From the NCBI RefSeq assembly GCF_964355755.1, contig NC_092671.1, positions 10,985,001 to 11,049,000 on the forward strand: DNA of 64,000 nucleotides, given 5' to 3'. Position numbers and translations under genes: made by a program. How positions within the stretch are numbered: position 1 is the first letter of the stretch; the number at the start of each line of letters is the position of its first letter. Under the pieces are notes generated by a model. It was not told where the DNA came from. It made no database searches and worked only from the letters and a program-made list of their open reading frames with translations. Of the stretch, positions 1 through 64,000 are shown one piece after another. The stretch comes from Antedon mediterranea (Eukaryota; Echinodermata; Crinoidea; Comatulida; Antedonidae).

Positions 1-3000
1 TCTCAAAATCATACATTCTGTTAATGTTGCAATTTATTTGCCGTATGTGGCTGTATCGAAATCATCTTATTCCAGAAGATCAATATGGTCTGCTTTTAGT
101 CGCTACATTCGCTCTTCCGCTGTGTGAATCTGAGCTTGTGACGTCAAAATATTTTTGCGCTGTAAAGCATGACATGTACGTGCACGCTGCAATAACCATC
201 GGGTGTAATATCTCGAATATGCGGTTAGCTGTTAAAGATTGGTATGATGAATTTTATAGGTTCACAAAAAGATGTGAGCAACTCTACGACGAAGGGCTCA
301 AAATGAACAAAGATATTAGATCTGAGGATGATACTAGAAACTTGGACAAGTTTACTTCCTGTATGTATAGCTTTATTTGAAAATTATATCTTAATAACAG
401 GCCTATAGTGTGTTTTATCGTTTGTACAGCTCAGACACCACATTACATGTTTACAGCATTATTCTCTTTATTATACTTTTTTTTTATCGAAATTAATTTG
501 TTTTTTTAAACATTTATTTTTAAAGTGGTGCAATCACGACTGAAGACAGCTGATCTGCATTTTGGCATATGCCAAGATGACTACATACCAGACAGGACCA
601 CAGACGAGCACCATAGACTGACTGAGCAAAATATAACCACTATTTTGAGTCATTGGAATGACAAAAGCTATAAAGCCTTCTGCCAGTCTATCACTGACGC
701 CGAAAATCAACTTAAAGATACTGGTTTTAGGCTACAAGTTGGTAGTTGGTTATCTCCTAGATACAAGGACGCATGTAATGTTTTAAATGGTTCTTATAAA
801 CAACTTGATAGTTCACAGTCTCTCCTTGACAATCTGCGTGACTATCTCATGGAACTCGTAGTTGACTGCAGGCGACTTCTGAAAGATTTGAAGATCTACA
901 GCAATGATTCAATGACAGACTGGGTTGAAGTTTTCTCTCGATTTTGTTCCGCTGATGATTGTGTATTTGGATCTTCTGAATGGCATGCAGTATTGGATAG
1001 AGCTAAAACAACAGTAGAAAATATGCCACGAGGAGCAAATATTATCGGACGAACAATTACACAAATGTATGTTCAACTTTTCGTAGAGTTAATGAAGAAG
1101 GCATTTCTAACATATCAGCAAATAACGCCTAAAGACCGACTTGGCCATGTTCGTTTGGCTTTAATTAACATGACAATGGTAAAAAGTCCTCTTCTGTCAA
1201 GTAAATGGTACTCAAGCATGCGATTTAATATATACTTGTGTGGGCTAAGAAGCATAGCATCATGTTTACTAGAAGCTGAGAAGCCTAATAAGGATACGTT
1301 CTATCAAGAATACAAAAACGTAAAAGAAAACATTGACAGTTTAATTGTAGAAAGTCGAAAATTCAAATTGCCGTTTGCCTCAAAGGAAGACTTGGAAAAG
1401 TTTATAGCTCTCCATAAAGGTAAATACAACAATATATAAATTATAAACCAAACTATTCGAAATATTAAAATATATATTTTATTAGGCCTATTTGTCGTTT
1501 TACTCTAGTAGTAAGCTATACCATTTATTAGTGGTCTCTACTTATATACATTACATACAATGCAACACACATAATATGTCATTAACATATAAAGTATAAT
1601 AATGTTTTTATACCTATCGCCTTTTCCCTGAAAAAAAAATTGATTTGAATTGATTAAAATTTCATTTAAAAACAATTGACTTAAAACAGGCTCTAACACT
1701 TTTATGTCTTTCAAAGACGTCAAGCAAAACATGACTGGTAGGTCACATTCTCGAAGCAAAGTGATTGCATCTGATCCTGATGTATCACGACTTGTTGAAA
1801 CGGCAGTCGCTAAATATCAACAAAAGGACTACGATCAGATGACCAAACATCTAGATGATGGTGAAAAGAAAGATGGATCATGTGATGTGCGATTGGCATT
1901 TGCTGGAAATATTTCTACTGAATTCCATCTTGTTGTCACTTTCAGCAATAATATACCCGAGGATAGTGGACTTTCGACTGTCGAGGAAACTACTCAGAAA
2001 TATTTGCTTTATTTGGCAAATGATCACCAAAATGTAATGAAATGTATGAACGAACGCCTAAGTAAGGATATGAAGACATTAACGGCTGACTTGTTCACGC
2101 TACCAAATGTTATGCCAGGTACTCATTCGTGGATACAACTGGAACGAGATGCCAAAAAGATGGTTCAGTATTTTGAAAGTTTAACCAAGAATGGGCAATC
2201 GGTCACTAAATGCTACATACTGCTTTTCCTGACGGTCATACATAATTTTATCGCAACACGTAACAGACTTCGTAGACCAGAGCATTTTAGACTGCTACCT
2301 TTCATATTGCCTTGCAGACTTATTTGCGAAAGTAAATTACTAGAGTCAAATGCATGGATAAAAACCAAATTTGAAGTTTATGAGGTAGTAGTACTGACAA
2401 CAGGTGCAGCACTTGGAACTGGGCAAATTCCATGTGATCTGCGTTATCCAGATTACTGGAAAATGTATGATGAACTCGTAGAAAGAGGGAAACAGTGTGG
2501 AATTGAACTAACTAATGCTAACAAGCAGGACCACATGGACAGAATGCGCCGGGGTAAGAAAGTAAAATATTTCTTCCGGTACCGTATAAATGTATTCTAA
2601 AAATGTATTAACATACATGTGTAGGCCTATTCATTTGTATTAGGACGTAAAAAACACGGTACTTGTCTAAAAAAAGTTTCACCCTCCTGAAAGAATTACT
2701 GTAACTTTCATTTAAAAATTTGACATACAAAAGCTTAGTTTTCACTCATTTACTAATTTCGTTTTAGATGGATTAAATCTTTGCAATGGCACAGAAGACA
2801 GAATGTGTATCACAGCAGCATTATTGTACCATAGAGCTGGTTGTTATAAAGGACTGATGCTGATATTAAATGCTGCTAATCAAACTAGCTCAGTCCAAAA
2901 TATTAGGATGAACTTTACCATGCGCGTGTCACATACATTTGAGAAATGTGTTGACTATCACAACAAAATCTCCAATGCAAACACTTATGAAGATCTTGTT

Positions 3001-4804
3001 GAGAAATCGTATCACTACTTATCCACCACCGCCAAAGATTTTTTGAAGTTCGTTAAGAATATGGGTGAAACAACTTCCAACGACCTAGTATGTTGGGTAG
3101 ACGAAGTCTTTCAAGCAAGAAACGGAAAACCCGAATTATATCCCGTATTGGAAATAGACTCCGTAACCGAGAAATGCAATATGGCATCCGTGTCTATACA
3201 ACGTATGAGTGAAGAAGCTAGATGTATCGCACAGACATATTTAGAATTCTTCATGAGTTTTATCATGAACTTCGTCACAAGACGATATCAATTGCATGTT
3301 AAGAATGTTTACAAGGGTGGATTGAAAATGACACTAGCTGTTATTATGCTGTGTAAAGATGTACTTGTCACATCTAACTTTTCGGTCAAACAAAAACTAG
3401 ACTCATACGGTGTAGCAGCAACATATATGACAGAAATTAGTGGCGGCGATGTTTGGACAGACAAAATGGAATTTGTTCTAAATGAACTTCCTAACCTAGA
3501 ACAACAGCGCAAACAGTTTGACGAAATATGCAGAAAGAGGGAAAGACAAAAAAAAGGGTAAGTATCAGTTCAGTTTTGGGGTGAAGGCCTAGGAAGGGGT
3601 TAATTTGATCATATTATTGATTTAATAAATTCCATGCAAACTATATAATTACTATTACTGTGACAAAATAATCTACAACATTCTTTTATTTGATACATAT
3701 TAAAGAATCACATTGTCAAAAGTCTTCCAAATCAAAAGTCTATGCAACCATTTGTAAGTTTGATATCCGTTTTTTTTTTTATTCTGTAAGTGTGGCCTAA
3801 CAATGAAAGACAAACTGAACAAAGCAAGACAAATGAGCAGAAACGGATTGCTGGCCTAAATACAATTACACGCAATAGTAAGTCAAATGCACCTGTATTA
3901 AAAACTATTGATTGTACTACCAGCTATTAAAGATTTCAGATTCATGTGTAAAATGTACATTTTAAATTTTAAACACCGTTTAGAATTAGAAAAAAGTACA
4001 GTTCATTTTATTTTATCTTTGGCTTTATTATTTGGGTGGCAGAGGGCTGTCTTCTTTTACCGCCCATTGGCACGTTTGCTTTGCCGGAATTAATTTTAGG
4101 AAATAGTAATAAAACAACATGGGTATACATTACCGAGTTAAACATAGTTATGGTATTTGAAACATTTAAGTTACTAACATCAGAATGTAATTATAGTAAT
4201 ACGTTTGGCATCACATCATCATCATCACAAACATTGTTCAAGTCAAAATACACAGAGAGTATTGTTTCCCAATGTGTAATGCAATGTCACTAACATTTTT
4301 GTTTTCCTCATTTCAGATGATTACCAGGCTGATGTAAGATACTTATTTGTTTACCAATAGTAGGCATTAATATAAAATAGTATTTTATACATTATCTATA
4401 GATATTTACCATGTTATTGCATACATGAACATGATTATGACTTGTTATTACAGAATATTATGAAACAAAAAAAATTGTTGGGAAATAATGAATACGAGTA
4501 CGAACACATCCTCAGTTGGAACACCTTTTCTACAGTATGCATACACTTGGACGTTACTAATGAAGCAAGACGCGACTGGAGAGCACTTGCTGGAGAGATG
4601 GGAGTACACGCTCAGACAATTGAAGCTTGTCTTCAAAGTAAAGATAACCCTACAAAAACACTTCTCGAGATTTTATTTAATCGAAATAAAGGTAAACCAC
4701 GGGAAGATGTATTGCTGGAACTCGCCGATATGTTAAAGAAATGCAAACTTGGCTATGCTGCTGACTTGGTTCAAAATGATATTCAAATGCCTTTTACAGA
4801 CTAG
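1..4804 (+). CDS. Death-domain module gene, copy 1 (5' end outside window, frameshifted)
   Basis: Exons by comparison with the complete paralogue at 9424-15818: 1-360 (3' part of module 1), 526-1419 (module 2), 1717-2553 (module 3), 2768-3557 (module 4), 4317-4333 (microexon), 4454-4804 (Death domain, TAG stop). The first 360 bases differ from 11161-11520 at 13 positions by my count. Exons 526-1419 and 1717-2553 have exactly the same lengths as in copy 2 (894 and 837 nt). Module-4 exon is 790 nt instead of 789: an extra G stands in the G run just before the donor (3556-3558). With canonical splicing this gives a TGA at once in the microexon, so the product would end after module 4 and lack the Death domain, although the Death-domain exon itself is open. 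No function is known for the modules. The SAM and linker exons, if present, lie left of the window. Confidence 0.8.
4454..4804 (+). CDS. Death-domain exon of copy 1 (open but out of frame with upstream exon)
   Basis: Acceptor TTATTACAG precedes 4454; reading starts in phase 0 and runs 116 codons to TAG at 4802-4804. The Death-domain signature is visible: a helix with CIHLD, then DWRALAGEMG, then IEACLQSKDNPTKTLLEILF and a final leucine-rich helix ending in AADL. This is the pattern of MyD88/IRAK/UNC5-type Death domains (known family feature). Because of the extra G at the end of the preceding exon, this exon is reached in frame only if the G is a sequence error or a different splice is used. 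Confidence 0.8.
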   Translation, partial: NIMKQKKLLGNNEYEYEHILSWNTFSTVCIHLDVTNEARRDWRALAGEMGVHAQTIEACLQSKDNPTKTLLEILFNRNKGKPREDVLLELADMLKKCKLGYAADLVQNDIQMPFTD

Positions 4805-7655
4805 AGATAAACTGGTCATAACCAAGCGAGATTTATCTTTACATTAACTACAATTTCACTTTCTTATAAAAATGTATTTAAATAACTACTACATAAATTT
4901 TCGAGTATTAAATTCTACATACATTTTTTAAAATTAATAGTAAAGTGTTGCAGTACATTATTTCCTTCTGTCAATTCGAATGCACAACGCAAACTAATGC
5001 AATACATTACATAACAAGCATAATGATTAATTCAAACGAAAAATTTAATTTCACACATAAAAGGCAAGATACAATATTATTAATTTGTTAATTAATAATT
5101 CTATAACGGTTGGTTTATATAGTAACTACAGTATTAATAAGTATGATCGTCGAATACATTTAGAAAAATGATTTGCCTTTATTTGTTTAACATTAAAAGA
5201 TCAGTATATAATTCTGTTTTTAAACTAGTTTTTTAATATACCAGAAGAATCTATAATCTTTGTATGTATGGTGTGTGGCAGTAATAGTGAATTTACCTGT
5301 AGTATCTATATATGGTATATTTACTGTAAAGCGAATACAGGTAACACCATCAGTCACTAGGTATTTGTATAGGACACATTTATAATACTGCAAATGTTTG
5401 ATGTACTCATTAAGTTTACAATAACTGTACAGATAAATATATCCTCATTTCCTACTATCGATGCTGACCTAATTTGCCACAAAAGAAATTGGCCACACGT
5501 GGTTATAAATGACAGTACAATAGTATTATTACCGTATTATTAAAGTTATCATTGATAATTGTTTATAATATAATAGATATAAAATCCATTTTCATGTAAA
5601 GAAGAACTTTCATCTATGGTATTAGTGTAGATATATATAACTTATACATATTTTACTGAGTAAATTCATTAAATGTCTCTACTTGGCAGGTACCATGTTA
5701 CCATTAGGTTCCAACGTTATATATATGGAATAACCTACGAACTGAAATTAAATAGTCAATGATCGGTCTAATTGTTTTTCCAAAACTACATTTTTTCCTG
5801 TTTTTTTTTGTATTCAAGACAGGACCATAATGCAAAACAGGTTTTCTTTTACCTGATTGTGTAATTCTGTTTAAAGATCATCCTCACTTTTTATTTAGAA
5901 GGCAGCTTCAGCAGCTTGGTCCAAAACACTAAAAACGATGACGACGATGCTGATATTGAATGATGTCATGTTAGCCGTATTAAAGGAGACATTTTAAATT
6001 GTATTTACTAATTTTTTTCTCTCTTTCCTGAATTTATTAGGCACTATTAACGGTTTTATGAATTTCGAGACTATATGCCCTATAATGACTAACGGGTTTA
6101 GAACTAAGAGGAGGGCTATAAAAAAAAGGCGAGCCCGGTATTATCAAAATGGCGCAAAGTTGTAAACATGGGTTTGAATTTGAGTTTTGAACAAATCGAT
6201 TTTGATAAAGTGCCAATAAAATCAATGATGGTTGATTGCATGTTTATTGTAAGAGTTTTTGGAATCTAGGGACCAAATGAGTAGAGCATCAAGGAAAGGG
6301 ACGCTTAATAATACAAGGCCAATTTACACCGACAAGAAGCGGGAACGGTAAGCGGAAAACCGCGTAGCTTATCCCACGTATCTATCCTAAGCGGCGCAAA
6401 CCACACGATCGATCCGCGTTGTGTATGGTCATAAGGAATAACATAGATTCTATATAAATATATTTGTAATCGCTTTTCTGTGTAACTAAATTGGCCTTAA
6501 AAACACAAAAAAAACATGAAAAAAGGAAAGGTAAAACAAAATAGTAAGTACAATTAGTTATGTGAAAAAACTAGCGTGGCCAATAACGAAGGTCCTCTCA
6601 AGCAGACTATCACAGTGTACTATATCAAACTGTTAAACTAGGCTGTATGTTGCAAAACATATCAACAACAGAGATAACACATTCATGCAGGGAAGGATCC
6701 AGGTTAGTTGGTGGGGGAGGGGAACCGGCTGTGCAAAAAGAGATCGGGAAACCGACTGTTCCTCCTGTGATCCGCCTCCGCCATTATGTTCAATCACAAT
6801 GTAAACAGATCTCACTACTACAGTATGTATAATGTGTTCTACACTACCATTGTTATCAGGCAGTACAGTGTAATACAAATTCTATATTTAGTTTATCAAA
6901 AATTCCAAAATATCAACCGCTATTATTCTTTGGTAGGCGGGCTAGCAGTTATTCAGGCAAATTGAACTGGAAGACGAATGATGTAACTGAATTAGGCCTA
7001 CGGTATATTAATAATAGGTAAGCATATTACAATTGTTCGTTAGTAACATTCTAATATTTATCGGATTAGGAAAGTGTTGGTACCGCGATGTTAATGTTGT
7101 GCTAGTCGTAAACGATTCTACACATTGAAAACAATTAGGTCATCGATATGTGCATAATAATTATAGGCCTAGCGATACACAACAGCATAGCCTATATATG
7201 CCTTTCTCTAAACCCCGCTCTAAACATCTTAATGAAATGTAATGTCGCAGTTCCAATTCACGTCTCCAATACACTTCCAATGCTACATAGTATTTAAATT
7301 ATAGTTGGTATGTATTCTTAGAAGTATAGCTATCTTATTTTATATTTTTAAAGTTTCTGAAATAATATGAAAACATAATATTAGGCCTGGAGGCCAATAA
7401 TTTGTTTCACAATTCATTATACCGGCGCTAAATTTAGCTATGTAAAAATTCTATCAACCAATCAGACAAAGGATACCGTAAACCTATATGTATATGGTAA
7501 ATACCATTAACCTATACGTTTTCTATACGTACGGTACGCAATGTATAGTACAATTAGGTTGACTTCCTAACAGTTGCTAAACCCTCCGCTTTCCAAAGGA
7601 AAACATAATAAGCATTGGCTATGAATGGATTTAATTTCTAAATATAGGTAGCAGC
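4805..7655. other. Gene-free 3' flank of copy 1 with duplicated flank sequence
   Basis: No convincing ORF. About 4805-5700 is a paralogue of the flanks 15819-16620 and 49030-49930; the shared words include the CTTGGCAGGTACCATGTTACC segment. A piece of the VPS16 last exon lies at 5877-5995 (separate entry). 6890-7030 resembles 16745-16870, so flank homology continues past that piece. 6160-6290 shares a short repeat with 18600-18690 (TTTTTGGAATC region). 5786-5870 is repeated in inverted orientation near 20018-20100. Confidence 0.6.
5877..5995 (-). pseudogene. Partial duplicate of the VPS16 last exon and upstream intron end
   Basis: Read on the - strand, this segment matches the intron end and first half of the true VPS16 last exon (50033-50174): the AAAACACT acceptor region, the codons for QAAEAAF and KSEDDL are recognisable. 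It then diverges; the stretch coding for the VPS16 C-terminus and stop is not there. A T replaces a C in the codon after the AAEAAF stretch, creating a stop (TAA). It is a dead fragment that marks the edge of the duplicated unit that produced the Death-domain gene copies. Confidence 0.75.
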
Positions 7656-9279
7656 CAGGGGTGGCGCCAGGATCTTCCCGACGCGGGGGCTACATTCCCC
7701 GATGAGGGGGCTATGCGAGCGAAGCGAGCATCACTAGGCTGGGGGGACAGGGGGCCGCGAAGGGCCCCCGGTGGGGGTCCAGGGGGCGAAGCCCCCGGAA
7801 GCAACGCGTTCTAGCGTCATTTGAGGTCATTTTAATCAGATTTAGGGTAGCCATTTTTTCCGTTTTTTATAATGCATAAATAAAATACTGCGTGCAAAAA
7901 AACGATGCGCGATGACTGTTTCAATCCATATTTTTCAATTTAAAAAATAAAAGTTCAAAGAAAAGAGTTGGAGGTCCCGGAAATTGGACTTATTATACTT
8001 CAAAACATGAAACAAAATATATAAGTCCCTATCATGGTTGTGACTGAGCTAAGAAATGTTTAAAAAATAGAGATGTTAGGTCCCGGAAAATGCACTTCTT
8101 GTACTTCGAAATATGACCAGCTTTATTATTGGGCAGGGCTGAGCTAAGAAACTGTTTAAAACTAGAGCTGCAGGTCTTCAAAAAATTGCATTTTATACTT
8201 TGGAAACATCAGGCCTAGAGGCTTAAAAAACGCAAGCGTAGACCTTGTTTAGTCGGGGAAATAAAGTTTATTCCTCCCAAGTGTATGCGTGCGTACCACC
8301 ACCTGGACTTCCGAGTGGTGAGAAATTCATGACATACAGGACATTGAAAATGTAATAACTTAGCTATAATAAGATGTTGGCTAAGCGAAAATGGCATGTT
8401 TTTTTGTTTAGTAATGGATGAAAAATTTATTTTAGGTGCCCCACGGTAGAGAAGGTTACTTGTAAATTAAAAAATTGGTGAACATACGAACAATTAACAT
8501 AATTTGTTTTTGCTGTAGTGTAGCGTACGTCGACGCAGTACACGACGTAACCGTCAGTAAACTTCGCCTGGAAAATAACTACAGTACACATTTTTGGTCC
8601 CTGGATGGAACATGATATCACGCGTCTCGACCCAACGTTGAACGATTCGTACAAAGGGATACCGCCAGACAAGTGCGAACCTAGCTATTGTTTAGTAGTA
8701 AGTTAGATCGCTGGCAATAATGGATGCATATAAAGTGCATAATATCACTCTGACGTACTCTCACAGTCAATGAAACCTCGCGGTTTTCTAGGCGCTGAAG
8801 CTAGCTACGAAGTGAACGCGAACGCTTTTTACTGTATATTATATTCCCCGACAAAAAGTACCCGTGTTCCCTTCGGTAACCGTCGGTAAACTTCGCCTGG
8901 AAAATAACTACATTACACATTTTGGTCCCTGGATGGAACTTGATATCACGCGTCTCGACCCAACGTTGAACGATTCGTACAAAGGGATACCGCCAGACAA
9001 GTGCGAACCTAACTATTGTTTAGTAGTAAGTTAGATCGCTGGCAATAAAATGCATATAAAGTGCATAATATCACTCTGACGTACTCTCACGGTCAATGAA
9101 ACGTCGCGGTTTTCTAGTAGTAGTATACGCGCTGAAGCTAGCTACGAAGTGAACGCGAACGCTTTTTACTGTATATTATATTCCCCGACAAAAAGTACCC
9201 GTGTTCCCCGATGAGGGAGGCTAGGCTCCCCGACGAGGGGGCTAGAGCCCCCGTAGCCCCCCCGCTGGCGCCACCACTG
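7656..9279. mobile_element. Non-autonomous hAT-type DNA transposon, 1624 bp
   Basis: Left end CAGGGGTGGCGCCAG (7656) and right end, as complement, CAGTGGTGGCGCCAG (ending 9279) are terminal inverted repeats. The element is bounded by a perfect 8-bp duplication GTAGCAGC (7648-7655 and 9280-9287). An 8-bp duplication and a CAG...CTG end are hallmarks of hAT elements. Near both ends are GC-rich segments with GGGGGCT/AGCCCCC words that pair with each other, unlike the AT-rich surroundings. No transposase ORF is seen. Inside lies a direct tandem duplication of about 329 bp (8547-8875 and 8876-9206). Confidence 0.9.
8547..9206 (+). repeat. Two-copy direct repeat, ~329-bp unit, inside the hAT element
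   Basis: The unit beginning GTAACCGTC at 8547 recurs at 8876 with few changes. Both copies contain the words CGCGTCTCGACCCAACG and GATCGCTGGCAATAA. A small insertion (TAGTAGTAGTATACG) is seen in the second copy and a few bases (ATGG) are missing from it. No coding potential is evident. Confidence 0.85.
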
Positions 9280-9423
9280 GTAGCAGCATTTAGGTTCGTT
9301 ATAAATAGGTATTACCTATGTGAGTGCAAATTTAAGTAAAGATTTGCATTAAATGATCCAGGCAAAAACTCATGACACATAGTACTATTCTTATGTTTGC
9401 ATATTATTAGGAGATACGCAAAA

Positions 9424-9703
9424 ATGTCTAATCGTAAGAAGAAGAAACAAGAACTTGAACGCTTCAAATCCGAACTAAAGTTACGCGACTTACGCGATGA
9501 CGTCATTGAAATCTTAATTAACGAAGGATTCAGTCGTTTGTCCGATTTACGAGGTTTAGAAGTGGAAGACTTGGATAAAATACAGAATCTTCAACTGGCA
9601 CAGTATGTGATTCTGAAAACAAAAATTAAAGAGAAATGGAGTAAGGTGTATGACATGGAGAGCAGCAGTGATGGTGAGAGCACAGTAGAAGAAAATGTTG
9701 AAG
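9424..9703 (+). CDS. Exon 1 of copy 2: SAM-like domain
   Basis: Encodes 93 codons plus one base. After a basic start (RKKKK) come helices with RFKSELKLRDL, DDVIEILINEGFSRLSDLRGL, EVEDLDKI and a long C-terminal helix to KEKW. The spacing, with a hydrophobic helix, then LxxL, then a downstream leucine helix, fits a sterile alpha motif. The exon ends in an acidic Ser/Glu stretch at donor GTAAAG. SAM assignment is by pattern only and should be read as SAM-like. Confidence 0.7.
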
Positions 9704-12700
9704 GTAAAGAGTAAAACCTGGAAAGATGTAATTTATTAAAACGATGTTATTTCATTCAGATATTAAAGTTTTTTAAATGATTTTATAATGATTACAGGAA
9801 AACAGGATGCAAACTTTGCTAAGAATTAACAAAGAAAAACACTGCAAATAAATTCGCATACTGTAGTAATATTGTATAAACCCGGCACTAATGACAGCCT
9901 ATCCTATAAATGTATTCAGTATACCGTATAGGTTTACATTAAAAACAATATTCTAGTAAATCACAGATATTCTTCTGAATGAATTCATTGTCCTGCTACG
10001 TGGATGTATTCATTATTTGCATACTGTATATTATTTTTAACGAATTAGGCCTACTGGAACAAATGTTTTAAATATCCGAACGATTAGATTAGAGGTAGAG
10101 ATGTATGTATAATTAAATTCAATAATTATAACTTCTTATCTGGCTTGAACAGAAAAAGATGAGCCGGAATCGGAATCCAGAAAATGGCAGAAGAAGCACA
10201 AAAGAAACTCTTCGAAAGTAGGTCTCGATAGTGGTACTTCAAGCTCTAAAACGGAGGATCACAAAGCTTCGGATCAACGAACAGGGGTCAAGAGTAAAGC
10301 TTCAACTCAAACCAAACCCAACAAACCCGACAAAACTTCGGATATAGAGAGTGGACAAAACACTCAAGATAACAATCGCGCCCAAAAACAACACAGTACT
10401 GGGGATGGTGAAAAAACAGAAATGAAGAGTGATTTTAACAAAAGTAAACCCAAGGACGACAAACATGAAAAAACGTCGACAGGACACGTTTCAGATAATG
10501 AAGGTATGATTTTCACAATAGTAAATGCCAATTTTAACCATGATTAGTCGTCGAATACCTTTATATTACTTTAGTAACTGTTAGACAAATTTTCTTTTGT
10601 AAATATTCTTTGCAAACAAAATCCAATATTAAATACCATAAATATAGAATTAATCATTAATATGGTGATGTGCTAAACTATGTTTGCATCCACAGACGTT
10701 GAACAGTCGAACGACTTGATAGAACACTTCAATTGCGATTTAGCTAAACGGTATTTCAAACAGAAGCGATATGATAAAATGGAAGAAGTGTTGATTAAAG
10801 TGGACAGGCAGACGAAATCAGCATACGGTAGAGGAAGATTCGCCACGAAGATATCACAGGGGTGTAATGATTTTGCCGAGTTACATGACTGCATTAACCA
10901 TCAGATGACAGATGTCAAAGTTTTGCATGAACTGGCATGTGCGCAGTTCCTTTCCCTTGCAGAGTCTCACAGAGAGATATTGAAAGAGATGGACATGGAC
11001 ACAGAATGTACTATCTTTACTGAATGGGCTAGTCGCTTAGAAGTGATATTCATGGAGAATTCGCCTCTTGAATACGGTTCACTTGAATGGAAAACTGTGA
11101 TTTCCAAAACAGAGGAAGTGGAAAGGTTTTTTTCATCTCTTCCAATTCCAGCAAGAAATGTCTCAAAATCATACATTCTGTTAATGTTGCAATTTATTTG
11201 CCGTATGTGGCTGTATCGAAATCATCTTATTCCAGAAGATCAATATGGTCTGCTTTTAGTCGCTACATTTGCTCTTCCGCTGTGTGAATCTGAGCTTGTG
11301 ACATCAAAATATTTTTGCGCTGTAAAGCATGACATGTACGTGCACGCGGCAATAACCATAGGATGTAATATCTCTAATTTGCGGCTAGCTGTTAAAAATT
11401 GGTATGATGAATTTTATAGGTTCACACAAAGATGTGAGAAACTCTACGACGAAGGGCTCAAAATGAACAAGGATATTAGATCTGAGGATGATACTAGAAA
11501 CTTGGACAAGTTTACTTCCCGTATGTATAGCTTTATTTGAAAATTATATTAATAGTATGCGGCCTGGTGAAATCACCACTGAAGAACGTTTTAGATAGAT
11601 CAATTACCATAATTAGGTTTGTTTTCATTGTTTTAAGTGTTTCGCCTTTTCTCTTATTTATGTTGGTTTGTTAATAAAATATAATATTTATTTGTTTATT
11701 CTTAAAGTGGTGGAATCACGACTGAAGACAGCTGATCTGCATTTTGACATAGGCCAAGATGATTACATACCAGACAGGACCACAGACGAGCATCATAGAC
11801 TGACTGAGCAAAATGTAACCACTATTTTGAATCACTGGAAAGACAAAAGTTATGAAACCTTTTGCCAGTCAATCACCGAGGCCGAAAATCAACTTAAAGA
11901 TACTGGTTTTAGGCTACAGGTTGGTAGTTGTTTATCACCTAGATACCAGGACGCATGTAATGTTCTAAATGGTTCTTATAAACAACTTGATAATTCGCAG
12001 TCTCTTCTTGACAATCTACGTGACTATCTCATGGAACTTGTAATTGACTGCAGGCGACTTCTGAAAGAGTTGAAGATCTACAGCAATGATTCAATGACAG
12101 AATGGGTTGAAGTTTTCTCTCGTTTTTGTTCCTCTGATGATTGTGTATTTGGATCTCCTGAATGGAATGCAATATTGGATAGAGCTAAAATAACAGTGGA
12201 AAATATGCCACGGGGAGCAAATGTTATCGGTCGAACCATTACCCAACTGTATGTTCAACTGTTCGTAGAGTTAATGAAGAAGGCATTTCTAGCATATCAG
12301 CAAATAACGCCTAAAGATCGACTTGGCCATGTTCGTTTGGCTTTAATCAACATGACAATGGTAAAAAGTCCTCTTCTGTCCAATAAATGGTACTCAAGCG
12401 TGCGATTTAATGTATATTTGTGTGGGCTAAGAAGCATAGCATCATGTTTACTAGAAGCTGAGAAGGCTAATAAGGATAAGTTCTATAAAGAATACAAAAC
12501 CGTCAAAGAAAACATTGACAGTTTAATTGTAGAAAGTCGAAAATTAAAAATGCCATTTGCCTCAAAGGAAGACTTAGAAAAGTTTAGAGCCCTCGATAAA
12601 GGTAAATCCAACAATACATAAGTTATAAACAAAAATATTCGAAATATTTAAAAAATATATACATATAATAGGGATACCTATTGTTTGTAGTTTTACTCTC

Positions 12701-15700
12701 TCTAGTAAGCATTATTGATCTCTACTTATACATAAAATGCAACACACATCATTAACGTATAAAGTATGATGATGTGTTTATGCCTATTTTCCATGAAAAA
12801 AGGTTTAATAACGATAATTCTATTCAATTTAGAACTGATTGTAACTTCATTTAAAAACAATTAACTAACTGTATATTTTATGTCTTATAAAGCCGTCAAG
12901 CAAAATATGACTGGTAGTTCGAAATCTCGAAGTAATGTGATTGCATCTGATCCTGGTGTATCACGACTTGTTGACGCGGCAGTGGATAAATACCTCAAAA
13001 GGGATTACGATCAGATGACTAAACATCTAGATGATGCTGAAGAGAAAGATGGATCATGTGATGTGCGATTGGCATTTGCTGGAAATATTTCTACAGAATT
13101 CCATCTTGTTGTCACTTTCAGCAATAATATACCCGAGGATAGTGGACTTGCGACTGTCGAGGAAACTACTCAGAAATATTTGCTTTACTTGGCAAATGAT
13201 CACCAAAATGTAATGAAATTAATGAACGAAAACTCAAGTGACGCTATGAAGACATTAACGGTTGGCCTGTTCACGCTGCCAAATGTTATGCCAGGTACAG
13301 ATCCGTGGATAAAACTGGAACGAAATGCCAAACAGATGGTTCAGTATTTCGAAAGTTTAACCAAGAGTGGTCAATCGGTCACTAAATCGTACATACTGCT
13401 TTTCCTGACGGTCATACATAATTTTATCGCCACACGTAACAGACTTCGTAGAGGAGAACATGTTAGACTGCTACCTTTCATATTGCCTTGCAGAGTTATT
13501 TGCGAAAGCAAATTACTAGAGTCAAAAGCGTGGATAAAAACCAAGTTTGAAGTTTATGAGATAGTCGTACTGACAACAGGTGCATCACTTGGAACTGGAC
13601 AAATTCCATGTGATCCACGTTATCCAGATTATTTGAAAATGTATGATGAACTTGTAAAAAGAGGGAAACAGTATGAAATTGAACTAACTAATGCTAATAA
13701 GCAGGAACACATGGACACTGTGCGGCAGGGTAAGAAAGTCATCATTATTTCTTTCCTTATCGGAATTTATCTGCATATTAATTTATATCAAGTTTAGAAA
13801 AATACGGTAGTTATTTTAATAGAGTTTGTGTATGATTCTCTAAAAACGCACGTTTCGCACTTTTGAAAGTACTGTAACATTTTGTTTTTCAAATAATAAT
13901 TATGAATAAACTTTCTTTTAAAATCTTAGTAGCGTATTTAATTTATCTTTTTAGAGGGATTAAATCTTTGCCACGGAACAGAAGACAGAATGTGTATCAC
14001 AGCAGCATTATTGTACCATAGAGCTGGTTGTTATAAAGGACTCATGTTGATACTAAATGCTGCTAACCAAACTCGTGCAGTCAAAAATATAAGAATGAAC
14101 TTTACCATGCGTGCGTCACAAACATTTGAAAAATGTGTTGACTATCACAACGAAATCTCCGATGCAAACACTTATGAAGATCTTGTTGAGAAATCGTATC
14201 ACTACTTATCCACCGCCGCAAAAGATTTGTTAAATTTCGTTGAGAAAATGGGTGAAAAAACTTCAAACGACCTAATACTTTGGGTAGACGAAATCTTTCA
14301 AGCAACAAACGGAAAACCCGAATTATATCCAGTTCTGGAAATAGAATCAGTAACCGAGAAATGCAATATGGCATCCGTGTCTATACAACGTATGAGTGAA
14401 GAAGCTAAATGTATCGCACAGACATATTTAAACTTTTTTATGAGTTTTATTATGAACTTCGTCACAAGACGTTTTCAATTGCATGTTAACGATGTTTGGA
14501 TTGGTGGATTGAAAATAACACTGGCGGTTATTATGCTGTGTAAAGATGTTCTTGTCACGTCTAATTTTTCCGTCAAACAAAAACAGAACTCATACAATGT
14601 AGCAGCAGCATATATGACACAAATGAGTGACGACGATGTTTGGACAGAAGAAATTGAATTTGTTGTAAATGAACTTCCTAACCTAAAACTACAGCGTAAA
14701 AAGTTTGACGAAATATGCAGAAAGAGGGAAAGACAAAAGAACGGTAAATATCAGTTGACGTTTTTAGGGTGTAGGAGGGATAATTTGATCATAGTATTGA
14801 TTTCATAAATTCCATGCCAACTATATGACTATATTAATGAGATAAATAATCTACAACATGCGTTCATGCGATACATATTATAGAATCACATGGACAAGAT
14901 TCATGCAATTTTTTGTAAGTTAATTGATATCCATACTGATAAGCTTTTTTTTTTCTGTAAGTGTGGCCTAACAATGAAATACAAACTGAACAAAGCAAGA
15001 CACAGGATCAGACACCATGTGAACGGAACACAAAGATTGTTGCCCTATATGAGTTTAGTAAGTCAAATGCACTCCTTAGTAAGTCAAATGCACGCGTATT
15101 AAAAACTATTGAGTTTAGTCTTCTTTTCCACCCATTGGCACATTAAAGCTTGTTGTTAACGTTGCTTTGACGAATTTTTTTTTTAACAACATGGGTATAT
15201 TATAGAGTTAAACGTATACTTCTTATCGTATTTGAAGAGAATGTAATTACTAAATACACAGCGAGTATTGTTTTTCAATGTTTAATGCAATGTCACTAAC
15301 ATTTTGTTTTCCTCATTTCAGGAGGTGACCAAGTTGATGTAAGAAATTTACTTGTTTACCCATAATAGTAGGCCTTAATATATTATAGTATTTTATACAT
15401 AGATCTATAGATATTTACCATGATATTGCATACATGACCATATTATTATGACTTGTTATTACAGGATTTTATGAAAAAAGAAATATTGTTGGGAAAAAAT
15501 GGAAAATACGAGTACGAACACATTCTCAGTTGGGACACCTTTTCTACAGTATGCATACACTTAAACACCACTCGTGCCTTTTCACAAGATTGGAGAGCAT
15601 TTGCTGATGAGATGGGAGTAAAAACTGAGACAATTGAAGCTTGGCTTCAAAGTAGAGGTAACCCTACAAACACACTGCTCGAGATTTTCTTTAATCGAAA

Positions 15701-15818
15701 TAAAGGTAAACCACGGGAAGATATATTGCTGGAACTCGTCGATACGTTAAAGACATGCAAACTTGACAATGCTGCTGACTTAGTTGAGAAGGATATTCAA
15801 CGGAATTTTAAAAACTAG
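9424..15818 (+). CDS. SAM - four helical modules - Death domain protein, copy 2 (complete, 1448 aa)
   Basis: Coding exons: 9424-9703, 10153-10503, 10696-11520, 11708-12601, 12893-13729, 13955-14743, 15322-15338, 15465-15818; total 4347 nt, an exact multiple of three with no internal stop. Every junction from exon 1 to exon 6 is phase 1; the 17-nt exon changes it to phase 0. Order in the protein: SAM-like domain (residues ~13-72), Ser/Lys/Thr-rich linker (~94-210), modules M1 (~211-485), M2 (~486-783), M3 (~784-1062), M4 (~1063-1325), Death domain (~1348-1440). No signal peptide or membrane segment, so a cytosolic adaptor is likely. SAM and Death domains are known protein-interaction folds of signalling adaptors; the modules match no family I recognise. 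The start is the ATG at 9424 (A at -3); an in-frame TGA lies upstream at 9373. Confidence 0.87.
10153..10503 (+). CDS. Exon 2 of copy 2: charged low-complexity linker
   Basis: 117 codons rich in Lys, Ser, Thr, Asp, Gln; no hydrophobic core, so probably disordered. It joins the SAM exon and module 1 in phase 1. Part of its 3' end (GEKTEMKS to HVSDNE) is found again in the chimeric first exon of copy 3 at 37288-37489. Acceptor TTGAACAG, donor GTATGA. Confidence 0.8.
10696..11520 (+). CDS. Exon 3 of copy 2: helical module M1
   Basis: 275 codons. Core pattern shared with the next three exons: a conserved W in SLEWKTVISK, about 20 residues to a long hydrophobic helix (SKSYILLMLQFICRMWL), then a basic loop, an Leu/Val-rich helix (LLLVATFALPLC), SELVTSKY and a further helix with HAAITI. 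Predicted all-alpha by composition. No catalytic motif seen. Acceptor is in CATCCACAG, donor GTATGT, phase 1 on both sides. Confidence 0.85.
11708..12601 (+). CDS. Exon 4 of copy 2: helical module M2
   Basis: 298 codons, the longest module. The same order of features as M1: SPEWNAILDRA, then GRTITQLYVQLFVELMKKAF, then LGHVRLALINMTMV, KSPLLSNKW and a helix with LCGLRSIA. Before the core is an extra segment of about 60 residues rich in Asp/Thr. The 894-nt length is identical in copy 1. In copy 3 only the first ~45 codons are recognisable. Confidence 0.85.
12893..13729 (+). CDS. Exon 5 of copy 2: helical module M3
   Basis: 279 codons; the 837-nt length is identical in copies 1 and 3. Core: DPWIKLERNAKQMV, TKSYILLFLTVIHNFIATR, LLPFILPCRVICESKLLESKAW and a Val-rich helix VVLTTGA. 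The acceptor is the AG of ATAAAG at 12891-12892, which preserves phase 1 (an ATG a few codons earlier, at 12880, is intronic in this model). Of the modules this is the most constant between the three gene copies. Confidence 0.85.
13955..14743 (+). CDS. Exon 6 of copy 2: helical module M4
   Basis: 263 codons. Core pattern: ELYPVLEIESV in place of the W motif, then AQTYLNFFMSFIMNFVTRR, GGLKITLAVIMLCKDVLVTSNF and a helix with NVAAAYM; ends in a very basic Lys/Arg helix before donor GTAAAT. Same length (789 nt) as in copy 3; copy 1 has 790 nt. Confidence 0.85.
15322..15338 (+). CDS. Exon 7 of copy 2: 17-nt microexon
   Basis: A 17-base exon between TTTCAG and GTAAGA encoding GGDQVD across the junction. 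It turns phase 1 into phase 0. The same 17-nt exon, with the same acceptor and GTAAGA donor, is present at 4317-4333 (DDYQAD) and 48552-48568 (GGDQVD). Skipping it would break the frame into the Death domain. Confidence 0.75.
15465..15818 (+). CDS. Exon 8 of copy 2: Death domain and C-terminus
   Basis: 117 codons plus TAG. Death-domain features: HILSWDTFSTVCIHL helix, DWRAFADEMGV with the characteristic D-W pair (about residues 1373-1374), a helix TETIEAW, the NPTNTLLEIF segment and a last helix with LLELVDTLK and AADLV. In known adaptors this fold makes homotypic contacts with other Death domains. Partner unknown. Confidence 0.88.
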   Translation, partial: DFMKKEILLGKNGKYEYEHILSWDTFSTVCIHLNTTRAFSQDWRAFADEMGVKTETIEAWLQSRGNPTNTLLEIFFNRNKGKPREDILLELVDTLKTCKLDNAADLVEKDIQRNFKN

Positions 15819-18800
15819 AGTGATCTATATTACAGACACATCGCATGGACTAGAAATGTATGCAGAACTTTTCGAGTGATAAATTAAACATACCTATAAT
15901 AGTGTAAAGTGTTGCATTGTGTCAATTCGAATGCACAACGCAAATTAAAACCATCATGAGTGATTAAATCAAACGACAAAAACAATAACTCAAATTAAAA
16001 AATTGTTGAATACTGTTAATAATTCTGTAATGTTTGGTTTATATAGTAACTATAGATACTATATGATCGTCGATAAATTCACAAAACGGATTTTCCTCTT
16101 TTTTTCTAAAATAATAAAAGATTAGTATATAGCTTAATTTTGCTAAAACTAGCTTTCTATAAATCAGCACTTAATATGAGCTTTGTATATATAATGGTGT
16201 ATGGAAAAATACCTGTTTACCTGTACGGTCTATAAGGTATAACTATGTACTATAAAGCGAATATAGGTACTGTATCAGTCAAGGTTAGGGTATAAGTAAG
16301 TTTAATGTATTGCAAATGTCTGATGTTAAAGTCAAAATTCACAATAACTGTAAATGTGTCCTTATTTCCTACCATTGTTGGTAATATAGGCCTAATTTGC
16401 CACAAAAGAAATTGGCCTGATGGTTATAAATGGCAGTACAGTATTATTACCGTATTATCTAATAATTGATAATTTTTTAAAGAGATATTTAATCCATTTT
16501 CATGTACTGTCTATGTGTAGGTCATATAACTTACATCTTTTAATAATTCATTAAATGATCAAACCATGTACTTGGCAGGTACCATGTTACCAATAGGTTC
16601 CTAAGATATAAAATAGACAAGCTACATGCCAACATTTAAAAGTTAGCTATTATTGTACATATAGATGTTAAATTAAAATAGTAATTACTTCATCATCAAA
16701 TATTTGTGTTCTTTTTTTTCCCAATTGTGATTTTAACTTTGCCCTTTCAACTTACTTTGGTTGGTGTTCATATTCTTTGAAATCAGCAATTCAGGCACAT
16801 TAAACTGGAATAGGAATGCTGTATCTGAATTAGGTATACAGAAAAATTAAGCATACAATTGTAATCCTACAAAAATAATGCTCGTGAATTTGTTTGAAAG
16901 AAATGAAGATAAACAACGGGAAGATATATTGCATGAACTCGTCAATGCAAACTTGGCCATGCTGCTAACTTAGTTGAGAATGGTATTCATAGGAATTTTA
17001 AAAACTAGAGATGTTGCAGATATATCGCAATAACATGTATAAATATCATGCTCTAGAAATGTATCAATTAGGAGTTAGTTTCCAGTAAGTAAAGAGTAAA
17101 TCTACTGCAAACAAACATAATTATATAAAACAATTGCATACTGTAAACATTATAGCTCTATATACTTTCCTGTAGTAATCAACCCATTGTTTGCATGCTA
17201 CGAAATACAATGAATATTATTAGGCTTAGCGTTCTTAAATTGCAGTTCAATTCTGCAACATTATGTCAGTAATTATTGTGATCAAGTAAAATGTTGCCTT
17301 TTGTAAAATTAAAGATAAAAAAGTGTATTTTATTAAACTTTAGCATAAATGACATAACCTTTTAAGGCTTGAACAAATTAAACATTTTCATACAGCATGC
17401 ATGAATGATACATGGCCTAAACATTTTGAAAATAAAAGGGTTTACTAACTAATATCACATAATGATTTTTAAAGGAAAGAGAAAATTCGAAAACGGTCAG
17501 GTAGGCCTTATAAAGTATCTTGTTTGTCTTATAAGATATATATTACAATGTTATTACTAAATACTGACATTTCATTACTAGTAAGTATTAGTTAGCTTAT
17601 ACAAGGACATATTATAATACTAAGTATAATTGTCGAATAAAAATACAGAACATATTAAAACTTTTTCCTGTGCATTTTGATTTATTCTGTATATAAAAAT
17701 GCCTGATTTGATTTCTATAAAGTGTTTACACTTATTTATATTCCTATTAGTGTAATCTATGGGCCCATTCGCATTATGTATATTATAGAGATCCCTATAA
17801 TGTCATAATTAATCTCATGAATTAGGTCTATTCATGGTTTCTGCCTTAGAGAAAAATAACCCAGCTTGTTCAGGCTTTAGTTAGTTTGCTTCACGAACCA
17901 AATCACTAACTTTGGTGGGTAGATTACCAATTGCCCGGGTCAATAACCAAGCATGTTTTTTTTTTAATTATTGTAATATATAAATTATATATAAAGTAAA
18001 TAAATACCTTTGAAGATTAGGGGCGAAACTAATAATGATTTAACTACTTCGGACTTACGATTTAGTCGTATAGACTATCTACCTTAGTGCAATAATAGAC
18101 CAAAGTAAATATAGATTTAGATTCAGATTCGATTTATTAAGTCATTCATACATAGTATAATTATAATTGTTGTCTTGGTAGAAAAACACAAGCAAAACAA
18201 TACACACATACATATTTACATACAACTTGGAACTAACAACTATGACGAATTATAGGTTATATGCATTGATTTAAATAAATATAAATGATTTTTAAAGGAA
18301 ATATTGATTGATTGATTCTCTCAGAATCTTTAATTATTTATATTATATCATAGGATCTTGCTAACGCAAATACAATAGCCGGTATCACGATCAAAGATCT
18401 GCATATAATGTCATAAACCACATTTGTTCACATAATAATAAAGACATGTGTTCCCGAGCATTCTGACGATCTCTATTAATTTTAAAATTTAGCATATTTT
18501 CACCATTTTGTTAACTTATACGTGCGTAGCCCACTTTTGACGTGCTCGTATAACGCAATTTCGAGTTGAAAAGTGATGATAATGCATATAACCTAATAAT
18601 AATATGAACAATGAAACTTTGAGTGTGAAAGCACACATGGTTGATTGCATTTTTAACCGTTTTTTGGAATCCAGGGTCCGAATGACGTAAGTCCTTACTA
18701 TAAAACATCATCTGACCTAAAAAATCAATTCATACGGGAAAATGAACCAAAACGTCTAGTGGGTAAGTAAGTTTTTTATAACAAGTGTGAGTTTTATTTG

Positions 18801-18839
18801 TATTATATTTGTTTAAAAAGAGGTTGATTCGGTTCAGGC
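15819..18839. other. Gene-free 3' flank of copy 2
   Basis: 15819-16620 is paralogous to the flanks of copies 1 and 3. 16700-16740 matches the end of the VPS16 last exon including its stop-codon region (compare 50033-50060), on the - strand, then homology to VPS16 stops. A Death-domain exon fragment is at 16876-17009 (own entry). 17100-18480 is AT-rich without coding signal. 18520-18590 shares a repeat with 39618-39680. Confidence 0.55.
16876..17009 (+). pseudogene. Fragment of a Death-domain exon (relict fourth copy)
   Basis: Matches the last third of exon 8 of the gene copies: the words for a GxPREDILLEL-like stretch, ACTTGGCCATGCTGCT and the terminal GGAATTTTAAAAACTAGAG are clear. About 13 bases are deleted in the middle and the front of the exon is absent. 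The end matches copy 2 rather than copy 3 in its last codons. It shows that another copy, or a partial duplication, once lay here. Confidence 0.75.
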
Positions 18840-19170
18840 ATTATTATTAGTGTTTGTTTTGTCTGTTTTATCTTCATACTGGGTGACCTCTTCAGTCAAA
18901 GACTGATCTCCCAGAGGGCCCAGTTGGTGATCAGTGGCTGTGATGTACTAATACACCGGGGTAACCCCTACTCGTCTCGAAAGATGTACTAGGTTCTATA
19001 AAGTGCACACGAGCAAGTTGTGTACACTGGACCTACGGTTTATAGTCCTTATCCGAGAAGACTCGTTCTACCACCAGAACCATGGAGTGAGTGAGCCTCG
19101 AACCCCTGCCGATGTTATGGCTTCGTGGTTACGGTTCCACTGTCTTAACCGCTCGGCCACTCACTCACTC
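18840..19170 (-). mobile_element. tRNA-derived SINE
   Basis: On the - strand the head (19170 downward) carries a type-II tRNA A box, TGGCCGAGCGGTTAAG, and about 45 bases later a B box, GGTTCGAGGCTC, as in tRNA-Ser/Leu. A ~200-base body follows and ends in a short AATAATAAT tail near 18840. The cloverleaf is not complete, so this is a SINE rather than a tRNA gene. No clear target-site duplication was found. Confidence 0.75.
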
Positions 19171-20507
19171 TGTGGAGTTTCATTTTAAAAAATCCGATTC
19201 TACGCTGTACATTCGTAGAGTATTGTAGTAGTGAACATACACACTAATATCCTTTAACACAAATCCCAATTGTTTAAAATTTAAACTCCCCAAAAATTCC
19301 AATATACTAATAGGATAATTAATTGGCTTAACCGCCGTCGTAACATTATTAACGAATGCTGTATTTGCTTATACAGTACTATTCTGTGTATCTTTTAATT
19401 GTTTTGGACTCAAACATCAACGAATATTTTAGAGGAAAATTGTGTTGGTCGTCCCCATGATGGGATAGTCTTTTTATACAGACCAATAAAAGGTTTCAGT
19501 TTTATAAAATAATCAAACGGACAACCGTCGAATAAGAATAACTGTAATTAATACCGACAAGAAACCCACGTTAACTATATATTCAGGTGTATCTTCCACA
19601 CATGGTCTGTGATTCGATCCGAACAAGAAAACTTACACATTTGTGGAAAGAATACATTAATCCCAACATCATGTTGGTTCCTCGATGATTGTAACCTTAA
19701 TTTCACCGACTCTGCAATATATTTTGGTATCGTTTTATCCAATGACGTCATGAAATCATCTAAACAGTCTTATTAATATTAACCAGGTGGTAATCCGAAA
19801 TAACTTTAAATGGCAGTAAAATAATTAAGAACACTCTGATAGATAAGATTAAGTACAAGTACAAGTGCAAGTTTATAATTTCTGCCTGTCAATCACTGAT
19901 AAGCAATATCATCATAAAGACGTAAAATGTAATGATTTCAATCACCTGTGAAACCGTTAGGAGTAAATGTTAGGACTGTACTCGAAAGAGATCCTGCACT
20001 TAACAACATCTTTATACAGGATTACACAATGAGGTAAAAGAAAAACCTGTGTTGCATTTTGGTCCTGTCTTGAATACAAACAAAATCAGGGGGGAAAAAG
20101 TTTCTTTTTGTGAAAAGAAATGAGATCTGTATATAGCTTTGAATAACAATAATTATCTGAAACTCTTATTAATTGAGGGTGCTGTAAAGCATTGAATTGT
20201 ATTTTGCATTATTGTTTTGCTTTTGTTTTTTAATTTAATCTATCTGTCCATTTTTGTAGGCTTTTTAAAATAAATTGAAATGAATAACAGAAGTCCGCAC
20301 AAGATTCATTATACACACTAGTACGTCTAATATCGAGGTGGGTATGCAAAAAAATATATTTTGTTACAAAGCATTATTTATTTACCATGCTCTGAGTGTA
20401 TGGCACTTATTCATTACTGTTATTGAAGTGTAATATTGGATTTAATCTAACAATACACAGTTCAATAACAGCAAAGAAAGCAACATGTACCATATCGATT
20501 CAAAATG

Positions 20508-20907
20508 ACGTACTATAAAAACATCACAGGCCACGATCTATTCAATGAACTCCAAACCAAGGGTTATATTTCGTACGAGCCTAATGATGCATCCTGTATG
20601 TGGAAATGTTAGTAGATATTGCAAAAGTAACAGAAGAGAACCATGCTTTACAGATTATACAAACATTTAAACAAAACCATAATAACAACAACAAAAACTA
20701 CAATTTTACAAAAGGGAAACCAATATCAGAATATCGCTAAATCTCTTCAAAGCTTTACAATCAAATACGACTGATTTATTAGCAAAGATGCCCGGTCACT
20801 ATCGTTTAAATCCTGCTGATTTTAACAGTAAGTGGGATTTGGTATTTACACTGGAAGGAAATAAATATTTAGAGGAAGACAACATACATTACGTACTATA
20901 AAGACAT
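20508..20907 (+). pseudogene. DED-exon fragment flanked by 17-bp direct repeats
   Basis: 20522-20890 matches 21914-22283 of the DED gene, with a 4-base deletion after TCCTGTA, a 2-base loss near TATCGC and several substitutions, so it is frameshifted. It is bounded by ACGTACTATAAAAACAT (20508-20524) and ACGTACTATAAAGACAT (20891-20907), 16 of 17 identical. It begins and ends inside one exon and has no poly-A tail. Confidence 0.8.
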
Positions 20908-21782
20908 ATTATGTTGTTTATCAAACTGGTCGGGTATCAATAAATGACAAGGGTTCATTTCTCATTACAAGTAAGGCATAGCTCGTTTGAAACTAGTCTG
21001 AAAATAATATTTAGATGAATTTTTGTCAATTTCGTTACAATTACGTAAATACATTTATGCACGTTCGTGCATGATATCACAGGTTCATTTCGTTAGTTGG
21101 TGTTTGTTTAATTGTTTTGTTTTTTTGCGTGACAAATAATAATAGACAAACACACATAGGAATTAAAACTGAAGTTCAACAAAGTCAAAGATTTCCAACT
21201 TACAAGAATGTTTCCACAAAATACAGAATATTGTCCAAAAGTCCAAAATATCTCAAAATGTTTTACTGTTTTTACATTATAGGTTTTACACAACATATTT
21301 TGAACAATTCGTTGGATTGAGATTGTGACAAGATTCAACAGGCAGGATTCAACTTACCGTGCGCATTGTCTATGAACTTTTAAATTATTAATTCTATACT
21401 AGGTATGTTTTCTGAGTTTTGTGTAAAACTCAATCTGAAATGTAGTCTAAATCTACAAGATGTGATTATGTGTTGCCAACATGAGAATACCACGGGACGC
21501 TTAAAGCTAGACCTAACAATACGTTTAAACATGTGAATGTATCATCATAATTATACGATTAAAAAAAACAACACAATTTGCAATGATATAATAATAATCA
21601 ATGGATGGGATTAAGCTTTTATGGTAACTAAAACAATTGATCAAAATGGTAGGTTAAATGGGGTGTGGTTTGGGCATGTGAATATGGGAGGGGTGTGGGA
21701 GTTGGGGTAATCATTGTTTATATTTTTTATAGGTAACTTATTAAATGCAATGCTGTACAATATTTCCTCACTATTCCAGAAA

Positions 21783-23565
21783 ATGTCATTCGATCTAGAA
21801 TTTCCGGGATTACTTGCAGCGATAAGTGAAATATATACAGGTGAAAAATTGTTTTGGCTACGACTTCTTCTATTCGACCACTGTTCTGGAGCACTGTTAA
21901 GCAGACCAAAGATCACAGGCCACGATCTATTCAATGAACTCCAAACCAAGGGTTATATTTCGTACGAGCCTAATGATGCATCCTGTACAGATGTGGAAAT
22001 GTTAATAGATATTGCAAAAGTAACAGAAGAGAACCATGCTTTACAGATTATACAAACATTTAAACAAAATCATAAGAACCACAACAGAAACTACAATTTT
22101 ACAAAAGGGAAACCAATATCAGAATATCGCAAAAATCTCTTCAAAGCTTTACAATCAAATACGACTGAATTATTAGCAAAGATGCCCGGTCACTATCGTC
22201 TAAATCCTGCTGATTTTAACAGTAAGTGGGATTTGCTATTTAAGCTGGAAGGAAATAAAGATTTAGAGGAAGACAACATAGAGAAGATGGAATATTTTGC
22301 GATGATTCTTGACGAAGATGCAAAACAGATTTTTTTGCAAACCCAAAACGGTATGTGAATTGTTATGACATATTGTAAATAAAACAGGAGAAGGACAGTA
22401 AAAAAGACATGATTAAAAGTCAAGATGGTATAATCTTATACCCTTAATATTTCTGATTTTGTGTATCTTAGGCTCCAATATTTCATGAAAACACACTGAT
22501 TTTGTTTTCACATCTAAAGTTCATTACAATTAAACTTGAACTATTGTATATGAAAATAGTGTACACATACTATAGATAATAATTATAACCCTTATGATTT
22601 TGTTGTAAGTAACTTTCTTAACGTTGTATTCATGCATAGCTTTTCATTGAGAAATTAAAACTGTACACATTGTTAGACCTACCGTATTTATTCGAATAAA
22701 CGTCCCTTGAAGTTCGGGGGGGGGGGGGGGGTTTAGGGAAGACGTTTTTTTTATCTATTTTTTTTTATTTCATTTTGTTTTGTGGGTGTAATATCGTAAC
22801 ATGTTGGCCTATAATCAAAAGAATTCTCCCTAAATATGAAAAAAAAATACAACCCAATTAATATCAAGATGTGGTCAAATACAGTAAACGTTGTATCAAC
22901 ATACTTGGTCAAGTGTAGGTCATGGAAGTCAATGAATTACACTACAAATATAAATATGCTATATACAATATTGGGTGTATATGCATATGGCGGTGTGTTT
23001 AATTGATGGAAAAATAAAGGCCTCGGGCGTTTATTTGAAGTGGAATTTATTCCAAACGATTAGGGAGTGCGTTTATTCAAAGCGGGACGTTTATTCAAAT
23101 AAATATGGTAAAATAAATATCGTACTACTTATAGCAACCTATATATTATATAAATTATTATAAACAATTACCCGAAAGATGGAACACTGCTGTAAAGGAA
23201 GAAAATTAAGAATTAATGAGCTCAATACAAAAAGGCATAAATTTAAATATACATATTATACTGCATATAAAACACTATGATAAGAAGAAAAAAGGCAAAA
23301 GGTCCCAGAAGAAACCAATAAAGAAGAGAACCCATGTTGAAACGTTTAATTATTACAAGATATTGTTATATTTCCAATTAAAATGTCGTTCAAATTTCCA
23401 AAAATACTTAATATCATAATTAATTTAATATTTTGTTTATTTTATCATCATAAATTTAGACAACATATACAAATTCCTGTTTTGTTCAATAGTTTCCTTT
23501 TCTAATTTCAGGGCACTCTGATGATAGCAGGCAAGTCTCTGCTGCAAAACAGAAGAGGAAAGGAG
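21783..23565 (+). CDS. Death-effector-domain (DED) protein gene
   Basis: Exons: 21783-22350 (189 codons + 1 nt) and 23512-23565 (18 codons, phase 1-1). Start chosen at the ATG at 21783 (AAA before it); an in-frame ATG at 21750 is possible, and a possible acceptor (TTTTTTATAG) lies at 21731. Residues ~5-90 look like a DED: FPGLLAAISEIY, then LRLLLFDHCSG, LFNELQTKGYIS, DVEMLIDIAKV and HALQII, the order seen in FADD/caspase-8 type DEDs. A basic/Asn-rich segment and a second helical region follow. Exon 2 is charged (KQKRKG). Without further splicing the frame stops soon after 23565 (TGA about 23574); with splicing at GTAAAC it could continue into the phase-1 exons at 26257 onward. Role inferred: apoptotic or immune adaptor. 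Confidence 0.65.
22680..23110. mobile_element. MITE-like element with ~27-bp terminal inverted repeats
   Basis: Left end TACCGTATTTATTCGAATA and right end (complement) TACCATATTTATTTGAATA continue as inverted copies through AAACGTCCC. TA dinucleotides at both ends fit a TA target site. The interior holds a 12-15 base G run (about 22717) and further degenerate copies of the GTTTATTC word. No ORF. Lies in the intron after the DED exon. Confidence 0.65.
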
Positions 23566-25621
23566 GTAAACATTGATGTTAATAAACGTGATATCATGTC
23601 ATACCATTAGGATGTGCTTAAGAATGATAGTTTTTACCATGGAGTAACAAATAATTACGATATTACATATTACAAAAATCATATTGTGTCTATTTACGCA
23701 AAATTGCGCAATGTATACTCAATGAAAAAAACAGAAATAGAAAGAAATTATTTTTTTTAGGATTATTCAAATATAGGTCTATCCCCTCTTTTCCAAGTTA
23801 AAGTATAGTACAAAAATCGTACACATGGAAAACAATTTTTTTTTAAATATGAAGTTTGAAGGATGATATTTTGAAATTTGAAATGTAAGAAAAATATTAA
23901 TTTTCTGAGTGGAGCTCCACTTTAAAATCTGAATATCCTCCATACGAGATATTGAATAGCACGCCCTGTATTCTTTTAACATTAATATCAAGTAGTGAGC
24001 CCTCTCTCTCCGAATATAGTTTTCCCGGAGAGCTTTCATTATTTTGTTACTATACTCCATGCTTATACCATAGAGATATTATAGTGATGATATCTCTATG
24101 CTTATACACTCCTGGTGAGATTTAATATACATTTTGTAAACGTTAATCTTATTTATTGACATTGGATTATGGAAACACACATGTTACCGTTTTGCCTAGT
24201 TATTATTCTAATATTTATTATCAGTTTACTTTCATAATTATATTTACTATAAACACAGTAATTTCAGCGTAAAAAAACTGGCGATTTCAAATGTACGTAC
24301 CGCAGGACGTACATTGTCATTTTACAGAAACGAATAAATAGACACGATGATTTATGTAGTCAACTAAAATTAGCACCCTGGGAATTAGGCCTACTTCCGA
24401 AGGAGAAACTTTAAATATATTCTTTATCCCCTCAGTAACGAAATATTGTTTTAAATGTTTTATAGGCCTATCCATAATATACCACTAAATACAGTAAAAC
24501 ATTTACGATTTAATACTTTTTTAAAACTGTCCCTGTTATAGTCGATTGAAATAGTAAAGTACATGTAACGATACACCACTACGGACGCTTATATTTTTTT
24601 GTAATTATTAATTTATACAAACGTTGAGAAGCAACTGTCAGTAATACAGTTTTTATTTGTATATTATGTGTTTATATATCCAGCCGTAGAGCCTATACCC
24701 ACTGTCACAGTAATACATGTTCTTTGTATAGGCCTATGTGTTTATATATCTAACATAACCACATTCACAGTAAGGAAATTTCGATTCAAATGGCGACCAA
24801 AAATGTCAATATCTCAGTTTTAAGTTTATTCTCCAAGGGCCCATAAATTTACCTACTTGTGTTAAACCAAGGGCTCATAAATTTACCTACAAACTGGAAG
24901 TCTGAGAGATTGGAATGTTCCATTCATCGCAAATCAATACATCAAAATAGTATTTTTTTAAAGAAAATCGGCCTGTCTTCAACATTATGTTACTGTACTC
25001 GAGCTGTTCAACCGGTTTTCAGCTATTATGCGAAGCATCCTCGTATTATTGTGTGCAGGTATTTTTCAAGAGGACATCCATTAGACAGTGTATACCACGA
25101 TCGGAAACACCCCTATTTGGGGCAAATCGTTGAACCTAAATTCGTTTTCAACAACTAATTATCTAACTAAATTTAATTAGTAAACAGGGTTACATCAGGT
25201 GGTCAAAATCAGTACCGAGATTCTTTACCATCGAGTAAACATTCTAGAAATAACGCGCGATTTACCGATTTTTGCCCTTACGTAAATTTATATATAGATA
25301 ACAACAAAATTGCCAAATATTAAAGTGTTGACATCGAGAGAAACTGAAGATTTTTATCGAAACTCTTCATTCTGTTACGGATTGTTTCATGAATTTTGTT
25401 TTGTTCATACATTTTTGTGGCAGGTTTGAAAAGGGCATGGTACGGATTATTTGAAATATATCATGTTAGAAAAAGAATTATATACGGACTTGATTGAAGT
25501 CATCATGATTATTCAAAAACTGTATTAGGCTAAACTTTAAACAGTGTGTTTTGTATTTTGTATACACACGTAGGTAAATTCAGCTTGTAGGCTAAATTGT
25601 CTTTACTAAATTTAATTTATT
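23566..25621. other. Intron or intergenic stretch without recognised gene
   Basis: AT-rich. A perfect small hairpin (ATAGAGATAT ... ATATCTCTAT) lies at 24069-24098. A 99-codon open frame at 24859-25158 begins with a non-ATG codon and has no family signature. Nothing else supported. Confidence 0.5.
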
Positions 25622-28600
25622 ATGGCAGCTGCTCCAAAAGGAACTGGAAAAAGGAAGACGGTAAAAGAGTCCGATGAAGAAGTGAACTCAGGTTAAACAT
25701 TTTGAATTAAGTAGTATAAAGTTTCAATTGTTTTTTATGGGAAACTAACGTGTACGTGCACTTTAAAACAGACCAAGCCGAATGTGTGGCAAATGGGTGA
25801 TGTAGAATTGTAGATGACAATAAACTATATGTTTTTTGTCGAGGGCGGCGGTTGATAATTGATGACCACAATGCTGCTGGTCCAGTGCAGACTTTATACA
25901 GTTATTACACATGTGTAAAGCAAAACCCTTCTCACATAATCGCTCTCTTGCGATTCCAGTTCAACGGCATAACCCCTAATCTTCTCGAATGAAATAAATA
26001 ATGTACATAATTATACATTCTGATTTAGATTTACAATAGGTACATGTTTTCCGTATAAGGCGTATAAGACTGCACATTCTTCCCCACCGAAACATTTTGT
26101 TATCATTTACAATAACCACAATTAATTGTAGTTAAACTAATGAAATAACTCGATAATCCAACTTAATCCTTAATCCTACAATATGTGGATATACAAAGTA
26201 TAATATGCCTGCACATTTGCAAATGCTAACATTTTGCAACTATTATAATTTAATAGATACTACTGATAAAGACTATGATGACGGTGCTTGTACTTCAACA
26301 GCTTGCAATCACAATGAATCAGAAAAAGGTGATTTGTGTAACACAATATAATTTGAAGTAATAATGATGATGACAACGGATTATATTCCATGGTCGCCTT
26401 TTAAGTGTGTGCCTTCTGATGAGGCTATTTTATCTTTACATAGCAGTTATATAAGGATATAATTATTGTTGTTCATAATTCAGTATTAATGATAAACATA
26501 GTAATAATTATACTTATATTTCACATGTATTACATAAAAGATATATAAATAAAGTTTAAATCATTTTAATGTGTATTTTGCATATTTCAAATAAAAGTTT
26601 ACCCTAATTAGGATAGTAATATAGTTGTTTTAAATACTTCTGATTAATATCATCTGCTCGTGCCATTATCATAATTATTTATCACTTTTTACCCTTTTTG
26701 TTCACGGATTTATGAGAAGTGTATCTTAAGAAAAGTTGAAAATATTATATGAAAGATCCTACGCACCCGCTACATTACTGTTACCATTTTAATAGATCTG
26801 GCATTAGACTAAGACCCACTAAAATCAATCTATGTAGAACAAGAAGCCCTTTGTTGCAAATAGTATTAATTATGTACAATTCTAAAGTTCTTCGATAAAT
26901 AATTGTTGCAATTTTTTATTTTAGATTTTAATCGTTTTAACAGTATTCTACAGAGCCTATGGCGCTTTTAATAGCTTTTTAATAGCATTTTAACATTTTG
27001 ATAGTATTTTAACATTACCATTTCCAATTTGATGTATTGTTGCTTTGTTTTGTTGTCATGACAGAGCGCGAATTTTTCAATTTGTTATTTATAGCTGCAT
27101 GCGTCTGTATTTAAAATGTTAATATTAATAATCTATTTTATAATATCGGATACAAGCAAAACAAATTTCCATTTTAAAGTGGACATATACAATTTCTTGA
27201 ATCTTCAATATTGAATCTTACCAATATTTATTTTCACAAAAAATGACAAAATATTATTGTTTGCAGCATGTGATGTCTTTATAGTGACTGCGTATCTTAA
27301 ATGGGAGAAAAAAATATACAACAAACTGAATAAAAGAGGTCAGAAAGGCTACATTATAGGAAAAACACACTGTAGGTATGTCATTGCCAGAGAGCATAAT
27401 GAAGAAAAACATATTTCAGTGGACGTATGCACCAGCAAGGGTGCCGGTTTGATACCAGTTCCTATTAATGATGGCGACTCGTTGCCAAAAAAACGGAAAA
27501 GACGAATACTTTATGATAGTGATGACGAGGACCTGTTATGTGAGGATATTTTAACTGAAATACATAAATTGAAAGTAAATCCACAAGGTAATTTAATTTC
27601 ACCTATTATATTTATCCAATTGTAAAGATAAAGCACAGAATAAAAAAAACCTAATACAAGATGAAAAGGACCATCAACAATAAAATATGGGAGCTTAATT
27701 GTACGTGGTTGATGACTTAATTACAACGTAATGAGAATGCAATTGGACTATAGTAAAGACACTTTTAATAACATTATCATGAAATATACATTCAGTCAGT
27801 TAATTAAGACAGAAATAAAATAATTATAGCATCTATGCGAGATGTAAGCCAGCTTGGTTGAAGCATAAAAAAAAAATGATGTCATTATTGTTATATATTG
27901 TGCTCTGGGAATGAATGATAACACTAAGTATTTCACTAAGAAATCAGACCATGCGCTAATGTTCAGCCAGGCTTGTAGAACTCCTTTATTGGTCTCTAAT
28001 TTAGTCCTTAAATTGCTAATATGAATATATTACAATTATCTCATTTGTGATGATGTCATTTGACTATAGAACTGTATTTGAATTATGTTGTTAGCTGTTT
28101 CCAACGTATTATTAGTCTAAAAGACGGAAGGTATAACCACAGGTTGATTTTTTTAAATTTTTTTTTTCATTTTATGAAGCTTTCGGATTGGAAGTTATTG
28201 GTATAGATGTATATAACAGATGCATGCAAAAGCTGTCTGCCATTAAAGAATACTTTACTCATACGTTTGGCATGAATGTACGGTATTGGCGAGGCAGTTC
28301 AATAATATTCTACCTTACTGTAAACGATGCAAACAACCTAAAGCGTTTCTGGAGTATGTATGTTAACAAAGAAATAGTAAGATATTTAGCAGAATTATTG
28401 AAGTATGATGGGAATGATTTGAAAACTTTTATAGACGAGGATGAATACCTACGTGTTCTTCAAGAAATAGATGCAAAAGAAGGTAAGTTTTCGTCCTTAT
28501 AAAACTTTTTGAATTAAAACTTTACCAGCGTTCAACGTACATGTACAGGCTTCCATATAGGTATAAGTACTATATAAAGACAGTTTTTGTTTGACTTATT

Positions 28601-29996
28601 TCTTATTAAATAACATACCAAAGCTATAAAACATGCTTAATGAAAATGTGGTGTAGGATACAGTAAAATATGATTGATAAGTTTGATTTTAAAATTGACT
28701 GCCAGCCAATGGGTTTTTTGTTGAATTTAACCGGTTTTTTTTTTGTTTTTTTTATAAGTGAAAACATTATATTTTGTTCGTGTTTTTCTGCGGAACTTTA
28801 TTATAACTACAAAATGGCCTATTCATAATCCGATTTTATTAATCTTCTTTTTTTCTCGTTTTTGGAGGATAATAAAGTATAATAAATACATGATGATGAT
28901 TTGATAATATAATAATTTTTTCCTAATAATAACCATATATTATAATATAATTACCTTATTCTTTGAAGTTTAAATGTTAAATATGAAAATGACCATAATA
29001 ATGGTTAATTAGGACCAACAATTCTTCAATCTCAACTGGTGCATATGTGGCTGAAGGCCACCTGATGGGGGGTTGTCAATTGGATTACCCTCATAAAATA
29101 ACTGGCTATCCGTGGATTTACTTCTGGACATAATTGAGCGTTCACATCCAAATTATAGCGATATCATATGGATGATCCAGTTAAATTAACTAGTCATATG
29201 TGAACGCCACTGTTGAGATAATAAACTGTAATTTCAATCATAACAAGGCCATATACATGGCTGCAGTCGCGTGCGCGAATTTGAGTTAGTGTTTACCGAC
29301 CGACCGACATACTGAGCATAATGGAGTAGCGTGAACAAAAAATCTGACTTAAAAAATACTAATATTTATTTGGTAAAACAAAGCTTGCATATATATTCTT
29401 TGTAGAATGTGATGTATTTATAGTCACCAAAGATATTCGCTGGGAGAAACGAGTATACAGAAAACTTGAAGAAAGAGGTCACCAAGGCTACAAGATAGAA
29501 AAAACTCACTGCAAGTTTGTAATTGTTCAAGACCATAATGATGAAGAGCATACCAGATATGTAGTGAGAATATGCACAAGCAGTGGAAATGATTTGATAC
29601 CAGTGCCTATTCAAGATGGTGACCCGTTGCCGACGCTGCAGAAACAATGTGTACTTGGATGGTTGGGCGATGACGAGGATTCTCTTTGTGACAACATGCA
29701 AATTATAGTCAAAAATTTGAAAGAAATAGGTAATACAATTGCAACTTAAATTGACTTTGTGAAAGTCAGTACAACTGGTAATGAGAATACATACAATTAA
29801 AGAAACTTATTGAACTTTAAAGTAGAAAAACAATGTAATAATACACAGTTGTATTTTATTTCTGTAGTATAAGCGAAATTTATATCTGTGTGGTTTATAT
29901 ATTATAGAATTGTTGCTTTTTCAGAACCGACACCAATACCAGCACTAGTACCGACTCCAGCAAGAATGCCAATACTGGCACAGGAAGCGCCACCAG
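25622..29996 (+). CDS. Gene with a duplicated unknown domain and a TRADD-N-like exon
   Basis: Exons: 25622-25691 (ATG start, in-frame TAA just upstream), 26257-26328, 27267-27587, 28180-28482, 29406-29729, 29925-29996; all junctions phase 1. The exons at 27267 and 29406 are paralogues of each other: both start CDVFIVT, then a WEK..Y.KL..RG..GY.I.KTHC stretch, CTS.G..LIPVPI.DGD.LP and a C-terminal helix. The exon at 28180 encodes a ~100-residue alpha/beta segment with GSSIIFYLTV followed by LKRFWSMYVN, a strand-helix pattern reminiscent of TRADD-N-like domains (tentative). The last exon is Pro-rich (PTPIPALVPTP). Donor CCAG|GTATGT at 29996 is strong, so more exons probably follow; unspliced reading ends at TAG 30038-30040. 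It may run on into copy 3 (see findings). Confidence 0.62.
27267..29729 (+). repeat. Tandem exon duplication (27267-27587 and 29406-29729)
   Basis: Two exons of 321 and 324 nt encode clearly homologous domains in the same gene, separated by the single unrelated exon 28180-28482. Both are phase 1-1, so duplication or loss leaves the frame intact. Conserved positions include CDVFIVT, the THC triplet, CTS and LIPVPI. Confidence 0.75.
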
Positions 29997-30579
29997 GTAT
30001 GTACTATAGATCAATGGATTATAATATGTTTTTAAAATAGCCAAAGAATGTTTAATTCGACCATTTTCTGCGTTTGTTCGCTTTGTTATCCGAGAGCTGT
30101 ATGTAATTAAAAAGTCAGATTTTGTTTACTTGATTCTCCTGTGTCATACATGAAATGCTTTTGTGCTCCTTCAAATATAAGTAATTATTATATATTTATA
30201 TAAAAAAAAAGAAAACATTGGTAAAAGCAAATGTAACCATTGTTATAAAAATCAAACAATTAAAAAATAAAAACAAAGTAATAAAGCAAAGTAACAAAAT
30301 ATTCATTAGGTAAGGTAAAAACCTATAGTTTGGAATGATTTTAAATATAAATCGACTGACGTTAAATAGGCCTGTGTAATAAATTACCCTTCCTTAATCT
30401 ATACAGTAACACAGTATATAATTATATAACATTCTAGAATAAGGATATTTTAAGAAACAATGTAACAAATAATATAAGAACAATCAGGAACATTCCAGAA
30501 GTTTACTATTTATAGAAACATAAACATTCCTATTTACTCTAATGAAGTATTTTTTTTTTAAATGACCTGAAGTATCAGT

Positions 30580-31020
30580 TTTAACCCATATTTTAAGGCA
30601 TTGTCATATCTCAGTAAAAAGTTGTCAAAGACAGTTGATTTTGTATCAAATTGTTCAGAATATATTTGTTACTATTTTATTTAATGAAATATTTCATCTA
30701 AAAATGACCGGAAGTACTCAGTTTTGCCTTTGACCTTTATGGTGCAATTGCCAACCTTGTTGAGGTTAATATTATAATATCCATAAAACTACTTGTCATA
30801 GAGAGTTAATTTAGGTGTCAAAATGTTCAGAACATAAACATTTCTATTTACTATAATAAAGGTTTCAAATAATGACTTACCATATTTGACCTTTGACCTG
30901 TTTTTTAAGGCAAATTGTCATATCTCATTATTGGGTTGGCGTGGAAAGTTCATTTTGGTGTCAGATTGTTCAGAATAATATATATGTTACTATTCTGTTT
31001 AATAGAAGATTTTTCAAAAA
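30580..31020 (+). repeat. Degenerate tandem monomers (~150-160 bp) related to the arms of the foldback element
   Basis: Three to four diverged units, each with a TGACCTTTGACC-like word, a TATCTCA word, a GTT(G)TCA..GTTCAGAA word and TTTCTATTTACT. The same unit order is found inside both arms of the 32693-36643 element (e.g. 32888-33330), so this is probably an older partial copy of that family. Confidence 0.6.
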
Positions 31021-31429
31021 AATATCAGGAAGTACAGTTATTGACATGTTACATACAGAAAATTCTATTTTGAATTTGTTCAAGTTAACTGTATATTTAT
31101 ATTATTTTGTAATCCATTTGTCGAAGATGGCTACTTGCATGTGCAATTGCATGAAGTATACTGAATGAAGTTGAATATATTGTCCTATTTGTTGTGAATC
31201 TAGAGTAACGCAAATGAGAGAAAATTGTATTGACAACAAATACTAATCTCCTTCTCATCTAATCGAGTACTTAAAAGAAGTCTTCTACACATTCAGCAAT
31301 AATGTGTACTGATGAAATCCATTCAAGTTTTGTTTTGGAAAGTTAGTGTTTCCATCACTTGTGTTAGTTTGGTTGTTACATTCAGGGTAATTTTCTTACA
31401 TTGCATTGATTCGCTGAGTACCTGTCTTT

Positions 31430-32115
31430 AAAGGGCTTTCAAACTGGAGTATATCAACCTACTAATTAAAAGTATGGTCATTTTCGGGACGCACATATAA
31501 ATACTAGACTACTGTTGCCATATCACGAACCACAACTGAAGAATATATCTTTTTCTCCAGACCTAAGTAATCCTTGATCCACCAAACTTGGCAATTTTCA
31601 AAGATTTTTAAATTTCAACAAAATCGGCCATCATCTGGATGCGATTAGACAGTTTTGTTACTTATGACATTACGCCTTAGTATCATCTTTTTCATTGTTG
31701 CTTGATCAGTGAATGTTAAATTGTTGTTACATTTTCAAAGTATTGAATGATGAGCCCTTTCTCGTATCGAGTATTTGAAAAATAATGGCTTATTCAAAAT
31801 TTTTAGCAATCCTTGAACAATCTGAAGAAGTTTGAAAAAAGGCAATATATGAAAAAGAGGATACTAGAGCATAACATGTCATTAGTAACAAAACTGTTCC
31901 TATTCATCCAATCTCTTCTAGATGATTAATGTATATGGTCGATTTCTTCTTTTTTTTTAATTTGAAAATCAACAAACTGGACGGACCAATGATGACTTAG
32001 GTCTGGAGGACAGAAATCTTCAGTGCCTTTTCCACTTCAGTCGTTCGTACTATGACAACATTAGTATGTAATATTCCTCAGTTTGAAGGCCCTTTTCAAG
32101 AGGAGAGAAATGTAA
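31430..32115. mobile_element. Degenerate foldback (long inverted repeat) element
   Basis: 31430-31690 and 31878-32110 are inverted copies of each other: AAAGGGCTTTCAAACTG against the complement of CAGTTTGAAGGCCCTTT, CCAGACCTAAGT against ACTTAGGTCTGG, and CAGTTTTGTTACTTATGACA against TGTCATTAGTAACAAAACTG. A ~190-base loop separates them. No ORF and no clear target duplication. Confidence 0.65.
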
Positions 32116-32415
32116 CTGAGCTAAAAATCAACTCTCTATGACCAGTAGTTTCAGAAATATGTAGTGTTTAAGCGAAAATGTCCACCAATTTAAATTATGC
32201 AAATTATGTGACCCAAGGGGTCTTTTTTCTTGGCGCCCATCAAAAATTGAATTTGTAGATGGTGGGCAACCTGTATACCAAATTTGGTGCTTTTGGAAGA
32301 AACTGAACCAAACACCCTTATTTCAGCCCTAACAGACTCCACTAGTAAATGAAACGCAAAATAAAATTACGTAAATGATTATTCATTCATTAAGGTTATT
32401 AAGAAATAATCAATA

Positions 32416-32692
32416 AAAACAGGTTATTACAAAGTGCGACAGCTCGATAATTACAAAGTGCGACAGGTTAGTACAAAGTGCGACAGCAGTTACAGGTTAT
32501 TACAAAGTGCAATAAGTTATTACAAAGTGCGACAGCTCGATAATTACAAAGTGCGACAGGTTAGAACAAAGTGCGACAGCAGTTACAGGTTATTACAAAG
32601 TGCAATAAGTTATTACAAAGTGCGACAGCTCGATAATTACAAAGTGCGACAGGTTAGTACAAAGTGCGACAGCAGTTACAGGTTATTACAAA
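32416..32692 (+). repeat. Minisatellite, TTACAAAGTGCGACAG motif (left part)
   Basis: Repeated copies of a ~16-base word (T)TACAAAGTGCGACAG separated by short linkers, themselves organised in a ~116-base higher-order unit (CTCGATAATTAC ... CAATAAGTTATTAC). The array is interrupted at 32692/36644 by the 3.95-kb foldback element. Confidence 0.9.
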
Positions 32693-33469
32693 TAGACAGG
32701 TTCCATTTCTCAAAAAACGGCCTAGAAAACGAATCAAGAAGCATTTTTGGGTAGAAGCTGGGATCCACTTGATTTAGGATATTTCGACCTCGCTGATTAC
32801 GAATATGGCGGATCCCAAGCGAAATTCGGCCATCTAAGCCCTTAATTTGCATAATTAAAAATGGCGGCCATTTTTTATAATTAACCTATATCTCGAGAAC
32901 CACTAGTCACAGATAATTAATTTTGGTGTCAAAATGTTTTAAATATATGTTTTTATATTCACTTTAATGACACATTTTCTCAAAAAATGGATGCAAGTCT
33001 TATTTCTGACATTTTGACCTTTGACCTTGATTTTTCGTATCTCAGTAACCAATAATCGGAGAGACACGAAATAGGGCTCAAACTGTTCAGAAACTATACA
33101 TTCTTATTTATTATAATGAAATGTTTTTACAAAAAATGGCCGATGCTACAACTATTGACCTTTGAACTATTAGTCAAATATAATAATATAAAAATAATAT
33201 AACTTTGAAAATTGTGGTCTTATGAATTTTTTTTTTCTTTTTAAATTGTTTAAAACATGTGTGTTTCTATCCAGTCTAATGGCATATTTTGTACAAGAAT
33301 GGCCGATAGTATGGTTATTGACCTTTTAACTACAGCATAGGCCATTGTATACTAAATATAATATAATTTCATAACTATGAAATTATTTATACACAATAAT
33401 AATTAGTAAAATTATAAAATTCACTGCCATCAAATATGATGTGTTATGATTTATATAGATTAAAAAAAC

Positions 33470-33893
33470 AAATTTGAATACACAAGTTACATTTGTTGAA
33501 ATTTGAAATTACCTGCCATCAATATGATGGAGTATGATTATAGATTTTCTAAAATGTGAACGTACATGTCAGCTACATTTGGAAATTACCTGCCATCAAT
33601 ATGATGGATTATGATTATAGATTTAAAAAAGAATTTGAACACGTAAGCTACATTTGAAAATTACCTGCCATCAATATGATGGATTATGATTATAGATTTA
33701 AAAAAGAATTTGAACACGTCAGCTACATTTGGAAATTACCTGCCATCAATATGATGGATTATGATTATAGATTTAAAAAATAATTTGAACACGTAAGCTA
33801 CATTTGAAAATTACCTGCCATCAATATGATGGATTATGATTGTATAGATTTAAAAGAAAATGTGAACACGTAAGCTACATTTGGAATGAACAT
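33470..33893 (+). repeat. ~76-bp tandem array in left arm (mirror array at 35440-35930)
   Basis: Five to six units, each with ACCTGCCATCAATATGATGG followed by ATTATGATTATAGATTT and an A-rich stretch, then ACACGT(A/C)AGCTACATTTG. CCATCAATATGATGG is itself nearly palindromic. The same array, inverted, lies in the right arm. Confidence 0.85.
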
Positions 33894-33903
33894 GTTAAGG
33901 GCA

Positions 33904-34980
33904 TCAGTTAAGATCATTCATGCAAAGGTTTCCGTCATCTTTAGCGTTGTTACAGCGGCATAAAGCTGTACATGGTAGTTTTGACTTCTTGCACCTACAT
34001 CTATTGGTTATGCATCGTGTCTTGCATCCACAATAAATCATCTCTAACGAAGCAGTAGGAATAGCTTCATTTTTCAGAAGCACTGGTTGAAGTTTACCAT
34101 TAGATAGCTCCCAACCAAAATATGTTGGTGATGGCAAGTGCTGGATTGGCGATACAGCTTTTTTCCATACGAGTGCTTGGAAGTGTGCTTTTTTTATATG
34201 TTGGTGCACGGCATCGCTTGTTGGAGGTAATGCCTCTGGTTTTTTTTGGTTAAAAGCCTAACTTCATTGGTACTTTTAACTTGACCAACACCGTAAACGT
34301 AGCAAATGAATCTTTCCGATTTCATAATAACTTGGTCACTGATAGGTTTTCTCCCAGGTCTTTAATTTGTTCATACTTTTTTTTTAATACTTCCCATGCC
34401 GATGCCTTTGAGTGATGACCACTTAGATATGAGCAGTGAAGATTTAAATTACTGTATGTATGTATTAATGTAATTTAACTCTTCCCTGGATATGAGTAGT
34501 ATCGCATCCACTAATAGTGTGGAATGGAATCAGTGCTTTTGTAGAACCCTCGGGCAAGGCTTGAAAAATGTCTTTTATAGATACTTTCTTTTTTTGGATG
34601 TCCCTGTCATCATCCATTTGGATACCATGCTTTGGTAGTGAGACACTAGAATCACTAGTACGTCTGTATCCCTAGAAGCAACTACAACTGTGTCGTATCG
34701 GACATTGGCAGCATGACAAGTCTCGTGTCCGATTCTTCATGGTCTGCGACCAGAGACAACGTATTCGTGTAGACTTTTGATGATTTAACAACTAATTCTT
34801 TCATAAATCCACCAGCTGTGACAATTTCTTTGTCTATAGGAGCTTGACGAATCAACTCCTCTGATAGAAATCGTGTCAGATCTGCATTATTATCTTGTAA
34901 TGCCAAAAAGTTTGACCAGCAATTTGGCAGCGGTATTTCACCACTTTCTATAATTCGACGAATTGGTCTCTGTGTTTTGG
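33904..34980 (-). pseudogene. Broken transposon gene with CXC-type Cys-rich C-terminus
   Basis: Reading on the - strand from the spacer into the left arm, two open pieces are seen: 34682-34906 (with DHEESDTRLVM, followed in the next frame by an SRDTDVLVIL-like stretch) and 33904-34209 (with a CGCKTRC..NRCRCKKSKLPC..LCRC cluster). The Cys-rich cluster resembles the tesmin/TSO1 CXC pattern often found in transposon-derived invertebrate genes together with a HEE.DTR motif. Frameshifts separate the pieces. A second, separately decayed copy of the Cys-rich end is at 35033-35380 on the + strand with an in-frame TAG after TASF. Confidence 0.65.
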
Positions 34981-35032
34981 TTCATCTTTGTCTGGTGGTG
35001 TCCTTTATCGACAGTTTTAAGTTAGGCATGCC

Positions 35033-35380
35033 ATGTTTAAAAAAAAACCAGAGCCATTACCTCCAACAAGCGATGCAGTGCACCAGCATATAAAAAGAGA
35101 ACACTTCCAAGCACTCGTATTGAAAAAAGCTGTATCGCCAATCCAGCATTTGCCATCACCAACAGATTTTGGGTGGGAGCTATCTAATGGTAAACTTCAA
35201 CCAGTGCTTCTGAAAAATGAAGCTATTCCTACTGCTTCGTTTTAGATGATTTATTGTGGATGCAAGACACGATGCATAACCATATAGATGTAGGTGCAAA
35301 AAGTCAAAACTACCATGTACAGCTTTATGCTACTGTAACAACGCTAAAGATGACGACGGAAACCTTAGCATGGAATGATC
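35033..35380 (+). pseudogene. Second copy of CXC-type ORF end in right arm
   Basis: Inverted duplicate of 33904-34243. Open from 35033 to the TAG at 35243-35245, where the left arm reads Leu-Glu; beyond the stop the Cys-rich stretch is still recognisable but has small indels. It lacks the upstream HEE.DTR part, which is only in the spacer. Confidence 0.7.
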
Positions 35381-36643
35381 AAAACTGATGCCCTTAACAT
35401 GTTCATTCCAAATGTAGCTTAGGTGTTCACTTTTCTTTCAAACCTAGAGGCCTACAATCATAATCCATCATATTGATGGCAGGTAATTTCCAAATTTCCA
35501 AATGTAGCTGACGTGTTCAAATTGTTTTTTAATTCTATAATCATAATCAATCATATTGATGGCAGGTACTATACAATCATAACCCATCATATTGATGGCA
35601 TTTAATTTCCAAATTTCCAAATGTAGCTGACGTGTTCAAATTCTTTTTAAAATCTATAATCATAATCCATCATATTGATGGCAGGTAATTTTCAAATGTA
35701 GCTTATGTGTTCAATTTCTTTTTTAAATCTATAATCATAATCCATCATATTGATGGCAGGTAATTTCCAAATGTAGCTGACATGTTCACATTTAAAAAAA
35801 TCTATAATCATACTCCATTATATTGATGGCAGGTATTTTCAAATTTCAACAAATGTAACTTGCGTGTTCAATTTTTTTTTTTTTTATCTATATAAATCAT
35901 AACACATCATATTTGATGGCAGTGAATTTTATAATTTTACTAATTATTATTGTGTATAAATAATTTCATAGTTATGCAATTATATTATTTTCAGTATACA
36001 GTAGGCCTATGCTGTAGTTTAAAGGTCAATAACCATACTATCGGCCATTCTTGTACAAAATGTGCCATTAGACTGGATAGAAACACACATGTTTTAAACA
36101 ATTTAAAAAGAAAAAAAAATTCATAAGACCACAATTTTCAAAGTTATATTATTATTATATTATTATATTTGACTAATAGTTCAAAGGTCAATAGTTGTAG
36201 AATCGGCCATTTTTTGTAAAAACATTTCATTATAATAAATAAGAATGTATAGTTTCTGAACAATTTGAGCCCTATTTCGTGTCTCTCCGATTATTGGTTA
36301 CTGAGATACGATAAATCAAGGTCAAGGGTCAAAATGTCAGAAATAAGACTTGCATCCATTTTTTGAGAAAATGTGTCATTAAAGTGAATATAAAAATATA
36401 TATTTAAAACATTTTGACACCAAAATTAATTATCTGTGACTGGTGGTTCTCGAGATATAGGGTAATTATAAAAAATGGCCGCCATTTTTAATTATGCAAA
36501 TTAAGGGCTTAGATGGCCGAATTTCGCTTGGGATCCGCCATATTCGTAATCAGCGAGGTCGAAATATCCTAAATCAAGTGGATCCCAGCTTCTACCCAAA
36601 AATGCTTCTTACATCATATTTCAGAGGAAATAGAACTTGTCTA

Positions 36644-36880
36644 AAAGTGCAATAAGTTATTACAAAGTGCGACAGGTTATTACAAAGTGCGACAGGTCTG
36701 TACAAAGTGCGACAGGTCTGTACAAAGTGCGACAGCAGTTATTACAAAGTGTAACAGCTTTCGTTATTACAAAGTACGACAAGCAGTTATTACAAAGCGC
36801 GACAGCTCGATAATTACAAAGTGCGACAGCAGTTATTACAAAGTGCGACAGGTTATTACAAAGTGCAGCAGCACAAACGT
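36644..36880 (+). repeat. Minisatellite, TTACAAAGTGCGACAG motif (right part)
   Basis: Continuation of the array at 32416-32692, in the same orientation although the element between them is a palindrome. Ten or so motif copies with variants (GTAACAG, GTACGACA, GTGCAGCA). Ends near 36880 at CACAAACGTTACCC. Confidence 0.88.
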
Positions 36881-37287
36881 TACCCTCTAGTAAAATATAA
36901 TTAGTCATAAACAAATATATGAACAACATAGTGTCTAAACAGATAACTATATGTGGTACTGTAATATGTAAATTATTTTGGTATCATGAATCATTAAAAA
37001 CTATTTTGAAGGGTCAAGAGGCAAATGCGGATAAGCTGCTAAATTCAGAAATTATATTGTAGCACAGTTTTCCTCGAGGAAAATATAATAAAAAATTTCG
37101 AATATAATAATTATGCCTTTTTGGCAGGCAATCACAGTACATCATTTCTAATTATTTCCTTTTCTTGAGAAACAGCATGAAGTATAAGAAATTAAATGAA
37201 GTTTTTCTGGACACCTGACAACTAGCTGGTATTATTTTTTTTTAAACAAATAAGACAACTATTTTGTTTTTTATTACAGCTTAATTC

Positions 37288-37489
37288 ATGTTGTCAGATA
37301 CAGATAACTACAGAATATCTATTCGTTTTCTTAAAGTGTTTGAATCACGACGGAAGACAGCTGATGTGAATATTTACAGTATTCAGGCTGGTGAAAAAAC
37401 AGAACTGATGAAGAGTAAGTTTAACACAGATACACCCAAGGACAACAAACAAGAAACAACAACGAAAAAACACGTTTCAGATATTGAAG
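37288..37489 (+). CDS. Chimeric first exon of copy 3
   Basis: The first part (TTCTTAAAGTGTTTGAATCACG to about 37370) matches the intron end and start of the M2 exon (compare 11700-11745), while the rest (from GGTGAAAAAACAGAA to the donor) matches the 3' end of the linker exon 2 (compare 10407-10503). The exon therefore joins the acceptor of one exon with the donor of another. Phase 1 is kept at the donor. An ATG at 37288 in the former intron part could serve as start; no SAM exon is found nearby. Confidence 0.7.
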
Positions 37490-40400
37490 GTATGATTAGA
37501 GAGTTAATTTTAACAACTCTCATAATAGTAAGTTTGTACCCATGTTATTCAAAAGAATCAAAGCAAGAATAGTCTTTTATATTACTTTAGTACTGTGGTC
37601 TTAACTATGTTTGTACCCATAGACGTTGAACTGTCGTACGACTTGCTAGGACACTTCAATTGCAATTTAGCTGAACAGTTTTTCAAACAGAAGCGATATG
37701 ATAAAATGGAAGAAGTATTGGTTAAAGTGGACAGGCAGACGAAATCAGCATTTGGTAGAGGAAGATTCGCCACGATGATATCACAGGGGTGTAATGATTT
37801 TGCTGAGTTACATGACTGCATTAACCATATGATGACAGACGTCAAAGTTTTGCATGAACTGGCATGTGCGCAGTTCCTTTCACTTGCAGAGTCTCACAGA
37901 GAGATATTGAAAGAGATGGACATGGAAACAGGATGCACTATATTTAATGACTGTGCTAACCACTTACATGCAATATTCATGGAGAATTCGCCTCTTGAGT
38001 ACGGTTCACTTGAATGGAAAAATGTGATTTCCAAAACAGAAGAACTGGAAAGGTTTTTTTCATCTCTTCCAATTCCAGCAAGAAATGTCTCAAAATCATA
38101 CATTCTGTTAATGTTGCAATTTATTTGCCGTATGTGGCTGCTTCGAAATCGAATTATTCCAGAGGATCAATATGGTCTGCTTTTAGTCGCTGCATTCGCT
38201 CTTCCACTGTGTGAATCTGAGCTTGTGGCGTCAAAATATTTTTGCGCTGTAAAGCATCACATGTACATGCACGCTGCAATAACCATCGGGTGTAATATCT
38301 CTAATCTGCGGCTACCAGTGAAAGATTGGTATGATGAATTCACTAGGTTCACACAAAGATCTGAGCTACTCTACGACGACGGTCTCAAACTGCAGAAGAA
38401 TATTCGATCTGAGGATGATACTAGACAATTGACCATTAAAACTCGTACGTATGCCTCCTATAAATTATATTACGTTATATATTCCTTAATCCATGGTGTA
38501 TATTGGAAATAATAAATAATTCCGATAATACGTATTCACTGTAGTGAATGTTTTAAGTGTGAAATTATAACCACAACACATTTGTTTACTATAGTCAAGA
38601 GGGATTCATCTCATTTTATTAATATCAAAATAGCAGCCAAAGTTTGAAATAGTGAATGAATTGATACATGATTACATGATACGTACAGATATAAAACAAT
38701 CACTAGTATTGTAGTTTAATAGTGGGTGTATAGAAAACTCAGATCTAGAAAACTCAGATCTCCGATATATCTGAGTTTTCTAGATCTAGAAAACTCAGAT
38801 ATCTGACTTTTCTAGATCTAGCAAACTCAGATAGCAAGATCTGAGTTTTCTAGTTCCAAAATGGAACTAGAAAACTAGAAAATATTATTTAACGATCGTT
38901 AAATTAAATTAAGTGCTATTGCACGCCATGTGTGACCAACAATCGTTCAATCAAATGACAGGAATTTATAATATAATGTGTATACGGTAGAGGATATTTT
39001 TTGGGTTAGGTTTATCAGGGTAGCTGGCCAGTCGGTATTCACCGCACATATGTAATTTTTGCATAATCTAGTACTTACGTTTGTTCTTAATTCTATTTCA
39101 TTGCCTGCATGGTCATTTATTTTCTATGTTTTAATTACCTGTTTTTTCTCTAAAGTGGTTGACTTAAGACTGAAAACAATCCAAGATAAATACACACCAG
39201 AGAAGACAACAGACGAGCAACTGATAGAGGCAAATCTGAACGCTATTTTGAATCATTGGAATGACAGCTTTGACAAATTCAGTCAAGGAAACACAGAGGA
39301 TCTTTCGGAAGTTGTAGCTGCCACCAAGCGACTACTGATAAACTGGAATAAGATTAGAAGTAATCTGGAAGTCTGGAATAATCTGCGTGTAAAGAAAGTT
39401 AAGGATGACGCATACACAGGTCAATAGCAAAGTGCAATTTACCATTAACAAGGCCAACAGCCATTAAGTCGCGTGCTACAATGCATAGTGATACCGGACC
39501 GACAGACAGACCGACAGACAGACAGACCGACCGACCGACATAGTGAACTATACTGACCGAAATAAACATGTTTAAAAATGTTGAGATGTTTAAAAACATT
39601 TATATTTTTTAAATTTACACGTGCGTAGCCTGTCACTTTTGACGTGCTCGTATAACGTAATTTCGAGTTGAAAAGTAAGTCAAGAAAACAGAAATCGGGC
39701 AAAACGAGTGCGCAAAAACATTTAACGCGCAGTGCGCGCGCAAAAATATGCGCGCAATCATGGCAATTTTGTAAACGCTTAAAATTGCCTGAAATGTACA
39801 CTTATTTCATCGAAAATAAATTTTGAAAATTTTAAGCGCGCGTACGCATGCGTTACATGCGCTACGCACGTAATTGTATTGCCATATGATGATTACATGC
39901 GCTACGCACGTAATTGTATTGCCATATGATGATTTATGCCCTGAAATTTATGAGTACCAAATTTTATTTAATTGTGATTCATGGTTGTGAAGATATGATT
40001 ACAAACGTGATTTCGTTAAATCGTGCGTAGACCACGTAATTTTTTATTGCGCACCGTGAAAACATAACCACATTGATTCCTGGCCATAAGGAATATACTG
40101 TGAAAAATTGACCTAGCTAGATTAAACTGATATCAAGATAAGGTCAGAAAGCGATAAAACGCATAGTGATACCGGACCGACAGACCGACAGACCGACAGA
40201 CAGACCGACCAACCGACCGACATAGTGAACTATAGAGTCGCTTCCACGCGACTAAAAATGTCATGACAATAATACAAAATAGACAAATAAGGCCTGGGGA
40301 ATTCATAATACAGTACCTCTCATTCAATTCAGTTTGATTTTATTCCTTTTGTTTTTCGGCGCCCAACTTTGTAATCTATATGACAAAATATAATAGCATA

Positions 40401-43400
40401 GTAGAACAATAATCATCTTTAGTAACTTTAACCTAAAATAGTAATAATGTGTCTTTCTTTTCTTTCTTTTGTTTACCCATTTTACAAAATAAATACCATG
40501 TTCGAACATACTATATCTATTTTTTTAATAGATAATAATAATGACAATTGACGTATTTTATGAGATTCATAATTTACAAAAATATCACTATCAAAATAAT
40601 TTATGTTAGGGATATATTCCTTTCTCAGTTTCTTATAAAAAGAACGAAAATGTCGTCCTCTTCCCGCACAGTAGGCCCTAATAACAAAACAAACACAATC
40701 TATTTTCACTAGTAATATTCAAATGACGGCCTCTTTCAATTAATAGATGGGCTTGGCATAAGGAATCTTGAGATTGTTGTTTAAAAGTTTAAAATTTAAA
40801 TGATATGTTAATGGAATGTTTAACATGCAAATACTTGTAATGAAATATCCCGAACCACATCTGTTTTACAGAAAGGGTATACCTTATTCCTAGAAAGAAA
40901 TTCACGGGCGAGTTCCACATACACCCAAATCCAAGCCAATCTAAAATGGATTTAATTTCAGATGTCCATCTTAATTCTTCCATTTTCAGTCCACATTCTT
41001 TGTTTTTTTGGTAGCATATTTAATTTAATACAGTCATTTAGGCCTATCATTTTAAGAAAATAATGACATTAATAGGAACCTTGTTGAACCGTGAAATGTG
41101 CAAACACTTTGCCCTCCGAATATGCAAACAACAGTTTTGACCAAGACATTTTGCACCATTTGGTTGATGAATTCCTTCCATTCCATGCGCTTCGCGTTCT
41201 GAAATCTCCAACGATCTAGCCAATTTATCAATATTATCCAAAGACATGTCCTCCTGTAGAGCTCGTCTGTGAACCTTTTTTTTTCGGCCGTCTTGAATTA
41301 TCTGATGCTTCATCTCTGCATCCATTGGATCCTGGTTATCTATACCATAGTTACTAATTAATCTGCGTAAACGAGAACGAATTGGTCCAGGTTTTCCCTT
41401 TCGTGTTGCACAGTATTTCGAAAATGCAAATTTCATACTCCGTATTCTTTTTGGGCAAGAAATAATCTTCAAACACCTTGACTTGTTTCATATACACGTC
41501 ATCATCTCCATCAGCAGTACTAATGTTTCATTCATGTCGAACACATTTCCACCTCCTCTATCTAAAAGTAAAGCTCTTTTTGCTCCGAGTTCATAATTTT
41601 CCAAGCCACCAGGCTATTTTTAAAACGGGCCAGTCATCTTTTCTATCGTGTGGCAAGTGTACTTGACTCGCCATATGTACGTCAAAGGGAGTTACATAAG
41701 CCAATAAACCAGGCTGCACCACCATAATTACGTATCCTCGTCGTCAATGTAATATATCGACATAAAACATTGTTACCGCCTGATGGAAATGATGACATGT
41801 ATAAGAAACAAGTCAAGGAACGACACATACAACGACGTGAAGGTACAAATAGACAATCAAGCTATAGTTATGTAACGTTTTGATTATGGTATAATATAAG
41901 GCAATGTATGTTTTATGTCTTATAAAGCCGTCAAACAAAATATGACTGGTAGGTCATATTCTCGAAGCAAACTTATTGCACCTGATCCTATTGTATCACG
42001 ACTTGTTGACGCGGCAGTGGATAAATATCTCAAAAGGGATTACGATCAGATGACTAAATATCTAGATAATGCTGAAGAGAAAGATGGATCATGTGATGTG
42101 CGATTGGCATTTGCTGGAAATATTTCTACAGAATTCCATCTTATTGTCACTTTCAGCAATAATATACCAGAGAAAAGTGGACTTGCGACTGTCGAGGAAA
42201 CTACTCAGAAATATTTGCTTTACTTGGCAAATGATCACCAGAATGTAATGAAAGATATGGAAGAAAACTCAAGTGACACTATGAAGACACTAACGGTTGG
42301 CCTGTTCACGCTGCCAAATGTCATGCCCGGTACACATTCGTGGATACAACTGGAACGAGATGCCAAACAGATGGTTCAGTATTTCGAAGGTTTAACCAAG
42401 AGTGGCCAATCGGTCACTAAATGCTACATACTGCTTTTCCTGACGGTCATACACAACTTTATCGCCACACGTAACAGACTTCGTAGAGGAGAACATTTTA
42501 GACTGCTACCTTTCATATTGCCTTGCAGAGTTATTTGCGAAAGCAAATTACTAGAGTCAATAGCGTGGATAAAAACCAAATTTGAAGTTCATGAGGTAGT
42601 AGTACTGACAACAGGTGCATCACTTGGAACTGGACAAATTCCATGTGAACCACGTTATCCATATTACTGGAAAATGTATGATGAACTAATAGAAAGAGGG
42701 AAACAGTGTGGGATTGAACTAACTGATGCTAACAAGCAGGAACACATGGACATTGTGCGGCAGGGTAAGAAAGTCATCATTATTTTTTTCGGTACCGGCA
42801 TACCGGGTTTCAAGGTTGTCATAGCCGGGAGTGGTATTGGGGTTAAGCTCCCTTTACCTAAAAAAATGCTCCCATACGGTGTGCGTCTCAAATAGCCTCT
42901 GACAACTAAAAGTCCAACTCCTGGCCTGCACGAATGGCTTAGTTCTTTCTTTAAGCCTGGCGAAACCTGCTTCCTACTGACAGGAGAAGGGACGAAGGCG
43001 AGCCACTGGCGCCTCAAAACCAGAAGCTTACTTGGACAGGTGGAGTTCATCAGCCGTGACAGGCAGTTCACCTAGGAGAAGGAAAACTCTGATTTTAAAC
43101 CTCCGCTGCCTTGCGGCTATATCCATCCTGGAAAAGGCTTCAGGAGTAAACCTCAAGGACAAATCCGGAGTGAAGCCCCTAAGGCGGTTTGGAACATTGA
43201 CTCAATCTCCTTCCGGCAGCTTCTGCAGCCAAACTGGTACCATACGTATTGCTCTGCTCTCCTATGGACTTTATCGGTAAAGGCCGAGAGGGGGATTCTG
43301 CTGACTGGGCATCGCAGGGTCCCCATATTTTTCTTCGCCCAGGCGTGCGCCCTGGAGAGGTCACTTCAGTGCTGTTGTAAGAAACGGCTAAAATCAACAC

Positions 43401-46400
43401 GGGAGACAGCAGTTTACGAGTGATAAGCCAAGACCAATTGGCGTAGGTCAAGGCGCTACGGGTTGTCTCCGTCGGTGGGAGGGACCATCGCAGTCCCACT
43501 GGTCAGCTATCGCCCGCCTCAAGCCGAGCAGCCCTCGGCCAGTAAGATGCTGACCCGCCACAGTCTGCCTGCTTCAATGGGTGCTTGGAGCTTAGGATTC
43601 TTCCGACAAGCGGACTGTAACTACTGCACCAGGCAAAAGATTAAAGAAAAGACTAAAGAATACTACCTTGCGATTTGCAAGCTGGAATGTCAGGACCATG
43701 TGTCCTGGCTTTTCAAACGACCCACGAACGACCAATGACTTAAGAAAGACAGCTATCATCAACCGTGAGCTCAAGAGGCTCAACATCGATATCGCTGCAT
43801 TACAGGAGACAAGACTCCCCTCGGATGGCAGTATAAGAGAAAGGGACTACACGTTCTTTTGGCAGGGGTTGGAACCTGACCAACCACGACTCCATGGAGT
43901 GGGGTTCGCTGTTAGAAACTCTCTTGTAGCATCAGTCGAACCACCATCCAAGGGCACCGCCCGAATCCTCTCACTCCGCCTATCAACATCTTCGGGCACA
44001 GTAAACATCTTGAGCATCTATGCACCAACTCTTTGCTCAACACCCGAGTCTAAAGATGAGTTTTATGAAGAGCTGGACTCTGCCATCAGAGGAATCTCAG
44101 ACACAGAACATCTGTATTTGCTTGGCGACTTCAACGCCCGTGTGGGATCTGACCATTATTCCTGGCCCAGGAGCATCGGACATTTTGGTGTAGGAAGACT
44201 AAATGAGAATGGCCAGAGGCTTCTGGAGCTCTGCAGTTATCATGACCTCTGCATTACCAACACATTCTTCTCCACCAAGCCTCAGCACAAAGTGTCCTGG
44301 CGACATCCAAGATCTCACCACTGGCATCAACTAGATCTCGTCATCACTCGAAGATCTTACTTAAACTACGTAAACATCACTCGCAGTTACCATAGTGCAG
44401 ACTGCGATACTGATCACTCTATGGTGCGCAGCACAGTGTGTCTCAAACCAAAGCAAATTCATCGCTTCAGGCACATAGGATGCCCACGCATCAACACAGC
44501 TAAGACCAATCTGCCAGACCTGTGCGCTCGTTTTGCCCAAACCATCGATAAAATGCTGAAAGACTGTCCAAAAGCCAACTCTGAAATGAGATGGGCTCAT
44601 ATTCGTGATGCCATCTATACCTCCGCCAAAGACATCTTCGGCGTGAAAGAGAGGAAAACCCCTGATTGGTTTGAATCAGGAATTTCTGCGATGGAGCCAG
44701 CTTTAGAGGCAAAGCGTGCAGCGCTAATTGACTACAAAAGAGACCCTTCAGAAAGAACACTAGAGGCTCTTCGTAAAGCTAGAAATAACTCTCAAAAGAT
44801 AGCTCGACAGTGTGCCAACCAATACTGGTTGAACCTCTGTCAAGATATTCAACTCTCTGCTGATCACGGCAACACTGGCGCCATGTACGCTGGTATAAAA
44901 AAGGCCTTTGGACCTAGTGCAACGAAGATCGCACCATTAAAGACCGCCTCTGGTACCATCATAACTGATCGTGGAAAGCAGATGGAGAGATGGGTAGAGC
45001 ATTACCAACAACTCTACTTGAGAGAAAACATTGTCACTGACTCAGCCATTGAGTGCATAGATTCTCTCCCCATAATGGAAGAGCTCGACAATCCACCTAC
45101 ACTGGCGGAACTAAGCAAGGCCATTGATATCTTGGCTTGCGGTAAAGCCCCAGGAAAGGACGGTATCCCACCAGAGGTCCTCAATGCTGGTAAACGCTCC
45201 ACATTATTACTACAAAACCTACACGAGCTTCTGCTACAATGCTGGGAAGAAGGCTCAGTACCCCAGGATATGCGTGACGCAAACATTGTTACACTGTATA
45301 AGAACAAAGGCGATCGCAGCGACTGCAACAACTATCGTGGAATATCCCTTCTTAGCATAGTGGGTAAAGTCTTCGCACGTGTTGTACTAACTAGATTACA
45401 ATCACTTGCAGAACGTGTCTATCCTGAAGCCCAGTGCGGCTTCAGAGCTGGAAGATCAACCATCGACATGATATTCTCAGTGAGACAACTGCAAGAAAAA
45501 TGCCGTGAGCAGAGGCAGCCCCTGTACATTGCCTTCATAGATCTAACGAAAGCCTTCGACCTTGTCAGTAGGAAAGGTCTCTTCTCCCTACTACAAAGGA
45601 TCGGATGTCCTCCAAAGCTTCTGGGGATAATCACCTCCTTTCACGAAGACATGCACAGCGTTGTGCAGTATGATGGCTCATCTTCAGATCCTTTTCCCAT
45701 CAAGAGTGGAGTAAAGCAGGGGTGCGTTCTCGCGCCTACACTCTTCGGCATATTCTTTTCCCTGTTACTATCATATGCCTTTCGTCAGTCAAATGAAGGA
45801 GTCTACCTACATACTCGAAGTGACGGAAATCTCTTCAACCTTGCCCGCTTTCGCGCAAAGACCAAGGTGCGACGTCTACTTATTAGAGAGTTGCTCTTCG
45901 CTGATGACGCTGCCATCACAGCCCACAGTGTAGAAGCACTCCAGCGCCTCATTGACTGCTTCTCACATGCATGCGAGGAGTTTGTCCTTACCATCAGCCT
46001 TAAGAAAACGAACGTTCTAAGTCAAGACGCAGCCAATGCTCCTCCTAAGATCAAAATCGGCGATTATACTCTTGAGGTGGTGGACAAGTTCATTTACCTT
46101 GGTTCCACTGTTTCCAGTAACCTCTCATTTGACGCCGAACTCAACATCAGGATTGGAAAAGCGACATCAGCCATGGCTCGCCTAACAGATAAGGTTTGGA
46201 AAAACCGCATGCTGACTATAAACACCAAGATGAAGATCTACCAGGCTTGTGTCCTAAGCACCCTATTGTACAGCAGTGAATCATGGTCTCTTTACACCCG
46301 CCAAGAGCGCAGATTGAGTTCATTTCATCTGCGCTGCCTGAGAAAGATACTCGGCATCAAATGGCAGGATCATGTCTCAAATAAAACCGTTCTAACTCGG

Positions 46401-49029
46401 GCAAGTTTGCCCAGCATGTACTCACTACTTACCCAGAGACGCCTTCGATGGCTGGGCCATGTAAGGCGCATGGATGACGGAAGAATACCAAAAGACTTAC
46501 TCTATGGTGAGCTTGTCACTGGAACTAGACCTAAAGGAAGGCCCATGTTACGCTTTAAAGACGTATGCAAGCGTGATCTTAAGTCGGGCAACACAAACGT
46601 CACAAACTGGGAGGCTGTTGCCTCCGATCGCAGTATGTGGAGATCCACTATCAAGATGTGTGTCCAAACAAGCGAGAGTGGACGCGACAAGAAACGGACG
46701 CTACTCAAGAAACGTAGAAAGGAGAGAGCATCCTCTGCTCCAACCGATCAGGAGCCAACGTACATCTGCCCAAAATGTGACAAATCATGCCGCTCAAAAA
46801 TTGGACTTTTTAGTCACAGCAGGCGCTGTGACCCTGCACCGAATGACGGATAGAGGGCGCATACCTATTGTCCCTCGAGACAGACGGCTGCCAATAAAAA
46901 AAACCGGCATTTATCTGCATATTAATTTGTATTAAGTTTTAAAAAATACGGTAGTTATTTTAATAGAGTTTGTGTATGATTCTCTATAAACGCACGTTTC
47001 GCACTTTTGAAAGTACTGTAACATTTTGTTTTTCAAATAATAATTATGAATAAACTTTTTTTTTAAATCTTAGTAGCATATTTAAATGGTCTTTTATTTA
47101 TTTACTTACATAAATAAATACATTTCTATCTTTTTAGAGGGATTAAATCTTTGCAACGGAACAGAAGACAGAATGTGTATCACAGCAGCATTATTGTACC
47201 ATAGAGCTGGCTGTTATAAAGGACTGATGCTGATACTAAATGCTGCTAATCAAACTAGCTCAGTCCAAAATATTAGGATGAACTTTACCATGCGCGTGTC
47301 AGATACATTTGAGAAATGTGTTGACTATCACAACAAAATATCAGATGAAAACACATATGAAGATCTTGTTGAGAAAACGTACCACTACTTATCCACCGCC
47401 GTCAAAGATTTTTTGAAGTTCGTTGAGAACATGGGTGAAAAAACCTCTAACGACCTAATACTTTGGGTAGACGAAATCTTTCAAGCAACAAACGGAAAAC
47501 CAGAATTATATCCCGTTCTGGAAATAGAATCAGTAACCGAGAAATGCAATATGGCATCCGTGTCTATACAACGTATGAGTGAAGAAGCTAAATGTATCGC
47601 ACAGACATATTTAGAATTCTTTATGAGTTTTATTATGAACTTCCTTTCAAGACGATATCAATTGCATGTTAAGAATGTTTACACGGGTGGATTGAAAATT
47701 ACACTAGCGGTTATTATGCTGTGTAAAGATGTACTAGTGACGTCTAACTTTTCCGTCAAACAAAAACAGCACACATACATTGTAGCGGCAACATATATGA
47801 CAGAAATTAGTGACGGCGATTTTTGGACAGACCAAATGGAATGTGTTCTAAATGAACTTCCTAACCTAAAACTACAGCGTAAAAGGTTTGATGAAATATG
47901 CAGAAAGAGGGAAAGACAAAAGAACGGTAAATATCAGTTGACGTTTTTGGGGTGTAGGAGGGATAATTTGATCATAGTATTGATTTTATAAAATTCCATG
48001 CAAACTATATAATAAGTATTAATGAGGTAAATAATCTACAACATGCTTTCATGCGATACATATTAGAGAATCACATGGTCAAAATTAATGCAAAACAAAA
48101 GTCTATGCAACAATTTGTAAGTTTGATATCCATATTGATATGCTATATTTTTTTATAAGTGTGGCCTAACCATGAAAGACAAACTGAACAAAGCAAGACA
48201 CAGGATCAGAAACCATGTGAACGGAACACAAAGATTGTCTTTAGTAAGTCAAATGCACGTGTATTGAAAACTATTGAGTTTAGTCTTCTTTTGCCATCCA
48301 TTGGCACACTAAAGCTTGTTGTTAACCTTTGCCGAAATTATTTAATAAAACAACATAAGTAGGTCATATATATTACAGAGTTAAACATACACTAGTTATA
48401 GTGTTTAAAACATTTAAGTTTAGTAAGAGTATGTAATTACGAATAAATTTTGGCTTTAATAACACACATTGTTTAAGTTAAAATACACAGTGAGTATTGT
48501 TTCTCAATGTTTAATGCAATGTAACTAACATTTTGTTTTCCCCCATTTCAGGTGGTGACCAGGTTGATGTAAGATACTTACTTGTTTACCAATAGTAGGC
48601 CCTAATATAAACGATATTACTTTATACATATATCTATGGATGTTTACCATGTTATTGCATACATGACCATGTTATGACTTGTTATTACAGAATATTATGA
48701 AAAAAGAAATATTGTTGGGAAGGAATGAAGGATACGAGTATGGACACATCCTTAGTTGGAACACCTTTTCTAGAGTATGCATGCACTTGGACGTTACTAA
48801 TGACGCAAGACGTGACTGGCGAGCACTTGCTGAAGAGATGGGAGTAAAAGCTGAGACAATTGAAGCTTGTCTTCAAAGTAAATACAACCATACAAAAACA
48901 CTGCTCGAGATTTTCTTTAATCAAAATCAAGGTAAACCACGGGAAGAAATATTGCATGAACTCGTCGATATGTTAAAGACATGCAAGCTTGGCCGTGCTG
49001 CTGAATTAGTTGAGAAAGATATTCTATAA
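37288..49029 (+). CDS. Death-domain module gene, copy 3 (no SAM, truncated M2)
   Basis: Exons: 37288-37489 (chimeric first exon, if ATG 37288 is used; acceptor-based start would be 37337), 37623-38444 (M1, 822 nt), 39156-39419 (truncated M2, 264 nt), 41928-42764 (M3), 47138-47926 (M4), 48552-48568 (microexon), 48691-49029 (Death domain). Total 3270 nt, an exact multiple of three, 1089 aa. The truncated M2 has only the first ~45 residues of the normal module; its proposed donor ACAG|GTCAAT is weak, and without splicing there the frame stops at TAG 39425-39427. Introns carry a LINE (42802-46902), a gypsy-like remnant and PuPy-rich repeats. All other junctions and exon lengths match copy 2, so the gene may still be expressed. 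Function inferred only from the Death domain. Confidence 0.75.
38727..38885. repeat. Cluster of short inverted repeats (CTAGAAAACTCAGAT)
   Basis: The word CTAGAAAACTCAGAT and its complement ATCTGAGTTTTCTAG alternate at least six times over ~150 bases, partly overlapping TCTAGATCTAGA. Single strands could fold into several alternative hairpins. Lies in the intron between M1 and M2 of copy 3. Confidence 0.85.
39430..40260. repeat. Repeat block with GACCGACAGACA microsatellite, replaces M2 exon 3' part
   Basis: Two similar units (39440-39560 and 40080-40260) contain GTGATACCGGACCGACAGAC and end ACCGACATAGTGAACTAT; a related unit is at 29245-29335. Between them is a doubled GCGCTACGCACGTAATTG segment (39875-39930). 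The block starts immediately after the shortened M2 exon of copy 3. Confidence 0.7.
41030..41760 (-). mobile_element. Remnant of a Ty3/gypsy-type gag region
   Basis: On the - strand, 41472-41047 is open for 141 codons and contains MDAEMKHQIIQDGRKKK followed by LDNIDKLARSLEISE, a pattern typical of the helical capsid part of gypsy-type gag of invertebrate retroelements. Upstream (higher coordinates) further gag-like pieces are found in other frames, so several frameshifts are present. No protease, RT or LTR was found. Old, immobile fragment in an intron of copy 3. Confidence 0.5.
42802..46902 (+). mobile_element. Full-length-looking non-LTR retrotransposon (4.1 kb)
   Basis: Bounded by ACCGGCAT at 42794-42801 and 46903-46910 (8-bp target duplication), with an 8-base A tail at the right end. 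Homologous introns of copies 1 and 2 (2554- and 13730-) lack it, and the joined flanks of copy 3 align with copy 2. About 866 bp of GC-richer 5' region, one long ORF (43668-46853) and ~49 bp of 3' UTR. Inserted in the sense orientation of the host gene. Confidence 0.88.
43668..46853 (+). CDS. LINE endonuclease-reverse transcriptase (1061 aa)
   Basis: APE-type endonuclease at the N-terminus: SWNVRT (5-10), ETR (47-49), GDFNAR (153-158), DTDHS (247-251). Reverse transcriptase: GKAPGKDGIP (~492), NYRGISLLS, FIDLTKAFD, SGVKQGCVLAPTLF and the catalytic FADD (744-747). A thumb/connection region with RRLRWLGHVRRMDDGR follows. A C-terminal C2H2-like finger has C1034, C1037, H1050, C1054. The frame is intact, suggesting recent insertion. 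No separate ORF1 was found upstream. Clade uncertain; it resembles RTE-like EN-RT proteins often labelled craniofacial development protein 2-like. Confidence 0.92.
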   Translation: MRFASWNVRTMCPGFSNDPRTTNDLRKTAIINRELKRLNIDIAALQETRLPSDGSIRERDYTFFWQGLEPDQPRLHGVGFAVRNSLVASVEPPSKGTARILSLRLSTSSGTVNILSIYAPTLCSTPESKDEFYEELDSAIRGISDTEHLYLLGDFNARVGSDHYSWPRSIGHFGVGRLNENGQRLLELCSYHDLCITNTFFSTKPQHKVSWRHPRSHHWHQLDLVITRRSYLNYVNITRSYHSADCDTDHSMVRSTVCLKPKQIHRFRHIGCPRINTAKTNLPDLCARFAQTIDKMLKDCPKANSEMRWAHIRDAIYTSAKDIFGVKERKTPDWFESGISAMEPALEAKRAALIDYKRDPSERTLEALRKARNNSQKIARQCANQYWLNLCQDIQLSADHGNTGAMYAGIKKAFGPSATKIAPLKTASGTIITDRGKQMERWVEHYQQLYLRENIVTDSAIECIDSLPIMEELDNPPTLAELSKAIDILACGKAPGKDGIPPEVLNAGKRSTLLLQNLHELLLQCWEEGSVPQDMRDANIVTLYKNKGDRSDCNNYRGISLLSIVGKVFARVVLTRLQSLAERVYPEAQCGFRAGRSTIDMIFSVRQLQEKCREQRQPLYIAFIDLTKAFDLVSRKGLFSLLQRIGCPPKLLGIITSFHEDMHSVVQYDGSSSDPFPIKSGVKQGCVLAPTLFGIFFSLLLSYAFRQSNEGVYLHTRSDGNLFNLARFRAKTKVRRLLIRELLFADDAAITAHSVEALQRLIDCFSHACEEFVLTISLKKTNVLSQDAANAPPKIKIGDYTLEVVDKFIYLGSTVSSNLSFDAELNIRIGKATSAMARLTDKVWKNRMLTINTKMKIYQACVLSTLLYSSESWSLYTRQERRLSSFHLRCLRKILGIKWQDHVSNKTVLTRASLPSMYSLLTQRRLRWLGHVRRMDDGRIPKDLLYGELVTGTRPKGRPMLRFKDVCKRDLKSGNTNVTNWEAVASDRSMWRSTIKMCVQTSESGRDKKRTLLKKRRKERASSAPTDQEPTYICPKCDKSCRSKIGLFSHSRRCDPAPNDG

Positions 49030-50032
49030 CTATATATAGGCCTTTTACAAACTAAAGAGATCTATTACACATCGCAATGACATAAAACTGGTCATAAACG
49101 AAAGAGAGTTATTTTTAAATTACTGTAATTACAATTTCATTTCCTTATACAAATGTATATGAATAACTACTACATAACTTTTAGAGTAATATTTTTTTAA
49201 ATTAGTAGTAAAGTGTTACATTAGTTCCTTGTGTCATATCGAATGCACAACACAAACTAATTCAATAAATTACATAACCATCATAAATGATTAAACAACA
49301 AATGTAATATCTCACATAGAAGGCAAGATACAATATTTGTTCTACTTTTATTAATTCAAAGGTTTTGGTTCATATAGTGACTACAGTAAATATCAGTATC
49401 GAATAAATTTACAAAAAGGATTTGCCCTTTTTTGTATAAAATTAAAAGATCAGAATATAATTTTGTTTTAATTAGCTTTTTAATATACCAGAAGAAACTA
49501 TGATCCTTGTATGTATGGTGTGTGGAAGGAATAGTGTATTTACCTGTAGGATCTATATATGGTATATTTACTGTAAAGCGAATACAGCATCAGTCACTAG
49601 GTATTTGTATAGGACAAATTTACAATACTGCAAATGTTTGATGTTACTTATTAGGTCAAAGTTTACAATAACTGTACAGATAAATATGGCCTCGTGGTTA
49701 TAAATGACAGTACAGTATTACTATTACCATTTTGTTAAAGGTATCATTGATAATTGTTTTAGTAGAGATATAGAATCCATTTTCATGTACTTAAGTACCA
49801 CACTAAAGGAAGAACTTGTGTCTATTGTATTAGTGTAGGCCATATAACTTACATCTTTAATAAATTCATTAAATGAATCAGATCATGTACTTGGCAGGTA
49901 CCATGTTACCCTTAGGTGCCAAAGATATAAAATAGACAAGCTAAATGCCAACATTTAAAGGATTAAGCTATAATTGTACATTTAGATGTTAAATTAAAAT
50001 AGTAACTACTTCATCATCCACTATTTGTGTTC
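49030..50032. other. Spacer between copy 3 and the VPS16 3' end
   Basis: Convergent 3' ends of copy 3 (+) and VPS16 (-). This spacer is paralogous to the flanks of copies 1 and 2, including the CTTGGCAGGTACCATGTTACC segment near 49890. No gene seen. Confidence 0.7.
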
Positions 50033-50174
50033 TTATTTTTTTCCCAATTGTGATTTCATTGTGCCTATTTTAGCAGCAAGTTGTTTGTTTTGTACACCAC
50101 ATTTCATAAGCACCATATTTAGATCATCCTCACTTTTTATCTGGAAGGCAGCTTCAGCAGCCTGCTCCAAAACA
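50033..50174 (-). CDS. VPS16: VPS16 last exon
   Basis: Acceptor TTTTTCAG precedes 50174; the exon completes a split Gly codon and encodes [20 protein letters not shown] and a C-terminal AAKIG..KSQLGKK helix, matching the end of the VPS16 C-terminal alpha-solenoid. TAA at 50033-50035. A hydrophobic open frame continuing upstream to 50239 is intron. Confidence 0.93.
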
Positions 50175-53100
50175 CTGAAAAATATGACGACGATGATGCT
50201 GATATTGAATAATGTCATGATAGGCGAAAAAGGAGACATTTTAACTTGGAATTGCTAATTTGGTATCAGTAAAAATGATATTACAAATACATAATACTGA
50301 CAGTGTGGTCTTATTATGAGCATTATCAGCATATTATTGTAGCTGTGGCAAGGGCATTATAGTAAAAATAACAACCTAAAGATCATATGTTATGCTTTTT
50401 TTTAATCATGGCTGAATTTGTAAACTATATGCATATGATACAGGATTAGGGTTTCCTGTCCGGTCTAGATCAAACTTGATCTAGCTTAAGCCTAAAACCT
50501 ACTTACTCTATAACACATCTAAATCTAAATTAAGTTTAATTATCTTAAAATTAATATTCTTAACAAAGTTATTTACTAGGACTAATTTTAAATCCGTTTG
50601 TAAAAAGTCTATTGTACTTGTTTTCACTAGGTCATCCAGCTATCGAATTAATAAAATATTAACTGCTAGTTGACAGGCTAACTAAACAAACTAAATGAAG
50701 AAACAAGATACAAATCCTACACGTACACTGGGTTTACAGTCTGTAGTGATTATTTCCTACAGATAAACACCAAGTCTACTTTGTTTATGAAATCTGATTT
50801 TTGACTAAACTTTGAGTAAACAACTATTGATGAACCTTCAAATAACAACGGCCCGAACATTGCAAATATTGATGATAAGCCTTCGTCGTCACAACATTTA
50901 AATATGTTGTGGGGATTAAAAATGATTAATTGACTGGCAATCCTATGTCCTGGTTGTTGTATACATATCTAGCTCAGTGCTGAACGTAGAGACCTGAGGC
51001 CCCTGCTTTAGGAACTCTAAGTGGTCCTGGGGCGTTTTTTGACATATTTTAATACATGTTAATGCCTCAGGGGCCCCCCATAAACTCCGGGGCCCCTGGA
51101 TTTAGCCAGCGAGCGCTCATTACGCCACTGATCTAAGCTATCCATGCTGAAATGTTACTGTATATCTAAAGTCCAATCCAAGTCAAAACAGCCATGTTCT
51201 AAGATCCTAGTTGTGAAATCTAAACTTATCCAGTATTGTTCAATGTTCTTGTACTTTAAACTCAGAATAAGCCATGCCCTAGAATATGATCTCTTCATTT
51301 GTAAGAGTACTACTCTAGGATTTTGATCTGATCACCTTATTTGCACAGGTCCTGCCTGAAATCTAAATCTTTCTAATAATAATATGAAAACTCTAGTTGC
51401 TGGAATAAAGGACATCAGGCTATAAGTGAATTATAACTAATTTCTTACCCAATTCGTAGATACATTCTGACACGGTTTTCTGCTGGTACCTTTGGCACAT
51501 ACTTATTGGCCTCTGTTAGGTTACCATATTTGTAACACACCTCAACAAATGACTAAAATACACACAACAAAAATAAAAAACATGTAAGATTATCAAAGCA
51601 AAAACTAAAAAAACCACAATATATCTTCTTGTATTTTTATACATTATTTGAAATACCTTTCATAAAATCTTTCTTACCTCAAATCCTATAGGAGATTTTT
51701 TACTTTTAGAAAACTTTTCTAATTCAATCCAATCTCTGTTCTCAGATAGTGCCTCTATCTTTATTCTCCAAAACCTGCAATAAATGTAAATGTTTGTTAT
51801 TATTCTATTTATAGTATTAAGAACAGATAATGTCATCTTTGAGTTTTACTTTTTACTGGAAAAATGTATATGATTTTAACATGTATTTATATATTTAATA
51901 TATATAATGTTGAATAACCATACGCAGAATAACAAAAATAAAGCTTTTTATTTCTCACCTTTTATCAGGTACTTTAAATTCTTTCCTTAGCTGTTCAGCT
52001 AATTTGGTACGATTTGTAAGAAGTAGTTCTAAAATTGTGTCATGAATTGATAAGTTCAAATATGGCTGTTTTAAGTCAGCCTCCATGTTTCTCTGATATG
52101 TTAACAGTTTTATCTGTTCTTCAGTCATCTGAAAAATAGTTCACAAAACCTTTATCGATAAGCAGTAAAATTATTAATGTCAATAACAACATTTATCTGA
52201 AATACTAAATTATTAATTAATAATGGTTAGTTAATTAGAATAAATTCAAATTCATTCAAAACAATTTACACCCAAATGGTACTGCATTGGGTCAAACGAC
52301 AAAGTATAACAGAAGTGATTTTAACATTAGGTTACAAACAGCTGGAGTAAATTTATTTGTAAACCAGCCCTATACAAATACCTTAGTTGCAAATTCATTG
52401 TTGCCTTTCTTGTAGTTTTCTTGCGCAACATGTAACATATCAATCTGAGTTTTCACATTTTTCTATAAAAAAAATTTTTAGTTTGTTTCTTGTACATTAG
52501 ATGATAAAGATTTCCTAGACACCAGGAAGGCTACTGTAGATGGAATCCGGTCACCACCAGTTAGTTAACTCGGCCTCAAGTTATCTGGTCCTGTGTCAAC
52601 AATAAATAAAGTATTGACTGAGGCCAAGATGGTTTAGGGTCAACTTGGATGAAAAATCTTAGATGTAGACGTGTTTAAATCCATTGCCTTTTGGGCACAA
52701 ATGTTTGTGAATGGTGCATTACAGTATAAATATTACCTCTGAACCGTATACGCAACTATTTGAGACTTTTATATTTGCCATCTCTAGGTAGTCATCTACT
52801 TGCTCATACAAATTCTCCAACATGTCTGGATTTTGTTGTCGACAATACTAAAAAACAATAATAACAGATTTATCCTCTACTTGACCATACAAATTTTAAG
52901 TTATCTACCTTTTGTTGTCGTCAATATTAAAATTAAACACATAAACAAGCGTAATTATATTGTATCCTACATATTGTTCTCAAAATTATCTAAAAAAAAC
53001 ATTTAATTCCAGCAAAAGCCAAAAACATTCAGAAGTGTATCAAATCCAATAGCATATTTCACTTCAATTTTAATACGACAGAGAGTCCACCCTAATATGT

Positions 53101-56100
53101 TTTGACTATACAATTTGATTACAATTTTCAATGTACAATATTGTATTATACGCAAATGACATTATTAAAAGTGGAATGCTGTTTCAAATGTATTTTACTG
53201 ATTTCTGCTGGATGCTATTCAAATAATTTAACTAAACTGTTTTAACTCACTTGCATGTAAAGACTTTGAGCAACTGGTTGGTTTCTTAGTGTCATCAAAA
53301 AGTCTCCTAATTTCTTCTTGTCTTTCATGCTTAATATAACAAGAAACACTATAGAGAAAACAGTTACCATGATAATACCACTTGTTTAATGTTACTATAA
53401 AAGATGTTACTATCATTGTTAACACAAAAGTCCAGTGCCTACAAATTAACAGCGAATACAACTATTTTATTTCAATCCTTATAAGAAGAATTTTCAATAC
53501 TAATACAAGATTCTGGTGCCTTATTACTCTTTGGAAATTATTTAACATATAATATTTTTATTTAAATACAAAGGCCTGTCCTCTTTTGAGACACCTCTAT
53601 TAAAGAACACTTTCCTATGATATGAACAAAGCAATATATATTTTAACATTCTAGCCAACCCCTATTCAGGGGACACACCATACTAAGGGACCACTTTGTT
53701 GGGACCCGAAGGAGTTCTACTGTATTTATAGGTACTGGATAGGTACTTACCTAAATCAGTATCCCCGCTCTCAATAGCCTTGGAAAGAGCTACATCATCA
53801 TGATCCATCTTCATGAGTAAAGGAACTTGCTCAGCTGCCTTGGGCTCATACTCCAAAAGCTAAAAAAAATATCTTAAAATTTACTTATCCTAAAAGTGGG
53901 CTGGTACTGCTTTTATCTTATCATCATACAGGCTATCACATACAAGTTGCGCTAGCTAGTTGCAATTAAATTTTTATGTGGGCAAGCTTAGCAATACAGT
54001 CGTGTCTAGTGCGTCCAGTTTGGTCTTGAAATTAGTCTGAGTTGGTGCACATCTAGTTTATTATATATTATTAATATTTCAAAGGTGACTGAATTAAATA
54101 AAGTTATAAATAAATCTTACCTTTACTGCTAGGCCAGCCCGGCCACATTCCCAAGCCTTGGAAGCAATCTCAGAATAGGAAATGCCAGGAGTATCACCCA
54201 GTTTACTTTGGATAGCCCTGGCAATCTGATCATCAGCAACATGTGTCTGCTGAACCTGAAAAAACAAGCCAACTATATTATTATATTTATTATATGGTTT
54301 TTCGTACTAAATCGAATAAAGGGTGAGCAATGACAATATTTATAGTACATACAGTACATTGAATATAAATTGCAATTGGAAAATAAATTAAAATCTGATT
54401 TAACAACATGAGTGATACCTTATAACATGCCCAATGACCTAAAATTCTGCTTTCTCCCTCTGTTTCTGGCAATTTCAAATATTTACAGATTCGAACTGCT
54501 AAACACCAATTTCTTCTTAGTATCAATCTATAAAGATCAACATTATTCAATACAATTATTTTAACATAATGTATACAATAATTATGTCAAGAATATGTAT
54601 TGACATTAAACATTACTAATATGTACAAAATGAATCAGATCATGGTGTAATTTATTTACACTCATCCAAATAATAATTAAAAAAATACTATTTTTGTATA
54701 CAAACCTGTCAATGAGAACTGGTAATGTAAGATGCTTCAATCTATGATGTAAATTAAGAAATAACAGGTATGAAACCAATTAACATATTTGTTTCTAATT
54801 TCTTAAACAAATTTGTTTGTGTAACTAATACGAATGTACAATAAGAAATAAAGATTAGGAAGGTGAGTTTTCATAAATATTTTTACTGTATTAAAGTATT
54901 TTCACTAACTGGCATAAAATGAAGATGAATATTTTTTTTTGTAATGGTCAAAATAAAAATCTGAAATTGTTAACTGTACAATAAGAAACAAAGACTAGAA
55001 AGGTGAGTTTTAAAAATATTTTCACTATATTAAAGCATTTTTCTACTGGCATAAAATGAGGATGAATATGTTTTCTTTTTTAATGGTCAAAATAAAAATC
55101 TGAAATTGTTAACTCTGTTGTTGTAAACGCTTGTAAAATAAAGGATACTGTTCGTAGGTTATGGGGATGCCCACTCGATAATCTCGTACAGCATTGAGTA
55201 CACGCAGCATCTGACACATGTTGACAAACATGTCAGGTTTCATGTTGCTAAGGAAACATTTGCCGAATGATGCAGCCTAAAAATCGAATAAGCAAATTTG
55301 TTAATTTAGGTACATTTTAAGACTAGATAAAACTGATAATTTGAAATACTAAATTACAATGTACAGCATCATACAGTAAAGCGCCTCTTATGGGACACCC
55401 CTACAATTTCCCATAAAATGAACAAGGACCAACATATCCAACCATATTCATGGGATAAGACTATTAGGAAGACACTTTGTTTGTCTTCTTATTGGGGTTC
55501 TTCTAGCTGTAGTTTGATTTCAACATACACGTAGTAGCATCCTTTGTGTTGCTGGTTCGTACTCTGCGCCAGCAGCTTGTATACACTGTTGTACTGCCCT
55601 CGGTAGTTGGTCCTGGATCATACGAATATATTCATCTGCCTTCTCACTTTTTTTCTGTATTAAACAGAACAACAAAGATATAAAAATTGTTACTAAACAG
55701 GAATACTCTTTTGTATTTCTTGAAACACTGTACATATTATTTTTATTGTGATTTGATTATTTGTATTAGTCAGATTGTCCTAATCTTTTATCCCTTTCTG
55801 TACATTCAAAGCGGTAACTATGGCTTAAATATAAAATTATATCAATTTCATTACATACAAATGCATTGGCTTTACAAGCATGTGTAATGACTAAAAAAAT
55901 TAAAAAGTAAAGTCGTGGAGTCTATTGTACTGTATATATTATATATTTCTGATGTTAGCTACCTCATGGAACTCTCTGGATGCCTCATACAACATAGCAC
56001 CTGGTGCCATCGAGCCGATTTTGAATATGTCTTCCACCACAGCTGAAAAAAAGAACACGGCTTAGATTATTAGGACAACAAACTACATCTATTTTAAAGT

Positions 56101-59100
56101 AAGTATATTGTTAAAGTTGACCATTAGGTTGAGTTGTTGTTGATACACACTACAGAATATTACATCATTTAGCTTAAATTAGGGGGTGGGATCATACTCG
56201 GGCTTATATTTCATTTACAGTAAAACCATTTCAATCTTTATGACATTAAAGAAACATATATCTTTGGTCTGTCAGAAATTGTTTACACTTACTTGGTACC
56301 CGTTGCAACATCTCATGGGTCTGTGTGCCTATGATACGAAGGCCGTCATACTCCGCTACAAGGTGTACGTCACTGTCCACATTGTACTTAACCCAATCTT
56401 TGTCAGGGCCTATCATCACAAGCATGTTCTCCCAGTAAGCTACAATTGCTCCACCACCACACCATGTTAATTGCTTTGGTCTCGTTTTGCTTTTGGTATC
56501 AAACTCACAATGTTTCTTCTGCAAAATATTATGTAATATATTATTCTATAGTTTGACATTTCATTAATGTCAGACCTCTATTCAAGAACCAACTCAACCG
56601 TTTACCTACCTTAAGTTCATGATAGATTTACAGTAAATGAATCACCAAATGAATATAATTATCACATGAATAGCCTGACTTTTTAGCTAAATTACTTTAG
56701 GTCTGATGAACCAACCCAAAAAACACCAGTATCAGCAAATAATGCAAGAAATCGATGATCAAAGGACCTCTATTCTCTCCTATCAAGAACCAACTCAACC
56801 GTTTGCCTACCTTACAGTACTTTGCTCATCATCTGACATCACCAAATAAATATAATTCTCACATGAATAGTCTGACTTTTTAGCTAAATTACCTTTAGGT
56901 CTGATGAACCAACCCAAAAAACACCAGTATCAGCAAATAATGCAAGAAATCGATGATCAAAGGAGACAGACATCTCGATGAAAGCATTTACAGGGGTATC
57001 CAACTCCAATGTCTAATATGGAAAAAATAAACAGATATAAAACACCTATTTGGAACATCCTATTATTATTCTAACACTATGACCTACCTTTATTCAGAGG
57101 ACACTTTGTTGGGTCCTGAATGTGTCCTCTTAATAGGGGTTCTTCAGTATAATCTTAATTATATTGTGTTTTAATTAAATAGGAGCAAATGTGTATACAC
57201 ATTTCAGTTATGACATTTGCAAACTAAATTCTTACCAGTTCCTGATAATGTCCCCCATGGTCCAGAAGGTATAGTTGATTTTCCTTGGCCAGTAAGACGT
57301 GAGACTGCCTTTCACTTGATATCACACACCAACTACTAGGTGCAGCTTCAATACCTGGTAAAATCACAAAACAATGCAATGATAAAGGCTAATTATGAAG
57401 AGGAGTATGTACTAGAATTCAATTTTTAAAAAAATATTAATTTTACTAAGACCAGTTAAAAAAACATTTCAAGCAATGATAATTAATGAAAAGAGCTAAA
57501 AAACTATGATTAATGTTATGCAATAATGAGTGAAATGTAAAGATTGGATTGTCATGGGACTTTGCAAGTGCTAAGTTTTTAAATAAATGCTAAAGGCCTG
57601 TCTACTGTAGGTAGTAGCTCATTTATCTACTCTTTTGAAACTATGATTGTACCTGGCACTTCAGCCATTCGTCTGAGCCTTGGTTCTTCTACATTGTTGA
57701 CAACAAATAAACGGAAGCTTCCAGTTAAGATAGCTAATCCAGTGCCAGAAAAACTACGGAAAGTCTTGCATTCAAGGATCTTTGTTTCTTTTGCATCCTA
57801 CCAATTAAAACATAATTATTATGAAACATTGTAAAATCTAATCTAAAATCATATCAATGCTGTATAATAGAACCTGACTGTGTGCATTATTATTCATTCA
57901 CATTTAACAGAGAAAAGTTTACTTTCTGTAGAAAATCATGAAATGAGGAGAAGGAAACATGAGTGGGGTTTATTGAATTTTTACTCGGGGTATCCGAGTC
58001 TAGGACTTACTCATTTTCTCCTCCTCTTCTTCCTCCATCTGGACACTTTTGAGTAAAAAGTGCGATTTTTAAAGTACTACTCCCCCCTTATTCATTGTAG
58101 TATTGAGCTGGGATTTGGCATGAATATACTACAGGGACATGTCCTCAAAGCTATAGAGCCGGATTTTTAATTTTCAAACCGAATGCAGCCATATGACGTC
58201 TCGAAGATGGTACCATATAGCCATATTTGGTAGGTTATTGATGTGTATGTGACGTTTACATCCGGTCTTATGACATCATTATTACAGCTTCTTTTGCTGT
58301 ACCTTGAGTATTGCACATTCGTGCTTGTTTAAAGAAATATCTTGTCTTACCTGACCCATTGTAAAGGTTTTCTTATGGCTTCCAAGCATGTCATAAAGAT
58401 GCACTGTACCATCTTCTTGTATGATCATCAAGTCTTCAGTATTGGTCCATGCAAGATGTATGACACGCAAACTTTTCCACTGAAATAAAAGTATGATGTT
58501 CAAATATAAAGAATAAGTAATTCAACATTTTACTATTAATTATATTAAAGGTTAAAAAAAATAGTTATGTTTGTTGGTTGTACAGTTTTCCCTAGTAGTA
58601 ATGGAATATCAATATGACTGGGATTTGTGAGAAGGTTTAAACTACGGGTGTGGGTTTATAATTATATTCATGTAATTGTATGTTAATCAACAGGAGCAGA
58701 TACGACTATTTTAATGAACAAGTCAATTCAATATAATTTATGCAAATCATAACACTTAAGCCTAGTGAAGTATACATCTAAGGATCAGAATAAGAAAAGT
58801 GAAAGAATAAATAATATGAAATTAATGGAAAGAAGGGGCAGATTTTTTATAACCATTACAGGATCATCTTGAGACAAATTTTCTAACTCTATTTTTGATC
58901 CCTGAAATCTACATAGTTACTGTATAATATTGGGAACCAGATGAATTTATTTATTACATATTTTTAGTTTTTCTAAGTTTTAGTTGAATTGTAAAGTGCT
59001 GTGTAATATTTGTTCAATTGTCTAGAAATAAATGCGAGTATGATGAATAACCATGAAGTAAAAGGTAAAATCATGTTATAAAGTAACCTAGGAATTAGGA

Positions 59101-62100
59101 ATGTGGCAGAATATAGAATTCTAAAGCTCTGTCTACACAAATAGCTTGACAAAAAAAAATGTCATATGCCCAAATATGGTAGTGATATGATGTCATCATG
59201 TCCATGTGCACATCACATTTTTTCGTCACATATTAAGTTTAATATTGTAGTTTAAGAAAACACAGGATATTCTATTCCACGGATGAATGATTTTAACCAC
59301 ACTGATGTATGAATACAGGATTTTGAAATAATATAATATTACAAGGAACTTTATAAATACACAACAGATTCTAGTTTGGATTAGTTATTGTATAGCTGTC
59401 TTGAAAATATTCCTTCCTTTACTGTACAACAACCAAACAGCTTTTCAACTAAAGACATGGATCTCTGTTACAGGATTGTATTTGTGATATTAACTTTGTC
59501 TTCTTCATCTGCTGATGTAGAGTTTGCTGTAAAGCCACCACTAGAAGTGACTGCTTTTCCAGGACAAAATGTTTTGCTGCCATGCGTTTTGAAGAACTTG
59601 GTTAAAGGGCAAATAGTTATATGGGTTTACACATCTGAGAAAGTAATGGTTGAAACGATTTCAGACAATAGAAAGTTGTATAATACTACAGTTGAAAGCA
59701 TTGCTGAAAATATTTCAATAATTGGTGAAGGAAATAATTTTACTCTATTTTTTCAAATACCATCATCAGCATCTACTAATACTCGTGTAAAGTACCGTTG
59801 TTCTGTTATGGAAATAAACAACAATGCATATAGTGCTGTAGCAACGGCAAATGCAACTGTCAATATAAAGGAATGGCCATTCAGTATTCCATTATGTGTT
59901 GGAATAAATACAACTCTTGTCAATAGAGAAATGTTACAAGTAGGATGTGTCTCAATTTCATCAGATCCAGATGTCACAACATTTTTTAAGTTAAATGAGA
60001 GAGTCTTGTCCACTATGTCAATTTTTAATGGCTACATTATTCATAACTTGACAGTAAGAAAAGAGTACCATGATGCAAGATTTGTATGTGAATCAAAAAG
60101 AAATGGAACAAATGAGATCAGAAGTTGCTCAGTAGGTCCAATCACTGTCAACTATAAACCAGAGATTACCATCTCAAAAATATCACCACTTGAGTTCCAC
60201 TGTACAGCTGAGGCTAGACCAGCAGTGAATGGAACAAACTGGATTGTGGAGTCTAACATTCCTAAAGAAAACTTCAACATTACAGGAGATAAACTGATAT
60301 TCACTAAACAGTTAGAAACTAGTTCTGTTATAGAATGCTGGGCTGAAAATTATATTGGAAAAACAAGTGAAACTTGTTCTATCTTTAATACTCAAAATCA
60401 AGATTCAAACAATGTAAGCATTGTTTATTTTATCATTGTGGTGAGTCTTCTTGGAATAATTGTTATTATAATTTCCTCTTTAATTATTATCTGCTTTTTG
60501 CGACAAAAACAATTCCAACGTAACAATGACTCACAAAAAACAAACCAAGATTTGAATCAAAGTGGAATAAAAAACAAGGATACAGAAAAACATGTTTATG
60601 ATTATGCTACGATCAATGTCTCTCGGTTAGAAGGTGATTTTGTGGAAACAGAAAATGAAATTTATGTTAGTGGTGACGTCAACCAGTAATGTTAAATTAA
60701 GTAACATGACATCATTGAAGTACCGGAAAAAGTTGAACAGGAAAACTGAGGATACTATATATGATGAGCTTTCTGGAAGAACAATAGATAAGAATGACAG
60801 ACAACTTTGAGCCACAGATCTTGATCTCTCAAATCCATAAAAAATTTAGGAACTTGAACTTGTTCTTCAGTTTGTCTGCCCTCCTCTTGTATATAGATTT
60901 TTTTTTTTTTTTTGAGGAAATTATTAGTATATTAACATGTTATGATCTTTAAAACATATATCAACACTTTTTTTGTAAATAAATCCTTTTTTATCATAAT
61001 ACTGTATACTTCAGTTTGTATATAAAGAGAATTACTTTTATTTTCTGTAAATATCTAAAAACTGTTTACATATTTAGCCTGGTATCATGTCAATTAGATT
61101 TTACAAATTTAAACATCAGGCATTCTTTTTTAAGGGAGATCTGTGAATGTAAGGAATAAAGAAATCAATATCCAAAAAACAACATCTAAAACTGAGTCAC
61201 CATTATATTAGTATACTTAGGTCAAGTACAGATAAATGTGTGTACCTTTCTTTATGTTGAAATGTAAATTTCTCAATTAATATGGCCATTGGTATGACTG
61301 ACTGTCATTTGTGCCAAATCCCACAAATATTATTAAATATTGTTTTACAGAGTTTTATATAATTTTAACCTAAATAAAAACAAAGTACTTTTATATGGGA
61401 TTGATATATGTCATGAATCTTAATTTAATATCAAATGTATTGATGTAATTGTGAATGTTTTTTTTCTGTTTTACTATATTTCTGCCGCAATACAATTTTC
61501 CCATGTACACCTTTTTATATATGGAACAAATAAAGATTTGATAATATAACATTCAATATTACAACGATCTTTTTGATAAATATAGAACATGGTATACTAT
61601 TTGTTTAGTTGTATTTGCAATACTTTCAAATGGAAAAACACAAGATACAGAGGCTCAAGATAAGTCAAATGTATCAGAAATCCAAATGTAAAACATCTAA
61701 TGTTTTTAAACTGATGTTTATACAGGTATTATCAGTCAATTCAGACTTACACTAAATGATGCAACTTGAACACCAACAGACGTAAAAATGTATACAATTG
61801 GACGAGCGCCTCCTTTAACCTGCATAATCTTACTGTCATCCCGAATCAAAGCTAAATAAAATAATAAAAATATTATTTAATTATGTGGTAATTGATTGTT
61901 TATAGGAAATGTGCATATCATACTTAATCAAGATATAAGTAAAGTAGTTCCAAATTTTGTGAATGACGACATCACATTTCCTTAAAATTAGAAGATAAAT
62001 TTATTACTACAGTAAACTTTTCTGAAACTGACACAAAATATTTGTAAACCATGCAGAATTGATTATAGTTTAATGAGATTCTACACGAAGAGGTAAATTC

Positions 62101-62880
62101 AGTGACCAAGGGATGCCAATAATTCATCTACATTTTGTAGCAGGAAATATTATCAGTGTATGCTATACTGACCTATCGGCCCACCATATGGGGCAGCCGC
62201 AATCTTAAACTTCTTCAGGTCTGCAACTTCTTGCCATTTTCGATCCATACTATATAGTTCTGACTTCCTGATAAAAAAATGAAATAAAAAACATGAAATT
62301 TAAAATATTAATAGGATATTAAATATAGTGTTCATTTAATTACAGAACTAAGAAATATGAAATACAGAAACATTTTTTGGAAAGAAGAAAAACATTTAGT
62401 TTCAAATCTAATATAGAATACTGCATGCACAGTTCAGTAATGAATCTGAGATATTATTGATAAATGAAAAATAATAATACTAGGCCTAGATAGGCCTTTT
62501 AGTAGGCCTATATTAGTTTTGAATGGCCTAGCTAGGTAGGCTATTATTATAGCTTGTAAAATGTATGTATATCATTCCATCAGGAATACCAGCTAGAGGT
62601 CTAACAAAGCCTACACTGACTACAGCAGTACCAGTACATTTGGCTATCCTCAAGAGTCTAGCCTAGGCCTAGCCTATATCATCACAGCACGGTTATTATG
62701 CTAGCTAGGGCTAGTAGTAATTAGGCCTAGCTAGGCTAGGCCTGGCCCTAGGCTAGGCTTAGTTTTTAGGCTACACACACAGACAGTAATTCAACAGTAG
62801 CCTAGTTTAGTAGGCCTAATTCAACTGTACCTGAAGTAAACCTCTCCCATCGGGTTCCAATCTGCTGTAACATGCCCCAT
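50033..62880 (-). CDS. VPS16: VPS16, HOPS/CORVET core subunit (complete, 836 aa)
   Basis: Twenty-two coding exons on the - strand, 5' to 3': 62831-62880, 62173-62267, 61751-61851, 58351-58479, 57653-57797, 57236-57354, 56893-57012, 56293-56518, 55963-56042, 55529-55654, 55149-55276, 54706-54741, 54419-54527, 54121-54255, 53751-53859, 53251-53348, 52737-52847, 52382-52462, 51959-52128, 51678-51774, 51449-51552, 50033-50174. Sum 2511 nt, exactly 837 codons with stop; vertebrate VPS16 is about 839 aa. Family landmarks: DWNP near the start, AAAPYGGPI, beta-propeller N-half, [44 protein letters not shown], [18 protein letters not shown], [20 protein letters not shown]16 binds VPS33 and tethers late endosomes/lysosomes (known). 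Donor after 55149 (GTATCC) is weak but keeps the frame. Confidence 0.97.
50175..51448 (-). other. Last intron of VPS16
   Basis: Contains a probable hAT-like MITE (50975-51130) and a small hairpin (CTAGATCAAACTTGATCTAG, near 50465). No exon seen. Confidence 0.7.
50975..51130. mobile_element. Possible short hAT-like MITE
   Basis: Starts CAGTGCTGAACG and ends (complement) CAGTGGCGTAATGAG; near-identical flanks ATCTAGCT (left) and ATCTAAGCT (right). GC-rich interior with GGGGCCCC-type words that can pair. Inverted repeats are short and the flanking duplication is imperfect, so only tentative. Confidence 0.4.
52873..52935 (-). pseudogene. Degenerate copy of part of VPS16 exon 17
   Basis: Lies 25 bases upstream (transcript sense) of the true exon 52737-52847. 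Shares CTACTTG..CATACAAATT and TTTTGTTGTCG.CAATA in the same order and orientation but with deletions. Not usable as an exon. Confidence 0.55.
56570..56967 (-). repeat. ~200-bp tandem duplication covering half of VPS16 exon 7
   Basis: Unit 56570-56767 and unit 56768-56967 share GAACCAACTCAACCG, CACATGAATAG and the exon stretch from TTTAGGTCTGATGAACC to GATGATCAAAGGA. The right unit holds the real exon end (56893-). The left unit has the exon 3' half with its donor region (one T shorter) but no acceptor half, so it is a dead exon copy. Confidence 0.85.
59457..60689 (+). CDS. Intronless Ig-superfamily type I membrane receptor (410 aa)
   Basis: Single open exon. Start chosen at the ATG 59457 because a signal peptide follows at once (residues 1-~19, hydrophobic [10 protein letters not shown]). 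Three Ig-like domains by cysteine pairs: C43-C115 (V-like, ending YRC), C164-C211, C249-C294; many N-glycosylation sequons. Transmembrane helix ~322-348. Cytoplasmic tail ~62 residues with Y381, Y383 (YATI, a YxxI SH2/ITIM-like motif without the usual hydrophobic residue at -2) and Y403. Lies in intron 3 of VPS16 on the opposite strand. The lack of introns suggests retroposition or a lineage-specific gene. Ligand unknown; a cell-surface immune or adhesion receptor is an inference. Confidence 0.85.
   Translation: MDLCYRIVFVILTLSSSSADVEFAVKPPLEVTAFPGQNVLLPCVLKNLVKGQIVIWVYTSEKVMVETISDNRKLYNTTVESIAENISIIGEGNNFTLFFQIPSSASTNTRVKYRCSVMEINNNAYSAVATANATVNIKEWPFSIPLCVGINTTLVNREMLQVGCVSISSDPDVTTFFKLNERVLSTMSIFNGYIIHNLTVRKEYHDARFVCESKRNGTNEIRSCSVGPITVNYKPEITISKISPLEFHCTAEARPAVNGTNWIVESNIPKENFNITGDKLIFTKQLETSSVIECWAENYIGKTSETCSIFNTQNQDSNNVSIVYFIIVVSLLGIIVIIISSLIIICFLRQKQFQRNNDSQKTNQDLNQSGIKNKDTEKHVYDYATINVSRLEGDFVETENEIYVSGDVNQ
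60978..60983 (+). terminator. Polyadenylation signal AATAAA downstream of the Ig receptor gene
   Basis: Canonical AATAAA about 290 bases after the stop codon. A second AATAAA at 61529-61534 could give a longer 3' UTR. Confidence 0.5.
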
Positions 62881-62960
62881 ATTTGTTTGGAATTTATTTG
62901 TAATGTTTTATAAAAGCCAACTAAACAACCTAGGCCTAGGCCTCCTACTCCTAGCAGCTA
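62440..62960. repeat. Dense TAGGCCTA-type palindromes around VPS16 first exon
   Basis: AGGCCT/GGCCTAG words and CTAGCTAGG variants occur in very high number here, flanking exon 1 of VPS16. The same palindrome is scattered singly over the whole window (e.g. 1485, 2622, 7168, 10046, 24470). Confidence 0.7.
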
Positions 62961-63322
62961 GCTAGGCCTACAGTAACTTCAGGAAGGAGCGAGAGCGAGA
63001 GGAGGGGATCTTCTGTTTTGGTCACATGATTAGATTGCACCATGATAGTTAGGGGGAGTTCCATGGATATGTGAAGACTATACAGTTAGTAAGAACGCCA
63101 TAGTCGTTTAAACAAAGTGTTTAATTGTCATACAATTTAAATAATGCAATTGAGTTTTTCAATTAAAAATGCAGTTGTAAATTGTTTTTTTTTTTTTTTA
63201 AAGTACAGTAGTAATAAAATATGCAGAATGGACCTAGCCAAATATCTGCATATTCATGAGGGAGCCTGGGAAAGGTCACTTTCTCTTATAAAAGGTTAAT
63301 AAACGTGGCATATGCAAAAGAG
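62881..63322. promoter_or_regulatory. Shared spacer between divergent VPS16 and secreted-protein gene
   Basis: Only 442 bases separate the VPS16 ATG (-) from the ATG at 63323 (+). The VPS16 side has no TATA box; the + side has one. Contains GAGCGAGAGCGAGAGG-type purine repeats (62987-63003) and a CACATGA E-box-like word. A bidirectional promoter is likely from layout only. Confidence 0.5.
63287..63295 (+). promoter_or_regulatory. TATA box TATAAAAGG
   Basis: Perfect TATA element 28-36 bases before the ATG at 63323, with an octamer-like ATGCAAA at 63312. A normal TATA-to-start distance would leave an extremely short 5' UTR of about 5-10 bases. Confidence 0.6.
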
Positions 63323-63364
63323 ATGGCTGGACACACATGGACCTTGTTGTATCTTCTGGCAATT
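63323..63364 (+). CDS. First exon of a putative secreted protein (signal peptide)
   Basis: ATG GCT... encodes MAGHTWTLLYLLAI, a typical signal-peptide start, ending at a consensus GTAAGT donor in phase 0. A candidate second exon begins after TTCTACAG at about 63518; in that frame it reads LAGYPPNCPQRH... and stops at TAG about 63611-63613, giving a ~45-aa secreted peptide. The alternative acceptor TTAGCAG gives another frame with a dibasic KR that could run to a GTAAGA donor. I cannot choose between them or name the family. Confidence 0.5.
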
Positions 63365-64000
63365 GTAAGTTAATTAATTTATAAGACTATCTTTGTATGT
63401 TACTTAATAATTGCAATTCCCAATATAAAAGAAGTATTAGCATTTTCCTTCCTCCTACCCGTTCACTTTCGCCGGCTACTCTTGCCTAAATGCTAGGCCT
63501 ACTATAATATTCTACAGTTAGCAGGATATCCGCCGAACTGTCCCCAGCGACACAGTCACAGCAGACAAAAGATCATCAGACACACACCCTTCAAAATCAA
63601 GGCCGTGGCCTAGGTGTAAGAGTCATTATATTTTAACGTGATCTTCTCTTTCTATAATATTTGTTACTTGATTGGAGGAATAACTTAATTTATTTAGCCT
63701 AATATTACATTCATTCAATTGATTCATTAAATTGAGATGGCTCTATCTATAATTTCGATTTTGAGTTTACTCAGCATGTGATTGTGAGTAGTACATACTT
63801 TAGTACTAGGCTAGTAGTAGGGTAGTAATAGCAGTAGTGGTATGTCTATGTTATGTTACATTATATTATATTTCAGAAACTACTGTACTTATTATTACTT
63901 GTGCAAATGCTAAAGTTTAAAACACTTATGATTCATTTTAATAACTTATACTCTGTTTTTCTTATTTATTTACTTTTTAAATTTTTTATTTTACTTATGT
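63365..64000 (+). other. Downstream of the signal-peptide exon
   Basis: Apart from the candidate second exon near 63518-63613, AT-rich sequence without a visible gene to the window end. Confidence 0.5.

Follow-up and report, generated by a model that had tools for sequence, protein, structure and literature searches.

The stretch of DNA analysed here (the window) comprises 64,000 nucleotides of the Antedon mediterranea contig NC_092671.1 (10,985,001-11,049,000, forward strand), and the gene that had been reported in it, here called copy B, occupies positions 9424-15818 of its plus strand. When the whole 354-Mb assembly was searched, five gene copies were found on this one contig, spread over 0.26 Mb (Table 1). 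A, B and C are arranged in tandem on the plus strand and carry a Death domain, and D and E, at a distance of about 0.2 Mb, are encoded on the minus strand. Thus, the further copies that an initial annotation of the sequence had noticed nearby were recovered as A and C in the window, and D and E were added from elsewhere on the contig.

Table 1. Features of the five gene copies (window positions count from the first nucleotide of the window).
Feature	Window position	Contig position	Strand	Description
Copy B exon 1	9424-9703		+	SAM-like (helix-hairpin-helix-like), residues 1-93; open frame from ATG
Copy B exon 2	10153-10503		+	Charged low-complexity linker, residues 94-210
Copy B exon 3	10696-11520		+	TPR-like module M1
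Copy B exon 4	11708-12601		+	TPR-like module M2
Copy B exon 5	12893-13729		+	TPR-like module M3 (the module modelled)
Copy B exon 6	13955-14743		+	TPR-like module M4
Copy B exon 7	15322-15338		+	17-nt micro-exon; restores phase 0 ahead of the Death-domain exon
Copy B exon 8	15465-15818		+	C-terminal Death domain (Pfam match) and stop
Copy A	1-4804 (3′ part)	10,983,153-10,989,795	+	5′ exons lie before the window
Copy A M1	end, to 360		+
Copy A M2	526-1419		+
Copy A M3	1717-2553		+
Copy A M4	2768-3557		+
Copy A exon 7	4317-4333		+
Copy A exon 8	4454-4804		+	Death domain
Copy C	37402-49029	about 11,022,600-11,034,030	+	Rearranged; includes an exon-2 remnant
Copy C M1	37623-38434		+
Copy C M2	39156-39420		+	First ~57 amino acids only
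Copy C M3	41928-42764		+
LINE-type ORF	43596-46853		+	1085 amino acids; endonuclease and reverse transcriptase
Copy C M4	47138-47926		+
Copy C exon 7	48552-48568		+
Copy C exon 8	48691-49029		+	Death domain
Copy D		10,806,991-10,813,762	-	Distant paralogue
Copy E		10,775,763 to about 10,788,880	-	Distant paralogue

Copy B had been described as a clean frame of 1448 amino acids, and the rebuilt gene reproduces this model exactly, with 8 exons (4347 nt), no internal stops, AG and GT flanks throughout, six initial introns in phase 1 and a last one in phase 0. The length and flanks of the micro-exon are the same in copies A and C. In nucleotide alignments of copies A and B, identity is 90-98% in exons 1-6 and 85% in exon 8, with hardly any indels in exons 1-6 except in the linker exon, which is about 130 nt longer in copy A and has an intact frame. 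Indels keep the frame in all exons except exon 6, and every AG and GT splice dinucleotide is retained. Introns 2-6 are 74-90% identical and contain many gaps, and introns 1 and 7 are about 92% identical. Over the whole coding part, codon-based dN/dS is close to 0.4 (0.41 for A-B, 0.47 for C-B, 0.43 for A-C and 0.41 for D-E), while values of 0.20-0.52 between copies in the modules show that purifying selection acts on them. As the frame is uninterrupted, the splice sites are shared with copy A and the codons are constrained, copy B can be considered a real coding gene and not a chance frame. Immediately upstream of it, a tandemly duplicated sequence is observed at 8500-9250.

Most of the protein is made up of the modules M1-M4, each of about 270 amino acids and encoded by one exon with phase-1 introns on either side, so that a module could be duplicated without breaking the frame. 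Modules find each other both in genome-wide searches (E-values down to 5e-14, with M3 of copy B as query against the M2 exon of copy D) and in all-against-all phmmer comparisons (E-values for a 19-sequence database) and, because of this, are four diverged copies of one domain. Consequently, the four helical modules initially described are present as units, but not as four different domains. In the module tree, each position (M1 to M4) clusters across both sub-families with support of 0.98 or more, which, as judged from these sequences, makes the four-module array older than the split between the forms with a Death domain (A-C) and those with an acidic tail (D and E).

As in copy B, the exon-1 domain and M1-M4 are found in copies D and E, which are 34-42% identical to it in M1 and M3 and less so elsewhere. 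No Death domain was detected downstream of D or E, on their strand, within about 10 kb. Both end in a short acidic tail (DWFSY...ITIN) that is found nowhere else in the genome, and whose last residues (FQIGALGLCIIDSQNITINM in copy D and LNITGKQNVCVSNAQHITINL in copy E) form a hydrophobic stretch that resembles a RHIM by eye; no RHIM was matched in these tails by Pfam. As a strong-looking donor site overlaps the stop codon in D and E, these genes may have a further exon past it. The simplest history would begin with an older four-module gene, followed by either the gain of a Death domain in the A-C lineage or its loss from D/E. The Death domain is part of the architecture in A-C, including copy B, for which it had been proposed, but in the D/E sub-family none was found.

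The locus had also been described as an expanding family, but part of this family is damaged. In copy A, the frame shifts by +1 within a poly-A run where M4 ends, ahead of the Death domain; this shift could be genuine or could stem from a mistake in the assembly. In copy C, no exon 1 was found, most of M2 is missing and a LINE-type ORF is inserted in the intron between M3 and M4, and copy D has a frameshift in M3. The intact copies are B, the sole complete one with a Death domain, and, apparently, E. Between A and B, dS is about 0.06 in exons 1 and 3, far below the 0.17-0.22 of M2-M4, which suggests gene conversion.

The C-terminal Death domain is firmly recognised. With a gathering cut-off of 22.6 bits for Pfam Death (PF00531), it scores 29.9 bits in copy B, 32.0 in copy A and 34.4 in copy C, so this element of the initial annotation holds for all three copies, and in each of them its frame is open and the micro-exon has been retained. 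The genome contains at least 150 Death-domain matches, and the PDB sequences nearest to the domain of copy B are those of MyD88 and FADD, with weak E-values (0.03-0.14). Its dN/dS is 0.72-1.17 (1.17 for A-B), as compared with 0.2-0.5 for the modules, and the excess of non-synonymous change over the modules is significant for A-B (Fisher p 0.0016), but not for C-B (0.076) or A-C (0.11). This fast change could be a consequence of relaxed constraint, and diversifying selection on the signalling surface would also fit.

For the middle of the protein, about 1100 residues that had been said to match no known family, profile and structure searches were run, and no known family reached a cut-off or significance. 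No TPR family passes the Pfam cut-off in any of 18 modules, the best match being TPR_8 in M1 of copy E (E 0.0034, 17.9 bits against a cut-off of 25.7), where, as in copy D, a sub-cutoff TPR-like signature lies in the first hairpin; in the Pfam table for the first member of the module set, no family of any kind passes. The module profile found nothing below E 0.15 among PDB sequences, the whole copy B protein had no significant match there, and neither viral structures (at E below 0.5) nor PADLOC yielded a match. Their predicted fold looks like one of the TPR/14-3-3 type and not like something unknown. The predicted structure of M3 (pLDDT 81.7, pTM 0.82, from an alignment of 10 sequences, all from the window) is all helical, with about six hairpins, and its nearest structures are the TPR proteins SKI3, LGN and sNASP, plus 14-3-3. 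The TPR chains give VIA Z-scores of 8.6-9.6, under the stated helical baseline near 14, and 14-3-3, the best Foldseek match, gives E-values of 0.06-0.3 over about 250 columns with TM-scores of 0.22-0.29 (0.23 at E 0.06). All of these fall short of the level that helical proteins reach through a common arrangement, and the likeness to 14-3-3, with which there is no sequence match, may be just such an arrangement. The modules are, most likely, a diverged TPR-like array of helical hairpins. Like the TPR scaffolds LGN/Pins, SKI3 and sNASP, they would be built of hairpin arrays, but they share only about 4-10% identity with them in structural alignments and form four units of about six hairpins with one exon per unit, in contrast to the uniform 34-residue repeats of those scaffolds.

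The N-terminal SAM domain of the initial annotation was not confirmed. The same initiator methionine opens exon 1 in copies A, B, D and E, but no Pfam SAM family matched this exon (E-value limits of 1 for copy B and 10 for D and E) and its single-sequence structure model was poor (pTM 0.37). Against 11 SAM domains taken from this genome, hhalign gave a weak match (probability 4.6%, P 0.009) that was nevertheless colinear and scored above all of 200 column shuffles. These results are suggestive of a SAM-like domain rather than a SAM domain proper. Matches of the exon-1 profile to PDB sequences of DisA, LRR chains and NusA were rejected (E 0.06 or worse).

Of the adaptor architecture originally proposed, then, the Death domain and the long helical middle without a known family stand, and the SAM domain is only suggestive. 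Our preferred reading, with moderate confidence, is that copy B encodes a large scaffold, probably cytosolic or otherwise intracellular, with a TPR-like four-module array and a Death-domain signalling output. M1-M4, with about six hairpins each, would form a long binding solenoid; the N-terminal domain may aid self-association or oligomerisation; and, once the scaffold is occupied or clustered, the Death domain would recruit downstream Death-domain partners, conceivably in an immune or cell-death context. Beyond the presence of the Death domain, we infer every part of this role. It fits its setting because the genome is rich in Death domains and because fusions of Death-like domains to repeat scaffolds have been widely described from marine invertebrates (PMC8195603, PMC2575513). 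Copy B belongs, as a variant, among these domain-shuffled adaptors, with which it shares the fusion to a repeat scaffold, the variation in architecture between paralogues and a retroelement in one copy. By contrast, no TRADD-N, NACHT or caspase domain was detected in it, and its repeat unit is absent from the libraries searched. The C-terminal position of its Death domain recalls MyD88 and FADD, from which it differs in its 1448 amino acids, its long helical array and the lack of a TIR or DED by Pfam.

Other explanations must be weighed against this one. It is possible, although rather unlikely, that the functional unit is the array, a TPR protein that acts as a binding scaffold or in a chaperone-like way, with no role in cell death, and that one sub-family acquired its Death domain by exon shuffling and keeps it under weak constraint. 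The acidic-tailed D and E, the age of the array and the higher dN/dS of the Death domain would all agree with this; nevertheless, diversifying selection would account for the latter too, and what argues against a dispensable addition is that A, B and C all retain the micro-exon and, in an open frame, a Death domain that scores above the cut-off. It also seems unlikely that copy B is a divergent member of a described animal family missing from the libraries searched, such as a TTC28-like or other TPR family. TTC28-like TPRs fused to TRADD-N have been reported in marine invertebrates (PMC8195603), and both the TPR-like signal in M1 of D/E and the TPR structures among the best matches point in this direction, but the TPR matches remain below the cut-off, no Pfam family passes for the first module-set member and the PDB sequence search was equally negative. 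Finally, the damage in A, C and D might indicate a decaying cluster of recent duplicates (A, B and C) that are being lost, with B having no selected function. We find this improbable, since B is open over 4.3 kb and the dN/dS of the modules between copies is not neutral.

Another reading, which we put forward only as a doubtful possibility, is that the modules represent a new animal domain family, in which a four-unit helical array, with an exon per unit, acts as a platform for sensing, with a C-terminal output that has been exchanged (a Death domain in A-C, and an acidic tail with a hydrophobic, possibly RHIM-like end in D and E). If expressed, copy B contributes a large scaffold with a Death domain, built from a module that neither Pfam nor the PDB sequences contain. 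Its gene cluster joins one older repeat array to a Death domain in some copies and to a different tail in others, a concrete case for how invertebrates build new signalling adaptors.

Several other ORFs were observed in the window. An ORF at 21711-22358 (plus strand) matches DED below the cut-off (13.6 bits, E 0.08), and its C-terminal part occurs again about 1 kb upstream (20686-20901); this is a possible DED gene beside the Death-domain cluster. Two related ORFs at 27215-27625 and 29363-29749 (plus strand; CDVFIVT...KWEKKIYNKLNKRG...) look TIR-like by eye and matched no family tested, and another at 28137-28502 (plus strand) looks TRADD-N-like by eye, with no Pfam or PDB match. Inverted, near-identical ORF pieces with a Cys-rich stretch at 33904-35245 resemble a transposon remnant. 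Additionally, a single-exon ORF at 59385-60689 (plus strand) has sub-cutoff immunoglobulin-like matches, as well as a probable membrane span with a short tail after it.
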